Assembly (NCBI RefSeq): GCF_014202505.1
Contig: NZ_JACHGW010000009.1
Location: forward strand, 1-64,000
From: Armatimonas rosea
Lineage (GTDB): Bacteria > Armatimonadota > Armatimonadia > Armatimonadales > Armatimonadaceae
Length of the DNA stretch: 64,000 bases
Reading direction: 5' to 3'
Below, one piece after another: positions 1 to 64,000 of the stretch. The translations under genes were made by a program, and so were the position numbers. The stretch's first letter is position 1. Every line of letters starts with the position of its first letter. The notes below the pieces were generated by a model. It made no database searches, had not been told where the DNA came from, and was given only the letters and a program-made list of their open reading frames with translations.

Positions 1-1223
1 GAGAGAGGAACGGCGTAGAGTCCCTCGCCAAACGGGAGAAGCGTCTCTCCACTGTAGAACAACACACCGCGGATAAACCGAGTCCCAAGCGCCTCTTGAA
101 GAGCACGCAGTCCCTTGAAATCAGCAGGGTTCACCGTCGAGGCAGCCTTCACCTCGACCCCGACCACATCCCCGCTACGCGTCTCCAGCACCAGATCGAC
201 TTCCTGCCGCGTCTGCGTGCGCCAGTGGAACAGCGCAGGAGCCAGCTCACTCCAACCCGCCTGCTTCCTCAGCTCCATCACCACCAAGGTCTCCAGCAAC
301 ATTCCCAAGGTCACGCCATCCCGATCTAGGCGCTTGGCATCGAGCCCTAGCAGATGGCAGGCAAGCCCCGTGTCGCTCATCACGATCTTGGGGGTCTTTA
401 CCAACCGTGCCCCCAGGTTCCCCGACCAAGCAGGCAAACGCCCCACCAAAAAGGTCGCCTCTAGAAGCGCCAGATAGCGGTGCACAGTGGCATAGGGCAT
501 CGCCAAGGTGCTGGAGAGCTCAGTGACATTGAGTAGGTTCGACGTGCGCGCGGCAAGCAGTCCTAGAAGTGTAGGGATACTAGTGAGGCCGTCGATATTG
601 GCCAGGTCCCGAATATCACGCTGAAGGATCGTGGTCAGATACGAAGCAAACCACTGGCGACGACGAGCCTCGTTAATACGCTGAACTGGTTCGGGATAGC
701 CCCCCAGAAGAATCCGCCGTATCAGCTCCTCACGTGGGAGGGCAGGCAGGGTGCGGACTGTTAGCTCCTCCTCAAAGAGCGCATCCACGATCCCACTTGT
801 CCCCCCCACTTCCAGCTCGCTTTGAGAGAGAGGCCAAAGGGTGAGCACCTCCATTCGCCCCGCTAGCGACTCGGATAGCTTGGGCAACAGGAGGATATTG
901 GCGGAGCCCGTAAGCAGAAAACGCCCCGGCTTGCGGTTATTGTCGACACTGACCTTGATGGCAGGAAACAGCTCCGGGCAGTGCTGCACCTCATCGAGAA
1001 TGACGCGCTCAGGAAGGTTTTGGATAAAGCCTGTGGGGTCGGCTTTGGCTGTCGCCAAAGTGGTGGCATCATCGAGAGTGAGATAAGTCCCCTCCGACTC
1101 TGCAGCGAGAACCTCTCTCGCAAGAGTCGTCTTTCCTGTCTGGCGAGCGCCATTGACCAAGACGACCGGTGTGTCCTGGCAGGCAGCTTCGATGAGTGGT
1201 TTGAGGTGACGTGAGTAGAGCAT
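1..1223 (-). CDS. AAA ATPase with DUF4143 domain (3' end outside window)
   Basis: The reading frame is open without interruption from an ATG at 1223 to the left edge of the window, so the C-terminus is missing. The N-terminus carries a Walker A motif GARQTGKTT (about residues 25-33) and a Walker B motif VILDEVQ (D77, E78), followed by an ATPase core and then a DUF4143-like region ending in a stretch (TRQEVDLVLE) that resembles the nuclease-like tail of this family. Proteins of this layout are common, often single-gene, and of unknown role; some sit in mobile or toxin-antitoxin-like contexts. The family assignment is firm, the function is not known. A palindrome-containing region lies directly upstream. 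Confidence 0.85.
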   Translation of the reverse strand, partial: MLYSRHLKPLIEAACQDTPVVLVNGARQTGKTTLAREVLAAESEGTYLTLDDATTLATAKADPTGFIQNLPERVILDEVQHCPELFPAIKVSVDNNRKPGRFLLTGSANILLLPKLSESLAGRMEVLTLWPLSQSELEVGGTSGIVDALFEEELTVRTLPALPREELIRRILLGGYPEPVQRINEARRRQWFASYLTTILQRDIRDLANIDGLTSIPTLLGLLAARTSNLLNVTELSSTLAMPYATVHRYLALLEATFLVGRLPAWSGNLGARLVKTPKIVMSDTGLACHLLGLDAKRLDRDGVTLGMLLETLVVMELRKQAGWSELAPALFHWRTQTRQEVDLVLETRSGDVVGVEVKAASTVNPADFKGLRALQEALGTRFIRGVLFYSGETLLPFGEGLYAVPL

Positions 1224-1231
1224 TTGTGAGG

Positions 1232-1276
1232 GAATTATCCGATCTATCTGGATAGATATTATCCACTGACTGGATA
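1232..1276. promoter_or_regulatory. Operator-like inverted repeats upstream of the AAA ATPase
   Basis: A perfect inverted repeat ATCTATC-TG-GATAGAT lies at 1242-1257, flanked by TTATCC (1235-1240 and about 1259-1264) and its complement GGATAA (about 1271-1276). The site lies between the ATPase start and the resolvase stop codon. Its role as an operator is inferred. Confidence 0.4.
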
Positions 1277-1301
1277 AATGTCAACCTATCAGCCCCCTGT
1301 T

Positions 1302-1853
1302 TTACCCCTGCCGAGTGTACTTGTAGTAGGTGTTTCTGGAGATTCCCACGATCTCGCAGATCTCCCGGATGCTGTACTGGGGATTGGCTTTCAGGGCCAA
1401 CGCTGCCTTCTGCTTCTTGGTATTAACTCCCTTGGGCCGACCGCCAATACGCCCTCGGGCACGCGCGGCTACCAGCCCCGCCTTAGTGCGCTCTCGGATG
1501 ATGTCGCGCTCGAACTCGGCCAGCGAGGCGAAGAGGTGGAAGATGAGCTTGCCACCGCTCGTCGTGGTGTCGATGCTCTCCTGGAGGCTCTTGAAACCCA
1601 CTCCCTTGTCCACTAGGTCACGAACCGTCTCGACGAGATGCGGCAGCGACCGCCCCAGGCGATCCAGCTTCCAGACGACAGGTGTGTCCTCCTTGCGGCA
1701 GAGCTCCAGCGCCGACGCCAGACCTGGGCGATCTGTCTTGGCTCCGCTAGCCGTATCGGTGAAGATTTGCTCGCAGCCTGCGGCTTTGAGAGCATCCATC
1801 TGAAGATCCAGGTTCTGTTCGTGCGTTGAGACGCGTGCATATCCAATGAGCAT
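1302..1853 (-). CDS. Serine recombinase, resolvase/invertase family
   Basis: A 183-residue protein beginning MLIGYARVS, with the catalytic serine at position 9 and the arginine motif DRLGRSL (R65, R68). The C-terminus has the usual GRPKG hinge and a helix-turn-helix (IREICEIVGISRNTYYK). Length and layout match Tn3/DNA-invertase type small serine recombinases that cut and rejoin two short sites. The ATG at 1853 was chosen because family members start just before YARVS; the frame is open for another 56 codons upstream, but that part has no resemblance to the family. No transposase and no partner invertible segment was seen nearby, so it may be a remnant of a transposon or a stand-alone invertase. 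The roughly 280 bases upstream of it show no gene. Confidence 0.9.
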   Translation of the reverse strand: MLIGYARVSTHEQNLDLQMDALKAAGCEQIFTDTASGAKTDRPGLASALELCRKEDTPVVWKLDRLGRSLPHLVETVRDLVDKGVGFKSLQESIDTTTSGGKLIFHLFASLAEFERDIIRERTKAGLVAARARGRIGGRPKGVNTKKQKAALALKANPQYSIREICEIVGISRNTYYKYTRQG

Positions 1854-2133
1854 GAGAGTCCTCCAGCTGGAGGTCGGCAGAAAGTCCAGGTAACTCAAGA
1901 GGTGGGCGGTTCTTTGGTACGAAGATTTGGTAGATGGGTTTCTCGTACAGTGCATGCCTAAGAGCTCAGGGAGCGGGCGGCGCAGCTCGCTCCCCCACCG
2001 AGACTCGACCAGACATACCAAGAAACGGGTCGTTTAGATGACATCACCAATGGCTCGGTTGGAGACACTATTGCTTAACTCGCCACGCACTTTTCTGGGG
2101 ACAGTCCAGATTGCACGGAGAGCTTTTCTCGTC

Positions 2134-2910
2134 TTATCCAGGGCAGCTACCGAAAGGCTCGAGGGCTGGGTACCACTTGTCACCCCAGAGGAAGTTACTC
2201 GGGCTTAGTGTCTGCTCTAGGCGCATCCACTTGGCATGGCCATCGAGGAAGGTATAGTTTGCACCGCCGCTGTGCCGATCCCACTTTACTCGCACGATCT
2301 CGGGCTTATCGGCAGTGCCTACTAGGGTTGTGGTCGCATCGGCCATCGTTGCTTGGCGGTACTCCACACCAAGTGTCCAGCCTGGACAGGCTTGAGGAAG
2401 GAATGCCGTGATTCCCTTGTGCGCTGCAATCGCGGTGCCGTTGGCGAGCTGGGAGCGGCGTTCCGCGAAGACCACCAGGCTTGCTGGAGCCGTGACAGCA
2501 CTCTCCGTAGGCGGAACGTAATTCCACTCAGAGACGACATTGTAGTTGGGTATGTAGGAAGATGCGACTGTGACAGTGACACCGCTGCTATCTTTTACAT
2601 CTAGCTTTGCAGGGGCAGAATCGGAGGGACAGAGGAAGACCTGCGTGTTTTTCACATAAGGCATTAGCACCAAAGGCCAGAACCCCGAGCGTGGAGTGGC
2701 CTTGTCATAAGTGTTCTTCATCATGGCTCCATCGTAGTCTTGGGCGTACATCATCAGTGCGGTGCCAAGCTGTTTGGAGTTTGAGAGACAAGCGGTCTGA
2801 CGTGCCTTCTCCCGTGCTTGAGCGAAGACCGGAAAGAGAATGGCGGCGAGGATCGCGATAATGGCGATAACCACAAGTAATTCGATGAGGGTGAAGGCAC
2901 TCCGTTTCAT
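2134..2910 (-). CDS. Prepilin-like secreted protein with H-X9-DG tail (DUF1559 type)
   Basis: The 258-residue protein starts with a type IV prepilin-like leader, MKRSA followed by FTLIELLVV, with E10 at the conserved +5 position; the residue before the cut is Ala where Gly is usual. One membrane helix follows (about residues 7-29), then the typical AREKARQ-x-CLSN-x-KQLG segment. The C-terminus has the H-X9-DG signature (H213, D223, G224). Such proteins are found in large numbers in Armatimonadota and Planctomycetota and are presumed to be exported pseudopilins of unknown use. It is monocistronic here. The variant [13 protein letters not shown] is the main pointer to Armatimonadota. Confidence 0.9.
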
Positions 2911-3059
2911 GGAGTATTAATACCCGTTGCTGGCCATTAAAAGATTAAAGTGTGCCCCGAAAATCTCTGCCTCTTAACATTTTCTTAATATGGACGTCTA
3001 CCCACTGCTACCTCATGTATCTCAGTGAGTAAATATTCTTTTGGATTTGCCAGATACTG

Positions 3060-3524
3060 TCATTCAACACAATCGGGTTCCTCGGGCATAACGATGCGTA
3101 TCGGGCGCGTTCCGATCTTCGCACCCGTGGCCTCATCAACGGCGACAGGCTTTATTTCTGTTTCCGTCTCCGCATCGAAGAAGCGCACCAGCTTGCCCTC
3201 GCCCCGGTGCTTACGTCCCCAGGCACCGATCAGGAACAGCACCGGCAAAAAATCTCGACCTGCAACACTCAAGACGTATTCCTCACGAGGCGGATGCTCT
3301 GAATAACGACGCTTCTCAAGCAAGCCCTCATCAGTCAACGTCGCCAGCCGCTTCGTCAGCATCGTCGGGGCAATCCCCAGATTCTTGCGGAACTGATCGA
3401 AGCGCGTGATGCCCGCGTGGGCATCGCGCAGAATCAGCAGGCTCCAGGTATCGCCCAGCACGGCGAGGCTGCGTGCGACGGGACAGGCGGCGTTAGAGGG
3501 GGTAGATAAATATTTTTTGTCCAT
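3060..3524 (-). CDS. HxlR-family transcriptional regulator
   Basis: The 154-residue protein has the HxlR-type winged helix in its first 100 residues: an N-terminal CPVARSLAVLGDTWSLLILRD segment, a recognition-helix region around LGIAPTMLTKRLATL and a wing ending PREEYVLS. The cysteine near position 14 is placed like the redox-sensitive cysteine of several HxlR regulators (HypR, QorR, YodB). It is transcribed away from an SDR and quinone-reductase pair, a common arrangement for regulators that sense quinones or aldehydes. The tail after residue 105 is longer than in the shortest family members. Confidence 0.9.
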   Translation of the reverse strand: MDKKYLSTPSNAACPVARSLAVLGDTWSLLILRDAHAGITRFDQFRKNLGIAPTMLTKRLATLTDEGLLEKRRYSEHPPREEYVLSVAGRDFLPVLFLIGAWGRKHRGEGKLVRFFDAETETEIKPVAVDEATGAKIGTRPIRIVMPEEPDCVE

Positions 3525-3563
3525 ATCGTTTTAGTAGTGACTTTTCGTGAGATTGACTGTATA

Positions 3564-3586
3564 GTTACTATCGAAACGATAGTAAC
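3564..3586. promoter_or_regulatory. Perfect 23-bp palindrome, probable HxlR operator
   Basis: GTTACTATCG-AAA-CGATAGTAAC has two perfect 10-bp arms around 3 bp and lies between the divergent HxlR gene (start 3524) and the SDR gene (start 3630). Size and position fit binding by a dimeric winged-helix regulator. Assignment to this regulator is inferred from position. Confidence 0.6.
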
Positions 3587-3629
3587 ACGTTTACACGGGG
3601 AAAACAACCCTAAAAGGGAAAGCAATCTT

Positions 3630-4448
3630 TTGAGCAAGAACACTACACGCGTCGCTTTGGTAACCGGCGCTTCATCGGGTATTGGCGAGGCGACCGCAGA
3701 GAGGCTCGCCAAGGTGGGCTACAAGGTCTACGGCACCAGTCGGCGAGGCGGTCAGCCGGGCCAGAGGTCGTTCGAGATGCTGAGCCTCGATGTGACCAGT
3801 GATGAATCTGTCGAGGCCGCTGTTCGGGAGATCATCCGGCGGGAGGGGCGTATCGATCTCCTTGTCAACAATGCAGGTTTCAGCGTCGCGCCTGGTGGGG
3901 CTGAAGAGAGCTCCGTTGAACAGGCTAAGGCCATTTTCGATACGAATTTCTTTGGGATCGTCCGGATGACGCGGGCCGTTGTCCCTCACATGCGGAAGCA
4001 GGGAAGTGGACGCATCATCAACATGGGCTCCGTGCTGGGGATCTTGCCGATGCCGTATGGAGCACTCTACTCCGCAACCAAGCACGCCCTAGAGGGGTAT
4101 TCAGAATCGCTCGATCACGAGCTGCGCACGAGAGGCATTCGCGTCTCGATCATTGAGCCCGCCTACACAAAGACGCCCTTCGATTCCCACTTCCTGGAAC
4201 CCGACTCCAAGCTCGATGTGTATCACGCGGTTCGCGCCGATGTTACTAAGAGGATAAAGGAGGTTATGGAGACCGCAGACCAGCCCAGCATAGTAGCAGA
4301 TGTCGTGCTGAAGGTTGCTCTCGCAGAGCATCCAAAACCCCGGTACACGGCTGGCAAGCTCGCGGCCCGCCTGCGATTGCTTCGCCGATTCGCGCCCGCC
4401 AGTCTGCTAGATGTTGGTCTCCGAAAAGACCTGAGACTGGAGGCGTAG
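3630..4448 (+). CDS. Short-chain dehydrogenase/reductase (SDR)
   Basis: A 272-residue classical SDR. The NAD(P)-binding motif TGASSGIG is near residues 12-19, the NNAG motif near 84, and the catalytic Ser and Tyr-x3-Lys (YSATK) follow. The TTG at 3630 was chosen because AAAGGGAA stands at a good distance in front of it and it starts just before the Rossmann strand; an upstream in-frame ATG at 3537 would place the palindromic operator inside the gene. It is followed 3 bp later by a quinone oxidoreductase, so both are likely one HxlR-controlled transcript. The substrate cannot be told. Confidence 0.88.
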   Translation: MSKNTTRVALVTGASSGIGEATAERLAKVGYKVYGTSRRGGQPGQRSFEMLSLDVTSDESVEAAVREIIRREGRIDLLVNNAGFSVAPGGAEESSVEQAKAIFDTNFFGIVRMTRAVVPHMRKQGSGRIINMGSVLGILPMPYGALYSATKHALEGYSESLDHELRTRGIRVSIIEPAYTKTPFDSHFLEPDSKLDVYHAVRADVTKRIKEVMETADQPSIVADVVLKVALAEHPKPRYTAGKLAARLRLLRRFAPASLLDVGLRKDLRLEA

Positions 4449-4451
4449 ATC

Positions 4452-5453
4452 ATGAAAGCATTTATACTTGAACGATATGGGAAAAAGAGCCCTCTACGAC
4501 TTGGCGAGATGCCTGAGCCTGAGCTGCGCGAGGACGAAGTTCTGGTCAAGGTGCATGCTGCCAGTGTGAATCTGCTGGATGCAAAGATCAAGAGTGGCGA
4601 GTTCAAGCCCCTCCTACCCTATTGCTTACCACTGATCCTAGGGCATGATGTCGCGGGCGTCGTCGTCAAAGTCGGGGCACGGGTACGCCGATTTAAGCCA
4701 GGGGATGCGGTCTACTCCCGCCCCGATGACTTTCGCATTGGCGCGTTCGCGGAGCGCATCGCCATCCGGGAAGACTCGCTGGCGCTCAAGCCAGAAACGC
4801 TCACCATGGAAGAGGCGGCCTCGGTTCCGCTGGTCGGCCTGACCGCCTGGCAAGCCTTGGTAGAGAAAGCGAACCTCAGAGCAGGGCAGAAGGTTTTCAT
4901 CCAGGCGGGCTCCGGAGGTGTCGGAACCTTCGCGATTCAGCTGGCAAAGCATCTGGGAGCGTTTGTGGCGACAACGACGAGCACAGCGAATGTCGAGTGG
5001 GTGAAAGGTCTCGGTGCGGATCTTGTCATCGACTACAAGAAGGAGGATTTCGAAAGCGTTCTGAAAGACTACGATGTCGTCCTCAATAGCCAGGACAACG
5101 CGACGCTCGTTAAATCCCTGAGAGTGTTGAAGCCCGGTGGAAAGCTCATCTCTATTTCCGGTCCGCCTGATCCCGCATTCGCCGAAGCTATGGGACTCCC
5201 TTGGTTCTTAAAACCTGTCATGCGTCTGCTGAGTTCGGGCGTCCGAAAGAAGGCCCAGGGACTCGGGGTCGGCTACTCCTTTCTGTTCATGAAAGCCAGC
5301 GGCAGTCAGTTGCGTGAGATAACCACGCTCATCGATTGTAGTGCTATCCACCCCATCGTTGACCGGGTCTTTCCGTTCGAGGAAACGCAGGAGGCACTGG
5401 CTTACGTCGAAACAGGACGCGCCAAGGGCAAGGTTATCGTCAGAATCGAATGA
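4452..5453 (+). CDS. NADPH:quinone oxidoreductase-like MDR enzyme
   Basis: The 333-residue protein belongs to the zinc-free medium-chain dehydrogenase/reductase branch: GroES-like N-terminal domain (with GHDVAGVV near residue 65) and a nucleotide-binding domain with the AGSGGVGTFAIQLAKH motif near 152-167. No structural-zinc cysteine set is present. It starts 3 bp after the SDR stop codon and should be in the same transcript; together with an HxlR regulator this suggests a response to quinones or other reactive electrophiles, which is an inference. Confidence 0.9.
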   Translation: MKAFILERYGKKSPLRLGEMPEPELREDEVLVKVHAASVNLLDAKIKSGEFKPLLPYCLPLILGHDVAGVVVKVGARVRRFKPGDAVYSRPDDFRIGAFAERIAIREDSLALKPETLTMEEAASVPLVGLTAWQALVEKANLRAGQKVFIQAGSGGVGTFAIQLAKHLGAFVATTTSTANVEWVKGLGADLVIDYKKEDFESVLKDYDVVLNSQDNATLVKSLRVLKPGGKLISISGPPDPAFAEAMGLPWFLKPVMRLLSSGVRKKAQGLGVGYSFLFMKASGSQLREITTLIDCSAIHPIVDRVFPFEETQEALAYVETGRAKGKVIVRIE

Positions 5454-5519
5454 CCATCACCACGCCAAGTTGCAAGGAAGGCAGTGTGATGCAATCTCGG
5501 TCGAGTTCGGTGCGGCATT

Positions 5520-6374
5520 CTACTTATCTATAAGGACGTTGGGTTTCTCTATGGGGACGTTGGGGAGCGCCGAGTAGTCCGCAAACGAGCCGTAGTAAAC
5601 CCTGATTTTCTTGAAGCCAAGGAGCCGCAGAGTGAAGAGTGACTGAGCAGCTCGGCCACCCGCCGCGCAGTGGACGATGATCTCTTGGCTGGGCGTAATG
5701 CCCTTGGCGGCGTACATCGCGAGCAGCTCTCCGGCGGGTTTGAACTCTAAGTTGGGGCCGGTGACGTTCTCTTTCCACTCCACATTGACCGCACCGGGAA
5801 TACGCCCCTCTTGCTTGGCTCCCGGTGAGATCACCTTGGCACTGTACTCGTCGGGGGAGCGCACATCTAAGACGATCACTCCTGGCTTTCGCGTAAGGAG
5901 CTGGGGCAGTGCGCAGGTCATGTCGGGGATAGCTTTGACCTGGTAGCGAGCCGAGGGAACTACCGTAGCTTCAGTCGAGATCGGGCGGCTCTGGGCTGTC
6001 CATTTCTGCCAACCGCCGTTGAGAAGCGTGCTTCGTGAGTGCCCGAAGGCATGGAGCAAGTACCAGAGCCTTGCCGCGAGCTTCCCCCCCTCATCGTCGT
6101 AGATCACAACATCGGTCTGGTTACCGATACCTGCTCGGTTCATCAGTTCCGTGAAGACCTCAGGGCGCGGCAGGTAGGTCAAGCGCTCTTCCGGGTTGCG
6201 CAGCGGCTTGTCTTCGATACGGACCGCACCGGGGATATGGCCTGCGGCGTAGGCTTTCTCGCTACGCATGTCCACGATACGCAGGTTCTTATCGGCGCTG
6301 TGCGCTGCCAGCCACTCAGGCTCGACCAGCAGGCTACCTTGTGGATATGCCGGAGCCGTTTTTTGAATTTTCAT
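5520..6374 (-). CDS. Sulfurtransferase with two rhodanese domains
   Basis: The 284-residue protein has two rhodanese modules (about 15-130 and 150-280). The C-terminal module has the persulfide cysteine C236 in HCAAGGRAA, where thiosulfate sulfurtransferases usually have CRxGxR; the N-terminal module has Asp in the equivalent place and should be inactive, as in the family. The loop sequence differs from classic thiosulfate or mercaptopyruvate enzymes, so the sulfur donor is uncertain. The start codon overlaps the stop of the PadR gene (ATGA), so the two are translated together. Confidence 0.88.
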   Translation of the reverse strand: MKIQKTAPAYPQGSLLVEPEWLAAHSADKNLRIVDMRSEKAYAAGHIPGAVRIEDKPLRNPEERLTYLPRPEVFTELMNRAGIGNQTDVVIYDDEGGKLAARLWYLLHAFGHSRSTLLNGGWQKWTAQSRPISTEATVVPSARYQVKAIPDMTCALPQLLTRKPGVIVLDVRSPDEYSAKVISPGAKQEGRIPGAVNVEWKENVTGPNLEFKPAGELLAMYAAKGITPSQEIIVHCAAGGRAAQSLFTLRLLGFKKIRVYYGSFADYSALPNVPIEKPNVLIDK

Positions 6375-6748
6375 GTGTTCTCTCTCTCTTCCAGTACTTC
6401 GCCGACAAGCTCACGCACTTTGGGCCGAAGCTGGCTGAGGGCTTCGCGTCCCAGCTCCGTGATGTGATAGTACTTGCGCACCTTGCCATTTACAACGCGC
6501 TTTTCCTCGGTCAAGTACCCCTTGCTCCGGAGGCGATGTAACGTTGGGTAGATCGTCCCTGGCCCAATCTTGTAACCGTGGTGGGTCAGTTCGTCGATCA
6601 TCTCGATGCCATAGATAGGGGCCTCAGCAGCATGGTGGAGCAGGTGCACCTTTACGAAAGCCAGGAATATCTCACGCACCAAGTGATCCACTGCGAAGGC
6701 TTCCCCCTCAGGTGTAGAGATTTTTTCGTCGTGGTCGGTGTTCTTCAT
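6371..6748 (-). CDS. PadR-family transcriptional regulator
   Basis: A 125-residue PadR winged helix: IYGIEMIDEL, a PGTIYPTLHRLRSKGYL recognition segment and a wing GKVRKYYHIT, then a C-terminal dimerisation helix (LRPKVRELVGEVLEE). It overlaps the following rhodanese gene by 4 bp and diverges from a TolC-RND efflux operon, a frequent target of PadR repressors. The ATG at 6748 was preferred; an ATG five codons earlier (6763) is also possible and would start inside the putative operator. Confidence 0.88.
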   Translation of the reverse strand: MKNTDHDEKISTPEGEAFAVDHLVREIFLAFVKVHLLHHAAEAPIYGIEMIDELTHHGYKIGPGTIYPTLHRLRSKGYLTEEKRVVNGKVRKYYHITELGREALSQLRPKVRELVGEVLEERENT

Positions 6749-6757
6749 GTTTGCCAA

Positions 6758-6772
6758 TATCATTATCCGATA
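6758..6772. promoter_or_regulatory. TATC-N7-GATA operator-like site between padR and efflux genes
   Basis: TATCATTATCCGATA has inverted TATC/GATA ends around ATTATCC and lies directly in front of the PadR start and about 45 bp before the likely start of the efflux operon. It contains TTATCCGAT, a string repeated in several other upstream regions of this window. Role inferred. Confidence 0.4.
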
Positions 6773-6816
6773 CAATGCCCTCAATCGCCAGAATCCCGAG
6801 GAAAGCCCATGGAGAG

Positions 6817-8202
6817 ATGTTAGGCACAACAAAGAATACCGGCAGGAATCGTAGGAGCTTGCCTGCCCTGCTCTGCGCTCTTCTGCTGACAAGCAATATC
6901 GCCTCGGTGCAGGCACAGACACAAGCGCAGCCGCTTTCGCTTTCAGCAGCGATGCAGGCAGCACTCAAAAAGCATGCTCAGCTTCAAAAGGCAGAGGCAC
7001 TTACGGCATCCTCCCAAGCCCGCGTCACGCAGGCGAGATCGGGACAACAGCCGTCGCTCTCTCTCCAGGGTGTCGCAAGCAGAGGGCCGACGGGAGCGCC
7101 AGCGTTCGGTCCGCTCAACAACCCTGGCCTCAATGGAGTGCCGCCGCTTGGGGTTCAGGGTATGGCAGGCGATCCAGTGAAAAGGCAGTTTGGCGGTGGG
7201 CTGAATCTCTCCCAGAACCTCTTTGACGATGGCCGAACGCGCTTGCTTGTTGCTAGCCGCACCAATGCCGCTCTCGCCCTGGAAGCCGATACGGAAACCC
7301 AGAAGGCTCAGATACTACTCGCGGTTCAGCAGAGCTACTTTGCTGTGCTCCGTGCCCAGCGCCTCGATACGATTCAAAAAGAAAATCTACGGCAACGCGA
7401 GGCGACGGCGATGCAGGCGAAGGCGTTTGCGGAGGGCGGCATCAAGTCCGAGGTGGACTCCCTCCTTGCTACTGCCAATGTCGCCGAGGCGAAGGGGATT
7501 CTGGCAGGAACGGGCAATGACATTCAGGCCAGCTTCGCCCAGCTCAACAACGCCATGGGCGAGACGAGCTTAACGGGGTACTTACTGGAAACGGCCCCCA
7601 CGCTTGCTCTCCCTGAGACGCTGGAGAAGGCACTTACCCTTGCCCAGAGCCAGCGCCCTGAGCTGAAGGGAATCGCTTTGCAGCGGCGCTCCGCCGAAGA
7701 AGCCGCCGCGAGTTTAAGACGAGAGCTTCGGCTCAGAGTGGATGGTATCGCGAGCCTCGGTGCGGTCAATCCAGGGACACTTATTCGTAACAACCAGAAT
7801 CTCGGGGTGGCGGTGGCTATTACGCTTCCTCTCAGCACGGGAGGTGCTGTCGAAGGGCGCATCACCGAAGAGGAGCGCAGACGTGATGCCTACGCGGCGC
7901 AAGAGCGCGAGGCACTAGAGAACGTAAAGCTCCAGGTGACTCGGGCTTGGCTCGATGTCCAGACCCGCGAGGCGCAGCTTACAGCCACGAAAGCGCAGAT
8001 TGAGGCAGCTTCGGCGGCGCTCCAGCTTGCTCAGGAGCGCTATCGTCTCCAGCTCAGCACACTAGTGGAGCTGACCGATGCCGAGGCACAGGTACTCAAG
8101 GCCAAGCTCGCTCTGGTCAATGCCGAGGAAGCACTGGCGCTAGCTCGCGCCACACTGAGCTGGGCGACCGGCACCACCCTTGCCAAGGAGACGGCGCGAT
8201 GA
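6817..8202 (+). CDS. TolC-like outer-membrane efflux channel
   Basis: From the ATG at 6817 the product has 461 residues, a signal peptide (basic [13 protein letters not shown], hydrophobic [12 protein letters not shown], cut after VQAQ region) and the long alpha-helical repeats of OEP/TolC proteins (coiled regions around [13 protein letters not shown] and [20 protein letters not shown]). The start was chosen because GAGGAAAG stands 11 bp upstream and because it gives a normal signal peptide; earlier in-frame ATGs exist at 6751 and 6775. It overlaps the RND gene by 4 bp. It should form the outer-membrane duct of the efflux pump encoded next. Confidence 0.92.
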
Positions 8203-11200
8203 ACTTAACCACGGCGGCTCTGCGCCGCCCTCTCACAATTATGGCGCTGGTTGTCGGGCTAGTTCTGACTGCCTTTGTCGCTCTGAAGCGGATGCCACGA
8301 GATATCTTCCCGGATCTGGGTGTCCCCGTAATCTATGTGGCGCAGCCCTACGGTGGCCTCGATCCGGTGCAGATGGATGGGTTTGTCACCTACTACTACG
8401 AGTACCACTTTCTCTATATCGCAGGCATCGAGCACGTCGAGAGTAAGTCGATTCAGGGAGCCGCGCTCATCAAGCTCCAGTTCCATCCGGGTACCAACAT
8501 GGGCCAGGCGATGGCGGAGACGATCTCCTATGTCAATCGTGCCCGCGCCTTCATGCCACCGGGAACAGTTCCGCCGTTCGTGACCCGCTTCGATGCGGGC
8601 AGCGTCCCGGTCGGCAACCTCGTCTTCACGTCGGAGAACCGTACCGTGGCGGAGCTTCAGGATGCGGCCCTCAACCGGGTTCGCCCCCTCTTTGCCACCC
8701 TGCCCGGCGTTTCGGCACCGCCCCCGTTTGGAGGCTCCGCTCGCTCCGTTGTCGTCCATGCCGACCCCGACAAGCTCCGCGCTTACAAAGTCTCGCCTGA
8801 TGAGGTCGTCGCCGCGGTGGCTAATGCCAATGTCATCGCTCCCTCGGGCAATATCCGCATCGGCTCCAAGATGCCTATTGTCCCAACTAATGCGACCGTG
8901 GGAGCGGTAAAAGAGCTGGAGAGCGTCCCGATCCGCGCCAGTGTCGGGGGCGGGCCTATGGTCTATATCCGCGATGTCGCCACCGTAGAAGACGGCTCGG
9001 ACATCCAGACAGGGATCGCGCTGGTCAATGGAAAGCGCACGGTCTACATTCCGGTCACCAAGCGCGCCGATGCGTCTACGCTCACTGTGGTCGAGCTGGT
9101 CAAGGCCAACATGGCAAAGTTCCAGGCCGTCCTACCCGAGGGCGTCACCGTCTCGTATGCCTTTGACCAATCGCCCTACGTCACCGGGGCTATCTCCAAC
9201 CTCTTCACGGAGAGTGTCTTGGGGGCACTGCTTACTGGCCTGATGGTTCTGCTCTTTCTGCGCGACTTTCGTAGTGCGCTGGTTGTGGTGCTCAATATCC
9301 CGCTGGCGCTCCTCGCAGCCCTCATCGGCCTGTGGCTGAGCGGACAGACTGTCAACCTCATGACACTGGGTGGCCTCGCACTCGCCGTGGGAATCTTGGT
9401 GGATGAGGCGACGGTCACCATAGAGAACCTTCATGCACACCACTCGCGTGGGGCGACCCTTGCCCGCGCCGCCAAGCTCGCCGCCTCCGAGACCGCTGCG
9501 CCGCGCCTGCTGGCGATGCTCTGTATCCTGGCCGTTTTCACCCCGGCGCTCTTCATGACCGGCGCAGCCAAGGCGCTCTTCACGCCTCTGTCGCTGGCGG
9601 TCGGCTTTGCGATGGTAGCGTCGTGGCTCCTTTCCAGCACGCTCGTCCCTGTGCTCTCCGTCTGGATTCTCAAAAAAGACCATGCCGAGGAAAAGCAAGC
9701 CGGGCCGAGCCGATTCGCCGGACTTCTGGAAGCGCTCGTCAAAGCACGGGGGGCGGTCCTTGGGCTCTACTTGCTTATCACCATTGGAATGCTAATCACT
9801 TTTGGGCGCGGAATCGCGACCGAGATCTTCCCCCGTGTGGATGGCGGCCAGCTCCAGCTACGCCTCCGAGCACCTGCCGGGACGCGCATCGAGAAGACCG
9901 AGGAGTACGCGCTCCGGGCGCTGGATACGGTGAAAGCTGAGGCGGGCGATAAGAATATCGAGGCGACACTGGGCTTTATCGGAGTCCAGCCGCCCAGCTT
10001 CCCGGTCAATCTCATCCACCTCTGGACGGGCGGACCACAGGAAGCCGTCTTGCAAGTACAGCTCAAGAAACACTCCGGCGTCGCGCTGGAGCCGCTGAAA
10101 GAGCGCCTCCGGGCACGGCTCGCGGGAGAGCTTCCAAGTGTTTCGCTCTCGTTTGAGCCTGCGGATATCATCAGCCGCGTCATGAGCTTCGGCTCGCCAA
10201 CGCCTATCGAGATTGCCATCGCCGCGCCGAGCCTGCCCGTGGCGCGGGATTATGCTGAGAAGGTCAAGACCGAGCTGGCAAAGATTCCCGCGATCCGGGA
10301 CTTGCAGTTTAGCCAGGCTCTAGACTATCCAACTCTCCAAGTGAACGTGGACCGCGAACGAGCCGCGAGCCTTGGGATGACGACCGCCGACGTGCTCCGC
10401 TCCGCCGTTCCCGCAACGTCGTCGAGCCGGTTTACGGTGCCCAACTACTGGGCAGATCCCAAGTCTGGGATTGCCTACCAGGTGCAAGTAGACCTGCCAA
10501 TCCCTCAGATGAACTCCCTGGAGAGCCTGCAAAACGTCCCCGTAGCAGGCAAGTCAGGACAGGCGGCACTGCTGCGCGACGTGGCGACCATCACACCAGG
10601 CACGGCTCCCGGTGAGTACGCCCGCTACAACTCTCAGCGTATCGTGACGCTCACCGCCAACGTCGCCAGCAGCGACCTGGCAGGAGTCGCAACGCAAGTG
10701 GAGAAGGCGGTCAAGACCGCAGGACCCGCACCACCAAAAACGACGCTCGCGATTCGTGGCCAAGTACCGACATTAACGGAGCTCCTCGATGGTTTACAGA
10801 GCGGATTTGTGGTAGCTGTGGGTGTGATTCTGCTGCTTCTCGCGGCGAGCTTCCAGTCTATTCGATTGGCCCTTACCGTGCTGGTCTCACTTCCCGCCGT
10901 GGTGCTGGGTGTGGTTCTCTCACTGCGGCTCACGGGGACAAGCCTCAATATCCAGTCCTACATGGGCGCGATCATGGCAGTTGGCGTCGCCGTTGCCAAT
11001 GCTATTCTTCTGGTCACCTTTGCCGAGCGGTCACGGCTGAAGGGTAGAAGCGCGATAGAAGCGGCAGTGGAAGGCGCAACCTCCCGTTTGCGTCCGATCC
11101 TGATGACAAGCCTTGCGATGATCGCGGGCATGGTCCCCATGGCGCTAGGTCTAGGTGAGGGTGGTGCGCAGACCGCCCCGCTAGGCCGTGCGGTCATCGG

Positions 11201-11345
11201 AGGACTTGCCGCCGCTACTCTCGCCACCCTCTTTGTCCTACCCGCCGCCTTTGCCCTCGTGCAAAGCCGCGTCACCAAACGAACCGCCTCGCTCGACCCC
11301 GACGACCCGGAGAGCGGACACTTTACCGGAGAAACGGAACTATGA
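8199..11345 (+). CDS. RND efflux transporter, inner-membrane pump
   Basis: 1048 residues, the normal size for the HAE1/AcrB-like family: a first membrane helix, a large periplasmic loop, a central block of helices with the proton-relay Asp in [15 protein letters not shown] (about D401; the usual second Asp is Glu), a second periplasmic loop and a final helix block. It transports substrates outward at the expense of the proton gradient together with the TolC-like channel and the adaptor. Gene order is channel-pump-adaptor with 4-bp overlaps on both sides, so the stoichiometric complex is made from one transcript, probably controlled by the divergent PadR gene. The substrate is unknown. Confidence 0.95.
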
Positions 11346-12958
11346 AAACGCTCCTCTTGGGATTCGCCGCACTGAGCGGTCTTACGATGGTTGGCTGCAC
11401 GCCGCAGACCTCAGCTCAGGCACCTGCCACGGCACCGGCTCCTATTGTCCCGGTTCAGGTCATCACGCCCGAGAAGCGCGATGTCTCACGAATGCTCACG
11501 CTTCCCGGCGATATCGTGGCAGGGGAACAGGCGACCCTCAACGCTAAAGTACCCGGCTATCTTGACCAAGTGCTGGTGCGTGAAGGCGATACCGTTCGTG
11601 CTGGGCAGCTCCTGGCGACGCTTCGCGCCCCCGAACTCGATGCCGAGAAGCGCCAGGCGGAGCAGGCCCTGAGCGCACTGCAGGCATCAGCCAAGGGAAG
11701 CGAGGCGACCCGGCAACGCACGGGTATTGAAACACGGCGCACGCGGCTTCAGGTGGATAAGGCAAGAGCGGAGCTGGCACAGGCGGAGGCCGAGCAGTCG
11801 CGCTCAGAGGCGCTGGTAAAGCAGGCAACGGGAGCCATTCAGGAAGCGAAGACCCAAGCCACTCAGGCAAAGAGTGCTGTGGAAGAAGCTCGGGCATTGG
11901 TGGCAAAGGCCGAATCGGAGAAAGAGGCGACCCAGGCAGAGCTGGAGCTGGCTGAGGCGACCTTTGGGCGATTGGATGGCATCTACCAAAAGGACAAGCG
12001 CCTCATCGCCGCGCAGGACGTGGACACCGCCAAGAGCAAGCGCGATGCCGCGAAGAGTCGGGTTGTGGCAGCAGGCAGCCAGCTTCAGGCCGCTCGTGCC
12101 CGTGTCGAGACAGCGCAACAGCAGGCGGAAGGAGCAGCGCAGCGCGTTCCTCAGCTAGAAGCGAGTGCAGAGGCATCTGAGGCGCAGGTGCGCTCGGCAA
12201 AAGCAAAGGTTGAGGCGCTACGTGAGCAACTTAAAGTAGCTCAGGCAGAGGTCGAGCTGGGTAAGGGACAGGAGCAGGTCGCTTCCGCAAAGACGCAGGA
12301 GAGTCGCTTCCAGGTTGGAGCGGGGGTGGGCGCTGTCGAGAAGCTAGCGGTGCAGGCCGAGTATCGCCAGATTCGCGCTCCCTTCAACGGAGTGGTCGTC
12401 CAGCGCCACGCCGACCCCGGCGCGTTTATCCAAGCGAACCCAATCCTGACTGTCGCTACAACAAACACGGTGCGGATTCGCTTCTACGTCCCCGAGTCCG
12501 AGACTGATCTGGTCAAGACCGGCACTACTGTCAAGATCGAGGCGCGAAACTTGGCAGAACCCGTGACCGGGCGAGTCTCGCGCACCGCCACCGCGCTTGA
12601 TCCCAAGACTCGGACGCTCTTGGCGGAGGTCGATCTGAGCAATACGGCCAAGGCACTGTTCTCAGGTACCTACGCCACCGTAAAGATCACGCTAGAGACC
12701 CACCCGCAAGTTATCGCCCTTCCGAGCGCGGCGATTGGCTCAGACAAGTCCGGCAAGTTCGTCTTTATCAATGACGGCGGCAAGGCAAAACGAGTGCCGA
12801 TCAAGATTGGCTTCGACGACGGCAAGTTCACCGAAGTCACCGAGGGGCTCAAGGGCGACGAGACCGTAGTCGTGACTGGGCGGGACCTGCTGGCCGGGGG
12901 AACGAAGCTTGAAACGGCTTCCTGGACGCCACCAACCCCAGCCCCAAAAACTCGCTAG
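11342..12958 (+). CDS. Periplasmic adaptor (membrane fusion) lipoprotein
   Basis: 538 residues with a lipobox-like MVGC giving C19 as probable lipidated residue, a biotinyl-lipoyl half motif ([20 protein letters not shown]), then an unusually long Ala/Glu/Gln-rich coiled-coil hairpin (about residues 105-325), the second lipoyl half ([18 protein letters not shown]) and beta-barrel and membrane-proximal domains. Most AcrA-like adaptors have 380-420 residues; the extra length lies in the hairpin. It connects the RND pump with the TolC-like channel. It overlaps the pump gene by 4 bp. Confidence 0.93.
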
Positions 12959-12971
12959 TTTTCTCGCCTAG

Positions 12972-13256
12972 CCTATAGGGGTTCTTTGCCCATCGCCCCG
13001 GAAAGGTATAGTTGGGCATTTCCCAACTCCTTGCGGTGACGGAAATCACCTGATTTCCGTTGATCACAGATGGTGCCATGATGCGGTTTTGGATTTCCTC
13101 ACTCTCATCACGACCACCTCACGAAAAGTATTGACGGATACGGAACAGTCGGATTTGTCACGAAAACATAGCTAATTAATGTTTTCCGTGCTCTGAACGG
13201 GCAGATTTCAGCCAACTATACCTTTCCGGGGCGATGGGCAAAAAGCCCCCTATAGG
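12972..13256. mobile_element. MITE-like element with 44/45-bp terminal inverted repeats
   Basis: The left end (12972-13015) and the right end (13212-13256) are near-perfect inverted copies: both begin CCTATAGGGG and contain TTTGCCCATCGCCCCGG and AAGGTATAGTTGG; they differ at two or three positions and a 1-bp indel. About 195 bp lie between them, containing no convincing gene. The element sits between the efflux operon and the convergent AraC gene. Size and structure fit a miniature inverted-repeat element or a long bidirectional hairpin. No clear target-site duplication was seen. Confidence 0.6.
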
Positions 13257-13273
13257 ACTTTTCCCAGAAAAGT
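13257..13273. terminator. Short hairpin after the MITE-like element
   Basis: ACTTTTC-CCA-GAAAAGT forms a 7-bp stem between the end of the MITE-like element and the stop codon of the AraC gene. It may help terminate the leftward AraC transcript. The stem is A+T-rich and no U-run follows, so support is weak. Confidence 0.3.
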
Positions 13274-13328
13274 AGGCGTCAAGTTCAGCAAAAGGTGCGG
13301 GATTTGAAGTATCGAAGTATGGTTTGTT

Positions 13329-14207
13329 TTAGTGCACAGGATAGACAGTGCTCAATTGAGTCTGTCGATATTCCCGCGGCGTGCAACTGAAGTTCTGACG
13401 GAATGCTTCGTTGAATCGACTCAGCGAGCCAAACCCAGAGCTAAGGGCAATGTGAAGGATGGAATCTGCTGTCGTAACCAGGAGACGCTGTGCATGCGCC
13501 AGCCGGTGCTGCGTTAGGTACTTGGTCAAGGTCGTGCCGAACGTCTGCTGAAACAGAGCCATCGCGTAGTTGGGATGGAGCCCTACTTCCTGCCCAATTA
13601 TCGCGGCTGTGAGAGGATGGGTGTAGTTTTGTGCGATATACCAGGCGATCTCCTCCGCCTTACTTAGGTACTCCCCATCGATTCGCAAAGAAGCCTTACG
13701 CATACTTTCGGCCTCGTTGAGACTCTCCCCGTCCAGGCTTAGAGCCAGCCGTCGTAGGCGTGCCTGGATCTCCAGCAAACTCGCCTCGCGGCGTTCCGCT
13801 AAGCCACTTTGTAGATCGTCGCTCCACAGCACGAGCTGCTGTAGATCCATTGCGAGGCGGTCTGAACCGGGCTCTAGGAGTATCCCTCCACGGAGAATCG
13901 CTTGGGTGAAATGCTCGGGGAGCCGCCACTGGAGAAACCAAACGAGGGGCAGGGTCAGGACAAAGTACTCCGAGAGTCCCTCGAAGGCAACGACCTGGTG
14001 GGGAATGCCTGCCCAGAAAACAGCCAGCCGCCCCGCAGGCACTGTCACCTTCTGGCCACCCATCAGGTAGGTAACGCTTCCGCTCTCCAGCAGGTTCAGC
14101 TCGATCTCATTGTGCCGGTCGCTACGGGGCATGGTTGTGGGCTGCCACCTCACGCAACTGAAACCGTAGGGCGAGAAGTCAGGGCGGGACGGGTTGAATC
14201 GCTCCAT
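13329..14207 (-). CDS. AraC-family transcriptional regulator
   Basis: 292 residues: an N-terminal cupin-like sugar-sensing domain (EIELNLLESGSVTYLMGGQ, the FWAGIPHQV segment) and a C-terminal double helix-turn-helix with the AraC signature (ILHIALSSGFGSLSRFNEAFRQ followed by CTPREYR). The ATG at 14207 was chosen because the protein family starts at this point; the 49 codons upstream are open but run into the promoter region of the divergent dehydrogenase. It is very likely the activator of the sugar-type genes at 14299-18969. Confidence 0.9.
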   Translation of the reverse strand: MERFNPSRPDFSPYGFSCVRWQPTTMPRSDRHNEIELNLLESGSVTYLMGGQKVTVPAGRLAVFWAGIPHQVVAFEGLSEYFVLTLPLVWFLQWRLPEHFTQAILRGGILLEPGSDRLAMDLQQLVLWSDDLQSGLAERREASLLEIQARLRRLALSLDGESLNEAESMRKASLRIDGEYLSKAEEIAWYIAQNYTHPLTAAIIGQEVGLHPNYAMALFQQTFGTTLTKYLTQHRLAHAQRLLVTTADSILHIALSSGFGSLSRFNEAFRQNFSCTPREYRQTQLSTVYPVH

Positions 14208-14298
14208 TGCCTTAGGATACCGCAGGTTTCTTCCCTTTTTCAGGAAGTAACACGTGAATACTTGTGCAACAATAGAAATCACTGGAGAAAGAAAACAG

Positions 14299-15453
14299 AT
14301 GCATGCAGTGAGAGCTGCCGCCATGACGGCACCGGGAGCCATGGAGCTCCGCACCTATCCCTACCCCACTATCGACCATGACTCCGCGATTCTCAAGATC
14401 GACATGACGGGAGTCTGTGGCACCGACAAGCATATCTTCAAGGGCGAGGCCATGGAGCTTCGTGGCAAGTCCATCTTCCCCTATGTTGGGGGACACGAGA
14501 TTATCGGGACGATTGTCGAGATCGGCGACACTGCCGCCCGCACGATGGACTATGACAACCAGCTCTTAAAGATAGGCGACCGGGTGGCCGTGGCGGTCGA
14601 GGTGAACTGTGGCACGTGCTGGTACTGCCGCAACCACTACAACAACACGACCTGCGAGAACCAGATCATGGCCTATGGCCTCCATCCCAACGCCGACACC
14701 GCGCCGTTTCTGCGAGGGGGTTGGTCGGAGTACATGTACGTCATGCCAGGGACGCACCTCTTCAAAATCCCCGAGGAGCTGCCCACGGATGTCGCGGTCT
14801 TCGTCGAAGAACTTGCCGTCGCCTACCACTCGCTCGCCAAGGCGACCGGGCCGTTCCCCGCCGTGAAAGAGGGCTTTGGCCCCGGCGACTCCGTGGCCGT
14901 GCTAGGCAATGGGCCACTGGGAATCCTGCACGGGATCATGGCCAGTATCCACGGCGCGGGCCTGCGGATCGCCACCGACCTCGGGGAACTGCGTCTTGCC
15001 AAGGCAAAGGAACTCTACGCCGATGTGACCATCAACGCGGCCAGCACCACAGCGGCGGAGCGCATCGCCCAGGCACGTGAGCTTACCGAGGGCGTTGGGC
15101 CGGACTTGGTGATTGAGTCCGCAGGCGAGCCCGAAGCCTTTGTCGAAGCGCTTCAGATGGTGCGCAAGGGCGGGACGGTGATCGAGGTAGGCAACTGGGT
15201 AGACTTAGGCGTGCCCGTGGAGCTAGACGTGATGCGGCATATCGCCTCCAAGAACCTTCATATCTACTCGGTCTTTCACTGTGGTACCAACTGGCGGCCC
15301 GTGCTCAAGGTGCTGGATCAGCAGCGCAAGAACTACAACTTCGCCTCCCTGATCTCCCATCAGTTCAACCTGGAGGAGCTGGTGGAGAACATCGGAATCG
15401 TCACCGACCCCAATGCCTGTGTCAAGGTCGAGGTCGTCCCGCACAAGGCCTAA
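14299..15453 (+). CDS. Zinc-dependent alcohol/polyol dehydrogenase
   Basis: 384 residues. Catalytic-zinc ligands are visible in GVCGTDKH and GGHEIIG, structural-zinc cysteines in CGTCWYC and NTTCE, and the nucleotide-binding glycines in VLGNGPLG. The start at 14299 has GGAGAAAG 9 bp upstream; the ATG at 14254 gives 15 extra residues outside the family. It is the first of four genes running rightward and lies opposite an AraC regulator, so oxidation of a sugar, polyol or inositol-like compound is likely; the substrate cannot be named. Confidence 0.88.
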   Translation: MHAVRAAAMTAPGAMELRTYPYPTIDHDSAILKIDMTGVCGTDKHIFKGEAMELRGKSIFPYVGGHEIIGTIVEIGDTAARTMDYDNQLLKIGDRVAVAVEVNCGTCWYCRNHYNNTTCENQIMAYGLHPNADTAPFLRGGWSEYMYVMPGTHLFKIPEELPTDVAVFVEELAVAYHSLAKATGPFPAVKEGFGPGDSVAVLGNGPLGILHGIMASIHGAGLRIATDLGELRLAKAKELYADVTINAASTTAAERIAQARELTEGVGPDLVIESAGEPEAFVEALQMVRKGGTVIEVGNWVDLGVPVELDVMRHIASKNLHIYSVFHCGTNWRPVLKVLDQQRKNYNFASLISHQFNLEELVENIGIVTDPNACVKVEVVPHKA

Positions 15454-15458
15454 CGACT

Positions 15459-16817
15459 ATGCTGCTATCTCGGAGAGAACTGCTGGGCGCGGTTGCGAGC
15501 ATGGCATGCCGACCCCCACAAGCCCGAGGAAAAGGAAAGATGATGCGTCTAAAAGTTAGCGAAAATCGAAGATTTCTGGCCTATGAAGACAATCGGCCGT
15601 TTTTCTACTTGGGCGACACCGCCTGGGAGCTGTTTCACCGGCTCAATCGGGAAGAAGCGGATATCTATCTCAAGGACCGCGCCGCCAAGGGCTTCACCGT
15701 GATCCAAGCGGTCGCACTGGCGGAGCTGGACGGTCTCCACACACCTAATCCCTATGGTCATATCCCCCTACAAAACGATGACCCTACCAAGCCGAACGAA
15801 GACTACTTCCAGCACGTAGATTACATCGTCGATAAGGCCGCCTCGCTCGGCCTGTTTATCGCGATGCTTCCGACTTGGGGCGACAAGTGGAACCTCAAGT
15901 GGGGCAAGGGGCCGGAGATCTTCACGCCAGAGAACGCACGGGTCTACGGAGCGTGGCTGGCGAAGCGCTACGCCCAGAAGCCTATTATCTGGGTGCTAGG
16001 CGGCGACCGTCCCCCGGAAACGGCGGAGCACAAGGCGATTACCCGAGCGATGGCGGAGGGCATTCGCGCCTCGGTGGGCAAGACCCAGCTCATCTCCTAC
16101 CACACCTACGGCGGCCACAGCTCGGCCAACTACTACCACGATGACTCCTGGCTGGACTTCAACATGTTCCAGACCGGACACAAGCGCGATCAGGAGAGCT
16201 GGCTCAGCATCAGCACAGACTACCAGCGCACACCAATCAAGCCCTGCATGGACGCCGAGCCGGGCTACGAGAACATGCCCAACGATCTCAAAGACGCCGA
16301 GGTGCGTATCCAGACGCATCACTGCCGCAAGTATCTCTACGGAGCGCTCTTTGCTGGAGCACACGGACATACCTACGGCTGCAACGATATCTGGCAGATG
16401 TGGGCACCGGGACGGCAATCTGTGATCCACGCGAACCTCCCCTGGAGTGAGGCGATTCATCTCCCCGGCTCGGGACAGATGCACTTTGCCAAAGACCTGC
16501 TCCTGACACGCCCCTTCTTCACACGGATTCCTGATCAGATGTTAATTGTCAGCGACACGCACTCCGGTGGCAGCTATATCTGCGCGACACGCGATAGTGA
16601 AGGAACCTACGCGCTGGTTCACTCTGCCGCCGGGCTTCCCTTCACCTTGGACCTGAGCAAGCTCCGCGGCCCCCTTGATGCCGCTTGGTTCGACCCGCGC
16701 ACAGGAGCGAGCACGCCCATTAGCACCATTGAGGCGAAGGGCGAAAAAGAGTTCCATCCCCCGACACAGGGCGAGACGCAGGACTGGGTCTTGACGCTGG
16801 ATCGGAGCAAGGGATGA
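15459..16817 (+). CDS. DUF4038 glycoside hydrolase (apiosidase-like)
   Basis: 452 residues. A short Tat-like leader (LSRRELLGAVASMA) is followed by a (beta/alpha)8 DUF4038 domain (about 25-370) with GDTAWELFHRLNREEADIYL, the WVLGGDRP segment and the NIWQMW-like DIWQMW near the end, then a small beta domain (collagen-binding-like, about 375-450). DUF4038 enzymes include apiosidases (GH140). It starts 5 bp after the dehydrogenase stop and overlaps the DUF1593 gene by 4 bp. Exact sugar specificity is not visible. Confidence 0.85.
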   Translation: MLLSRRELLGAVASMACRPPQARGKGKMMRLKVSENRRFLAYEDNRPFFYLGDTAWELFHRLNREEADIYLKDRAAKGFTVIQAVALAELDGLHTPNPYGHIPLQNDDPTKPNEDYFQHVDYIVDKAASLGLFIAMLPTWGDKWNLKWGKGPEIFTPENARVYGAWLAKRYAQKPIIWVLGGDRPPETAEHKAITRAMAEGIRASVGKTQLISYHTYGGHSSANYYHDDSWLDFNMFQTGHKRDQESWLSISTDYQRTPIKPCMDAEPGYENMPNDLKDAEVRIQTHHCRKYLYGALFAGAHGHTYGCNDIWQMWAPGRQSVIHANLPWSEAIHLPGSGQMHFAKDLLLTRPFFTRIPDQMLIVSDTHSGGSYICATRDSEGTYALVHSAAGLPFTLDLSKLRGPLDAAWFDPRTGASTPISTIEAKGEKEFHPPTQGETQDWVLTLDRSKG

Positions 16818-17803
16818 GACGCGCCTTTCGGCCCCGTGTCGTGGTTCTTACAGACTTCCCCCCACTCGATACGATCCCCGGTGGCGCGGGCTACGGCCCT
16901 CCGAACAAGCGCAGCGACACCGACGACCTCCAGTCGATGGTTCGGTTTCTGCTGTATACCAACGACTTCGAGGTTGCGGGGCTTGTCGCCACCTCAGGCA
17001 CCTTCGCCAATATCGCAAGCAAGCAAAATATCCTGGACATGCTGGCACTCTACGAGCAGGTCTATCCGAACCTGCGACGGCATGATAAGCGCTACCCGAC
17101 GGCGGCGCGGCTGCGGTCGGTCACCTGGCAAGGAGTATCGGGGAGCTATGGCCGTCCAGCGGAGCAGCTCATCGGGCAGGGCAAAGATAGCGAAGCCTCT
17201 GAGAAGATCATCGGTCTGCTCGATAAGCCGGACTCACGCCCGATTTGGTTCTGTGTCTGGGGCGGTCCCTGTGACCTTGCGCAAGCCCTCTGGAAGATCA
17301 GGGAGACACGGACACCCATCGAAGCGGAACGGCTGCTGGCGAAAGTCCGCATCTATCTCATCGGCCTACAGGACGGCACGGGTCAGTGGCTCCTGGACAC
17401 CTTCCCCAAGCTATTTGTCATCGTCTCCAAGGGCAACTACATGGGGATGTTCAACAACGCGCGGGGTGCTAAAACTGAGCTTTCTGATCTTGCTTGGGTG
17501 AATGAGCACGTACGAACAGGCCATGGGCCTCTGGGTGCTGCTTACCCAAAAAGTGGTTTTTACCCAGAGACGCCTGGGGTTTGGGAGGGAGACTCCCCCT
17601 CCTTTCTGTACTTGGTCAGCGCTACTCGCAGGCTGAACGACCCTGAAAAACCGGATCAGCCGTCGTGGGGCGGTCAGTTTGTGCGCGTCGATCCAACTCT
17701 GGATCACTGGACTGACGCTCCCGCTGGTGCAGAGAGTATCTGGCGCTGGCGCGAGCCGTGCCAGAAGGACTTCGCCCTGCGTATGGACTGGTGCACTACG
17801 TAG
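16814..17803 (+). CDS. DUF1593 nucleoside hydrolase-like protein
   Basis: 329 residues. The N-terminal VVLTDFPPLDT and SDTDDLQSMVRFLLYTNDF segments have the clustered aspartates of the DUF1593 / inosine-uridine nucleoside hydrolase-like fold; VWGGPCDLAQAL and the GNYMGMFN segment also fit. The family is found in polysaccharide-degradation clusters and probably hydrolyses a glycosidic bond, but its substrate is not known. It overlaps the preceding DUF4038 gene by 4 bp and belongs to the same operon. No signal peptide is evident. Confidence 0.82.
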   Translation: MRRAFRPRVVVLTDFPPLDTIPGGAGYGPPNKRSDTDDLQSMVRFLLYTNDFEVAGLVATSGTFANIASKQNILDMLALYEQVYPNLRRHDKRYPTAARLRSVTWQGVSGSYGRPAEQLIGQGKDSEASEKIIGLLDKPDSRPIWFCVWGGPCDLAQALWKIRETRTPIEAERLLAKVRIYLIGLQDGTGQWLLDTFPKLFVIVSKGNYMGMFNNARGAKTELSDLAWVNEHVRTGHGPLGAAYPKSGFYPETPGVWEGDSPSFLYLVSATRRLNDPEKPDQPSWGGQFVRVDPTLDHWTDAPAGAESIWRWREPCQKDFALRMDWCTT

Positions 17804-17865
17804 TTGGGATACCTTGGCGCATCATCTGTGGGGATAATCCGACGCAGTAGATAGTACAATTCTTC

Positions 17866-18969
17866 ATGATGCCAATAGTTCTGACCCACTACATGCCCTG
17901 GTTTGTTGCTAAGCCCTTTCGTGCCGTATGGGGTTGGCACTGGACGATGAACACCTTCAATCCTGAGAGGCAAGTCAGTGGGAAGGAGAGTCAAGACAAG
18001 CGGGAGATAGCATCGCACTACTACCCACTGATCGGCCCCTACGACTCGGGCGACCCTGCGGTGCTGGAGTACCATCTCCTGCTCATGAAACTCTCAGGCA
18101 TCGATGGGGTTATCGTCGATTGGTACGGCCTCAGTGACCATCTCGACTACCCCATCTTGCACCAGAACACCATCACACTCCTCAAAATCGCGGTGAAGCT
18201 GGGCCTCAAGTACGCCATCTGCTACGAAGACCAGACCATCCCACGCTTGGTTGAGGCCAAGAAACTGGCCGCTACGGAGCGAGTTGCCCATGCCCGCCGT
18301 GAGCTCTCCTGGCTCCAGCAGAACTGGCTCCGTGAGCCTGGCTATGTGCACCTTACAGGCAAGCCACTGTTGCTCTCCTTTGGCTCCGATGGCCTGACCG
18401 ACAGCGAATGGAGCGAGGTGCTGAGTAGTAAGCCAGGTGCCCCCCTCTACTTCAGCGAGCACCGCAAGCGCTCCGCCGCCACGGGGCGCTTTGACTGGCC
18501 GATCCCCAAGGACTTTCCCACGAGCCTGGATCGCTTCTACCACCCACAAGAGCGCCAGGAGCAACTCATCCCCGTCGCCTTTCCCCGGTTTCATGATTGC
18601 TACGCTGAGGGCAAGGCCCAGGCAACCTTGGGCGTGATCTCAGACGACAACGGCAAGACCTGGAAAGCGACTCTGGAGCGTGCTCTCAAGAGCGGTGCGG
18701 ACGTTATCCAGCTCGCCACCTGGAACGACTGGGGTGAGGGCACGGGGATTGAGCCCACGGTCGAGTTCGGCTACCGTGATCTTGAGGTGCTTCAGAAGCT
18801 CCGTGGCAAAAAGGCAGATCTTGCCTTACCCCTACGTCTCTACAGGCTACGGCAGAGAGTCGCACCCAAAGCAGAACTCGACACTGTCGCTCAGTTACTC
18901 GCAAGCGGAGCAACCAGTAGTGCGGCTTCTCTCCTAAAGCAGGTAGAGCAAAACGGAGCCTCTAGTTGA
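17866..18969 (+). CDS. Glycoside hydrolase family 99-like protein
   Basis: 367 residues with the GH71/GH99-like pattern: VLTHYMPWF at the start, DGVIVDWYG near residue 85 and the terminal motif TWNDWGEGTGIEPTVEFG, where the glutamates are those expected for the family. No signal peptide is visible. It follows the DUF1593 gene after 62 bp and may be read from the same or its own promoter. Related domains act on alpha-mannosides and other glycans; the substrate here is inferred only as a complex glycan. The last 40 residues form a helical tail without known relation. Confidence 0.82.
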   Translation: MMPIVLTHYMPWFVAKPFRAVWGWHWTMNTFNPERQVSGKESQDKREIASHYYPLIGPYDSGDPAVLEYHLLLMKLSGIDGVIVDWYGLSDHLDYPILHQNTITLLKIAVKLGLKYAICYEDQTIPRLVEAKKLAATERVAHARRELSWLQQNWLREPGYVHLTGKPLLLSFGSDGLTDSEWSEVLSSKPGAPLYFSEHRKRSAATGRFDWPIPKDFPTSLDRFYHPQERQEQLIPVAFPRFHDCYAEGKAQATLGVISDDNGKTWKATLERALKSGADVIQLATWNDWGEGTGIEPTVEFGYRDLEVLQKLRGKKADLALPLRLYRLRQRVAPKAELDTVAQLLASGATSSAASLLKQVEQNGASS

Positions 18970-18974
18970 GAACA

Positions 18975-19685
18975 CTAAAGGGTTTCTCGCATTACTCCTT
19001 TTAAGGGCTCTTTGAGTAGTTCGGTCAGACGGATCAGGTCCTCTTCGCTAATGTCTACAAAGGAATCCAGAGACCGAATCGCCGCCAAGACTCTCTGGTG
19101 GGTCAGCGCACTTACGTCGGAGGAATCGCCTTTCGTGCTCGGGGTCACAGAGCGATTTAGAACAGCAGGATAGCGCCGCCACTTGAACGCCCCATTGATA
19201 ACGATGGCGAGCAGTACCATTACGAGAGCATTGGTGAGCACCGGGAAGAGCACAAACTTGAAGCCAAGCTGATGAATCGCACTGCCGCCCATCACCGCCG
19301 TAAACGCCGTGGCTCCTCCTGGAGGGTGGACACATTTGAGCTGGAGCATTGCCCCTATCGAGAGTCCGACTGCGCAGGCAACGGCAAGGGGCGGATATCC
19401 AATGAGCTGGGCACACGCCACTCCAATCACAGCGGAGACAACGTGTCCCGCAATCACCGGCCAGGGCTGTGAGAGTGGCCCGTGAGGCACAGCAAAGAGC
19501 AGCACGGCACTGGCTCCGGTCGAGGCAATAACCGTGACTGCTCCCTCAGCAGGAAGCGCTAAGGCCGAGAGCACTGCCACTAGAAATACGGCGAGTCCAC
19601 CCCCAAAGAGCGCGATACTCTTTTCCAGACGACTGACTTCGACAAGCTCAACTCCGAGCCATTTATAAGCGTTTCGTAGAGACAT
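18975..19685 (-). CDS. HPP-family integral membrane protein (copy 1)
   Basis: 236 residues with about four or five membrane helices and the family signature LKCVHPPGGATAFTAV. Relatives in plant plastids and cyanobacteria have been linked to nitrite transport. The C-terminal cytosolic tail (from about residue 180) ends in SLDSFVDISEEDLIRLTELL. A close paralogue lies at 42124-42795, next to nitric-oxide and nitrate genes, and shares both the coding sequence pattern and an upstream 19-bp motif. This copy lies outside the nitrate island, tail-to-tail with the GH99-like gene. Confidence 0.9.
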   Translation of the reverse strand: MSLRNAYKWLGVELVEVSRLEKSIALFGGGLAVFLVAVLSALALPAEGAVTVIASTGASAVLLFAVPHGPLSQPWPVIAGHVVSAVIGVACAQLIGYPPLAVACAVGLSIGAMLQLKCVHPPGGATAFTAVMGGSAIHQLGFKFVLFPVLTNALVMVLLAIVINGAFKWRRYPAVLNRSVTPSTKGDSSDVSALTHQRVLAAIRSLDSFVDISEEDLIRLTELLKEPLKGVMRETL

Positions 19686-19700
19686 AAGACCTTGAGACTA

Positions 19701-19719
19701 AAATCATACCTCAATGTCC
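19701..19719 (-). promoter_or_regulatory. GGACA-N9-GATTT motif upstream of HPP copy 1
   Basis: On the minus strand the sequence reads GGACATTGAGGTATGATTT and ends 15 bp before the start codon. Three other upstream regions in the window carry the same 19-bp pattern at 33830-33848, 42060-42078 and 42812-42830. Function unknown; a shared regulator site is inferred. Confidence 0.5.
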
Positions 19720-19748
19720 TAAATTACGAGACACGTTGCGAAGCACTC

Positions 19749-21224
19749 TTAGAGCTTGCCAGGGTAGCCATTCTTTGGAATCGGTGGGACGAAGTAGTAC
19801 CCGCCCGACTCGAAGTGCATGTACTCCATCAGGCGGTCCTGACCCGTCCCGGCTTTAGGAGCACTCGGGTTCATCATGTAGCCGCGCAGAATCCCCTCAA
19901 ACTGCTTCGTAAGCGAGCCCTGAAGTGAGGCGAAGAGAAGCCCTCTTTCCTCAGGGGTGTAGTCGTAGATAAAGCCCTGACGAAGGATCTGACGGCTACG
20001 GTCCCCCTCCGCCTTGAACCGGTGCGAGCTCTCTTTGTCACCCGGAAGCCGACGCCCGCTCTGCTGCTCACGCCCGACAATCTTCTCTTGCTCGACAACC
20101 CGATGCGCAAGAAATCGCTCCTCGTCAAAGCGAATCTTAAAGAGCGTCACGTAGGTGCCGCCCTCCGCATGGTCGCCTGCGCTGCCCCCAAACACCGCCT
20201 TGTCGCGCTCGCTGCCAATAGGATTGCCCGTGCCATCGAAGAAGCCCCCCAGGAGGGGCGTGCGGCCTTCTGGGTTGGCATAACCAAAGTCGAGTGTTGG
20301 CTTCGAGATCTTGCCCGCCAGTTGCCGCCAAAGAGAGCGACAGACCTGCTGGTTGAACCAGAGGCTATCGCTGGTGACGCGCACGAGAACGTCTTTCTGT
20401 GTCGCTGCAGCATCGAAGTGGAGCGGAGCCGAGTAGGTGATGGAGTGCAGATCTTTGGGCTTGCTGGCGGCGACTCGTGGGCCAAAGCGCGCCTTCTCAT
20501 AGCAGCCTGGCCCCAGCGCGACGATAAAGGTGAAGTGTGGCTGGAAGGCCTCCCAGTGGCGCTGGCTGAAGTAGGGACGGATACCCTCGGGGATTGAGGC
20601 GACACTCTCCGGGATGCTGGGATCATCTCCTGGTTCGAGTTGCCGGCAAAAAGTATGGATGGCTTGGAGCACCTCTTGGCGCTGCTCCTCTCCCTGAACG
20701 GTCAGATTGAAGGTCGTATAGGACGCATAGGCTGGCTCATGCCCCTCGTCAAAGACAACAGGCTGACGACCTTGCCGGTGGGCACGTCGCACGAGGGGTT
20801 CTGTCAGTGCCTCTGTGGGAACACCACCTGCGGAGGGTGTGATGGTGACGGAGAGCTCTTTGGTGGGATCTTCCTCGATATTGAGTATGTAGTTTCCCGG
20901 CTCCTTGAGGGGGCTTACCTCCCGAGTGCTCTTGGGCTCAATGGGCACATCGCCAGAGAGGATTCCTGCTCCCTCCAGCGTGTAGGTCTTGTCGTCATCG
21001 TTCTGGACATTGAGAGTGGCCCCAGCGGGAAAGCTCAAGCTCGCGGGGAGAAACGCGCCATGCTGGAGGCGAAGCGCGATGCGTGCAGGGGGGCTTTGGG
21101 TTTGCGGTCGAGTGCGAGATGGGAGATGCCCCACGGTTCGCCCAAGAGCGATGCCCATCCCTAGCACCACCACGCCCCCCACAAGGAGTCGAAGATTCGT
21201 TTTCACTGAGAAGCTGTTCCGCAT
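19749..21224 (-). CDS. DyP-type heme peroxidase with N-terminal cupredoxin-like domain
   Basis: 491 residues from the ATG at 21224. A membrane anchor or signal segment (LLVGGVVVLGMGIALG) is followed by a small beta domain (about 45-115: PASLSFPAGATLNVQNDDDKTYTLEG) resembling the cupredoxin-like domain of EfeO, and then a DyP peroxidase domain (about 130-490) with the GGFFDGTGNP motif holding the distal Asp and the SRQILRQGFIYD segment near the proximal His region (SSHRF). DyP/EfeB enzymes oxidise dyes or extract iron from heme. Domain order and anchor place it outside the inner membrane. A GTG start at 21251 is also possible. Confidence 0.85.
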   Translation of the reverse strand: MRNSFSVKTNLRLLVGGVVVLGMGIALGRTVGHLPSRTRPQTQSPPARIALRLQHGAFLPASLSFPAGATLNVQNDDDKTYTLEGAGILSGDVPIEPKSTREVSPLKEPGNYILNIEEDPTKELSVTITPSAGGVPTEALTEPLVRRAHRQGRQPVVFDEGHEPAYASYTTFNLTVQGEEQRQEVLQAIHTFCRQLEPGDDPSIPESVASIPEGIRPYFSQRHWEAFQPHFTFIVALGPGCYEKARFGPRVAASKPKDLHSITYSAPLHFDAAATQKDVLVRVTSDSLWFNQQVCRSLWRQLAGKISKPTLDFGYANPEGRTPLLGGFFDGTGNPIGSERDKAVFGGSAGDHAEGGTYVTLFKIRFDEERFLAHRVVEQEKIVGREQQSGRRLPGDKESSHRFKAEGDRSRQILRQGFIYDYTPEERGLLFASLQGSLTKQFEGILRGYMMNPSAPKAGTGQDRLMEYMHFESGGYYFVPPIPKNGYPGKL

Positions 21225-21344
21225 CGCCTCTGTTAACACCTGCCACCACACCCATTACCTTAGTTTCGAGGGTCAAGCTGGTACAACAAAGCCGGAGAGG
21301 AACTTTTGAAGCCCGATTCTCGCACAACGAAAAGGAGTGAGACG

Positions 21345-21365
21345 ATGAGTGCTAAATGGATATGA
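21345..21365 (+). CDS. Six-codon leader ORF coupled to the TauE/SafE gene
   Basis: A perfect ribosome-binding site AAGGAG (about 21333-21338) precedes ATG AGT GCT AAA TGG ATA TGA (MSAKWI). Its stop codon overlaps an in-frame ATG of the permease gene (ATGA at 21362). The strongest ribosome-binding site of the region therefore serves the mini-ORF, suggesting translational coupling. Expression is not proven. Confidence 0.4.
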   Translation: MSAKWI

Positions 21366-22192
21366 TGGGGTATTCCTTAGCCACGGTTCTGGGTCTTGCG
21401 TTTTTGGGATTCGCAGTAGGAACCTTTGGCACCCTGATCGGTGCCGGTGGCGGCTTCCTTCTGGCCCCTGCCCTCCTGCTTCTCTATCCCCATGAGCGCC
21501 CCGAGACTATCACCGCAATCTCTCTTGCTGTCGTGTTTTTCAACGCGGCCTCAGGCTCCATAGCCTATGCACAGCAGAAACGCATCGACTATCGGTCGGG
21601 CTTATACTTTGCTCTGGCCTCTGTACCTGGGACTCTCCTGGGAGCCTACACCACTGGCTTCATTCCCCGTCAGACGTTCAACTTGGTCTTTGGCTGCCTG
21701 CTCTTCATTCTAGGCTGGCTGGTCTTCATCAATGCGAAGCAGAGGCTACTCTCCCCGCAGACAAGTGATCCGAAGGCAACGACCCACTGTCACCTGGTAG
21801 ACCGCAATGGTGAGGAGTACCGCTGGTTCTACTCGATGCGGCTCGGAGTCGCCATTAGCCTTGGGGTGGGCTACCTTTCCAGCCTGCTTGGCATCGGTGG
21901 TGGCATTATCCACGTCCCCGCACTAGCCCGCGTGCTACATTTCCCAGTGCGTATCGCCACCGCCACCTCACACTTTATTCTGGCACTCGTGGCGCTGATG
22001 GGCACGATCGCTCATATCGCTCTCGGAGCGTTTGCTCATGGCTCGCGGCGAACCCTGTTCCTGTCACTCGGTGTGGTTCTTGGGGCACAGTTTGGAGCAC
22101 ATCTCTCTCATCGTATCCAGGGCACCTGGATACTTCGCGCTCTGGCTAACGCGCTCTGCCTTGTTGGACTGCGCCTGCTCTTTTTGCACTGA
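21362..22192 (+). CDS. TauE/SafE-family permease
   Basis: About 276 residues with eight predicted membrane helices in two halves, each with the family's glycine-rich GAGGGFLLAP and GIGGGIIHVP segments. A cytosolic linker with a short polar region (residues about 125-155) separates the halves. The family exports sulfite, sulfonates or other organic anions. The preferred start is ATG 21362, overlapping the stop of a six-codon leader ORF; ATGs at 21356 and 21365 are alternatives. It stands alone opposite the DyP gene; there is no adjoining sulfur gene, so the substrate is open. Confidence 0.88.
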   Translation: MMGYSLATVLGLAFLGFAVGTFGTLIGAGGGFLLAPALLLLYPHERPETITAISLAVVFFNAASGSIAYAQQKRIDYRSGLYFALASVPGTLLGAYTTGFIPRQTFNLVFGCLLFILGWLVFINAKQRLLSPQTSDPKATTHCHLVDRNGEEYRWFYSMRLGVAISLGVGYLSSLLGIGGGIIHVPALARVLHFPVRIATATSHFILALVALMGTIAHIALGAFAHGSRRTLFLSLGVVLGAQFGAHLSHRIQGTWILRALANALCLVGLRLLFLH

Positions 22193-22299
22193 GAGTTTGA
22201 AGAAGGTATCAAAGAAACCTTCGTTTCAGGAGACACTTGGGAGTGTAGGGCTCCTCTGGGTGAGAACCTTCTGGGGCGCTCTGGCGGGTACAATCAGCC

Positions 22300-23175
22300 A
22301 TGCCCACTCCCTTCGACGCGACCACCAAAGAGCTGGTACGATTCCAGCCAGAAGACTGGCTCGCGCTCCTTGGTCTGCCACCTGAGCCCTGTGAACTGGT
22401 TGACGCAGACCTGGCAACTGTCTCCACAGAAGCTGACCGACTTATCCGCGTCAACTCCGCCAAGCCCTATCTCGTCCACATCGAGTTTCAGTCGGGGCAC
22501 GACGGATACTCGGTGCCGGGGCGGATGCTACGCTACAACGTCCTGGCGGGTGAGCAAACGGGGCTGAGTGTCCTGAGCTATGTCATCCTGCTCAGACCAG
22601 AAGCAGATAGCCCTGCTCTCACCGGAATCGTCGAGAGGTTCAGACCCGATGGCTCACGCTACCATCTCTTCGAGTTCAGTGTCATCAGGCTCTGGAAACT
22701 CACCGCCGCAGGAATCCTACGTGGCGGCCTGGCGACGCTTCCCTTGGCACTGCTAGGAGATCTTTCCGGCACCAGCCCAGAAGAGGTAGTCCAGCAAGTG
22801 GCAGAGCGCCTGAGTACAGACATTGCACCGGAGAGTATCCGCAAGCTGTGGACTTCGACCTACCTCTTGGCGGGACTGCGGTACGCGCCGGAAATTGCCG
22901 GTAAACTATTAGAGAAAGTAGCAGCACAAATGAAAGAATCCATGACATATCAGAAGATCCTCGCCGACGGTCGCGAGGAAGGCATTGCTCAAGGAGTAGT
23001 TCAGGGAGTTGCTGTGGGTGAACGCCGTCTCTTCTTGAAGATGGCTTCTCGCCGCCTGGGTGAGCCCGATGCGGCAACCCTAGCCAAAGTTGAGCTGGCC
23101 TCGGCTCTTACAATTGAAAAGTGGGCAGAGGCATTGGATCAGGTCGAGACCTGGAGTGAGCTCGTCAAAGCCTGA
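22300..23175 (+). CDS. Rpn/YhgA-like PD-(D/E)XK nuclease with DUF4351 tail
   Basis: 291 residues. The N-terminal half shows the pattern of the Rpn family: STEADRLIRV, then LVHIEFQSGHDGYSVPGRML with the E-x-Q of a PD-(D/E)XK active site. A glycine-rich helix (GREEGIAQGVVQGVAVGE) leads to a C-terminal DUF4351-like helical bundle (LKMASRRLGEPDAATLAKVE). Related Rpn proteins are DNA endonucleases that promote recombination, and related families are very numerous in some phyla. It is a single gene ending in front of a strong hairpin. Confidence 0.8.
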   Translation: MPTPFDATTKELVRFQPEDWLALLGLPPEPCELVDADLATVSTEADRLIRVNSAKPYLVHIEFQSGHDGYSVPGRMLRYNVLAGEQTGLSVLSYVILLRPEADSPALTGIVERFRPDGSRYHLFEFSVIRLWKLTAAGILRGGLATLPLALLGDLSGTSPEEVVQQVAERLSTDIAPESIRKLWTSTYLLAGLRYAPEIAGKLLEKVAAQMKESMTYQKILADGREEGIAQGVVQGVAVGERRLFLKMASRRLGEPDAATLAKVELASALTIEKWAEALDQVETWSELVKA

Positions 23176-23195
23176 CCAACGACAGGGATTTCCAG

Positions 23196-23237
23196 GGCGT
23201 GAGTGGTCTGTGCGAGTAGGCATAGACCACTCACGCC
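23196..23237. terminator. Strong hairpin between convergent genes
   Basis: GGCGTGAGTGGTCT and its perfect complement AGACCACTCACGCC enclose a 14-base loop. It lies between the Rpn gene and the convergent mobA gene and can act in both directions; TTCTCGTTT follows on the plus strand. Confidence 0.7.
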
Positions 23238-23309
23238 TTCTCGTTTATGGGGACGTTTTCCGCCCCTTCCCCAACTACCCATAATCAAACAAACGGTCGT
23301 TTTGACGAT

Positions 23310-23849
23310 CTATGGGGGATCTGGAGTATTGACATTTCGTAACTGGGGAATCATCGAATCGGGTAGCAGTATTTTGGCTACTCCCATACGTTCTAGTAGA
23401 TGGTGCATCGAGCGCTTACCACCCCGCAACATGTCCTCAGCCAGTTCCAGGCATGCAGGCGTATAAATCGCAAAAAGCGGCTCCAGACAAATATTCCCTT
23501 CGTCGGTTCGTGCAACGACAAGACCACTCTCCTCGGAGTGCGCTTGCCAGGTCTCCAGCAGCCATGCAATCGCGTCGTAGCGAAGATCGGGCAGGTCACA
23601 GGCTAGGAGCAACACAGGTTCAGAGACTTCTCGGAATAAGGTCACGATGCCCCCAAGTGGCCCCTGACCGGGAAGAGCATCCGGTAGAAAGGTGACATCA
23701 CTAGTAATAGAGGAAAGGCTCGTGCGTCCTACCACAACAATCGGGAGGCCAGCGGGTCGGCAGGCTTCGACGACCAATGGTAGAAATATCTCGGCTTTAT
23801 CCCGCCCAAACCGAGAGCTTTTCCCTCCCGCCAAGATCGCAATCTTCAT
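23310..23849 (-). CDS. mobA: Molybdenum cofactor guanylyltransferase
   Basis: 179 residues starting [20 protein letters not shown], the nucleotide-binding motif of MobA, with PDALPGQGPLGGI and LLACDLPDL following. It attaches GMP to molybdopterin to make the bis-MGD cofactor used by DMSO-reductase family enzymes, such as the two molybdoenzymes encoded nearby. The ATG at 23849 overlaps the stop of the upstream gene (ATGA); the longer frame upstream has no relation to MobA. It is the last gene of the leftward nitrate operon. Confidence 0.92.
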   Translation of the reverse strand: MKIAILAGGKSSRFGRDKAEIFLPLVVEACRPAGLPIVVVGRTSLSSITSDVTFLPDALPGQGPLGGIVTLFREVSEPVLLLACDLPDLRYDAIAWLLETWQAHSEESGLVVARTDEGNICLEPLFAIYTPACLELAEDMLRGGKRSMHHLLERMGVAKILLPDSMIPQLRNVNTPDPP

Positions 23850-24223
23850 GTGCAAACCGTCTTGTGCCGCTCGGCAAAACCAGGCGGAGGAGCAAAGGTT
23901 TCTGTGGATTCTTGAGCCTCTTTCGGTCGGGGGTGGGCACAAGGAAAATCCTTTTCCACAAAGAATCGATAGCTCTCCTGCACAAAATAAACCCCCTCGG
24001 TATCGGGAGCCGACAGCTCTGTGAGTGATCCGGCGCTCAAGGTTATTGTGAGAGAGCCTGGTACTGTGGAATCCAAGGCACTCTCTTCGCCGGGCTGAAC
24101 ACAGACCTGCCAGCCCCCTGGGAAGGCTGCTTTCTCACACACACTTGCGCCATCCTGAAGTAACGTAAACTCACCGGGCGTGATCCGTAGCCGCAGAGAG
24201 CCTTCCATCCAGCGCACTTTCAT
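23846..24223 (-). CDS. Small uncharacterised protein between nasA-like gene and mobA
   Basis: 125 residues starting [19 protein letters not shown], mostly beta strand, with a tail ending [12 protein letters not shown] and HKTVCT. The beginning resembles small proteins (DUF7009-like, MKIRIxGNSLRLRL pattern) that I associate with molybdoenzyme clusters; that link is from memory and only moderately sure. It overlaps both neighbours by 4 bp, so it is co-translated with the molybdoenzyme and MobA and may act in maturation of the enzyme. No catalytic motif is visible. Confidence 0.7.
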
Positions 24224-26430
24224 GAGCTCGCCTCTTTCTCAGCCTCGGTTGCCTCTTCCTGTGTTGCGGGCCGCACCCGGACTGCGCTGACCTTAAACTC
24301 CGGAATCTTGGACGTGGGATCTAGGTTTCGCGCCGTGAGGAGATTTGCAGAGCGTCCCCCACCCCAGTGATAGGGAATGAAAACCGTGTCGGTACGGATT
24401 GTCTTGACAAGGCTCGCCTTAAAGGTTGCTTTCCCCCGACGGCTCTCCAGCGTCACCCACTGGCTCTGCGCGATCCCCAGGCTTACGGCCAGCTCGGGAT
24501 GGATCTCCATGAGCGGCTGAGGGTACTGCTTGACCAGCCCCGCGATGCGGCGGGTTTGCGTCCCGGAGAGGTACTGGCTGACAACCCGCCCTGTGGTCAG
24601 CCAGATGGGGTAGTCCGCATCCACGACCTCGGCAGGAGGCCGGTAGGTGATGGGGTGGAAGTGCGCCTTGCCATCGGGGGTGTGGAACTTGTGGTCCTCA
24701 AAAAGGCGCGGCGTGCCCGGATGGTCTTCGGTCGGACAGGGCCAGAAGATACCGTTGTTCTTCTCGATCTTCTCGTAGGTGATCCCGCCGTAGTCCGCCG
24801 TGCCTCCGTGGGACGCCCGCCGTAGCTCTGTGAAGATCGCCTCGGGGGAGTCAAACTGAAAGCCCTTCTCTCGCCCAAGACGCTGGGCAATGGCCTGGAG
24901 AATCTGCCAGTCTGCCTTGGCCTCGCCGGGGGGATCCACGGCCTTACGAATCCGGATCACCCGGCCCTCGGCGCTGGTGCTGGTGCCTTCGTCCTCTTCG
25001 TGAAGAGCACTGGGCAGGACGATATCGGCGTGCTGGGCGGTCTCCGAGAGGAAAAAATCCATCACGGTGTAGTGCTCTAGCCGCTCCAGTGCTTCGCGGG
25101 TGAAGTTGGCATCAGGGAGCGAGACCAGCGGGTTGAAGCAGAGCGAGAGCAGCCCCTTGATCTCGCCGTCGTGGATGGCATTCATGATCTCCTGCGCCGA
25201 GAGCCCCTTGCCGGGAATCTCACTCTCCAAGACCCCCCAGACCTCGGCGATATACTTGCGGTGCTCGGGATTGGTGATATCCCGGTTACCGGGGAGCTGG
25301 TCGCACTTATGGCCGTGCTCACGCCCGCCCTGGCCGTTGCCCTGCCCGGTGATTGTCCCGTAGCCACAGCCCGGCCTGCCGAGTCGGCCGGTTGCCAGGA
25401 CGATATTGATGCACGAGAGCACATTCTCCACGCCCTTGCTCTGGTGCTCGATGCCACGGGCATGCAGGAGAAAGCTGGTCTTGGCGGGTCCCCAGAGCTC
25501 GGCGGCTCTGACAATTAGCTCTGCCGGGACGCCGGAGTCGCGCTCGGCTTTGTCGGGGGTGTAGTCGGCGACGGTGGCCTTGGTCTCGTCCCAGCCGCTC
25601 GTGTAGCTTGCGATAAACGCCTCATCGATCCAGCCACGCTCGATCAGGACATGGAGAATCCCGTTCATCAGCGCCGAGTCGCCGCCAGGGCGCACGGGGA
25701 GATGCAGGTCGGCGGTACGCGCCAGTGGCGTGACACGCGGGTCCACCATAATGAGCTTCGCCCCTCGATCCCTTGCCCGCCAGATATAGTCGGTCGTGAT
25801 AGGCGAGCACTCCGCGATATTGCTCCCCGTCACCAAGATCACATCCGCAAGCACGATATCGTCCCAAGAGTTGGCCGCGCGGTCGATCCCAAAGGCTTTC
25901 TTATTGCCCGCCCCTGCTGAGACCATGCAGAGCCGCCCGTTGTAGTCCAGATTCGCCGTTTGGAGCGCGAGGCGTGCAAACTTGCCCACTAGATACGACT
26001 TCTCATTGGTCAGCGAGACCCCGGAGAGCATCGCGAACGCATCGTTGCCGTGGGCTTTCTGGATGCGCTGGATCTGGCGCACCGTCGTATCGAGAGCTTC
26101 GTCCCAGGAGATACGCTCGAACCCTCTCCCTTCCACACGCTTCATGGGATGGAGCAAGCGATCTGGATGCTCGTTTTGCATGTAGCGCAGGATTCCCTTG
26201 GGGCAGAGCTTGCCTCGGTTAAAGGGGAAGTCCTCGCGCGGCTCAAAGCCAATCACTTTGTTGTTCTTGACCTTGAGGTTAATGCCACACTGCTGACCAC
26301 AGAAGCAGCAGTGTGTCGGCACGAGCTTATCTGGCTCGCCAGGGTACCCCCAGCCACCGGGAGGAGCAGCGTTGACATGCGGCCCGAACTGCTCGATCAG
26401 GCTCGCCATAGGAAGAGAGAGTTTTGCCAT
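24220..26430 (-). CDS. NasA-like molybdopterin nitrate reductase, catalytic subunit
   Basis: 736 residues. The N-terminal [4Fe-4S] motif is C41-x2-C44-x3-C48-x27-C76. The molybdenum ligand is expected to be C168 in [12 protein letters not shown], matching the SRLCM-S-AVAG motif of assimilatory NasA/NapA-type enzymes. The C-terminal molydopterin-binding domain begins around [21 protein letters not shown]. No Tat signal is present, so the enzyme should be cytoplasmic. It lacks the C-terminal [2Fe-2S] and FAD regions of some NasA proteins. In this operon it could receive electrons from the Fe-S/Rieske/NarI-like proteins instead of NADH. Nitrate is the likely substrate given two NarK genes in the operon. 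Confidence 0.85.
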
Positions 26431-26434
26431 AGAT

Positions 26435-27835
26435 TTATAACTTGTAGTTTAGCTCCCCATAAGCAAAGAAGCCCTTGCTGTCCGGGTAGATGCCCTTCAC
26501 GACCGTACTTCCCAGCAGGTGCCCGACATAGACCGTGGCGCTCGTGCGCTTGTCAAGGACTCGGTCAGCGCTGAGATCGATCAGGTCTGCGAGCGAGGTG
26601 CCACCGCTTGGGTTGGTGCGCCCAATCAGGCCAAAGCTCCCCGCAGAGAGAAACGGTCCTCCAGCGGCGTACCAGCGGTCGCTGGCTTTATCCAGCGAGA
26701 CATGGTGCAGGTCAGCGCGTAGCGTGGTCTTCTTGTCTGGGTGGAAGATGGCCTGTGCGAAGAGATCGCGGCTATTGGCCTCAGCAAAAAACGGGGTACG
26801 GGCGTAGATGCGCGGCGTGTTGAGCAGCGGCGAGAAGGTCTGGTGCTTGCCGTCGGTGGGGTTACCATCACCGGAGTAGACATCGTAGCCAACCCGATAC
26901 CACGGTGCATTCTTCTCAGCCTTGGGCTGCCAGCCCGCCTCCAACGAGTAGGCGTAGGCTTGCTGGGTTTGGGTGCCCCAGTCGCCACTCTGGACAGCAG
27001 CCCAGCCCAGTACATCCCACTTGCCGTTGGCGTTCTCGCCGCTCTGGATATAGTGTCCCCCCAAGGTGGTGAGGGTAATAGTTGCGGTGTCCGCCACGGC
27101 GGGTACCTGGTTATCCACCTTCGTCACCCCTTTGCGAGCATCTTCGTAGAGAATCCCAAAGAGGCGCTGATCGCTGGTTTTGGTGGTTCGCGTGGCAGCG
27201 AGGTAGCCAACCCGCACCGACGTGAGCGTGGGCTGGCCGTTGAGATCGAAGACCCCGGCAGTGGGATAGGCAACAACGGCGGTGAGGTTATCGGTGCCCT
27301 TGGTTTTGCTGTAGTGGACGCCGTCGAAGCTACGTCCTACCTGGCTCCAGCCAAATGTCCCGATCAGACGCTGGCTGACCCGCTGGCTCTTCACCCATGC
27401 GAGCGCAGGATTCTCTGGGGTGGATTCTGCGCCTTCGTTGAACTCAAAGCGTCCTGCCCGAATTCCACGGAGCTTGTCCTGGTAGAAGGCTTGCTTGACA
27501 AAGAGGCTGCTGGTCTGGTTGCCATTGAAGCCCCGGTAGAGTGCTCCCAGCCCGAGCCCGCCCTGCGGTGCGGGAGCCGTGGCCCGGGTCGGTAGGCCAA
27601 TGAGTGCTGGGGCTTCTAGCTCGACCGTCGCGCTACTAGTTTTTGTAGTGCGGGTGGCACCGTAGCGGAGGGTTGCCCCCGTGAAGGCGTAGGCATTCTG
27701 AAAACTGCCTGTCGCGGGCTGGAACCAATCCCAAGCCTCTTGTCGAAGCCGGAGCGAGCCCGAGTAGGTTGTTGTCTGGGCGGTTGCCGGGGCGACCGCA
27801 AGAACGACGAGTCCAAGTGTCAGTGTTGGTTTCAT
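26435..27835 (-). CDS. Outer-membrane beta-barrel protein (alginate-export family)
   Basis: 466 residues with a signal peptide ([20 protein letters not shown]) and alternating strands over the whole length; the pattern [16 protein letters not shown] and YAYSLEAGW, ending in an aromatic residue near the C-terminus (GELNYKL), is that of the alginate_exp porin family. Its place inside a nitrate operon (stop of NarI-like gene overlaps its start; NasA-like gene 4 bp on) suggests passage of nitrate or nitrite through the outer membrane. That role is inferred. Confidence 0.82.
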
Positions 27836-28893
27836 AAGAATCCAGGTCCTCCAATAAGTTCAAGCTGGTTTGCCGCCAGCAGGCGGCGACGGCAGGTGGG
27901 GCAGACATCCTGGTAGTGTCCGCCGTCCTCAAGCGTCTGATCAAAGCCGAGCTGCTCCAGGACGAGCTTTAGGTCGTCCACCTGCATCTGTGAGGCGTAG
28001 TCCTCAGCGCAGACACGGCAGTGAGCGCGGGCCGATGCCTTTCCCTCTTCCTTGTAGAACTGCACTCCGATATTGGCCGGGCGCTGAAAGACATGGAAGA
28101 ACTTGCCAAACGGCAGGTAGAGCAGTGTCGTAATCACGCTGAACGCGTGCAAGGTCGCCAGGAAGCTGTAGTTGTGACCGTGCATCCAGACCGCACTCGC
28201 CGTGAGCATCAGGCCCGTCAAGCAGACCGCAAAGAGCAGGATCAGCGGAAAGAAGTCGTTGGCGAACTGCTGAACGGTCAGCGCACCGGGATCGTAGAGG
28301 CGGCGCTTGAAGGCAAAGCCCATCCCAACTAAAATCGCGACCGCACAGAAATCCAAAATATGGAAGATCACCCAGCCAAAGAGCGAGTGCGCGGGAAAGG
28401 TCATGGCGGGGAAGCCGAAGACAAACGTGATGTACTTTGCCGGGTCGCTGGGGTCGGCCTCGAACGCCACCCAGCCAAAGACCAGTGGAAAGGTCACCGC
28501 GCAGGCGAAAAGACAGCCCCAGGAGATCAAAAAGTGCGCCGTCCAGCGGGTGTGGCTCCGCTTCTCGATAAAGGTCTGGGCGATCAGGTTGTCCCAGGCG
28601 AGGCGCACCAGATGCAGGCAGTTCTTCACAAAGTGCGACGGCCGCAGAAAGAGCCGCCAGCCCTGCCGCCAGTAGAGCGCGGTGGGAGGCTTCTCCAGCC
28701 AGACCCCGTAGCGGTAGACCACACCAAAGGTCGCGAAGATGCAGGCACAGGTGTAGGCGATTAGCGCCGGGTCGAAGCGTGCCATCCGCCCCGATCCCAG
28801 ATAGATCGCAACCACATTGAGTAGAGCCGCACCGGACGCCCATAAGAGCGCCCGGCGGTCGAGCCCGAAGCTACGAGTGCCAGGCTCTAGCAT
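27832..28893 (-). CDS. NarI-like diheme cytochrome b with C-terminal zinc-type motif
   Basis: 353 residues with two N-terminal helices and then a NarI-type four- to five-helix core. The spacing H-x17-H (LHAFSVITT...KFFH) equals that of the heme ligands in NarI; two more histidines lie in SHTRWTAHF and WVIFHILDF. The C-terminal soluble tail has CRVC and CPTC pairs, likely binding a metal ion. It overlaps the porin gene (4 bp) and the NarK gene (7 bp). It should pass electrons from quinol to the Fe-S and molybdenum subunits of this operon. There is no NarJ chaperone gene in the window. Confidence 0.78.
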   Translation of the reverse strand: MLEPGTRSFGLDRRALLWASGAALLNVVAIYLGSGRMARFDPALIAYTCACIFATFGVVYRYGVWLEKPPTALYWRQGWRLFLRPSHFVKNCLHLVRLAWDNLIAQTFIEKRSHTRWTAHFLISWGCLFACAVTFPLVFGWVAFEADPSDPAKYITFVFGFPAMTFPAHSLFGWVIFHILDFCAVAILVGMGFAFKRRLYDPGALTVQQFANDFFPLILLFAVCLTGLMLTASAVWMHGHNYSFLATLHAFSVITTLLYLPFGKFFHVFQRPANIGVQFYKEEGKASARAHCRVCAEDYASQMQVDDLKLVLEQLGFDQTLEDGGHYQDVCPTCRRRLLAANQLELIGGPGFL

Positions 28894-30242
28894 GGCTTCT
28901 CAGCTCCTTTACGGGTATAGAAGTGCCAGTTGAGCACCAAGCAGAAGAGATAGAACACCGCCGCCGCCCAGAAGAACGCCGTCGGGCTCCCGGTTGCGCC
29001 GATCACGCTTCCAATTGCCACTGAGAACAGAAACGGGCCATAGGCTGCAATCGCGGACGTCCATCCGATCACACCCGATGCCTGCCGGGGTGGGAAGATC
29101 ATCGGCATCTGCTTGAACGTGCTGGCGTTGCCGATCCCGCTAAAGAAGAATAGCCCCAGCATGGTCCACAAGAAGCCTCCGAACTGATCCACAGAAGTGG
29201 GAGCCGTGTAGCGGGTGGCAAGTACAGCGCAGACCGTCAGCCCGATCCCCGAGAGCATCGTCACCTTTGCGCCCCCGATCTTGTCACAGACCGGGCCGAA
29301 GAGAACGCGAAGCAGTGCCCCCAGAAATGGTCCGATAAAGGCGTACTTGAGGGCATCGGGTGCACCGGGGAACTTACCGTAGAGTTCCTTGATCATCAGG
29401 CCAAACGACGCCGAGAAGCCAGAGAAGGAGCCGAAGGTCATGATGTAGAGCGCCGTCATGATCCAGGTGTGCTTCTCCTTGAAGATATCGGTCTGCTCCC
29501 GGAACGTGGCCTTCACCGGCACGGAGCGCAGGGCAATCCAGGCCCAGATCGCGCCGATCACGATCAGCGGAATCCAGATCAGAAAGGCGTTTTGTAGGTG
29601 GAGCGGCTTGTCATGGATATTCTTCTTGGGGTCGTTGAAGAGCTGTGTGCCGCTGACCATCCCGATCCCGATCACAATCGGGGTCAGGAACTGCACCACA
29701 CTCACCCCGAAGTTGCCGATCCCCGCCTGAATCCCCAGCGCGGTGCCAAGCTGCTTTTTAGGGAAGAACAGGCTGGTGCTGGGCATGAAGGAGCTGAAGT
29801 TGCCACCGCCTAGTCCGGCGAGAAAGGCCAGGAGCATCAGCACGGAGAACGGGGTCTCCGGGTTCTGGATCGCCCACGCCCAGCCCGCGCAGGGGATGGC
29901 AAGAAGCAATGTCGAGAGTGCCACAGTATGGCGGGTTCCGAAGATGGGGATGAGGAAGGTGTGGATAATGCGCAGGGTTCCCGCCGCCAGCCCCGGCATG
30001 GCCGCCAGCCAGAAGAGCTGCCCCTTATCGAGCTTGAAGCCGATTCCCGTGAGGCGCACGAGCACCGCGCTGACCACGAACCAAGTCGCAAAGGCCAGCA
30101 GCAGGCAGTAGGTCGTCACCCAGAGCGTCTTCCAGGCCGTGGCTTTTCCGCCCGCCTCCCAGAAGGCGCTGTCCTCAGGTTTCCAGTCGGAGAGCCAGCT
30201 TGCGCCCGTGCGCCCAGCCTCCGGTAGAGCTTGTGTTGCCAT
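28887..30242 (-). CDS. narK: Nitrate/nitrite transporter, NarK type (copy 2)
   Basis: 451 residues and twelve membrane helices of the major facilitator superfamily. It has the two nitrate signature motifs of the NNP family: AGLGGGNFSSFMPS and GIQAGIGNFGVS. The ATG at 30242 was chosen because the product then begins shortly before the first helix; the frame is open for 103 more codons upstream but those overlap the next gene. It follows a second NarK gene by 11 bp. Paired NarK1/NarK2 genes are known from denitrifiers, where one brings in nitrate and the other exchanges nitrate for nitrite. Confidence 0.92.
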   Translation of the reverse strand: MATQALPEAGRTGASWLSDWKPEDSAFWEAGGKATAWKTLWVTTYCLLLAFATWFVVSAVLVRLTGIGFKLDKGQLFWLAAMPGLAAGTLRIIHTFLIPIFGTRHTVALSTLLLAIPCAGWAWAIQNPETPFSVLMLLAFLAGLGGGNFSSFMPSTSLFFPKKQLGTALGIQAGIGNFGVSVVQFLTPIVIGIGMVSGTQLFNDPKKNIHDKPLHLQNAFLIWIPLIVIGAIWAWIALRSVPVKATFREQTDIFKEKHTWIMTALYIMTFGSFSGFSASFGLMIKELYGKFPGAPDALKYAFIGPFLGALLRVLFGPVCDKIGGAKVTMLSGIGLTVCAVLATRYTAPTSVDQFGGFLWTMLGLFFFSGIGNASTFKQMPMIFPPRQASGVIGWTSAIAAYGPFLFSVAIGSVIGATGSPTAFFWAAAVFYLFCLVLNWHFYTRKGAEKPC

Positions 30243-30253
30243 CGTTTTGTCCT

Positions 30254-31504
30254 CTAAATCACGTGTTCTTCGTCGCGGTGGATATGCACTACCACGGCAT
30301 GGAGCCAGCCTAGGCTCATCAGGGTCAGGGCCAGTAGCGCCCAGAAGAGCGACTGAGGCTGACCCGTAGCGGTCTTGAGCGCGGCGAAGAGCGGGGGCAG
30401 ACCAAAGCCGCCCAGGGCAGCGAGCGCCCCGACCAGCCCGACCACCGTCCCCACATCTTTGGGGTAGTAGTCCGGGATGTATTTGATCGTGCTCGCCTTT
30501 CCAAAGCCTTGTGTGATCCCCAAAAGCAGGGTAAGCCAGAAGAAGGGCCACATTTCCTGGCGCACCGAGAGGGCTCCGCAGGCGAGTGCCCCCAGGATAA
30601 AGACCGTGTAGGTCACTTTACGCGGCCCAAACTTGTCTGAGAGCCAGCCACCGAAAGGCCGGAGTAGGCTGGAGGCGAAGATATACGGGACGCACATCAG
30701 GGCCGCTTTCTTTAGCGGCAGGTCGTAGACATCGACGTAGTACTTCGGGAGCCAGACCGAGAGAGCGACATAGACTCCGAAGACCACGGTGTAGTAGAGC
30801 GAGAAGCGCCAGACACGAACTTCGTGGAGCGGTCTCAGCATCTCTTTGAGTGGGCGGCCCTGGTTGGGAACTATATCGGGGGTCGGAGCGGCGACAGTGA
30901 CTAAAGCCGCCATCAGGAGCATCAACCCCGCGTAGAGACAGGGAACAAAGCGCCAGCCACCGGGGATCAGCCCGCCTGCCATCCCTGTGGCAGGGACGGC
31001 GGAGATGATCATGGGGCCGATGAGCTTGGTGACACTCGCTCCCACGTTGCCTGCGCCAAAGAGCCCTAGCGCGAAGCCTTGCTGTGCCTTGGGGAACCAG
31101 GCCGCGTTCCAGGCCGAGCCAATGGTGAAGCTATTGCCGGCCATTCCCACCAGCACGGCACAGGCGAGGAGCATGCCGTAGGAGTGGGTGCGCGAGACCA
31201 AGAGCGATGCCACAGCGGAGAATAGCAGGCATCCCAGAAACGCCTTACGCCCCCCAATCTTGTCGGCGAGCATTCCCAGCGGGAGCCGCCAGAGTGCGCC
31301 GTTGAGAATCGCCAGCGCGGAGAGCCAGGCGAGCTGCATGTCCGAGAGCCCAAGCTCCTTACGGATGGGGATGCCCAGCACCCCAAACATGGTCCACGCC
31401 GCGAACATCAGAGCAAAGCCGATAAAGCTCAGCCAAAGAACGCTCATGCGTCGAGCATTCTCTTGTGTTTGGCTTCCTGTACTGTGTAGAGTTGTTGCCG
31501 CCAT
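30254..31504 (-). CDS. narK: Nitrate transporter, NarK type (copy 1)
   Basis: 416 residues, twelve membrane helices. The motifs GMAGNSFTIGSAW and ALGLFGAGNVGAS are those of the NarK1-like (nitrate/proton symport) branch of the NNP family and differ from the GGNF type of the second copy. It lies between a small membrane protein and the second narK gene. Nitrate uptake is the probable task. Confidence 0.92.
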   Translation of the reverse strand: MAATTLHSTGSQTQENARRMSVLWLSFIGFALMFAAWTMFGVLGIPIRKELGLSDMQLAWLSALAILNGALWRLPLGMLADKIGGRKAFLGCLLFSAVASLLVSRTHSYGMLLACAVLVGMAGNSFTIGSAWNAAWFPKAQQGFALGLFGAGNVGASVTKLIGPMIISAVPATGMAGGLIPGGWRFVPCLYAGLMLLMAALVTVAAPTPDIVPNQGRPLKEMLRPLHEVRVWRFSLYYTVVFGVYVALSVWLPKYYVDVYDLPLKKAALMCVPYIFASSLLRPFGGWLSDKFGPRKVTYTVFILGALACGALSVRQEMWPFFWLTLLLGITQGFGKASTIKYIPDYYPKDVGTVVGLVGALAALGGFGLPPLFAALKTATGQPQSLFWALLALTLMSLGWLHAVVVHIHRDEEHVI

Positions 31505-31744
31505 CTAGCTGCCTCCTTCCGGGCGGTGGTCGAGGTCATGGATGTAGCGCAGGACCACGAGGTTGACCAGAAAACACCCCCCTGAGGCCAGAAACGTCGG
31601 GAGTGCGAGAGCGGAGTGCTCTGCCAAGTGCTCCTCCAGCGCCAGCGTGATCAGCCAGAGCTGGATCAGGAAAAGGGCTAAGGTGATGCAGAGCAGCATC
31701 ACCAGCGCCTGCGCTCGCCGCTGCCACCAGACTCGATTTTTCAT
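31505..31744 (-). CDS. Small two-helix membrane protein
   Basis: 79 residues with two membrane helices (about 12-32 and 46-66), a basic N-terminus ([12 protein letters not shown]) and a short charged tail (YIHDLDHRPEGGS). It lies directly between the Rieske gene (4-bp overlap) and narK (adjacent), so it is part of the operon. It resembles small accessory membrane proteins (DUF6755-like) known from respiratory gene clusters; this similarity is weakly supported. It might anchor the Rieske protein or a subunit. Confidence 0.72.
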   Translation of the reverse strand: MKNRVWWQRRAQALVMLLCITLALFLIQLWLITLALEEHLAEHSALALPTFLASGGCFLVNLVVLRYIHDLDHRPEGGS

Positions 31745-32289
31745 CCCTCGGCCTCGTCCGAGCTTGCCAGTCCCGCCGCGAAGATCTCACCGTTTTCCAG
31801 CTTCAGCGCGATTCGAGGCAACGGACGTGGGGGTGGCCCACCTAGAACGCGCCCTGTTCTGGCATCGAAGGTTCCGTTGTGACAGGGGCAGTCGAGCTGG
31901 GTCTTCTCGACGTTAAAGTGCACCGGGCAGGACAGGTGGGTGCAGCGCTGACGGAAAGCCACAAAGCGATTCTCTGCTAAGCGGATCAGCATTGCGGGAT
32001 CGGCCTCCGTGGGGTAGCGAAAGAGCTTGACTCCTCCAATAGGTAGCTCCGTGAGGGTGGCGATCTTGACGGTCGGGCCGGACTCGGCGCGGGGTGTGAG
32101 GGCGTTTTTGGCGACAAAGTAGCCGTTGCCAAGGAAGGTTGCGCCGCTGGTGAGGATTAGAAAGCGTGTGAAGTCCCGGCGCGTGACATAGTTGTCTGCC
32201 GCCCACTCGACCGGAAAGTCCTCGCGCCACTTCTCCTCGGGAGTGGGCTCTTTGCCTTTGCAGTTTTCGCAGTTTCCACCACAGCTCAT
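31741..32289 (-). CDS. Rieske [2Fe-2S] protein with Cys-rich N-terminus
   Basis: 182 residues. Rieske ligands are in CTHLSC and CPCHNG. The protein starts with a small cysteine cluster ([13 protein letters not shown]) and has one membrane helix around [17 protein letters not shown] after a VTRRDFTRF segment, which looks like a Tat-type twin-arginine signal. It overlaps the Fe-S protein gene and the small membrane protein gene by 4 bp each. The first cysteine cluster is not part of the usual Rieske fold and may bind a further cofactor. It should be a one-electron carrier in the leftward nitrate operon. Confidence 0.9.
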
Positions 32290-32882
32290 CTTGGGTTGTC
32301 CTTGTCTTTCTTTATCCAGTTCTGGAGGGGCACTAACCCGACTTCCAGGCGCTCCGGCTTATCGTCGGGGAGCACGAGGTAGACCTGTGTCTTGACGACT
32401 TGCTTGCCAAAGCGAAACTCATTGATGGCGCGGCCCCGTCGCCGCTTCTGCCAGGTATCGATGGGGCCAAAGTAGAGTGCCTCCGACGGGCAGACCGTGG
32501 CGCACATGGGCTTCTTCCCCACCGACGTCCGGTCGTAGCACATGTCGCACTTCATCATCTGATCCACAGGGGCATCGTACTTGGGGACACCGAAAGGACA
32601 GGCGAGCACGCAGTTGCTACAGCCAACGCAGCGGGGTTTGAGCGAGGTCTGCACGACACCATCGGGGGTTTGCTTAATCGCATCGGCGGGGCAGACCCGA
32701 GCGCACGTCGGCTCTTCACAGTGCATACAGACCTGTGGTGTCGTCTGAACGGTCTCTTCCCGCTGGAGATACTCCAGGTGGATCATCGAGACCCCGCGGT
32801 GGGTTCCACACTCTCCGCATGCCTGAACACAGGCTTGACAGCCGATGCAGCGCGCAGGATCAACGATAAAAACGGATTGCAT
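32286..32882 (-). CDS. Four-cluster [4Fe-4S] electron-transfer protein (DmsB/NrfC type)
   Basis: 198 residues with four complete sets of cysteines: [37 protein letters not shown] and [21 protein letters not shown]. This is the ferredoxin-like subunit of DMSO-reductase family enzymes. It is the first gene of the leftward operon; its start codon lies inside a 26-bp palindrome. It probably serves the NasA-like enzyme seven genes downstream. Unlike the fused protein at 36315-38165, all sixteen cysteines are present. Confidence 0.92.
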
Positions 32883-32906
32883 AATCGGATATGATTATCC
32901 GATTAT
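32881..32906. promoter_or_regulatory. 26-bp palindrome overlapping the start codon of the nitrate operon
   Basis: ATAATCGGATA-TGAT-TATCCGATTAT has perfect 11-bp arms. The minus-strand ATG of the Fe-S gene occupies 32880-32882, so a bound protein or RNA structure would cover the start. The inner half TTATCCGAT recurs upstream of the narG-like, RIC, padR and AAA genes. Confidence 0.6.
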
Positions 32907-32943
32907 CGAGAAAAGTAAGAATCCCCATAATGGCGGAATTAGG

Positions 32944-33753
32944 TCAGAGTGCCAGCGTAGCAATGATGCCAAACCAGAGCGCAAGTGCTGCCTCGCGCAT
33001 CCCGACTTTCTTCAGCGGGGGGAGCTTACCGTCGAGCTGGACATAGGTCAGTACGGCCCGAATCAGCGCAGGAAGAAATGCTAACCCAAGCCACGGGGAG
33101 CGCAAGAGGAGCAGCCCAACGAAAAGCAGAGCGTGGTAAAGGACATGGGGCCAGCCAATGCCCCAACGCTCCTTGTTTGTGAGTCCCTTGCGAAACCTCG
33201 CCGAGGCAAGTACCAACTTCACCGCAAAAACACCACTGGCAAAAAACGCGATGGAGAGCCCCCAGACCACCAAGGCTTTTGTCCCCAGGGGCATCGCAAG
33301 CGCACAGGCGGCGGGGCCGGGAAGCGTCAGGGCCGGGATCGCAGCAAGCTCCCCCCAGAGCGAGCGGTCAAGGCGCTTCCGGGCTGGAATGAGGAGAAGC
33401 ACCCCTTGAACGGCTAGAAACAAGACGGCCACCCCACCCAGTACGGCAAAGTCCTGCCAACGTGGCACCTGGAGCAAAAGTGGAGCGATTGAGGCTAGCC
33501 CTATCACTGCAAACAACGCGAGCCAGCCCAAGTCACGGTGCGAGGTGCGCTTGCGAAGCCAGAGCCGCACCAGGTTCTGAGCGCAGAAGGCAGCCAGTGT
33601 TGCCACGATCAGCAAAAAGGTCGGTGTTAGCGCAGCATGGACATCCCACGCTCCCAATAGCAAGGGGACGCTCAGCATGACCCAGGCACCGTGTTCTTTG
33701 GGGAGTGGAGGCATCTTGAGGCGCAGAATAAAACCTGGACTTGAGCTCTGCAT
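32944..33753 (-). CDS. YwiC-like membrane protein
   Basis: 269 residues with about eight membrane helices. It carries the family's start PLPKEHGAWVMLSVPLLLGA. In Bacillus subtilis ywiC lies among the narK-fnr-narGHJI genes, and relatives are often next to nitrate respiration genes; their role is unknown. Here it lies between the two nitrate operons and is divergent from the narG-like gene. The start at 33753 is that of the longest frame; ATG at 33714, just before PPLPKEHGAW, is equally possible. Confidence 0.82.
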   Translation of the reverse strand: MQSSSPGFILRLKMPPLPKEHGAWVMLSVPLLLGAWDVHAALTPTFLLIVATLAAFCAQNLVRLWLRKRTSHRDLGWLALFAVIGLASIAPLLLQVPRWQDFAVLGGVAVLFLAVQGVLLLIPARKRLDRSLWGELAAIPALTLPGPAACALAMPLGTKALVVWGLSIAFFASGVFAVKLVLASARFRKGLTNKERWGIGWPHVLYHALLFVGLLLLRSPWLGLAFLPALIRAVLTYVQLDGKLPPLKKVGMREAALALWFGIIATLAL

Positions 33754-33829
33754 CCCCTAAATGGCAGAGAGCACCTGCTAAATACGCCGTTTAGGGGAGG
33801 ACACCCAAGAAAGCATTGTTTATAAAACA

Positions 33830-33848
33830 GGACAAAGTTATCCGATTT
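33830..33848 (+). promoter_or_regulatory. GGACA-N9-GATTT motif upstream of the narG-like gene
   Basis: GGACAAAGTTATCCGATTT ends 21 bp before the start codon and is preceded by AACA. The copy in front of the RIC gene (42060-42078, minus strand) is almost identical, including the preceding ACA and the central TTATCCGATTT. Confidence 0.5.
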
Positions 33849-33869
33849 TCTTATCGAAGGAGGCAAGAA

Positions 33870-36311
33870 ATGGCAACGCGCGCTGGGGTTCCGGGACGAA
33901 GCTCGTCCCCTCCACCACCGGAGGGTGCGATGATTATCCGCACCACGGATAGTCCCAACTGCACAGGAGCCTGCGGCTGGAACGCCACCGTCGTCAATGA
34001 TGTGATTGTGGATCTCAAGCCGGCGGCGGACTATCCTTGTGCGGAGTACAACCCTCGGGGGTGCCTGCGGGGGATGTCGATGACGCATCTTATCTACGGA
34101 CCAGACCGTATCCAGCGTCCCCGGATTCGCACTGGGCCGCGCGGCTCGGGGCAGTGGCGCGAAGTCACTTGGGATGAAGTGCTGGATCACCTCGCAGGGG
34201 AGATGAAGCGCCTCAGCGATACCTATGGACCAGAGTCCATGCTCCTCTTTAACCAAGTGGTGGGCACAAGCTATGTCCAAAAAGGTGCCCAGATTCGAAT
34301 GGCGGCACTGCTAGGGATGTCCTTTGCCACCGCCTACGACTACAACGGCGATATCGCCATGGGCTTCACCCAGACCCTCGGCATCGACTCGATTGAGTGT
34401 GAAACCAAGAGCTGGGGACATGCCAAGTACGCCCTCCTCTGGTCGGCCAATATCTTTCAGACCCGCATCCCCGATGCCCACTTTCTGACCAAAGAGGCCA
34501 AGCAGCAAAACGGCTGCAAGATCGTCAGTATCGACCCGCGCTGCTCCCAAACCGCCAAGGGTTCGGATCTCTGGCTGCCCGTACACCCCGGCACCGATGG
34601 TGCTCTGGCGCTGGCGATGTGCCACACGATTATCGAGGAAGGGCTGGTGGACTGGGAGTTCCTGCGCACCTTCACCGATCTCTCCACCTTGATCCGTGAT
34701 GACACCGGCATGCGCCTGCGGGCCAGCGATCTGGGCCGTGGCGGCGAGAATGAGTTTGTGGTCTGGGACGAAACCACCGCCGACTTTTTTGTCCTGCCCT
34801 CCGAGACGCTAGCGCTACCCGAAGCTGTCCGCCCAGCATTTCGTGGGAGTCGCACCATCACCATTGGTGGCAAAGCTGTCAAAGTCACGCCCGTCTACGA
34901 GCTGCTCGAAGACCTAGTGATGCGGGAGGCGTATAAGCCCGAGACGGTCGCGCCGCTCTGTGACATTCCTGCCGCGACCATTCGCCAAGTGGCCCGTGAG
35001 TACGCCACGACCAAGCCAGGCATTATCCTGATCGGGATGGGGATCAACCATCGGCTCCATGGCGACCTGACTATCCGCTCGATCCTGCTACTCTCCGCAC
35101 TTGCAGGCCAGTACGGCACGGCGGGCTCCGGGGTCTCGATCTACTCCGGCCAGCACCACTTCCGCATCGATATCAGCGGCTTCTGGTACCCCGATGGCAA
35201 GCGCCCCAACCTCGTCCCGATGCACTACTTTGCAATGGGTGGTCCCACGGAGACGATCCACCCCAAGATCAAGTACCCCAAAAGCGGCTTTAAGGCGCTC
35301 TTTGTCTCGCATGCCAATCCACTGGTGACGGAGTTCTCCGGCCCCTTCAAAGACGCCATCGACAAGCTAGAGCTCTTCGTTGCCGTGGACTTCTCGATGA
35401 GCCCGACCTGTGAGTACGCCGATGTGGTCCTCCCCGCCCCGACATTCTGGGAGAAGCACGATCTCGTGGGCACGGGTTGCCACCCCTACTTGCAGCTTCA
35501 GCAGCCTGTGGTCTCACCGCAGTACGACAGCAAGAGTGAGTTCTGGATGGTGCGCGAGCTGCTCAAGCGCATTGATCCCGAAAAAGCGCGCTATTTTGAG
35601 ATGACAGAGCTTGAGGCTATTGACCTTCTGCTCAAGACAGCGGGCAAGGAGACGGAGGGAATCACTCTGAAACAGCTCCAGCAAGGTCCCGTGCGCCTCA
35701 ATGTTCATGACCCAGAGATCGGCCTCGACGACCAGCTCCTTCACAAAGTCCCGTTTCCACCACGTGCCTTGCCCTTCAAAGTGGAGCAGCAGCGCGAGTT
35801 TCTCAAGACGGGCCGGATGGAGTTCTACAAGGAGGAGCCGATATACCAGCAGCTCGGGGAGACCCTTCCCCACTGGCGACCGACCTTTGAGCACCTCTCT
35901 GACGAGGACCAAGCGCTCCCGCTTTCCATTGTCACCCCACACTCCAAGTGGCGGGTTCACTCGACCCACTCCAACAATCCACTGCTGATCAACCTCAATC
36001 GCAAGCCCATCGTGGAGCTCAACCCGCGCGATGCCCTCAAGCGCGGCATCCGTGATGGCGACCCGGTGGAGATCTTCAACACCAACGGGAGCTACCGGGT
36101 CTGGGCACTGCTCACAGAGACGATCAAGCCCGGCGTGGTTTGTGTGGATCACGGCTGGTGGGATCGGTACTTAGGCAAGGGCAAGTACCACGGCGTCCAC
36201 ACTCATCAGCGTATCAAGCCCACCCACGAAGCCTACTACCTGCCCGCAGTCTACGCGCCGGGGCAGCACTGGAAAGACACCCGTGTGGATGTCAAGAAAG
36301 TAGAGGACTGA
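33870..36311 (+). CDS. NarG-like type II molybdopterin oxidoreductase, catalytic subunit
   Basis: 813 residues. It belongs to the type II DMSO-reductase branch (NarG, PcrA, SerA, EbdA): SFATAYDYNGDIA holds the Asp expected to bind molybdenum, and DAHFLTKEAKQQNG, DPRCSQTAKGSDLWLPVHPGTDGALAL and DTGMRLRASDL are typical. The [4Fe-4S] set is D27-x3-C31-x3-C35-x29-C65; NarG has His where D27 stands. No Tat signal is present, pointing to the cytoplasm. It is much shorter than NarG (about 1250). The start at 33870 follows AAGGAGG at 7 bp. Nitrate is a likely substrate from context, but chlorate, selenate, or other oxyanions, or the reverse reaction, cannot be ruled out. Confidence 0.85.
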   Translation: MATRAGVPGRSSSPPPPEGAMIIRTTDSPNCTGACGWNATVVNDVIVDLKPAADYPCAEYNPRGCLRGMSMTHLIYGPDRIQRPRIRTGPRGSGQWREVTWDEVLDHLAGEMKRLSDTYGPESMLLFNQVVGTSYVQKGAQIRMAALLGMSFATAYDYNGDIAMGFTQTLGIDSIECETKSWGHAKYALLWSANIFQTRIPDAHFLTKEAKQQNGCKIVSIDPRCSQTAKGSDLWLPVHPGTDGALALAMCHTIIEEGLVDWEFLRTFTDLSTLIRDDTGMRLRASDLGRGGENEFVVWDETTADFFVLPSETLALPEAVRPAFRGSRTITIGGKAVKVTPVYELLEDLVMREAYKPETVAPLCDIPAATIRQVAREYATTKPGIILIGMGINHRLHGDLTIRSILLLSALAGQYGTAGSGVSIYSGQHHFRIDISGFWYPDGKRPNLVPMHYFAMGGPTETIHPKIKYPKSGFKALFVSHANPLVTEFSGPFKDAIDKLELFVAVDFSMSPTCEYADVVLPAPTFWEKHDLVGTGCHPYLQLQQPVVSPQYDSKSEFWMVRELLKRIDPEKARYFEMTELEAIDLLLKTAGKETEGITLKQLQQGPVRLNVHDPEIGLDDQLLHKVPFPPRALPFKVEQQREFLKTGRMEFYKEEPIYQQLGETLPHWRPTFEHLSDEDQALPLSIVTPHSKWRVHSTHSNNPLLINLNRKPIVELNPRDALKRGIRDGDPVEIFNTNGSYRVWALLTETIKPGVVCVDHGWWDRYLGKGKYHGVHTHQRIKPTHEAYYLPAVYAPGQHWKDTRVDVKKVED

Positions 36312-36314
36312 CCC

Positions 36315-38165
36315 ATGGCTCGCCTCTCAATGCTCATTGACCTGACCCGCTGCATTGGCTGTGATGCCTGTACGCTCGCCTGCAAGCAAGAGAACGGCAC
36401 CCCAGCGGATGTTTTCTTTGCCCGTGTCTTAAATATCGAAGCGGGCACCTACCCCGATGTCCAGCGCCTCTATCTCCCGGTGCTCTGCAACCACTGTGAC
36501 AATCCAGCCTGCCTGAAAGCCTGCCCCAACAAGGCGATCTATAAGCGCGACGATGGAATTGTGCTGATTGACCAGGAGCGTTGCCGGGGTACGGGGGCCT
36601 GTGTCTCCGCGTGTCCCTATGGCAATATCATCCTCAACGAGAAAGACGCCTGGTATCTCCCCGAGGATCGCGCCTACGAGCGGGATTTTGTCAAGCCACG
36701 GCTGAAGGAGAATGTCGCCCGCAAGTGTACGTTCTGCGCCCAGCGTGTGGACCAGGGTCTGAATCCAGCCTGTGTGGTGGCCTGCCCGACCCATGCCCGT
36801 ATCTTTGGTGATCTGGAAGACCCGGAGAGCGAGATATCCGAGTACATTGTCAATCAGGAAGCGCAGACAGGCCGTGAGGCGTTTCATCTTTTGCCGGAGT
36901 GTGGCACCGAGCCTGCGAACCTCTACCTTGGCCCGATGGCGGAGCAAGAAGTACGCACACTAGGAGGAACAGCAGAGCCAGAGCCCATTGGCGAGCCCTA
37001 TGAGGGGTTGGCACAGCTCCGGGATGCGGCGACCAAAGTCTTGACGTTCTTGTTTGTCGCAATTCTGCTCACGCTGGGCACGGCGCACGCGCAGGGGGTG
37101 GATCCCAGTGACCATGAGACTTGGATATCATCAAGCTGCGCGGGGTGCCACGGCAATGGTGCAATGGGAGGCATGGGGCCACCGCTGGCACAGACCAAGC
37201 TGGACTACGAAAAATTCGCCCACTTCGTCCGCCATGGCAAGGGCATGATGCCCGCCACGAAATCGAAAGATCTCGCCGATGACGAATTGCAGTCGATCTA
37301 TGCCTTCGCCAAGAGCGCCCCACGCGATGAGTCGCAGGTGCCGCTGGCCTTCAAGATCGCTGGACTGCTCACCACGCAGAATGTCGGGGCGGGGTTTGCC
37401 TTCATTGGGATTGTCTCGCTCCTATTGGGCTTGAAAGTCCTACTCTACTGGCTGGACTGTGCTGGCATCCACCGCCTGACGCCCTATTTTGGCAAGCTCG
37501 GCTGGGGCCGGACGCTCCAAATCGCTCTCCATGCCGTGATCGTAGAGGGACTCTTTGTCCGCTCGCTCTGGCGCAAGAGTAAGCACCGGTGGGCGATGCA
37601 TGGCCTGATGCTCTACGGCTTTATGGGGCTGGGAGCCACCGACTTTCTGATGTCTATTTTCAACCCAACCCGTGCGGATCTTGGGCAGGGGCATCCCCTG
37701 AAAATCGCCGCGAATACAGCAGGGTTTCTCTTACTCATGGGCCTTGCCTACGTCCGTGTTCGCTACCGGAAAGACGAGTACATCGACAATGGGCTGACAC
37801 TTGGGCGTGACTATGCCTTTGTCAACCTGATGACGCTCGCGCTGATCACAGGGTTTCTCACCGAGCTCTTTGGCGTGCTGGGAGCCAACCTCTGGATCTT
37901 ACCAACCTATCTTGTCCATCTCGTTCTGGTGGCGACTCTGCTCCTCTCGGCTCCCTTCACCCGCTTCGCCCATGCCTTTGTCGTCCCTGCGCTCATCGCC
38001 ATGACGCGCCTGACGGAGGCGGTCACGACAGCAGGGATTGGCCTGGGCTTTGAGCGCGAACCCTCACCAGGCAGACACCACAAGTCGGAGCGCATTGTTG
38101 CTGGATTGCTTCGTGAGGTCGCTCCTGACAAGGCGGACAACTTCACGATCCGGTACTACCCGTAA
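36315..38165 (+). CDS. Fused Fe-S protein / cytochrome c / NarI-like cytochrome b subunit
   Basis: 616 residues in three parts. Residues 1-215: NarH/DmsB-like ferredoxin domain with cysteines 13-16-19-23, 58-61-66-70, 90-(T93)-96-100 and 138-141-153-157; Thr93 replaces one Cys, as Trp does in NarH, so one cluster is probably [3Fe-4S]. Residues about 242-258: a membrane helix (VLTFLFVAILLTLG). Residues 262-340: a monoheme cytochrome c (C275-AGC-H279, likely Met ligand in GKGMMP at 310-313). Residues 350-575: NarI-like helices with an H-x17-H pair (VHLVLV...RFAH). The topology puts the Fe-S part in the cytoplasm and the heme c outside. It starts 3 bp after the narG-like gene. Confidence 0.88.
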   Translation: MARLSMLIDLTRCIGCDACTLACKQENGTPADVFFARVLNIEAGTYPDVQRLYLPVLCNHCDNPACLKACPNKAIYKRDDGIVLIDQERCRGTGACVSACPYGNIILNEKDAWYLPEDRAYERDFVKPRLKENVARKCTFCAQRVDQGLNPACVVACPTHARIFGDLEDPESEISEYIVNQEAQTGREAFHLLPECGTEPANLYLGPMAEQEVRTLGGTAEPEPIGEPYEGLAQLRDAATKVLTFLFVAILLTLGTAHAQGVDPSDHETWISSSCAGCHGNGAMGGMGPPLAQTKLDYEKFAHFVRHGKGMMPATKSKDLADDELQSIYAFAKSAPRDESQVPLAFKIAGLLTTQNVGAGFAFIGIVSLLLGLKVLLYWLDCAGIHRLTPYFGKLGWGRTLQIALHAVIVEGLFVRSLWRKSKHRWAMHGLMLYGFMGLGATDFLMSIFNPTRADLGQGHPLKIAANTAGFLLLMGLAYVRVRYRKDEYIDNGLTLGRDYAFVNLMTLALITGFLTELFGVLGANLWILPTYLVHLVLVATLLLSAPFTRFAHAFVVPALIAMTRLTEAVTTAGIGLGFEREPSPGRHHKSERIVAGLLREVAPDKADNFTIRYYP

Positions 38166-38182
38166 GCTCAAGGAGGCTGTTT

Positions 38183-38680
38183 ATGGAACCCCACTACAAC
38201 CACGAACCCGACCCTGAGACTCCCACCCGCCGAAAGGTGATGGGGAGCTTGATCGGCCTGATCAATGCAGGGCTGGCGGCGGCTATAGCGCTACCTGCGC
38301 TCGCGTTTCTCGTAGACCCTCTGCGACGTAAGTACGCCACGGGGGACTGGATCGCTGTTCTCGATGACAGTGCGCTCGCAGAGGGAGAGACCAAGTATGT
38401 CACCTTTGAGATGCTGGTGGACGATGGTTACATGAAGTCGGTGCGCAATGCCAGTGTCTATGTCAGTCGCAAGGGCTCGCGCCTGGTCGCCTACGACCCC
38501 TCGTGCCCGCACCTAGGCTGCCATGTCGAGTACAAGAAAAAACGGGATCGCTATATCTGCCCTTGTCATGGCGGCGTCTTCGACAGCGATGGTGAGCGGG
38601 TCTCAGGGCCACCTCCTCGTGGACTGACAAAAATCCCAACGCGCACGGACGGTGGGCGCATCTGGATAAGAAAGGCATAG
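38183..38680 (+). CDS. Rieske iron-sulfur protein of a bc-type complex
   Basis: 165 residues with a twin-arginine-like leader (PTRRKVMGSLIGLINAGLAAA), one membrane helix and a Rieske domain with the ligands in CPHLGC and CPCHGG, followed by the proline loop SGPPPRGL. It stands 17 bp after the fused cytochrome gene, with AAGGAGG upstream, and 4 bp before the cytochrome b gene. This is the usual QcrA/PetC partner of cytochrome b. Confidence 0.93.
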   Translation: MEPHYNHEPDPETPTRRKVMGSLIGLINAGLAAAIALPALAFLVDPLRRKYATGDWIAVLDDSALAEGETKYVTFEMLVDDGYMKSVRNASVYVSRKGSRLVAYDPSCPHLGCHVEYKKKRDRYICPCHGGVFDSDGERVSGPPPRGLTKIPTRTDGGRIWIRKA

Positions 38681-38684
38681 TATC

Positions 38685-39767
38685 ATGGCGATCTTTCACA
38701 AAACTGGCCACGACGACCTGCACCGTGAGCGTCCTTCGTTGGGCGACTGGCTGAACCTGCGAACCGGCTGGTACGGCTTTGTCCAGAAAAACTTGGATGA
38801 GCCCATGCCTGCTGGCGTAGGCTGGTGGCAGACGCTGGGCAACCTGCTCCTCACGCTTCTGGTCTTTCAGTTCGTGAGTGGATTCATGCTCACGCTCTAC
38901 TACGTACCCAGCCCAGACCATGCCCACCAGAGCGTGAGCTACATCAATAACAGGGCCTGGATGGGCTCGATCGTGAGGGGAATCCACCACTACGGCTCCA
39001 GCTTTTTGGTGATTGTGATTGTCCTACACATCCTGAGGACGTTCTTCTGGGGCACCTACAAAAAACCGCGCGAGCTGACCTGGGTCTTTGGGGTGCTGAT
39101 CTTTGGCATCATGCTGGCCTTCTCCTTCACCGGGTATCTTCTGCCGTGGGATCAGAAAGCCTTTTGGGCGACGGTCGTGGGGACGCGCATGGTCGAGACG
39201 GTTCCATTAGTGGGCGATAAGCTTGTGGTGCTGGTGCGTGGTGGTCACGAGGTCGGTGCCCTGACCCTAACTCGCTTCTACGCTATCCACATCATGGCAC
39301 TTCCACTCGCTCTGATGGGGCTCACCGCGGCCCACCTCTACCTCGTGCGGCGGCTCCATATCGCGGGGCCGGTGACCAAGCAGAAGGGTAAGCCCGTCAA
39401 GTTCTATCCCACTCAGCTCTTCCGTGATGCGGTGGTGTTGCTCGTGGCTGTCGGCTGGCTCTTAGTGCTGGCCTACCTCGCCAAGCCAGAGCTCGGTGAG
39501 GTCGCTAACCCAGCGCGGGTAGACTTTACCCCCAAGCCCGAGTGGTACTTCCTGGGTCTCTATGAGCTGCTTAAGCTCCTGCCGCCACAGCTTGAATCTG
39601 TCGGGACGTTCTTTATTCCGATGGGGATGATCGCAGGAATGCTGGCGCTCCCGTGGCTAGACCGCTCTGAGTCCCGCCACCCGGCAAAGCGCCGTTGGAT
39701 CATTGATGTGGCGATTGTAACAATCCTAGGGATCGGGATACTCACCCTCAAAGGGCTCCTCTCGTAG
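38685..39767 (+). CDS. Cytochrome b (b6 plus subunit IV in one chain)
   Basis: 360 residues with about seven or eight membrane helices. Heme ligands are visible as H-x13-H in GIHHYGSSFLVIVIVLH and H-x14-H in AIHIMALPLALMGLTAAH; the second spacing is that of cytochrome b6. The quinol-site motif is PEWYFLGLYELL, in the subunit-IV part. With the Rieske protein it forms the core of a quinol-oxidising bc complex; no separate cytochrome c1 gene follows, so the heme c of the fused protein upstream may take that place. This is an inference from gene content. Confidence 0.93.
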   Translation: MAIFHKTGHDDLHRERPSLGDWLNLRTGWYGFVQKNLDEPMPAGVGWWQTLGNLLLTLLVFQFVSGFMLTLYYVPSPDHAHQSVSYINNRAWMGSIVRGIHHYGSSFLVIVIVLHILRTFFWGTYKKPRELTWVFGVLIFGIMLAFSFTGYLLPWDQKAFWATVVGTRMVETVPLVGDKLVVLVRGGHEVGALTLTRFYAIHIMALPLALMGLTAAHLYLVRRLHIAGPVTKQKGKPVKFYPTQLFRDAVVLLVAVGWLLVLAYLAKPELGEVANPARVDFTPKPEWYFLGLYELLKLLPPQLESVGTFFIPMGMIAGMLALPWLDRSESRHPAKRRWIIDVAIVTILGIGILTLKGLLS

Positions 39768-39772
39768 GAGCC

Positions 39773-40780
39773 CTACCCCCCGATCTGCGACATGGTGCGT
39801 AGGCTCCCACCATACACCAGACGTCCCTCAAAGTCACTCTGGAGAGGCTTGTGCGCGAGAGCGGTGGCAACGTGCTCTAGGAGCTCATGGTCCGTGCAAC
39901 TAGTACGCAATGGCCCCATGAGGTCGTACTCAAAGTTATCCGACAAGCACGGAACGAGTTTGCCATTGGCGGTGAGCCGCAGCCGGTTACAGCCCTCGCA
40001 GAACTTATGACTGATGGGATTGATTACCCCTACTGTGCCTAGTGCCCCAGGAATGCGAAAGTTTCGACTCGTACTCTCTGGAGCATCTTCGAGTGGCTCT
40101 AGATTGGGCCAGAGCGCTCTCAGTCTTGCGACCACTTCGTCGTTGGGTACGTACTGTGCGCGCCACTGGGCATTGCTGACTTGGCCGATGGGCATGTACT
40201 CCAGAAAACGAACCGAGAGCGGACGCTCCAGGGTGAGCCGCCCGAAATCTTCGATTTCATCGTCGTTGATACCGCGCATAAGAACACAATTCAGCTTGAG
40301 GGGTGAGAAGCCGCAAGCCAGAGCTGTTTCCAGTCCCTCCCTGGCGCGGGCGAACTCGGCACGGCGCGCCAGTTTGACGAAGCGCTCGGGCTGGAGCGTG
40401 TCCATAGAGAGATTGAGGCGACGAATACCCGCGTCCCACAGCGCTTGAGCATCCCGTGCGAGCAGAATCCCATTGGTCGTTAGGGTCACTTCGTGGACTC
40501 CCGCGATGGCAGCGAGCCGCGCGGTAAGCTCCGGCGTGTTTTTCCGAACCAACGGCTCGCCACCGGTGAGCCGCACTTTCTTGAGGCCCGCACTTGCCAG
40601 CACACGCACCACGCGCTCGATCTCCTCGAAGGTCAGAACATCGTCCAAGTCTCCATAAGGGACACCTTCCTCAGGCATGCAGTAAACACACCTCAGGTTG
40701 CAGCGGTCTGTTAGGGAGATTCGGAGGTACTCTAAGCGCCTCCCAAAGGAGTCGGCAAGAGCCAGGGGCAAGGGAATCAT
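39773..40780 (-). CDS. moaA: GTP 3',8-cyclase (molybdenum cofactor biosynthesis)
   Basis: 335 residues. The radical-SAM cluster motif is C27-x3-C31-x2-C34 (TDRCNLRCVYC), GGEP follows in RLTGGEPLV, and a second cluster motif is at FCEGCNRLRLTANGKLVPC. The protein ends in Gly-Gly (MSQIGG), as functional MoaA proteins do. It makes the first intermediate of molybdopterin from GTP. It is convergent with the cytochrome b gene, and its start overlaps the stop of the hemerythrin-like gene. Confidence 0.95.
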   Translation of the reverse strand: MIPLPLALADSFGRRLEYLRISLTDRCNLRCVYCMPEEGVPYGDLDDVLTFEEIERVVRVLASAGLKKVRLTGGEPLVRKNTPELTARLAAIAGVHEVTLTTNGILLARDAQALWDAGIRRLNLSMDTLQPERFVKLARRAEFARAREGLETALACGFSPLKLNCVLMRGINDDEIEDFGRLTLERPLSVRFLEYMPIGQVSNAQWRAQYVPNDEVVARLRALWPNLEPLEDAPESTSRNFRIPGALGTVGVINPISHKFCEGCNRLRLTANGKLVPCLSDNFEYDLMGPLRTSCTDHELLEHVATALAHKPLQSDFEGRLVYGGSLRTMSQIGG

Positions 40781-41331
40781 CGCAGGTAGCTCGTGTGGCG
40801 CTGGCGCATTTCCTTTCCCACCGTTTCTATTACCGTTGCGGAGAGCACCGTGCGTGCCAGAGGAAAGACCACACTATCTTCAAGCTCAATGTGCCCACGG
40901 TAGCGCTCACGGAGCGATTCCAGAACCAGCTTCAGGTTTTCTCGGGAGTCAGGAGTCAGCATTCCATCACGGAGCCAAGTTTGTATGAGCCGCTCGACCA
41001 CCTTGTGCTCCTCGTGGGCAAGCTGATGATCAAGATCCAAGCGCTCCAGTGTCTCCAGCACCGCGTGGACGCAGGGGTGGTCGTCGGCACAACTCCGCAA
41101 CCGAGGGAAGAGTGACTCGTCCTCGTCCTGCGTGTGCACAACACCTGAGGTAGCAAAGTAGCCCAAGGCGGACTCTAGTGCTTGGCGCTCAGCGGGCGTG
41201 AGAGTCTCTCCGGCTACCTGGTCGACATTGTAGAGACTCCCCAAAAACCACTCTATGCGGCGGTGACAATCGGAGAGCATCCGGAGTGGATCATCGAAAC
41301 CTGCCGCTGGCCGAGCGCCAAGCTGAATCAT
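40777..41331 (-). CDS. Hemerythrin-like di-iron protein
   Basis: 184 residues with the spaced histidines and glutamates of an HHE four-helix bundle: CHRRIEWFLGSL, VHTQDEDESLFP, LDHQLAHEEH and GHIELEDSVVFPLA. The ATG at 41331 lies 4 bp after the RIC stop codon with GAGGTGA upstream. It overlaps the moaA gene by 4 bp. Together with RIC it probably handles oxygen, nitric oxide or iron release during nitrogen-oxide respiration. Confidence 0.88.
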   Translation of the reverse strand: MIQLGARPAAGFDDPLRMLSDCHRRIEWFLGSLYNVDQVAGETLTPAERQALESALGYFATSGVVHTQDEDESLFPRLRSCADDHPCVHAVLETLERLDLDHQLAHEEHKVVERLIQTWLRDGMLTPDSRENLKLVLESLRERYRGHIELEDSVVFPLARTVLSATVIETVGKEMRQRHTSYLR

Positions 41332-41335
41332 AAGG

Positions 41336-42019
41336 TCACCTCGCCAGTGCTCGGGGAAAGAGCACGTTGTTTTCCAAGTGAACATGCTGGTGCATATCCC
41401 GCTCTAGAGTCGCCAGTGCATCATAGAGCGCCCGAAAAGTCCCACAGGCATCTTCAGGAGCCTGGTAGCTATCTGTCAGATAACGAAAAGCTTCCAGCGC
41501 TTCGCCCGCCGATTCATGCTCTGCCTCCATCACTGAGATGGGACCAGAAAGCGCTGGGCGCTGCTCTGCCACAGGAACACTATCTATTTGCCGAATCCAG
41601 GGGAAAAGTACCTGCTCTTCCTTGAACATGTGTTGCTCCAGCTCGTCGCGAAACGGCTCGTACGCTTGCTGAAGCTCGATCAGAAAGGGATGTGTGCGTC
41701 CATGTGCCTTCACCACTTTCGCAAGCAGACCAGAGATTCGAGGGAGCTCCTGCTTAAGGTAGGTATGGTGGGTTGCTTCGATGTGATCCGATAGTGCCGG
41801 GAGCGGCAGCTCTGCCGGGTTCTCCTCCACCGTGGAGGGATCCACCTCACTCTGTAGCTGACTCACCACTTCATCGAGGAAAAGCTGTTTGGCCTCACAA
41901 GCGTGGCCGAGTGTACGCTTCCCTCCACAGCAGTAGTCCAGCCCTAGCTTCTCAAAGAGCCGTGAACGCGATGGGTTCTCGGCGACAAGCTCTCCAAGGG
42001 TTTTCTCCGCAAGTATCAT
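41336..42019 (-). CDS. ric: Iron-sulfur cluster repair di-iron protein (RIC/ScdA/YtfE)
   Basis: 227 residues. An N-terminal ScdA_N domain with LGLDYCCGG is followed by a hemerythrin domain (IEATHHTYLKQELPRISGLL, QHMFKEEQVLFPW, MEAEHESAGEAL, HQHVHLENNVLFPRAL). RIC restores Fe-S clusters damaged by nitric oxide or peroxide. The ATG at 42019 was chosen by family alignment (MILAEKTLGELV) and a GAGG element 9 bp upstream. The gene carries an upstream copy of the 19-bp motif also found before the narG-like gene. It is the first of three coupled genes with the hemerythrin-like gene and moaA. Confidence 0.93.
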   Translation of the reverse strand: MILAEKTLGELVAENPSRSRLFEKLGLDYCCGGKRTLGHACEAKQLFLDEVVSQLQSEVDPSTVEENPAELPLPALSDHIEATHHTYLKQELPRISGLLAKVVKAHGRTHPFLIELQQAYEPFRDELEQHMFKEEQVLFPWIRQIDSVPVAEQRPALSGPISVMEAEHESAGEALEAFRYLTDSYQAPEDACGTFRALYDALATLERDMHQHVHLENNVLFPRALAR

Positions 42020-42059
42020 TTCAAACCTCACTCGTACATTGGAAATATTCTGCCTTATT

Positions 42060-42078
42060 AAATCGGATAAACATGTCC
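42060..42078 (-). promoter_or_regulatory. GGACA-N9-GATTT motif upstream of ric
   Basis: On the minus strand: GGACATGTTTATCCGATTT, 40 bp before the ric start codon. It agrees with the narG-like upstream site at 16 of 19 positions. Confidence 0.5.
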
Positions 42079-42123
42079 TGTTTTTCACCTGAATGGCGTA
42101 TTTGAGCAGTGTTAGAAATCAGC

Positions 42124-42795
42124 CTATTGTTTTTTCAGAAGTGTCGCCAGGCGGATCAGATCGTCTTCCGTAATGTCAATAAACGAATCGAGAGAGCGGA
42201 TTGCCTCCAGTACCTGCGCGTGCTCTTGCTCGGATGTTACGCTCACCGGAAGCTCCTTGAGGCGGTTCAGGGTAGCCGGGTAGCGCCTCCAGCGGAAAGC
42301 CCCATTCAGGACAATGGCGAGCAGTACCATCACCACTGCGTTAAGGAGAACCGGTGCTAGGACAAAACGAAACCCGAGTTGGTGAATCGCATTTCCTCCC
42401 ATCACAGCAGTAAACGCCGTCGCTCCGCCGGGAGGATGAACGCACTTAAGCTGGAGCATCGCCCCGATTGAGAGTCCGACCGCGCAGGCAACGGCCAGGG
42501 GGGCGTACCCAATATAGCGTCCACAAGCCACCCCGATCAGGGCAGAGACGACATGCCCCGCCACAACCGGCCATGGCTGAGACAGCGGTCCGTGCGGCAC
42601 AGCAAAAAGCAAAACTGCACTCGCTCCGGTCGAGGCGATAACAGGTACAGCTCCCTCAGTGGGAAGTATCCATAGGGAGAACAGAGTTACGAGAAAGACC
42701 GCAAGCCCACCCCCGATAAGGGCAATGCCCTTTTCCAGAGGGCTGACTTCGACCAGCTCGACACCGAGCCATCGTAGCGTATGTTTCAAAAGCAT
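42124..42795 (-). CDS. HPP-family integral membrane protein (copy 2)
   Basis: 223 residues, closely similar along the whole length to the copy at 18975-19685 (shared LKCVHPPGGATAFTAVMGG, VIASTGASAVLLFAVPHGPLSQPWPV and the tail SLDSFIDITEDDLIRL). The family has been connected with nitrite transport in plastids. It ends about 105 bp upstream of ric, in the same direction, and has its own copy of the 19-bp upstream motif. The upstream sequence GTATGATTT is conserved between both copies. Confidence 0.9.
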   Translation of the reverse strand: MLLKHTLRWLGVELVEVSPLEKGIALIGGGLAVFLVTLFSLWILPTEGAVPVIASTGASAVLLFAVPHGPLSQPWPVVAGHVVSALIGVACGRYIGYAPLAVACAVGLSIGAMLQLKCVHPPGGATAFTAVMGGNAIHQLGFRFVLAPVLLNAVVMVLLAIVLNGAFRWRRYPATLNRLKELPVSVTSEQEHAQVLEAIRSLDSFIDITEDDLIRLATLLKKQ

Positions 42796-42811
42796 AGTGA
42801 TCTCAGACAGT

Positions 42812-42830
42812 AAATCATACCTACTTGTCC
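42812..42830 (-). promoter_or_regulatory. GGACA-N9-GATTT motif upstream of HPP copy 2
   Basis: On the minus strand: GGACAAGTAGGTATGATTT, ending 16 bp before the start codon, at nearly the same distance as in HPP copy 1. Confidence 0.5.
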
Positions 42831-42939
42831 GATTTTCTGCTGCTACTAGTGAAATATTCCGAGCATGCTTAGGACACTTTGGCTGCGGTCACCTCGTGCC
42901 AAATAATGGTTCCTTTTCCGTTACATTTTCCGCGGGGAT

Positions 42940-43089
42940 CTACAGCCCGGTAGCTCGTGCTGGCTCCAGAAGCGCCAAGAGATCGGAGCGCTGGATCAAG
43001 ACCTTTCGTAGCCCAGCCACACGAAACGACTTCAGCGTGCCCTGACGGATGTACGAGCGGATCGAGGAGGTATAGAGTACTGGCGTTTC
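42940..43089 (-). pseudogene. Excisionase-like HTH fragment without start codon
   Basis: A frame on the minus strand encodes SSIRSYIRQGTLKSFRVAG and RKVLIQRSDLLALLEPARATGL before a stop, the pattern of a small excisionase/HTH_17 DNA-binding domain (helix-turn-helix plus wing, then S-D-L-L-A-L-L). An in-frame TAA stands 49 codons upstream and no ATG, GTG or TTG lies between, so the 5' end is missing. It lies in the 498-bp stretch between HPP copy 2 and the next gene, at the probable left edge of the mobile region. Confidence 0.5.
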
Positions 43090-43135
43090 TTACTCCTGCG
43101 CACTGGCGCGGGACTCAAACTATGCCACCAGATTT

Positions 43136-43176
43136 GTTCGCCCCCCAATGAGGAATTGGTTCGCCTGCAATGAGGA
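43136..43176 (+). repeat. Two imperfect direct repeats, 23-bp period
   Basis: GTTCGCCCCCCAATGAGGA (43136-43154) and GTTCGCCTGCAATGAGGA (43159-43176) are nearly the same and lie 23 bp apart. They sit in the gene-free stretch 42796-43293 near the possible border of the mobile region. Confidence 0.6.
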
Positions 43177-43200
43177 CGGAACAAACCACGCAAAAAGTAG

Positions 43201-43221
43201 CGTGCGTTGACGCAACGCACG
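43201..43221. repeat. Perfect inverted repeat CGTGCGTTG-ACG-CAACGCACG
   Basis: Two perfect 9-bp arms around ACG, about 70 bp before the start of the HTH gene at 43294. It could be an operator for that regulator; no U-run follows, so a terminator is less likely. Confidence 0.55.
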
Positions 43222-43293
43222 TTGCCCACACAGGCAAGGGCAAGGCATCATGAAAAAGCCACGCGCGGCACTCTCAACCCTAAATTCACTCCT

Positions 43294-43779
43294 ATGAAAC
43301 GGTACTCCGTAGTATCGTCGTCGGGGGTCGGCAACCGACTCCGGGCCTGTCTTACCCATGTCCCCTGGTACAGCACAGACGGCTATACCCGTCTCGCAAC
43401 AGATGTAGGCGTCGCACGCTCAACCATTGTCCGCCTCGCCAGCGGTACCCAGTGCCCTTCCTTCAAGTTAGCGCAAGCCGTCACCGATGCTATCTCTAGG
43501 AGATCGGGACAGCCCATCGATATCGGAGAGATTTTCACACTGGATGGCACCTATCCCACGGGCTCTACTTGCTGGCTTTTCGACTGCGGCGGATGCTTCC
43601 CCCCAGAAGCATGGAACGAGCAGACGTGCGAATTGCACGAACACTGGAAAAACCAAGACCCCGGCCAGTGGTGCACCTGTCCGGTACGCAGAGGCTTCAG
43701 ACCCTCGCTTACCGATAAAGAATTCGCTCTTAGGGAAATCTCCAAAGCACTGCCCACTACCGGGGTTCTTCTTTCTTAG
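43294..43779 (+). CDS. HTH regulator with Cys-rich C-terminal part
   Basis: 161 residues from ATG 43294. The first half is a lambda-repressor-like helix-turn-helix (DGYTRLATDVGVARSTIVRLASGTQCPS, then IDIGEIF). The second half has six closely spaced cysteines (CWLFDCGGC, QTCELHEHW, QWCTCP), which may bind zinc or an Fe-S cluster. The open frame extends 29 codons upstream, but those run through the inverted repeat at 43201 and are not HTH-like. Likely the first regulator of the mobile region. Confidence 0.7.
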   Translation: MKRYSVVSSSGVGNRLRACLTHVPWYSTDGYTRLATDVGVARSTIVRLASGTQCPSFKLAQAVTDAISRRSGQPIDIGEIFTLDGTYPTGSTCWLFDCGGCFPPEAWNEQTCELHEHWKNQDPGQWCTCPVRRGFRPSLTDKEFALREISKALPTTGVLLS

Positions 43780-43856
43780 CAGACCGAAAAGTAAAAAGAA
43801 AGCAAAACGGCTCCTTTTACAATTCACCACAGCTTACTATTCAACACAACTCCCCT

Positions 43857-44513
43857 ATGAGATATCTCTCTCAAACCACCTCGCCCTCGGAGACACTTCT
43901 CGAGCGGCTCAGGCAGCTTCCCTTCGATGCCTTTACCCTGACTATCGCAAGTCTTTTGGACAAACTCGGCTACCAGGATATACAACCCGCTGGCAGAACC
44001 GACTGGAAAGGTCGAAATCGGGCAGGCGGGGTAGACCTCACCGCAACCTATGTCAGCGCGGCGGGAAAGCGAAGTATCGCCTTTCAGCTCAAGCAGTTCC
44101 AGCCGAATCAGCGCCTTTTCCAGAGAGCCGTGGACGAGCTACGCGGGGTTTGCCTTCGCCAAGGAGCTGCCGAGGGTATGCTCATCACCACATCGGGTTA
44201 CTCCCCCACCATCACCGGCACCCAGGGCATGGTCGCGCCGCTTTACCTCATGAGCGGCGAGGAGCTGGCATTGCTACTACGCCAGTACCGAATCGGCGTC
44301 ACGAAAGGTGGCAAGCTCGACGAGGACTTCTTCAAGGGTTTGGAGCGAAAGAGCCAGGGAAACCGGCCTGGAGTCCCGATGAAGGAGAAGCCAGATCAAG
44401 TCAAGGGCAAATATGACGGAGACCTCGTTGTTACCGTCTCCCTTCGACAGAATCGATCTTCGCTATGGCGAAGACCTGCCTTACGGCAAGATCCATCCGA
44501 CCAACCATTTTGA
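43857..44513 (+). CDS. Mrr-type restriction endonuclease domain protein
   Basis: 218 residues. The segment from 22 to 130 has the Mrr-catalytic pattern: FDAFTLTIASLLDKLGYQDI, GGVDLTA (catalytic Asp), AFQLKQF (Q-x-K), and AVDELRGVCLRQGAAEGMLITTSGYS. It is a PD-(D/E)XK nuclease fold, here without the N-terminal winged helix of E. coli Mrr. Such nucleases cut modified DNA. The C-terminal 60 residues are not conserved in appearance. It is the first gene of a coupled group that also has two DNA methyltransferase genes. Confidence 0.8.
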   Translation: MRYLSQTTSPSETLLERLRQLPFDAFTLTIASLLDKLGYQDIQPAGRTDWKGRNRAGGVDLTATYVSAAGKRSIAFQLKQFQPNQRLFQRAVDELRGVCLRQGAAEGMLITTSGYSPTITGTQGMVAPLYLMSGEELALLLRQYRIGVTKGGKLDEDFFKGLERKSQGNRPGVPMKEKPDQVKGKYDGDLVVTVSLRQNRSSLWRRPALRQDPSDQPF

Positions 44514-44527
44514 TCAGGGAGGACACC

Positions 44528-45055
44528 TTGACCTGGAGAACTCACCTAGCTGGAGGACTGGCAACTCTCTGGCTACTCAAACCATTCGTACCTATAGAGA
44601 GCATAGGCCTGCTTTCTATCGCGGCAGGGCTGGGAGCATTGTTGCCTGACCTCGATGCCAGAGAATCGCGCATCAAGAACCTCACACTCGGCACGGGGAT
44701 CGCACCCTTTGCGCTGCCTGCCTTCGCGCTGCACCGCCTACTAGGACATCGCGGACTACTTCACTCACTGCTCGGCCTTGTGCTCACCGGGCTAGTCGTT
44801 GGTCTCCCCATCGCACTCTACCTGGAGCCTGAAGCCGCCATCGCGTTGCTGCTGGGTTACGCAAGCCACCTCGCCCTTGACGGAGCAACCAAAGCAGGTA
44901 TCCCTCTCTGGTTTCCAAGTCGTCGGCGCGTTCACTTGCTCCCGCCAAAACTTAGGATTACCACCGGCTCTGAGCCCGAGGACATCGTCCTGGCACTCCT
45001 CGCCATGACTGCAATAGCCGTCCTGCTCACTTCCTTACAACCTCCAGTAGTATGA
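44528..45055 (+). CDS. YdjM-like membrane-bound metal-dependent hydrolase (DUF457)
   Basis: 175 residues from a TTG at 44528, with GGGAGG 5-6 bp upstream; this start gives the family's usual beginning (M/L)TWRTHLAGG. The following features fit YdjM/DUF457: GALLPDLDARESRI, GHRGLLHSL and GYASHLALDGATKAGIPLWFP, with histidines and aspartates for metal ions between four membrane helices. In E. coli ydjM is LexA-regulated; its substrate is not known. Homologues are common in phages and mobile elements. It overlaps the methyltransferase gene by 4 bp. Confidence 0.82.
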   Translation: MTWRTHLAGGLATLWLLKPFVPIESIGLLSIAAGLGALLPDLDARESRIKNLTLGTGIAPFALPAFALHRLLGHRGLLHSLLGLVLTGLVVGLPIALYLEPEAAIALLLGYASHLALDGATKAGIPLWFPSRRRVHLLPPKLRITTGSEPEDIVLALLAMTAIAVLLTSLQPPVV

Positions 45056-45894
45056 CCAATGCCGATTGGGCGATTTACAACCACTCCTGCCAGACGATGC
45101 CAGAGTTGCTCGGCGACTCAATTGACCTTATCGTCACCAGCCCGCCCTACTGGATACAGCCAAACGACTCCCTTATGGAGCCCGCGCTGCTCAGAGAAAC
45201 CCACGGCGGCACCCCGCAGAGCTACGAGAGCCTGCTGGAGCTGCTGACAAGCTGCTTTGCTGAAGCCTTCCGCGTCCTCAAGCCCGGAGGACATGCCGCC
45301 ATCAATGTCGCCTCCACACGAGAGAAAGGAGTCCTCAGGCCGCTTCCCGCCGATCTGACAATCCGGCTACTGAACCTAGGATTCCAGCTCAAGGAGGAGC
45401 TTATCTGGCGGCGCTGGAGAGCCTACGACAGGCGAGCTGGCACCCTGATCCAGAAGCCTTATCCTGGCTACTACTTCCCCAACAAGAACCACGAGTGGCT
45501 CCTCATCTTCCAGAAGCCCGGCCCTGGCATCTACGAGGGGCGCACGCTTCAGGAGCGCGAGGCGAGCCGCCTTCAGACCGGGCCGCTCTACGTCTTCGAG
45601 ATCGCAAGCTCGGTCTGGAATATCTTGCCTATTCCACCCGCCAGCAAGGAGATTCACCCTTGCCCATTTCCTGATGAGCTGCCCGCACGTCTCATTGAGC
45701 TCTACAGCTACAAGGATGACCTAGTGCTCGATCCATTCACGGGCAGTGGCACAACGGGCAAGGCGGCTCACCATCTCGGACGGCGCTTCGTGGGCTACGA
45801 GATAAACCCCGAGTTCATCCCTCTCGCCACAGAGCGAAAGAGCCAGCCCCTAATCCGCCAGCGCCACAGCGCCTACTACAAAACCATTCGCTAA
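45052..45894 (+). CDS. DNA methyltransferase, beta class, probable N4-cytosine type
   Basis: 280 residues. Motif IV is TSPPYW (near residue 30), as in N4-cytosine enzymes; motif I, VLDPFTGSGTT, comes after it near residue 225, followed by RRFVGYEINPEF. The order IV before I defines the beta class. It lies in one operon with an Mrr-type nuclease and another methyltransferase. It may protect the element from host restriction or belong to a restriction pair with the Mrr protein; the sequence does not decide this. Confidence 0.88.
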   Translation: MTNADWAIYNHSCQTMPELLGDSIDLIVTSPPYWIQPNDSLMEPALLRETHGGTPQSYESLLELLTSCFAEAFRVLKPGGHAAINVASTREKGVLRPLPADLTIRLLNLGFQLKEELIWRRWRAYDRRAGTLIQKPYPGYYFPNKNHEWLLIFQKPGPGIYEGRTLQEREASRLQTGPLYVFEIASSVWNILPIPPASKEIHPCPFPDELPARLIELYSYKDDLVLDPFTGSGTTGKAAHHLGRRFVGYEINPEFIPLATERKSQPLIRQRHSAYYKTIR

Positions 45895-45905
45895 ATCATT
45901 TCATC

Positions 45906-46103
45906 ATGACCACTACTACAACTGATCAATCACGCGAGGCGACCTTCTACGTTGCTCGCTGCGACGAGCTTGTCCGTCTACTCCTTCGCCTTCTCGAAGG
46001 AGCTACCCGTCCCCAAACCCTCCGCTTCGCCGACCGACAGCGCCTCAAGCGACTCCTGAGGCGGCTCCAGGAAGGCATCCAGCAGCTAACTATCACTTTA
46101 TGA
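45906..46103 (+). CDS. Small unknown helical protein
   Basis: 65 residues; starts with a run of threonines and then is all helical and rich in Arg and Leu (CDELVRLLLRLLEG, RLKRLLRRLQEGIQQL). No ribosome-binding site is obvious. Its stop codon overlaps the next start (ATGA), and it stands 11 bp after the methyltransferase gene, so a real gene is likely. I do not recognise it. Confidence 0.6.
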   Translation: MTTTTTDQSREATFYVARCDELVRLLLRLLEGATRPQTLRFADRQRLKRLLRRLQEGIQQLTITL

Positions 46104-46984
46104 ACAGCACTCCTTCTACAACTACCACTCCTTTTGTCATTGAACACCGTCAGGCTGATCAGGGTGGGCGGCGCTTTGTCCCAGAGGCAAAGCTTTTGCT
46201 CGCTCCCACTCTCCGCACATCAGGACTGCTCACAGAGCTCCCTGACGGTGCAGCACGACCACTGTTGACTCTACTGAGCTTCCTAACACCAAACGGAGAT
46301 ATCCATCCCACGATCCACGAGATCGCCGAGGTGCTGGGTATCTCGGCGGGCAGTGTCCGTGACTTTATGGAACCCCTTACACAACTCCACTGGCAGGGCG
46401 CACCGCTGGCCATCCCACTACTCAGGGAGAGCGGGATGGACGGATATATGCTCTCGCCAAAGGCCGCAGTCCATGTCCACAAGGTCATTCTAAATGCTCA
46501 CCTTGAGGAGACCGGGGAGCCAGTCCCTGAGCCACTGAGCTACGTTCCAGCAGGACGCGAGGCCATTATCGCCGCCAGCCGTGCCAAGTACGCAAGGCCA
46601 CGGGCAGAGGTCGAACGAGAGATTGAGGAGGCATTAGGACACGATCCACGAGAGGCCGATGCTTCGCCCGAGGGTGAGGCTCGCAGGCGGCTCTACAGCC
46701 TAGGCGTGCCCCGTGAGGAGATAGAAGGCCTACTCACCGAGCATAGCGCCCAAGAAGCGCTCCAGCAACTTGACTGGCTCCCACTGCGCGGAGCAAAGTC
46801 GCCGGCTCGCTTTGTCGTGGCAGCGATCCGGGGGCACTACGAACCACCCACGGGTTATCCGTCGCCCGAGCAGGCCAGCGCAGATGATCCAAAGCCGAGC
46901 GCAGATGATCCAAAGCCGGTGGACGTTACAACGACCGTCGAGGTGTCCGAAGACCTCCCCGACATTCGCTGGGATTTGCAATGA
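46100..46984 (+). CDS. Winged-helix replication-type protein
   Basis: 294 residues. A helix-turn-helix lies around HPTIHEIAEVLGISAGSVRDFMEPL (about 72-95), in the style of plasmid and phage replication or DnaD-like proteins. The C-terminal part is helical and acidic and contains a tandem duplication (SADDPKP twice). It overlaps both neighbours by 4 bp. A role in replication of the element is inferred from the domain style and from the neighbouring protein; no catalytic motif is visible. Confidence 0.6.
   Translation: MNSTPSTTTTPFVIEHRQADQGGRRFVPEAKLLLAPTLRTSGLLTELPDGAARPLLTLLSFLTPNGDIHPTIHEIAEVLGISAGSVRDFMEPLTQLHWQGAPLAIPLLRESGMDGYMLSPKAAVHVHKVILNAHLEETGEPVPEPLSYVPAGREAIIAASRAKYARPRAEVEREIEEALGHDPREADASPEGEARRRLYSLGVPREEIEGLLTEHSAQEALQQLDWLPLRGAKSPARFVVAAIRGHYEPPTGYPSPEQASADDPKPSADDPKPVDVTTTVEVSEDLPDIRWDLQ
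46877..46918 (+). repeat. Tandem 21-bp duplication
   Basis: The unit from 46877 to 46897 (AGCGCAGATGATCCAAAGCC plus G) is repeated exactly at 46898-46918, in frame within the winged-helix gene, duplicating SADDPKP. It may be recent slippage. Confidence 0.9.
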
Positions 46985-47505
46985 GCGAGAAGGAGGTTTC
47001 TATTCCAAGCACGATTCTGGATAGATGGCTGCCCCGGCTCAAAGACACGGAGCTTCGCCTCCTCCTGATCGTCGCACGACAAACGGTGGGACGTGGCGGC
47101 AAACCCGCTGACTGGCTCTCCCACTCGCAGCTGAAGGCACGCACGGGACGGGCTAGCGAAGCGGTCTCGGCAGCAGTTGACTCCCTAATCCAGAAGGGGC
47201 TACTGGAGGTATTTACAGTCACAGGGGAGCGCCTCCCGACCCCAGAGGCTCGCCGCTTCCATCGGGGAGTCTTGCTCTACCGACTCTCATCAATGGCCGA
47301 TAAAGCCGACCGTGCAGTCGATAAATCGAAAACTACGGAAGATATATATTCTTCTCTCCGTAGTCTTCGATTTCCGAAAACAGAAGGTGGTCAGGAAGAA
47401 GTAGGAAGCACCAGATCGGAAGATATAGAGCATGCCAAGCAGCAGATCCGGGAGCGGCTCCAAGGTCTAAAACCTCTCACGAGTCGCGCAAGGAGGGAGC
47501 GATGA
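46981..47505 (+). CDS. Replication protein O-like winged-helix protein
   Basis: 174 residues. The beginning (VSIPSTILDRWLPRLKDTELRLLLIVARQTVGRG, then WLSHSQLKARTGRASEAVSAAVDSLIQKGLLEV) has the pattern of the N-terminal DNA-binding domain of phage replication protein O and similar initiators: a proline start, a long helix, an iarkTxG motif and a winged helix. The rest is polar and probably disordered. It overlaps the next methyltransferase gene by 4 bp. Confidence 0.65.
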   Translation: MSEKEVSIPSTILDRWLPRLKDTELRLLLIVARQTVGRGGKPADWLSHSQLKARTGRASEAVSAAVDSLIQKGLLEVFTVTGERLPTPEARRFHRGVLLYRLSSMADKADRAVDKSKTTEDIYSSLRSLRFPKTEGGQEEVGSTRSEDIEHAKQQIRERLQGLKPLTSRARRER

Positions 47506-48269
47506 GGGACACGCAGGGGGGAATCCGTGACCGGCTTCTCCACGGCGACGCGCTAGAGATACTGCCAACCTTCAAGTCCGAAACCTTCGATGCCATCGTG
47601 ACCGACCCACCCTACTGCTCGGGAGGGATGACCATGAGCGAGAGAGCCAGGCCCGCCAGCGTCAAGTACATGCAGAGCCGACAGAAGACGACCTGGCCGG
47701 ACTTTGAGGGCGAGAGCATGGACCAAAACGCATGGGCGCAGTGGACCTATCGCTGGCTCAAGGAATGCAAGCGGGTGGCAAAGGAAGGTGCCCCCATCGT
47801 TATCTTCATAGACTGGAGGCAGCTCCCTTTGCTCACCACGCTCCTGCAATGGGCGGGGTGGCGCTGGCTGGGAGTCGCTGTCTGGGACAAGACACCAGCA
47901 TGCAGGCCGCAGATGGGGAGGTTCGCTGCCCAGGCCGAGTACATCGTCTGGGGAGCGAAAGGGCGGCTTCCTACGCGGCGACACGTAGGAACGCTACCTG
48001 GGGTATTTCGTTATAGGGTTGAAGTACCAGGTGTGAAGCTTCATATGACGGGCAAGCCACTCGCACTCATGGAAGAGCTGCTCCAGATCGTCGAGCCAAG
48101 CGGCACTATCCTTGATCCCTTCGCCGGGTCAGGTACTACCCTCCTTGCCGCACGAAACTGTGGGCTTTGCTACGTTGGCATCGAAGCAAGCCGAGCCTAC
48201 TACCAGATCGCAACGGAGCGACTGAGCGGTAATCCCCCTATTCGATATGATAATGCCTCTGGGCGATGA
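47502..48269 (+). CDS. DNA methyltransferase, beta class, probable N6-adenine type
   Basis: 255 residues. Motif IV is TDPPYCSGG (about 37-45) and motif I is TILDPFAGSGTTLLAARNCG (about 205-224), again order IV before I. DPPY points to adenine as target. Phage-type enzymes of this kind often lack a restriction partner. It overlaps the replication-type gene before it and the unknown gene after it. Confidence 0.88.
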   Translation: MRDTQGGIRDRLLHGDALEILPTFKSETFDAIVTDPPYCSGGMTMSERARPASVKYMQSRQKTTWPDFEGESMDQNAWAQWTYRWLKECKRVAKEGAPIVIFIDWRQLPLLTTLLQWAGWRWLGVAVWDKTPACRPQMGRFAAQAEYIVWGAKGRLPTRRHVGTLPGVFRYRVEVPGVKLHMTGKPLALMEELLQIVEPSGTILDPFAGSGTTLLAARNCGLCYVGIEASRAYYQIATERLSGNPPIRYDNASGR

Positions 48270-48718
48270 TGGCGCAGGCGCAGCGTGGCATCTGGCACGC
48301 TACCAAGGACGGCGACCCAGCAGGGCTGGCGCTCTACCTGCGCCACTACAGCTCTCGCAGGCGCTCGTCCAAAACGCGACTTCCGCTGTTTGTCGGGCCT
48401 GGTGAGAAGCTCGTCCTCCTGTCGCAAAAAGGCGATGCGGTCTTTGCTTGGCGCAGGATGCTCTACAGTCAGGACGGCCAGAGCGGGGTCTGCTGCGCCG
48501 TATTTCGCAACGAGGGCAGGTATCGCTCTAGCCGCCTGATCCGTGAGGCGATGCACCTGGCTTGGAGACGCTGGCCGGGTGAGCGACTCTATACCTACGT
48601 TGATCCTGCCAGAGTCCGTAGCGTGAATCCAGGGTGCTGCTTCAAGAGAGCGGGCTGGAAAACCTGTGGGAAATCGCTCCGGGGACTGATCGTGCTGGAA
48701 GTAAAATCGCACACATAA
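48266..48718 (+). CDS. Phage-type conserved protein of unknown function
   Basis: 150 residues. It has the pattern RHYSSRR, LFVGPGEKLVLLSQKGDAVFAWRR, GVCCAVFRNEGRYRSSRLIREA, GERLYTYVDPARVRSVNPGCCFKRAGWK, which I recognise from small hypothetical proteins in phages and mobile elements; some resemblance to a GNAT-like fold is possible. Nothing catalytic can be named. Last gene of the coupled rightward operon; it is followed directly by a strong hairpin. Confidence 0.7.
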   Translation: MMAQAQRGIWHATKDGDPAGLALYLRHYSSRRRSSKTRLPLFVGPGEKLVLLSQKGDAVFAWRRMLYSQDGQSGVCCAVFRNEGRYRSSRLIREAMHLAWRRWPGERLYTYVDPARVRSVNPGCCFKRAGWKTCGKSLRGLIVLEVKSHT

Positions 48719-48720
48719 AA

Positions 48721-48750
48721 TGCCGCTCTCTCGGTCTCGAGAGAGCGGCA
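48721..48750. terminator. Strong hairpin ending the rightward operon
   Basis: A 13-bp perfect stem (TGCCGCTCTCTCG and CGAGAGAGCGGCA) with a GTCT loop begins 2 bp after the last gene. It is followed by TAGCCAGC and not by a U-run, so it may slow, protect or terminate the transcript. Confidence 0.75.
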
Positions 48751-48961
48751 TAGCCAGCTAACACCCCCCTATTATTATTCTTTCCCAACATAACAATAGC
48801 AAGACGATAAATCTATGTCAAGTACCTTTGGCACATCGAAATAGTGGAGAAATCGGCTCTCAGAAGACGAAAAAATTGGGCGAAGAAGACGCAGCGTCTA
48901 AAAGCGTGGATCGGGCGGCGGTTATGCCGCCCGATTCGCTTGACAGTCTCAGCGAGTTGCG

Positions 48962-49111
48962 TTACTGTCGTGAGGAGCGTTTTCCTTTCCGGGTTTGCGC
49001 TCTTTTTTGTTTCCCTGCGGTGAGGAACCAGTCGGTCATCCGGGGATCCGTGATGGCGAAGATCAGGCTCAGCATAGCCGCCGAGGAAACGAGAGTGATG
49101 GTGTTCTCCAT
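48962..49111 (-). CDS. Small 49-residue protein with one hydrophobic segment
   Basis: The frame encodes MENTITLVSSAAMLSLIFAI, then a short polar part and a strongly basic tail (KQKRAQTRKGKRSSRQ). One short hydrophobic helix lies at about 7-20. A good sigma-70-type promoter on the same strand (49176-49203) would start transcription about 58 bp before the ATG. No clear ribosome-binding site is visible. The overlapping plus-strand frame at 48828-49124 is less convincing. Around it, 48751-48961 and 49112-49175 hold no gene. Confidence 0.42.
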   Translation of the reverse strand: MENTITLVSSAAMLSLIFAITDPRMTDWFLTAGKQKRAQTRKGKRSSRQ

Positions 49112-49175
49112 TTCGTCTTGTTAAGGTGCTTTTGGAATTTCTTCCTGAATGATCGACCTGTCATTCAGTACTTAT

Positions 49176-49203
49176 ATAATAGCATTATTGCTATTGAAGT
49201 CAA
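49176..49203 (-). promoter_or_regulatory. Leftward promoter with palindromic operator
   Basis: On the minus strand: TTGACT (49198-49203), 16 bp, TATTAT (49176-49181). The spacer carries ATAGCA-ATAA-TGCTAT, a palindrome also present, with one change, in the divergent promoter. It would drive the 49-residue protein. Confidence 0.6.
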
Positions 49204-49261
49204 GCATTTAATACACACTGAAATTCGTAATTATCAGGTTAAAATTCATCGATAATTTCAG

Positions 49262-49289
49262 TTGACAATAATAACAATAATGCTATTAT
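49262..49289 (+). promoter_or_regulatory. Rightward promoter with the same operator
   Basis: TTGACA (49262-49267), 16 bp, TATTAT (49284-49289). The spacer reads ATAACA-ATAA-TGCTAT, nearly the palindrome of the leftward promoter. It would drive the XRE regulator gene that starts at 49317, which suggests autoregulation. Confidence 0.65.
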
Positions 49290-49316
49290 TGATTCAACAA
49301 CAATTTTCATCACTTT

Positions 49317-49577
49317 ATGGATACTTATCGAAATACGAACTCTCTCTCAAACATTCCTGTCCCCCTAGAGTGGCTCGGTGCAATCCTGGTCACCGCACGC
49401 AAGGAGAGGAATCTCTCACAAGGCCAGCTTGCCGACCTTTTGGGAGCCCATCAGTCCGTCGTCGCGCGCTGGGAAACAGAAGGCTACCGCAGTGTTAATC
49501 TGGAGCGACTCGTGCAAGTCGCAGAGGCACTAGAGTTTGAAATCAGCCTCTGGCCTAAGCCAAAATCAAAGATCTAG
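49317..49577 (+). CDS. XRE-family helix-turn-helix repressor
   Basis: 86 residues with a classical Cro/CI-type HTH: LGAILVTARKERNLSQGQLADLLGAHQSVVARWETEGYRSVNLERLVQVAEAL. There is no clear ribosome-binding site, and the transcript from the promoter at 49262 would have a leader of about 20 bases. Its operator is probably the ATAGCA-ATAA-TGCTAT palindrome in both divergent promoters. The 3' end overlaps by 12 bp the end of the convergent replication-relaxation gene. Confidence 0.85.
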   Translation: MDTYRNTNSLSNIPVPLEWLGAILVTARKERNLSQGQLADLLGAHQSVVARWETEGYRSVNLERLVQVAEALEFEISLWPKPKSKI

Positions 49578-50531
49578 AAAGCTCCTCAAAGACGGGGTGC
49601 CCGGGTTACTCCAGCAGACACTCGCGAATCCTTCCTGTGTCAGGGCAGTCTTATCGGCGAGCCAGAAGCGCTCAGCGAACGAGCCGCCAAGGTTGTTGGC
49701 TTGGTCAAACTCCTTGATCACCTCCTGTAGCTGATCGCGTCGCCCTGAGTCCAGTGTTAAAACCAGCACTCGCGCTCTTTCATATCCGGTAATTTCCTTC
49801 AAGCGCTGGCCGTTCAAGAGTAGCCGGTAGCTCCTGAGCTTCTCATGCCAGCGTTGGGAGCCTCGCTCTGTCCCCCGATCGCACTCAACGAACCCCACCA
49901 AAACGCGTGGGATCTTACCACCTTGAAACTGATAGATAAACCAGGCGTCTGGCTCCACCCGCAGTGGAGCTTCGGTGCGCCTTAGATCCAGCTTCGCATC
50001 ACCACCATCATGCCAGCGGACTACCTGATGATCCCCTCCATAGCTGGCTTTGGTTCGCTCCAGCCAGATGCGGACATCACGAATGAAGAGAGTATGAGGC
50101 AGGGCAATAGAACTCCGAGGGCCAAAAGTGTAGCCTGGCCGCTGAGCCTCCTCCTCCCGGATGAGCCCTCGCTCCAGCAGCATCGTGAGCCCACGGCGGG
50201 TTGGCACATAGATATTGGGAGCCGAGCCAAATAGTAGCGACGCATCATCTGGCTCTTCCGTACGGGAGAGAGTCGAACGGTTCGCGGGCACAACCTCGAT
50301 CAGGCCTGCATCAAAGAGCCCACGAAGCTGCTGTAGGACGGTATGGGGCCTTCGTCCAGCGAGGAGCGCGATCTGAGGCACCGAGAGGATTCGGTACGCG
50401 GCAAGCCAGCGCAGGAGCCGCCACTGACGTCCCGTGGGCTGGAGCATCCCTGACATATCTTTCTCACGCACATAGCGCCCACGGCGCTTCGTCCGCTTTG
50501 ACTCCACCACGACAACCTCAGATGCTTCCAT
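49566..50531 (-). CDS. Replication-relaxation family protein
   Basis: 321 residues from an ATG at 50531. It starts with a basic stretch and a winged helix (TGRQWRLLRWLAAYRILSVPQIALLAGRRPHTVLQQLRGLFDAGLIEVV), then a nuclease-like or relaxase-like domain with LFIRDVRIWLER, RVEPDAWFIYQ, VLVGFVECDRGTERGSQRWHEKLRSY. This is the pattern of the Replic_Relax family (PF13814), found on plasmids and mobile elements next to TraG/FtsK-type ATPases, as here. The D-x-W / E-C-D-R-G-T-E series resembles a PD-(D/E)XK site. The start was set so that the overlap with the upstream ATPase gene is 14 bp; a longer frame to 50615 exists. Confidence 0.75.
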   Translation of the reverse strand: MEASEVVVVESKRTKRRGRYVREKDMSGMLQPTGRQWRLLRWLAAYRILSVPQIALLAGRRPHTVLQQLRGLFDAGLIEVVPANRSTLSRTEEPDDASLLFGSAPNIYVPTRRGLTMLLERGLIREEEAQRPGYTFGPRSSIALPHTLFIRDVRIWLERTKASYGGDHQVVRWHDGGDAKLDLRRTEAPLRVEPDAWFIYQFQGGKIPRVLVGFVECDRGTERGSQRWHEKLRSYRLLLNGQRLKEITGYERARVLVLTLDSGRRDQLQEVIKEFDQANNLGGSFAERFWLADKTALTQEGFASVCWSNPGTPSLRSFLDL

Positions 50532-52560
50532 CACCCGCCACTCCGTTTGTTGGTTTTTCGGCCCCCTCCGTCTGCCCCTTTTCCTCATGACTACTATTGG
50601 ATTCTCGGCTCTCATCGGAGCTTTCGCCGCACGTCACACGCTCTATCTGGGCGTCGCGCCAGGCTCCCACACTGACGGCTCCCTCCTCAAAAGGACTGCT
50701 TACCGCAAGGGCCGCTTCGATGTAGGCCTGATCTGCTGCGTTGCCAGGCACAGGCATCGCCACGTCGGCAACCCGAATGACTTCGGGAGCCGTCCCTACT
50801 TCGTTAAAGACAGCATGTTGCGTCTTTAGATCTTGGATCGCTCGCACCCAGCGCTGAGATAGATCGGCATCTGTAAAACGCTCCAGGCCGCTCATGCGGG
50901 GATGAGGGAAACGGACGACTAGGCGCAAGTCAGGGCCGGTGATAAAGTAGTCACTTTGTGGAATTCCAGCGACATATTGGGCAAGTTCCACAGCCTCACC
51001 CGTATCGCAGGTGCGAACATAGAGTCTCTCAATCCCTGACTGCATCGCCAGCTCATCCACAACCATAAGTGGGCTAATCGCAGAGCCCCTCAGCATCAAA
51101 CCAAGACTCTGGTAAGTTTTTTCATCTAAGCGAAGTAGCTCGCCATCGGGATCAAGGATCGGATGTTCCCATGTCTCGTAAGGAGTGTCTTTTACCGGTA
51201 AGCCGATCCGCAGTCGCTGAATGCCACCCCCAGCCCCCGTGGACAGCGACGAAGCCACAAGCCGAGCATCCGCGTAAGAGAGGCGAAAGAAGATTCGGGC
51301 TGCCGTGCTCCCCAATAGTGCAGCGAGCAGCTCGCCCTCCAGCTGCTCCAAGTTCTGGAAGGCAGCTAGGAGCCGGATTCCCTGGCTCCGAGCAACGGTC
51401 ACGATCTCGATCAGTGCCCGTCCCACGAAACGTGCCTGCGCTCCCAGCTCATCCAATGAGAACACAACGGGAACCGGCCCTCGTGAGCGCATTGCGGTGC
51501 GGTAGAGCCGCTGGGCGATCAGGCCCCCCAGTAGCTTGGTTAGATCATCGCCAAGGCTCGTGCGATCCAAGTGAACAAAGACCGCGCCTTGTTTGTGCCA
51601 GAGCGAGAACAGATCCAGCGTGTTCTCCTTGGGGCAGAGCAGTGCCTGGAAGAACTCTGAACGGAGAATCTCACGCAGGCGCGATTTCACCGGGGCAATA
51701 ACCCCGTTTCGCTCCGAGGGAGACATGCGGTTGAACTCGTTGATGAAGTAGTTACGTGCCTCCTGATAAGCCGTTGGATTCTGCGGGGTGTAAGGACGTG
51801 CCAGCAACGCAGCGCGGTACTCCTCCAAAGAGAGAAATCGATCCGCCTCGTAAAGAGACAGGCCATGCTCTCCAACGACAACTAAAGTAGAGATGAGAAT
51901 ATCGTTCATGCGTGGCCCCCATGAAGTGGCCATTCCCGCCAGAATTGAGACAAAGTCCGCCGCCGCCTGATCCACCGGAAGTCCCTTACCCGTGAGCACA
52001 TTCCAGCCGGGTGCGCCCTGCGCACCTTTTTGTGGCAAGATCAGTGTCACTCGCTCTGGTGGTATCCCCGCTTCCCGCGCCGCTGAGACCAGCGCCTCAA
52101 TCGTATCGAGCTTCGGATCCATGCACACCACAGAGCAACCTTGCTCCATTTGCTGGCGTAGGATGTGGAGCGCCAGGCGCGTCTTACCCGAACCACTAGC
52201 CCCCGCTAGGAGGTAGTGTTTCAGCTCCGCTTTCCCCGGTAGGATCGCAAGGTTGCCCTGAGCGGCAGGAGCTGACCGCCCTTCCAGGCGAACTCCCTCG
52301 TTTCGCGCAAGCCAGGCGCGAACCCAAGGGCGCTCCGCATGAGCGGCGGGATAGTCCGACTCCCGAATGAAGCTTGGGGTGGTGACAAAAGGCGGACCGA
52401 TTAGCTGCCCAACGACAATGTCGAGATCCTGATGTCGTTTTGAATCGGAAGCGGGTTTATCTGAATCCGAGGACGGTTTGTCCGTTTTTTGCTCCGCGCT
52501 GCCGCGTCCCGCGGCACTCGCCTTTTTAGAGGCGTCTTCGTCTATGTTTTCATTTAGCAT
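50518..52560 (-). CDS. TraG/TraD-like ATPase (coupling-protein family)
   Basis: 680 residues. Walker A is GASGSGKT (120-127), Walker B is in PVVFSLDELG (about 370), and a TraM-recognition-like segment VARSQGIRLLAAFQNLEQL follows. The first 50 residues are polar and low in complexity (KPSSDSDKPASDSK). Unlike VirD4/TraD proteins it has no N-terminal membrane helices, so it may be soluble or recruited by a partner. Coupling ATPases bring DNA to a secretion channel; no type IV secretion genes are in the window, so a role in transfer, segregation or packaging is open. Confidence 0.8.
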   Translation of the reverse strand: MLNENIDEDASKKASAAGRGSAEQKTDKPSSDSDKPASDSKRHQDLDIVVGQLIGPPFVTTPSFIRESDYPAAHAERPWVRAWLARNEGVRLEGRSAPAAQGNLAILPGKAELKHYLLAGASGSGKTRLALHILRQQMEQGCSVVCMDPKLDTIEALVSAAREAGIPPERVTLILPQKGAQGAPGWNVLTGKGLPVDQAAADFVSILAGMATSWGPRMNDILISTLVVVGEHGLSLYEADRFLSLEEYRAALLARPYTPQNPTAYQEARNYFINEFNRMSPSERNGVIAPVKSRLREILRSEFFQALLCPKENTLDLFSLWHKQGAVFVHLDRTSLGDDLTKLLGGLIAQRLYRTAMRSRGPVPVVFSLDELGAQARFVGRALIEIVTVARSQGIRLLAAFQNLEQLEGELLAALLGSTAARIFFRLSYADARLVASSLSTGAGGGIQRLRIGLPVKDTPYETWEHPILDPDGELLRLDEKTYQSLGLMLRGSAISPLMVVDELAMQSGIERLYVRTCDTGEAVELAQYVAGIPQSDYFITGPDLRLVVRFPHPRMSGLERFTDADLSQRWVRAIQDLKTQHAVFNEVGTAPEVIRVADVAMPVPGNAADQAYIEAALAVSSPFEEGAVSVGAWRDAQIERVTCGESSDESRESNSSHEEKGQTEGAEKPTNGVAGDGSI

Positions 52561-52760
52561 GGTTGTTTGGTTTTCATAATGGGATCGGGTTTGACGATGA
52601 TTTGGATTTTGTATTGGGATTGAGCGGGTCGGAGTCGGACGGACGGGGGTCGGGATTAGACTTAGGTTTATGCGAATCCAATAAGGATTCGTGTAAAGAT
52701 AAGGAAAATGTCACACCGTTTTCCCAGTCTGTCCGAAGGGCCTTTCTCCTCTGCACACGA

Positions 52761-52802
52761 TAGCCAGCGGCATAGACTCTTAGGAATCTAAGCGGCTGGC
52801 TA
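52761..52802. terminator. Nested hairpin after the gene at 52819-53346
   Basis: Outer arms TAGCCAGC and GCTGGCTA enclose a second small stem (CTTAG-GAAT-CTAAG). It is 17 bp downstream of the stop codon of the leftward gene and may be its terminator. The rest of the gap 52561-52818 is G+T-rich on the plus strand and has no convincing gene. Confidence 0.45.
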
Positions 52803-52818
52803 CGCGGGAAACTTAAAA

Positions 52819-53346
52819 TCACCTAGCCGATGGTGGTAAAGGCAATTTCAGATCTGTTCCTGTAAGGGGTGGTAAGGGTAAGTCCAAGGGCTGCCCTACA
52901 GGTTCTTGTGGATCGGGCAAGTCCAAAGGGCCTAAATCGAGGGCATTTGGGATGGTGAGCCCCTTTCTCTTAACAGGAGCTTTCTCCTCGAACTCTAAAG
53001 AACATTCGAATGGTTCGCCCTCATCGATGTGTGAACCTCCATATCGCATCCCTCTTCCATTTAGATCTTTTATCGGAATTTCAATTTCGCAAAAATCATC
53101 CTTTAGAGTGTTTCTATTCGCTAATCCTTTTCCAATCAGGAGTGCTAAATCTAATGGTGGTATATCAGGTTCCACATTAAAGGATTCAATAAACTTAATG
53201 ACCGCAGCAACAAGGTTATCCATATCCTCAACCAAAGCAAGCTCGCTTGACTCCTCAAGATATCGCTTTGCGGCTTCATAGAAACAACGCGTAGCGACGA
53301 CACTAGAATTGTGCGTGAAAATGATGTGAAAGTGATTTTTTATCAT
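52819..53346 (-). CDS. Unknown protein, A+T-rich gene of the mobile region
   Basis: 175 residues. The N-terminal 75 residues are helical (YEAAKRYLEESSELALVEDMDNLVAAVIKFIESFN), the middle is acidic, and the last 40 residues are a proline-leucine repeat (LDLGPLDLPDPQEP, LDLPLPPLTG, LKLPLPPS). Base composition is clearly more A+T-rich than in the neighbours. I do not recognise the family. The Pro-Leu tail suggests a flexible binding segment. It is in the same direction as the AAA ATPase and the coupling-type ATPase. Confidence 0.6.
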   Translation of the reverse strand: MIKNHFHIIFTHNSSVVATRCFYEAAKRYLEESSELALVEDMDNLVAAVIKFIESFNVEPDIPPLDLALLIGKGLANRNTLKDDFCEIEIPIKDLNGRGMRYGGSHIDEGEPFECSLEFEEKAPVKRKGLTIPNALDLGPLDLPDPQEPVGQPLDLPLPPLTGTDLKLPLPPSAR

Positions 53347-53447
53347 TATTTTTCCTTTAGAGCTTCAGCTCCGGTCAAGGCTGGCATTGGTGATGAAGCA
53401 TTCCCCCAGCCCGAGGCGGTGCTTCAGATCAACTGGCAACATTCAGA

Positions 53448-54134
53448 TCAACGTGCCATCGTGCGCAGTGTTTCTGCGCGCTTCGCAATCTCCTCAGCGA
53501 CCAGAGGAGGAACCTCAGTGCGTAGCTTTTTGCGCCACTCCTCCCAAGCAGTCTCATGCTTCTCTTTGGGCAGCGCACTAATGTCTTTCACGGCTTTGAA
53601 GGCTCGACGATCTACTTCCTCCTGAGAAAGCCGCCGCTGAATGGGAGGATCGGGAGGAGGCGGTGGTGGTGGATCGGGTTCAGGGCGTGGTGGCGGTGGT
53701 GCGGGAAGCTGACGCGGCGGTAAGCCTCCCGTGCCCTGACGCAGGAATCGAATCGTCGCATCGTAGTCTCCCAATGCCTGCTCACGATGGGATTCGCCTT
53801 GCAGAAAGGCGATGGCATCTGCCGCTGGTAAGCTGCGTGCGTACTGACGAAGCTGGAACTTCCTCTGAGCATCTTCTGACTCACCCATCGCATCCGCAAG
53901 GCGTGTACGCAGGGATGCCTCCAGGAAGGCGAGATCCGTGCGTGATTCAAACTCCTGACGGGTAAGCGAGCGCCGAGACTCCAGTAAAGCTTCGTCGAGT
54001 GCTCGCTGCGACTGAACCACACTGGTGTGAGCATCAAGGACACGGCTCTCAGACTGGATGCGGCGCACCCTGGCATTGTTTTTCTTTTCCTCCGCCAGAT
54101 CGCGCACCCCAAAAAGCAGATCGAAGAGATCCAT
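53448..54134 (-). CDS. Coiled-coil protein with polyproline linker
   Basis: 228 residues: MDLFDLLFGVRDLAEEKKN, then a long coiled coil (about 20-110), a polyproline linker (about 143-166, PAPPPPRPEPDPPPPPPPDPP) and a C-terminal helical domain (EEVDRRAFKAVKDISALPKEKHETAWEEWRKKL). It stands 24 bp downstream of the AAA ATPase gene. I do not recognise it. The linker suggests that the two helical parts act on different partners, possibly connecting the ATPase with something else. Confidence 0.65.
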   Translation of the reverse strand: MDLFDLLFGVRDLAEEKKNNARVRRIQSESRVLDAHTSVVQSQRALDEALLESRRSLTRQEFESRTDLAFLEASLRTRLADAMGESEDAQRKFQLRQYARSLPAADAIAFLQGESHREQALGDYDATIRFLRQGTGGLPPRQLPAPPPPRPEPDPPPPPPPDPPIQRRLSQEEVDRRAFKAVKDISALPKEKHETAWEEWRKKLRTEVPPLVAEEIAKRAETLRTMAR

Positions 54135-54158
54135 GCTGTGGAGACCTTTCTTGCTGCC

Positions 54159-55358
54159 TCAGACAGCCTGAGTGCGGTGCCTTTGTGAGAGCACTTCTTG
54201 CACTACCTCAAAGGCAAGAGGCTCCATTTTGCTAACGGCGGCCATGTAGCATCCCCGTAGCGCAGCCCGAATATCCACAGGTGTCATCCCCTCGGAAACT
54301 GTCACCAAGGCGTCGAGCTGCGCCTCAGAGAAGGCAGGAAGCTGCCGGGCGAGAAGCACGCGCCGAGCATCCGGGCCGGGACGTCCAAAGCCAAACTCTG
54401 CAATGCAGCGACGGCGTAGTGCGGGGTCTATCTCATCGGGCTGGTTGGTGGTCAGGAAGATGATCATGCGAGACTCACCAGCAAGCTCATCGGCGACCTG
54501 GAGGAACGAGTCGGTCGCCGCCTTCTCCTCGTGGTGTGCTTGCTGCTCACTGCGACGCACGGCCATCCCTTCCACTTCGTCCACGATCATGACCTTCAGG
54601 CTCCCCTCGGGGAGAGCGCGTAGCTGGTCAAACGCTCGCCAGATGTTTCCGGCGAAGTCGCCAACCAAGCCATTGCCCCGTGCCTGAGTGGTTAGGGTCA
54701 GGATGCTGCCCGTGATGCCCTTAATACGGCAGTAGTAATCCGAGACGAAGCGAGCCGAGGCCGATTTCCCCGTGCCGGGATCACCGTGCAGTAGCACTAG
54801 GGCCACTCCATTGGTCAAGGAATCTTCCAGGTCTTCAGGAACCGGCTGCTGTGTTTGCTCCGACCAGTCTTGGAGCGCCCCATCCCACTGACATGCCATT
54901 TGCAGAAGTAGCTCCTCCACAATGGGATCGAGGCCGACCAGTCGCTGTCCATCGCGCTGAATACCCTCGTGTGGCAAGAGAGTCTCTGCCAGTGGAGGCA
55001 TGTCCTCATCCGCGGACTTTACTGCTCGAATGGGCTTCGGCTCAGAGCCTGGGGTAAAGGCAAAGGTGCCCAGTCGTTCCGGTGTTGGGGTACCAGAGAC
55101 CAGAGTGAACTGTGCCTCATGTAAAGGGGAAAGCCGAAAGGTGACCCGGCGTTGGTGTGGATCGCGTCGCAGCTCCTCAGCAAGGAGAGGCTGTAAACGC
55201 TCAGAGAGCTTCGCATTCCAGGCCGAGTCACCAAGCCCCGGAGTGCGGATGATGGCCACATTCCAAGTTGCAAGAGATGCAGACCCGTTATTTAAGAAAC
55301 TAAAGCCCTGTGGCCCAAGACCGTTTTTGAGCGTGGGTGCTGCCAATGGAGTTTTCAT
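54159..55358 (-). CDS. AAA+ ATPase, Pch2/TRIP13-like appearance
   Basis: 399 residues. The N-terminal 185 residues are not a known catalytic domain. The AAA core has Walker A GDPGTGKS (192-199), Walker B VMIVDEVEG (D260, E261), a sensor-1 Asn in FLTTNQPDEID (N305) and paired arginines (RRR, 315-317). The DEVE Walker B and the TTN-x-PDEIDPALRRR stretch recall Pch2/TRIP13 and other remodelling ATPases. It lies downstream of two unknown genes, one of which may be HORMA-like. A remodeller for those proteins is a hypothesis; a general plasmid AAA protein is the alternative. Confidence 0.75.
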   Translation of the reverse strand: MKTPLAAPTLKNGLGPQGFSFLNNGSASLATWNVAIIRTPGLGDSAWNAKLSERLQPLLAEELRRDPHQRRVTFRLSPLHEAQFTLVSGTPTPERLGTFAFTPGSEPKPIRAVKSADEDMPPLAETLLPHEGIQRDGQRLVGLDPIVEELLLQMACQWDGALQDWSEQTQQPVPEDLEDSLTNGVALVLLHGDPGTGKSASARFVSDYYCRIKGITGSILTLTTQARGNGLVGDFAGNIWRAFDQLRALPEGSLKVMIVDEVEGMAVRRSEQQAHHEEKAATDSFLQVADELAGESRMIIFLTTNQPDEIDPALRRRCIAEFGFGRPGPDARRVLLARQLPAFSEAQLDALVTVSEGMTPVDIRAALRGCYMAAVSKMEPLAFEVVQEVLSQRHRTQAV

Positions 55359-55423
55359 TGTTCACGATCATCCTTTCTTCTGTCAGTTCTGCACAGAAAA
55401 CTGACAGAAGGAGCACATTACCT

Positions 55424-55924
55424 TTAAAATGAAGGTGGACTAAAGCTAACACTGTCGTCGTCGGCTTTGGCTGGGGGGAGCACTTCATTTAGGGAGGAAT
55501 TACTGGCTCCTGGAGCCTGTAGTGTAGGTCCCATAATCTCCTCCGGGAGCGGTTCCTGGGAGGCTGGCGCAGGATTTTCAGAGGGACGAACGAGGATGTT
55601 CAGCTCATAAGGAGTGCCTATGGGTTGATCTCCCGACATTAGCAGCGCACTGCTGACCTCGATCTCCAAACGATCATAGGACCAAACCGGCACTAATCCC
55701 TCTAAATGGATTGTCGTTAAGACGCTCTGCATGAGATCAGACATCTGACTGGGGAGTTGTGAAGCCAGAGACACGCCAATATCTGTGCCAGTAGGAGCCA
55801 TATTCACTTCTTTTAGTGTAGTGCTGCCAACTTTGTGGCCAGTCTCTGTCGTAAAACAGAGGACAATAGGATGATTATCTCTTTGAGAGCTAGGATTTTC
55901 GGCGTCAGTATTTTGAGTATTCAT
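55424..55924 (-). CDS. Unknown protein of the AAA operon
   Basis: 166 residues. Beta strands are likely in LVPVWSYDRLEIEVSSALLM and TPYELNILVRP; the C-terminal 60 residues are polar, rich in Pro, Ser and Glu, and end FSPPSF. Its start codon overlaps the stop of the gene before it by 1 bp, so the pair is co-translated. A+T content is above the average of the window. I do not recognise the family. Confidence 0.6.
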   Translation of the reverse strand: MNTQNTDAENPSSQRDNHPIVLCFTTETGHKVGSTTLKEVNMAPTGTDIGVSLASQLPSQMSDLMQSVLTTIHLEGLVPVWSYDRLEIEVSSALLMSGDQPIGTPYELNILVRPSENPAPASQEPLPEEIMGPTLQAPGASNSSLNEVLPPAKADDDSVSFSPPSF

Positions 55925-56457
55925 TACGGATTAAACCTTTCTTCGAATTCAGGATTGGTAAAAACAGCGCGTCCCCAAGAGTAGGAACCACTTACAAAGG
56001 TGCCGTAGCGATTTGCCTTCCCACCTCCCAAGAGTTGCTCTCCAGTTACCCATCCAAACTCCTTAAAGAGCTTATTAGCCTCCTCTCTACATCCCTCACG
56101 GACAGTCACGGAGAGCCGTACTTTGGTTCCTTCGGGATACGAACGGGGCTGTGGCGGTTGACCAGCGGGTGGTCCCCATGCTTGAAGCTTCTCATCAGAA
56201 ATGTTGAAAGTATAGCGTCGAACGATGGTTTCTTGGATGTAAAACGTCACCTCAATATAAGAAATAACGTTCTTCAGTGCCATCATTCCAACTTCTAATA
56301 ATGCCTTATCAACATTAAAGTCTACAGGGACGCCACTATTATCGATAAGAGCGCTTGCTTCTTTCTCAAACATCTGCCAAACGGCTCTTACGTCTGACAG
56401 GTTGATCACACGAGCAACCAGACCGGTATCAGCTCTATTTCTAACACCACTACTCAT
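55924..56457 (-). CDS. Unknown protein with possible HORMA-like layout
   Basis: 177 residues, first gene of a leftward group. It begins VARVINLSDVRAVWQMFEKE, continues with a strand-rich middle (ISYIEVTFYIQETIVRRYTFNIS, GTKVRLSVTV) and a helix (CREEANKLFKEFGW) and ends YGTFVSGSYSWGRAVF. This order of helices, strands and a closing YS-x-GR-x-F segment resembles bacterial HORMA-domain proteins, but no sequence identity strong enough to claim membership is visible by eye. If correct, the AAA ATPase two genes downstream would be its remodelling partner. Confidence 0.6.
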   Translation of the reverse strand: MSSGVRNRADTGLVARVINLSDVRAVWQMFEKEASALIDNSGVPVDFNVDKALLEVGMMALKNVISYIEVTFYIQETIVRRYTFNISDEKLQAWGPPAGQPPQPRSYPEGTKVRLSVTVREGCREEANKLFKEFGWVTGEQLLGGGKANRYGTFVSGSYSWGRAVFTNPEFEERFNP

Positions 56458-56650
56458 AACACTCCTCCTTTCCAGAAGCTACATAATGTTATGCCTCTAG
56501 ATATCAACCAACATACTTCGATGCATATTGATCAACAGAGCTATTTTATGCCTCTTCACCACTAGGATGAAAGCAGGAGTGTAGAAGTCATTAATAGGAA
56601 ATAGATACAGAAATATAGGAAGAGATAGGATATTTCTTCGAAACCCATCT

Positions 56651-58600
56651 CTACTGGCATTCACCAAGGGCAAATGTCACCGCCTCATCAATTGATTCAG
56701 GCATTTGGCCAAATCGGGCTAACGCTGTCTCCAATGACTCAGGTAAGAGCGTCTGTCGAAGCCGGTGCTGGGACTGATTGACAAAGGTATCGCGCGTTTC
56801 CCAGCCGGGCACTCCGATGTGCTTCCGCCAAGCATTGCAGGCTCCTAGAAGGGTTGCTGCCTGCTCCCATGACTCGATGGCAAGGGCATGGTTGATGTAC
56901 CCATCCAGTGTAGCCGCAATGCCCCCTTTATCCTCTAGCTTCTGAAAGAGGCGCATCTCCTTGTGTAAAAAATCCAGGGCAGAGTTATAGTCTCCCTCCT
57001 CCGCCTCGATCTCAGCAAGTATCTGATAGGAATAGCCTGCGGCCCGTGGCTCTACTTCGGAAAGAGCACATTGGGAGATGCACTTCCGAAGCGTCTCTCT
57101 AGCTCTCCCGCTCTCACCACGTGCTTTGTAGAGTTTGCCTAGCCCATGGAGTCCCCAGAGCACTGCGGATTTATCCTCTAGTGTTGTTAGAATGCTCTGT
57201 GCTTGTGCGAGGTGAAATTCTGCCTGATCCAGATCCGTTTCTGGCTGATGCTGATACAGGAACGCCAGAGAGGTGCGCAGACGTGCCTCGGCTCGGAGAC
57301 GCTCTGTTGGGTCGGAAATCTCTGCCGCAGTTCCCAGTGCGCGGTAGAAGAGATCACGTGCCTCTCGGAAGTCGCGCATCTGACAGGCAAGTATCCCAAG
57401 TCCGTCTAATACGAGGACGCGCTCCAAACTGGGGGGATAGTGAAACGGCACTTCAATAAGCTCCCCCATCAAAGTTCGCGCCGCTACCCAGTTCCCTTGG
57501 ATGCTCCAGAGTGCCACCAGTGTTCGTGCAAGGCGCATACCCAGAGGCAGGCATTCACTCACGGCTTGGCACTGCGTCAGAGCATCTTGGATCGTTCGTA
57601 CTTTCTCGCATAAAGCATCTAGTGCACTCCGATCTTTGATCCCCGCTGGGGCAAGGGTTGCCCCGAGAGCTTGCTCCGCGATGCGAGTCAAATTCTCGAT
57701 AATTTCCCGTAAGTGCTCTGGCCGTAGCAGGTGCACCTGTGGTGCCCGAGCTTGTTTTTCGACGTACTGAAGCGCGTTTTGTACCAGCAGAACGTTACCC
57801 ACTTCAGGATCTCGACGGCGAACCTCAGCCTCCAGTGCCTCGATCTCAGCAGCCTCTTCCTTCTCGTGGTTCTCTCTATAGAGGTAGAGGCTCATCAGTG
57901 CCTCACGATAGCGTCCCTGTTGCATCTGCTCCTCGACAAGTAAGCGTAATCGTCGCAGAACCGGCTTGCTCTGATAAAGAGCCTCCTGTAACCGCAGCGT
58001 AGTTGCCTCGGAGAGGAAAGTACGGCAGGGGCTCAGTAGGTACATGAGCATCCGATCCCGGCCCTGATGGACTTCGTCCCGGTAGTGCTCACACCAGGTA
58101 AAATCCCACCCTTGCAGAAATCGCTCTCTCTGATACCTTTCAACGGCTTCGAGGAGCTCCTCAACTAGCTCGATACGTGGCACCTGCGAGGAAGTGATCT
58201 GAACCAGTCTCCGAAACAGGGTGATATCTACGGTGAAGAGCTTTGGGTTCAGGTACACCTCCCCGCCATCTTCTCCACAGAGCCCCTGCGCCAAAGGTAC
58301 AGGAAAGGGAAAACCCTTTTTGAGCTGCTTCAAGTTCTCCTGAATCGCGTTATAGCCAGAGTCCTTCGAGCGCCTCACAGGTATGCCCCCTGGATACAGC
58401 ACGGATGCGACCGTTTTTCGTGGAGCGCGTAGGTCTGGCTGTACGAGTAGGTAAGCCAGGAGGCATTCCGGGAGTGTGGGCTTGGCTGAGGCTCCCAGCC
58501 GTGGGGAGAGCCCGCCAAACAACGAGAACGAAAACAGTGCACCGCTTGCCTGGGTGGGCGGGATAGGAATCTGTAGTTCCGGCAGATAGTGAGTAGCCAT
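56651..58600 (-). CDS. SARP-like transcriptional activator with TPR repeats
   Basis: 649 residues. The N-terminal 110 residues look like the OmpR-type winged helix of BTAD/SARP regulators (FSFSLFGGLSPRL, LLAYLLVQPDLRAPRKTVASVLYP, NLKQLKKGFP); a BTAD-like helical domain follows (YLNPKLFTVDITLFRRLVQ, RYQRERFLQGWDFTWCEHYRDEV), then tetratricopeptide repeats from about residue 380 to 600 (ARDLFYRALG, AEFHLAQAQSILTTLEDK, ALDFLHKEMRLFQKLEDKGGIAATLDGYINHALAI). It is divergent from the ExeA-like ATPase gene. The 190 bp before its 3' end (56458-56650) hold no gene. Confidence 0.8.
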   Translation of the reverse strand: MATHYLPELQIPIPPTQASGALFSFSLFGGLSPRLGASAKPTLPECLLAYLLVQPDLRAPRKTVASVLYPGGIPVRRSKDSGYNAIQENLKQLKKGFPFPVPLAQGLCGEDGGEVYLNPKLFTVDITLFRRLVQITSSQVPRIELVEELLEAVERYQRERFLQGWDFTWCEHYRDEVHQGRDRMLMYLLSPCRTFLSEATTLRLQEALYQSKPVLRRLRLLVEEQMQQGRYREALMSLYLYRENHEKEEAAEIEALEAEVRRRDPEVGNVLLVQNALQYVEKQARAPQVHLLRPEHLREIIENLTRIAEQALGATLAPAGIKDRSALDALCEKVRTIQDALTQCQAVSECLPLGMRLARTLVALWSIQGNWVAARTLMGELIEVPFHYPPSLERVLVLDGLGILACQMRDFREARDLFYRALGTAAEISDPTERLRAEARLRTSLAFLYQHQPETDLDQAEFHLAQAQSILTTLEDKSAVLWGLHGLGKLYKARGESGRARETLRKCISQCALSEVEPRAAGYSYQILAEIEAEEGDYNSALDFLHKEMRLFQKLEDKGGIAATLDGYINHALAIESWEQAATLLGACNAWRKHIGVPGWETRDTFVNQSQHRLRQTLLPESLETALARFGQMPESIDEAVTFALGECQ

Positions 58601-58688
58601 GCTCTCCTATTTACAGCCCTACCCACTCTGCCCGCATCCACACTTTTTGAGGAAGCGCTCCTGTTTTTTCACGCGGAAAATAGTGAGC

Positions 58689-58718
58689 TTGACAAGTCAC
58701 CCAGCCGATAGATATAAT
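58689..58718 (+). promoter_or_regulatory. Consensus sigma-70 promoter for the ExeA-rep operon
   Basis: TTGACA (58689-58694), 18 bp, TATAAT (58713-58718). It lies 63 bp upstream of the chosen TTG start of the ExeA-like gene and inside the longer open frame that begins at 58599, which argues against that upstream ATG. Confidence 0.75.
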
Positions 58719-58781
58719 CGCGCATCACAGGATTGTAAGTTAATTACAATCGCGACTTCCACAAAGAGGGAGGCAGGTAGT

Positions 58782-59675
58782 TTGTCTGGGTACTTGGAAC
58801 ATTTCGGTCTTAAGGTGAAGCCGTTCGCCGCGACCCCTGACCCGCAGTTTGCCTATGGCACGCGGGAGCATCAGCTCGCCGTCGCTAAGATTCAGTACGC
58901 CGTCGAGGAGCGGCAAGGCATCTTTCTTCTCCAGGGCGAGGTAGGAGCTGGGAAAACCACGGTTTCGCAGTTCATGCTCAATGCTTGGCGCGACGATGAG
59001 TCTCTTGTCGTTGCTCATATTACCAATCCCTCCGTGCGCACTGCATCCCAGTTTCTCAGATTGATTCTGGCACACTTTGGTGAGGAGGCCGCCCATTTCC
59101 AGTCGGATAACTGGGATGCTCTCCGAGGCTTTCTCGTCGGCAACTACAAGAGCGGAAAGACCACAGTTCTAGTCATTGACGAGGCCCAGACGATCTCCGC
59201 CGAGAACATGGAGACCCTAACTCACATTAGCAACGAACAGACCCAGAAGGACAAGCTGATCCAGATCGTCTTGCTGGCCCAGCCTAATATCGCACGCAAG
59301 CTCACCTACAAGCCAGCGCTCAGGGATAGGATCGCACATGGTTCGACGCTCAACCCCCTCTCCTTTCAGGATGCGGTGGCGATGATGCGCCATCGGGTTC
59401 AGGTTGCAGGTGGTAATTTCGACACTCTCTTTCCAGGGGAGCAGCTTCACCGGCGACTCTACAACATCACGAAGGGAGTACCCCGTCGGCTCTGCATGCT
59501 CTGTGACAATGCCCTGCTTAACGCGTTTGCCATGGGAGCAAAAACAGTGGATGACCAAACGATCTCCGATGCTCTTGACGACCTTGCCTTCAAGGGCTGG
59601 AAAGAGAGCGAGAGCAACACTGACCGAGACGCAAAATCAACCTCAAAACCAAGTAAGAAAGGCGCGAAGAAATGA
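58782..59675 (+). CDS. ExeA/TniB-like AAA ATPase
   Basis: 297 residues from TTG 58782 with GGGAGG upstream. It begins YLEHFGLKVKPFAATPDPQFAYGTREHQLAVAKIQYAVEE, the usual start of ExeA/GspA-type and transposition ATPases, with Walker A GEVGAGKT (52-59), Walker B VLVIDEAQ and a sensor segment QIVLLAQPNI. Relatives are TnsC/TniB transposition helpers and secretion ATPases; with a ribbon-helix-helix protein and an initiator in the same operon, a role in replication or partition of the element is possible. The tail (from about 275) is basic. It overlaps the next gene by 4 bp. Confidence 0.82.
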   Translation: MSGYLEHFGLKVKPFAATPDPQFAYGTREHQLAVAKIQYAVEERQGIFLLQGEVGAGKTTVSQFMLNAWRDDESLVVAHITNPSVRTASQFLRLILAHFGEEAAHFQSDNWDALRGFLVGNYKSGKTTVLVIDEAQTISAENMETLTHISNEQTQKDKLIQIVLLAQPNIARKLTYKPALRDRIAHGSTLNPLSFQDAVAMMRHRVQVAGGNFDTLFPGEQLHRRLYNITKGVPRRLCMLCDNALLNAFAMGAKTVDDQTISDALDDLAFKGWKESESNTDRDAKSTSKPSKKGAKK

Positions 59676-60235
59676 GTGGTGGCCTTAAGATGCCTGGTAA
59701 GGGGAAGGCAGCCCTGCTGCTATCAGAGCTAAATGCTGAACATGCCCCTCGCCCTGAGGAGGTCCCTCTCCCTATAGCAGAACCAACAAGGAACAATGAA
59801 ACTAACGTTACAACGTTACAACGTTACAACGAAGAAACTAACGAACCAACAAACGTTGTAGCGCAGCAACCTGAGAACGCACGAAGTAGCGACACTTCAA
59901 ACGAAGCAACGAAAGAGCGTGAGAGCGCTCCTGCGAAGGTTGTCACGCCCAAACGCACGAAGGGCTCAGGAGAGGGGGCAGCAAGAGCCAGCCAAGGATC
60001 GGAGCGAGAAGGACGCCTGACGCGGGCGCTGGAGATTGCCGGGGACGATGAGGTTGCGGTGGTGACAATCCGGGTGTCCGCCAAGCTGAACAAGTACCTG
60101 GACGACTACGTGGAGCGCGTTAACCGACTGGACGCAAAGCGAAAGTACCGCAAGCAAGATGCGATTGCGGAAGCTTTCGCTGCGTTCTACGCCGATCATG
60201 TGATGCCGCCCGCCCCTGTGGACGAGGAGCTGTAA
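59672..60235 (+). CDS. DNA-binding protein with C-terminal ribbon-helix-helix
   Basis: 187 residues. The first 115 residues are polar and disordered. From about 127 on comes a ribbon-helix-helix pattern: VAVVTIRVSAKLNKYLDDYVERVNRL and a second helix KQDAIAEAFAAFYADHV. The layout (long tail plus RHH) resembles partition and copy-control proteins. The gene itself contains three 8-bp tandem repeats at 59804-59827. It lies between an ExeA-like ATPase (4-bp overlap) and the initiator gene (8 bp on). Confidence 0.68.
   Translation: MSGGLKMPGKGKAALLLSELNAEHAPRPEEVPLPIAEPTRNNETNVTTLQRYNEETNEPTNVVAQQPENARSSDTSNEATKERESAPAKVVTPKRTKGSGEGAARASQGSEREGRLTRALEIAGDDEVAVVTIRVSAKLNKYLDDYVERVNRLDAKRKYRKQDAIAEAFAAFYADHVMPPAPVDEEL
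59804..59831 (+). repeat. Tandem 8-bp repeats AACGTTAC, three full copies
   Basis: AACGTTAC occurs at 59804-59811, 59812-59819 and 59820-59827, followed by a partial AACG. The palindromic core AACGTT recurs near 59852 and twice near 60805-60818. Direct 7-8-bp repeats are typical binding sites of ribbon-helix-helix partition proteins. Confidence 0.75.
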
Positions 60236-60243
60236 AGGAGGAC

Positions 60244-61491
60244 ATGACGATGGCAAACTTTCATGGGTTCCAGCGGCTTGAGGCGAATTTCACGCCCACG
60301 CCCAACCAGTTCTTCGACGAGATTATTCGCGGAGACTATCCCAAGTGCGTCATCGTCATTGTGGCTGTGCTGATTCGAGAAACCCTTGGCTGGCAGGACA
60401 GTGTGACCGGAGAGCGGCGAATCGAGGCTGAGCTAGCACTCTCCCAAATCACCGAGAAAAGCGCGTTGTCGATCAACTCAGCCCGTCAAGGCATTCGCGA
60501 GGCTATCGCCGCAGGATTCGTCATTGAGACCGCAAGCCACGATAATCGTCATGGGGCACGCTATGCTCTCCGCTGGGCAGATACAGAGCGCCAGAAAGAA
60601 GCCATCACCCGCACTCGCCTTGCCACAAGAGATCGCCTTGCAGAGGTAGAACCCGCTCTCCAAACGGACTTAAATCCCGAGGCAAACACGCCTGATTCTG
60701 GAGGTGCAAATTTTGGAGCTCCAAAATTTGGAGGTGCAAATTTTGCACCCACTAAAAGAAAGCGTTCTCCGGAAAAGAAAGATACGAATGTATCTATTAA
60801 AGAAACGTTGAACGTTAGCGAAAGCGAGAAACAAGCCCCACCACCTCCACAACGCCCAATGCCCAACGCTCAGGGGAAAGGCATATATGCCATCGCGGAG
60901 AAGGAAGTCGCCGAGGTTGTGACCCTTACCGGAGACTCCGAGAGCCTGAGGCGATTTCAGCAGCTCTGGGAGATCGCCGAAAGGAATGAGTGCTTGGATG
61001 CCTGGAAAGCGGCTCTTCGAGCCGTACAGAGGCGTCTACGGGCTTCTGGGCAAGGGCCTCTTGAGCGCCCTGGGGCTTATTTCTGCAAGGTCTGTGTGGA
61101 GGAGCTAGAAAAGCGCGAGGTCTTTGTTCCCACCAATGCCCAAAAACAGGCAGATGCAGGGGTTGCTGCCCTCATCCGCCAAGAGATTCTAAGAGAGATT
61201 CCAACGATAACGACAGTTTCAGCACCTGTCGATGAAGTTGACCTGACTCTCCAGCTGGTTTCCCCTACGAGCCCTGTGACTCCTGAGCTGCTAAGTGTCG
61301 AGCTTGGGGAGCTAGAGCGGCAGGGGGGTAAAGACTGGCAGGACTTCTTGGGGTACATCGAGGGGGAGAGGAAGCGATACGAGGGAGAACTAACAGGGAT
61401 GCGAGAGAGCGCCCAGCAGCGGCTCCTGGACGTCTTTGATCGTCCAGATCGCCGCCGAGAGCTCTACCGAAAGTGGCGCGGAAGGTCGTGA
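60244..61491 (+). CDS. Replication initiator-like protein with internal iterons
   Basis: 415 residues. The N-terminal 120 residues resemble phage O / plasmid initiator DNA-binding domains: FTPTPNQFFDEIIRGDYPKCVIVIVAVLIRETLGW, then ALSQITEKSALSINSARQGIREAIAAGFVI. The middle (about 150-200) is a low-complexity linker (GGANFGAPKFGGANFAP, then KRKRSPEKK); the corresponding DNA carries iteron-like repeats. The C-terminal half is helical (RFQQLWEIAERNECLDAWKAALRAVQRRLR), as in DnaD-like or helicase-loading parts. An alternative start is ATG 60250. GGAGG stands right upstream. It is last in the operon of the ExeA-like ATPase. Confidence 0.75.
   Translation: MTMANFHGFQRLEANFTPTPNQFFDEIIRGDYPKCVIVIVAVLIRETLGWQDSVTGERRIEAELALSQITEKSALSINSARQGIREAIAAGFVIETASHDNRHGARYALRWADTERQKEAITRTRLATRDRLAEVEPALQTDLNPEANTPDSGGANFGAPKFGGANFAPTKRKRSPEKKDTNVSIKETLNVSESEKQAPPPPQRPMPNAQGKGIYAIAEKEVAEVVTLTGDSESLRRFQQLWEIAERNECLDAWKAALRAVQRRLRASGQGPLERPGAYFCKVCVEELEKREVFVPTNAQKQADAGVAALIRQEILREIPTITTVSAPVDEVDLTLQLVSPTSPVTPELLSVELGELERQGGKDWQDFLGYIEGERKRYEGELTGMRESAQQRLLDVFDRPDRRRELYRKWRGRS
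60699..60750. repeat. Iteron-like repeats within the initiator gene (possible origin)
   Basis: TGGAGGTGCAAATTTTG occurs at 60699-60715 and again at 60729-60745, 30 bp apart. Between them lies the perfect palindrome TTTTGGAGCTCCAAAA (60711-60726). The second copy extends to GGTGCAAATTTTGCACC, almost a palindrome. An A-rich stretch follows (60751-60830). The position inside the linker part of an O-like gene is the same as that of the lambda origin. Confidence 0.65.
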
Positions 61492-61500
61492 GTCTATCCG

Positions 61501-62577
61501 TTACTGTAAGTCTGTTAGGCTATGCCAGTGAGGGCGTAGCTCCTCTGGATGGCTTGTCAGATAGTCCAGCAGAGTTGCCCACTTATCGCTACGTTCTTGG
61601 CACTGGCGGAGGTATCCGCCCTCAACGGTTTGCGATAGATCGCCGAACTCAGCAGACTGCTCTGCTCGCCATAGAGCGGAGTCCATTTGTGAGCGAACCG
61701 TCGATGTGGCGATATCGAGATGTCTTGCGATGGTCTCACGAGTGCGGTACCGGCTAGCCATCTGGAGTGCCTTACGCTCAGCTTTGGTAAAGCCGATTTT
61801 AGGCGAGTGCCATGCAAACGCATAACGGACAGGACGGCCTTCACGCTCAGGAGCAAACGCCTCCTCGCGGGTAAGACCCATCAGAAAAGGCTGCTGGTGG
61901 TCTGCATGGTCAGGCAACTCGTGCGCTCTAACGAGCTTTGCACCAAAGATATTCTGGAATTTTTGAAAGTTTTCAGTTCCATAAACTTCCTTGGTCCAAG
62001 TGCGCAAATAGTAACCGCGCAGGCTCTGAAGCATCGTCTCAAAAAGCCGGTCGCGAACCTGTCCCGCGCGTTCTGCAGAAAGCTGTTCGCCCAAATCGCC
62101 AAAAAGCAGACCGGTGAAGTTGAGACCTTTCTCCGGAGTGTTGTTGGCAAAGGTTTCCTCAAAGTCGCTCAGTGGGGAGGAGAGCTCCTTGGGTGAGCGC
62201 AAGATTCGACGAAGCAAGTAGGAATCGGCCTGTTGCCCCCAGAGAGCGGATTGGAAGTCGTCCGTCAGAAAGCCACCGGTGCCAATGCCAACCACCTGTT
62301 TCTGCGGGGGACGGCGATTGTCAAGGACGACGACCCCAAACATGCGTCTTTGCTTGAGCAGGTCACCTAGAGCTTCGCAGGTGAAGGCACGCTCCGCAGG
62401 GGAGACTTGTTTGCCTTCTTGGCTGACGGCAAGAGCTGCAGGAATATCCCGCAGTCGGATCGGCCGGGCGAATAAGTCTGGGGAGGCTACTCTGTGTCCA
62501 GGAGAGACTGTTGCAGATGATGGTCTTACTCTTTGAGTGGAGCGAGTCTTAGGAGAGGGTAACAATGCATTGGTCAT
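61501..62577 (-). CDS. LuxR/GerE-type HTH protein
   Basis: 358 residues. A C-terminal HTH (about 277-320) reads FTKAERKALQMASRYRTRETIARHLDIATSTVRSQMDSALWRA, of the LuxR/sigma-4 kind. The N-terminal 250 residues form a possible ligand or GNAT-like domain (MFGVVVLDNRRPPQKQVVGIGTGGFLTDDF, ...GLLFGDLGEQL), which I do not recognise for certain. It is convergent with the initiator gene, 9 bp apart, and in the same direction as the next regulator gene, 27 bp before it. Confidence 0.65.
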   Translation of the reverse strand: MTNALLPSPKTRSTQRVRPSSATVSPGHRVASPDLFARPIRLRDIPAALAVSQEGKQVSPAERAFTCEALGDLLKQRRMFGVVVLDNRRPPQKQVVGIGTGGFLTDDFQSALWGQQADSYLLRRILRSPKELSSPLSDFEETFANNTPEKGLNFTGLLFGDLGEQLSAERAGQVRDRLFETMLQSLRGYYLRTWTKEVYGTENFQKFQNIFGAKLVRAHELPDHADHQQPFLMGLTREEAFAPEREGRPVRYAFAWHSPKIGFTKAERKALQMASRYRTRETIARHLDIATSTVRSQMDSALWRAEQSAEFGDLSQTVEGGYLRQCQERSDKWATLLDYLTSHPEELRPHWHSLTDLQ

Positions 62578-62604
62578 AGTGTTTTTAAGTTCCTGTTGGG
62601 AGAT

Positions 62605-63882
62605 TCAGCAGCTAAGTGCCTGCTCCAATTTATGCGCCGCTCCCTCGAATTGTGAGAGGTGAAAACGCTCGATCAGGCTATAAACCTGACCTAAATGCTC
62701 CGAAGCCCCCAGACGATCTTTGTTGTGCCAGCAGAGGCGTGCCCAGTAGAGCAGCCTGTTCATTGCTCCGATGGGATGTTCCTCGCACTCAGGTAGGGTT
62801 GGGGGAGCTGACATTGTTTTTGAGGCTCTGTCAGCATGACCCGCTTCTGCCAAAATAACGGAAAGAACCATCCTGGCATCACGAATGTGTTCCATCCGAT
62901 CCGAGCGAAGGGCGCAGGTTTCGGCTTCTCTGGCCGTGCGCAGAGCGCTATTTAGATATCCAACTCTCGCTTGCCGAGTTGCAAGCTCTCTGAGAAGCTG
63001 GGACTCTAAAGCCTGGTCCCGTCTATCGCGTGCTAATGGGATAGCTTCAGTCCAACCCTTAATTGCAACCTCACACTTCGAATGGGGCTGTACTCTCGCT
63101 AGAAGGGAGGTTGCCCCAAACCAGATCACGGGATGCTCCTTGGCTGTCACAAGTGCCAGAGCGGACTTGAGACAGGTCTGGGCTTCCTGAGAACGCTCTC
63201 GGAGGTGAAGGAATAATCCCCGAGCGTGGAAGGCTTCGGCGAGCAGACGTTGTGCATGGGGCTCGATGAGCAAGCGCCGTGCCGCTTCCTCTTGTAGAGC
63301 GAGGAGTACCAGATCCCCTGGAAAGGTTGGATCGCCCCGCCAGATGGGTTGATAGAGTGCTTCAAGTGTTGCCCAAAGCTCGTCGAGTGATGCATCTACG
63401 AAGCGAGTTATTCCTAGCTCTGAGGTGCCCCGGCGCAGAACAGCGAGTTCATCGGGGAGAGCACACAAGGCGACAAGAAGCCTTTCACTCTGGTCTGTGC
63501 TGGGGATATGCTTGCCGTTTTCCCAGTGGGTAATGACTCCCGGTGCGACCCCTATCTCGCGGGCAAGCTGACGCACTCCAACTCCGCGCCGCATCCGTAA
63601 GGCTCTGAGAAGATCACCACTACTGGCGGGCAACACCGCATCCGTAAGAAGTGGTCGGTAGCTAAACTCAGGGTGGGCAGCAAAGATCGCCAGGCGCTCT
63701 GTCTGGCTTGCGTGAAGGGCGTCCAGAGTCCTGCTGATCTCATAGAAGCGTGGGGTCTTTGTGCTCTCAGACGCTTCCCAGCGTCGAATGGTAGACTCGC
63801 TGACTCCTCCCACGTGGGCCATCTGGGCGATGGAGAGTCGCCGCGATTCCCGCAGTATTCGGAGCTGTTTTGCCAGAGCCAT
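62605..63882 (-). CDS. Regulator with two XRE HTH domains and TPR-like region
   Basis: 425 residues. Two Cro/CI-type HTH domains follow each other: LRILRESRRLSIAQMAHVGGVSESTIRRWEAS (about 8-39) and LLRALRMRRGVGVRQLAREIGVAPGVITHWENG (about 90-122). The remaining 270 residues are helical repeats of the TPR kind (ARGLFLHLRERSQEAQTCLKSALALV, AIKGWTEAIPLARDRRDQALESQLLRELATRQARVGYLNSALRTAREAE). Proteins of this kind often sense a peptide. It stands 27 bp upstream of the LuxR-type gene. Downstream of its start to the end of the window (63883-64000) no gene is visible. Confidence 0.75.
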   Translation of the reverse strand: MALAKQLRILRESRRLSIAQMAHVGGVSESTIRRWEASESTKTPRFYEISRTLDALHASQTERLAIFAAHPEFSYRPLLTDAVLPASSGDLLRALRMRRGVGVRQLAREIGVAPGVITHWENGKHIPSTDQSERLLVALCALPDELAVLRRGTSELGITRFVDASLDELWATLEALYQPIWRGDPTFPGDLVLLALQEEAARRLLIEPHAQRLLAEAFHARGLFLHLRERSQEAQTCLKSALALVTAKEHPVIWFGATSLLARVQPHSKCEVAIKGWTEAIPLARDRRDQALESQLLRELATRQARVGYLNSALRTAREAETCALRSDRMEHIRDARMVLSVILAEAGHADRASKTMSAPPTLPECEEHPIGAMNRLLYWARLCWHNKDRLGASEHLGQVYSLIERFHLSQFEGAAHKLEQALSC

Positions 63883-64000
63883 GATTAAGGCTCATCGTAC
63901 AACGGATTCACTATCTTCTGAGCATCAGGAACCGAGCATATTCGCACAACACCTGCACGAGGTGAACACAGTCGTGCTATTTCTCTCCCCGAATCGCCAT

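Follow-up and report, generated by a model that had tools for sequence, protein, structure and literature searches.

A recurrent Fe-S/cytochrome c/cytochrome b gene fusion in an Armatimonadota operon for a putative molybdoenzyme with its own Rieske/cytochrome b pair

The window analysed here (the whole stretch of 64,000 nucleotides, positions 1 to 64,000 of Armatimonas rosea contig NZ_JACHGW010000009.1) contains an open reading frame at 36315–38165 that an original prediction, made from the letters alone, took to join an Fe-S protein, a cytochrome c and a NarI-like cytochrome b in one chain, parts that it described as normally separate. Is this gene real and recurrent, does its product stay in one piece, and from where to where would it carry electrons?

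The fused gene and its relatives

The frame begins with ATG and is unbroken, and its 616 codons and 15 cluster cysteines are as predicted. The parts of the gene are the following:

36315–38165 (+): fused Fe-S/cytochrome c/cytochrome b gene, 616 aa.
36315–36959 (+): Fe-S domain, residues 1–215, whose 15 Cys are predicted to hold three [4Fe-4S] clusters and one [3Fe-4S] cluster; ArrB/TtrB/DsrO-type profiles and Fer4_11.
37035–37091 (+): internal signal-peptide-like helix, residues 241–259, ending AHA/Q260 (the slash marks the possible cut), which matches the cleavable signal peptide of split relatives.
37137–37250 (+): cytochrome c domain core, from CAGCH (275–279) to the Met ligand candidates M311/M312; Cytochrome_CBB3, kept in 36/36.
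37374–38162 (+): five-helix NarI/QmoC-like cytochrome b with a basic C-terminal tail and invariant H429, H535 and H553 (37/37); QmoC E 3e-15, NarI Z 9.1 (low-confidence model).

Pfam matches to the fused protein are Fer4_11 (E 6e-27) and Cytochrome_CBB3 (E 3e-13). The cluster cysteines (C13/16/19/23, C58/61/66/70, C90/96/100 and C138/141/153/157 in alignment numbering) do not vary in any of 36 relatives; at the sixteenth cluster position, residue 93, Thr or Ala stands in 36/36 and Cys in none. Enzymes with a single [3Fe-4S] cluster, as is predicted here, show this pattern. NarH has a Trp at that position. The likeness to NarH that was originally proposed needs qualifying: ArrB/PsrB-type subunits in the PDB are closer to this part (162 and 145 bits) than NarH is (82 bits). 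In the cytochrome c part the CAGCH heme-c site was correctly foreseen, and the candidate Met ligands of a class I cytochrome c are kept in 36/36. Tandem cytochrome c domains, with two CxxCH motifs 79–92 residues apart, occur in the c-b genes of L133, L135, L149, L154 and L155, a group with split as well as fused members.

The b part has no Pfam match at E <= 0.01, and its best curated model is NCBIfam QmoC. Five helices, with the His ligands in helices 2 and 5, and the basic tail are predicted, and the H-x17-H pattern that was noticed at the outset (H535-x17-H553) is present in 37/37. The AlphaFold model of the full chain is poor (pLDDT 52) and that of the b domain alone marginal (pLDDT 55); residues 422–554 of the latter, low-confidence model align with NarI 45–206 (Z 9.1, 24% identity), and the Z scores of the NarI matches are not above those of unrelated helical bundles, from which only their higher identity (23–24%) distinguishes them. 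We take the NarI heme ligands to be H56, H66, H187 and H205, with H66 the helix-2 partner at the distal heme. Judged by spacing and by this low-confidence model, H429 and H553 would lie at the NarI proximal heme and H535 at the distal heme; the residue ten positions after H429 is Leu439 in 37/37, which leaves three of NarI's four His ligands. Since the helix-2 His of the distal heme is replaced by Leu439, two-heme transmembrane transfer is not assured, and a distal heme is either bound another way or absent. The NarI-like reading of this part therefore stands for topology and the H-x17-H pair but not for the fourth His, and the nearest family is QmoC. The RWxxH...G helix and the H-x17-H pattern are shared with the QmoC/HdrE/DsrM branch of the NarI superfamily; QmoC differs in having its own Fe-S domain, no cytochrome c and other partner enzymes.

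With the b domain as query, strong matches were found in 37 of 291 Armatimonadota genomes. Thirteen of these (the window included) have the fused gene, 23 have separate Fe-S and c-b genes, and one contig is too short to decide; the c and b parts are one protein in every case, and the Fe-S part is fused to them in 13/36. The gene order is alpha (the catalytic subunit), Fe-S, c-b, Rieske and cytochrome b wherever the contig shows it, apart from L136, where no alpha was found, and L159, where no Rieske or cytochrome b was found. In most split genomes the c-b gene opens within the Fe-S gene's stop codon, so that the two overlap by 4 nt, as in Chthonomonas sp. UBA6659 (L016, evidently the same contig as L131), where in ..ACCTTATGAAGGCC.. 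the TGA closes one gene and the ATG starts the next. The fused gene unites two adjacent coding units, an Fe-S subunit and a c-b subunit, that are separate genes in 23 relatives.

A frameshift, which had been named as a possible refutation, is excluded as the cause because the same fusion stands in the same operon in 12 other genomes, including the independently sequenced metagenome-assembled genome L015 (59–61% identity); third-position GC is also equal on both sides of the junction (0.68–0.71), and an assembly artefact is rejected on the further fused genomes together with this uniform codon composition. In a tree of concatenated proteins the window clusters with three fused relatives (100/98), and the tree, whose root is arbitrary, calls for at least four changes between the fused and split states (2–4 in bootstraps). 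Together the fused and split forms make up a natural series in which to study how signal peptides and internal membrane helices replace each other. The other searched genomes of the window's genus and family are without the operon, so that its presence here is patchy. An exact-peptide-pattern scan of genome contigs returned full-length relatives in the Armatimonadota only, and the plasmids searched held no relatives; sampling in depth covered the Armatimonadota only, and absence from other phyla is not implied. No described enzyme with this domain order was found in the literature searched, as had been stated originally, but the architecture is no singular case, since it recurs in 13 genomes.

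Two further loci depart from the general pattern. At L159:3600-7866 a single frame of 1138 codons runs through alpha, Fe-S, c and b, without a stop codon where alpha passes into Fe-S; the N-terminal part of this alpha is broken by an inverted repeat, perhaps through an assembly fault, and the genome is 64% complete. At L161:7361-9653 (G196) all that is left of the operon is a piece of the b domain's end together with the Rieske protein and cytochrome b.

The junction helix and the fate of the chain

The split c-b protein has an N-terminal signal peptide, mostly ending A-x-A/Q, and by sequence the hydrophobic segment originally called a membrane helix in the fused protein is this signal peptide, lengthened and placed mid-chain. 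The segment is indeed hydrophobic, but it keeps a cleavage site: a signal-peptidase motif stands just before the heme site in 11/13 fused proteins by a strict definition and 12/13 by a loose one, where 5–7% would be expected (kinship uncorrected). The median uncharged run of the helix is 19 residues in fused and 15 in split proteins (p 5e-4), and its 19-residue hydropathy is 2.32 versus 1.78 (p 2e-5), both uncorrected for kinship.

These features bear on whether the same enzyme contains an uncut 68-kDa chain, in which the former signal peptide has become a permanent membrane helix and electrons pass through a single polypeptide. The longer and more hydrophobic helix of the fused proteins is what would be expected of a stable helix and speaks for such a chain; against it stand the kept cleavage motif and the 23 relatives that operate with two chains, and we give it somewhat less than an even chance. 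Since the A-x-A/Q site is kept in 11–12/13 fused proteins, a precursor that is cut into two subunits appears at least as likely as one unbroken chain, although the site may have been kept only through recent fusion in some lineages. The mature product would then be either a tail-anchored Fe-S subunit and a c-b subunit from one precursor, or one 68-kDa chain. The expected lack of subunit interfaces is for this reason doubtful, even though the gene is single. A precursor of this kind has a parallel in Bradyrhizobium FbcH, reportedly a cytochrome b/c1 precursor that has an internal signal sequence before the cytochrome c and is cleaved. In both cases a precursor would supply two redox subunits, with the signal sequence lying within the chain ahead of a cytochrome c; the enzymes are different, and cleavage, which is said to have been demonstrated for FbcH, is suggested for the fused gene by its motif.

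The distribution of charges fits an Fe-S domain inside and a cytochrome c outside, with only the first cytoplasmic loop strongly basic. This modest charge evidence agrees with the signal peptide of the split form on a predicted topology in which the Fe-S part and the C-terminus are inside and the c part is outside.

The operon and a probable electron path

The fused gene lies 3 nt downstream of the gene for alpha, and two more genes come after it, one for a Rieske protein and one for a cytochrome b of the bc type:

33870–36311 (+): alpha, catalytic Mo/W-bisPGD subunit, 813 aa, type II (Asp ligand), without export signal; Pfam Molybdopterin, TIGR03479 473 bits (below cut-off).
38183–38680 (+): Rieske [2Fe-2S] protein with an N-terminal anchor; Pfam Rieske E 2e-11, ligand motifs conserved.
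38685–39767 (+): cytochrome b of the bc/b6f type, 360 aa; Pfam Cytochrome_B E 6e-48 and C-terminal domain.

Alpha scores best, among all NCBIfam models, against TIGR03479 (type II DMSO reductase; 473 of 984.75 bits), and by sequence it is a divergent branch of the type II (Asp-ligand) DMSO reductase superfamily, with which the 15-Cys Fe-S part and its [3Fe-4S]-type substitution (Thr/Ala at residue 93) also agree. Among solved structures alpha is closest to PcrA (361 bits; NarG 228), and the Asp of an NGD motif, which aligns with what we take to be the Mo-ligand Asp of PcrA and NarG, is kept in 31/31. We predict a cytoplasmic location for alpha, as none of its 31 N-termini resembles a Tat or Sec signal. 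In its TTDSPNC motif (window 33942–33980) an Asp occupies the position of the NarG FS0 His in 31/31; an Asp-ligated [4Fe-4S] cluster is possible, and we know of no described enzyme with Asp in place of this His.

The curated NarG and NarH models are both missed (narG 271 of 1084 bits, narH 89 of 524 bits), and NarJ (PF02613) is absent from the genome, where 5/14 control genomes were positive. With scores below the curated cut-offs, fewer than four heme ligands and no NarJ, the operon should not, on its sequence, be filed as NarGHI; its product probably works like NarGHI with a different electron supply. That supply is the point at which the original prediction, which lacked the Rieske protein and bc-type cytochrome b downstream, is changed with regard to the likely electron source. 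The Rieske ligands and the adjacent Cytochrome_B domains are both present; no separate cytochrome c1 or f gene stands in the operon, and since neither the Rieske genes nor the bc-type cytochrome b genes of the set contain a CxxCH, the operon's only heme c is the c domain of the fused or c-b protein. Being the only one, it would naturally accept electrons from the Rieske protein as a substitute for cytochrome c1/f.

We therefore propose, with a probability of about 0.55, that the gene encodes the electron bridge of a cytoplasm-facing Mo (or W) oxyanion reductase, most likely a nitrate reductase, that is coupled to its own Rieske/cytochrome b complex. Menaquinol would be oxidized by the Rieske/cytochrome b complex in a Q cycle, and electrons would pass from this complex to the periplasmic heme c (standing in for cytochrome c1/f), from heme c to heme b back across the membrane, and from heme b through the Fe-S clusters to the cytoplasmic Mo site, where nitrate imported by NarK would be reduced; the active site would thus be fed by the enzyme's own Rieske/cytochrome b complex and not directly by quinol. 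The lack of an export signal on alpha and the Fe-S protein, together with the signal peptide of the split c-b protein, supports this path with Fe-S inside and c outside. The outside-to-inside orientation of the original prediction is likewise supported by the charges and that signal peptide, while the direction of electron flow is what we infer. By inferred charge counting, a Q cycle plus inward electron transfer would move about 4 charges per two electrons with menaquinol versus two for NarGHI, and a menaquinol–nitrate span near 0.5 V would make about 4 charges affordable. Counting against a bridge of this kind are an alpha nearer to PcrA than to NarG, the lack of NarJ, the lost distal helix-2 His and a second cytochrome b gene elsewhere in the genome that could serve other acceptors. 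That the Rieske electrons enter at the periplasmic heme c and leave across the membrane to the cytoplasmic Mo site within an uncut polypeptide is a tentative proposal, with odds that we put well below even; if true, it would make a nitrate reductase that resembles cytochrome c oxidase electrically, drawing its electrons from outside and its protons from inside, and moves about four charges per nitrate with menaquinol, versus NarGHI's two.

Nar-type nitrate reductases are textbook quinol oxidases, and the b domain might itself oxidize menaquinol as NarI does, with the cytochrome c a side branch to periplasmic acceptors and the Rieske/cytochrome b pair serving something else. The NarI-like fold match (from the low-confidence model) would fit this, as would Thermus NarC, for which such a branch has been proposed: it is bound to NarI and may send electrons on to the nitrite and NO reductases (PMC7694296). 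But nearly all relatives have the Rieske and cytochrome b genes within this operon, the distal-heme ligand near the NarI quinol site is lost in 37/37, and no NirK was found in this genome, so that we consider direct oxidation unlikely. Much less probable still is that the enzyme runs in reverse as a nitrite oxidoreductase that passes nitrite electrons to the periplasmic heme c. The Thermus-like cluster of Nitrobacter (a NarI homologue and a periplasmic cytochrome c) runs that way (PMC7694296), but the Rieske/cytochrome b pair in the operon points to a quinol donor, and no Armatimonadota nitrite oxidizer was found in the literature searched.

The operon has partial counterparts in three systems, and two of them, in haloarchaea and Streptomyces, favour the preferred reading as precedents for nitrate reductases fed by a bc complex. 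Thermus thermophilus NarCGHI has four subunits, with a separate diheme NarC that binds NarI (PMC7694296). It shares with the present operon a cytoplasmic Mo subunit, an Fe-S subunit, a NarI-type b, a periplasmic membrane-bound cytochrome c and a linked NarK; it differs in its four separate subunits, diheme NarC, full NarI, NarJ and lack of a Rieske/cytochrome b pair in the operon, whereas the Armatimonadota operon always has c and b in one protein, the Fe-S part fused in 13/36 and no NarJ. The haloarchaeal nar operon encodes a Rieske protein (NarB), a cytochrome b (NarC) and NarGH, and Q-cycle coupling from quinol to nitrate has been proposed for it (PMC2483277, PMC4683180). Rieske and cytochrome b genes inside a nitrate reductase operon are common to both, but the haloarchaeal catalytic side is described as outward-facing, so that no electron return across the membrane is needed, and neither a c-b fusion nor a cytochrome c is described in that operon. 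Nar1 of Streptomyces coelicolor depends on and co-purifies with the bcc complex (in a bcc-aa3 supercomplex), by an electron path that is unproven (PMC7931247). It too is a membrane nitrate reductase tied to a bcc complex, but its narGHI genes are separate and the bcc complex is that of general respiration, in contrast to the bc-type pair inside the Armatimonadota operon. The present operon combines parts of the Thermus, haloarchaeal and Streptomyces systems, some of them fused: one operon holds bc-type genes, a cytochrome c and an Fe-S relay, and 13 genomes have some of these in a single gene. The open question of whether Streptomyces Nar1 is fed by a bc complex (PMC7931247) becomes testable here in a compact system. 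No paper on this operon was found in the open-access literature searched, and the Armatimonadota are unmentioned in two papers on molybdoenzyme-family phylogeny (one of them PMC10100899).

Substrate and genomic surroundings

The window also encodes two transporters near the operon:

28887–31504 (−): two NarK-family nitrate/nitrite MFS transporters; TIGR00886 294 and 210 bits (curated cut-off 311.7, not reached).

These two are divergent neighbours of the operon, to which they have a functional link only. Across the set, NarK-type transporters lie within a few kb (in the fetched stretch) of 19/37 operons, directly upstream of alpha in L015, L125 and L126, and NarK is found in 33/37 genomes with the operon versus 41/254 without it (Fisher p 1e-18, kinship uncorrected). 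The window further codes for MoaA, the Fe-S repair protein RIC and a NasC-like nitrate reductase. The NarK linkage and co-occurrence, together with these neighbours, make nitrate the likely substrate. Perchlorate, chlorate or selenate in its place would suit the finding that PcrA is the closest solved catalytic subunit (361 bits versus 228 for NarG) and the presence of a Cld/HemQ-family protein in the genome. The Cld-family gene, however, is on another contig and belongs to a family that includes HemQ and was also matched in 7 control genomes; PcrA is periplasmic (PMC10100899), where alpha here has no export signal; and NarK accompanies the operon as described, all of which makes another oxyanion quite improbable.

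About 3 kb from an ActB-like frame there is a weak NrfA-family match, which was set aside as a probable alternative-complex-III cytochrome.

A second, divergent nitrate module occupies window 24220–33753 (−). It comprises the NasC-like reductase (736 aa), a porin-like protein, a NarI/QmoC-like b cytochrome (353 aa) with a CxxC-rich C-terminal tail, the two NarK proteins, a Rieske protein, a small 4-cluster Fe-S protein and YwiC. Genes closely related to parts of this module adjoin the first operon in L137, L139, L144, L151, L157 and L158. By eye, two similar membrane proteins at 18975–19685 (−) and 42124–42795 (−), apparently paralogues, flank the nitrate region, and a 500-aa protein near the nitrate cluster (19749–21251, −) has the look of a Dyp-type peroxidase with a cupredoxin-like N-terminal part.
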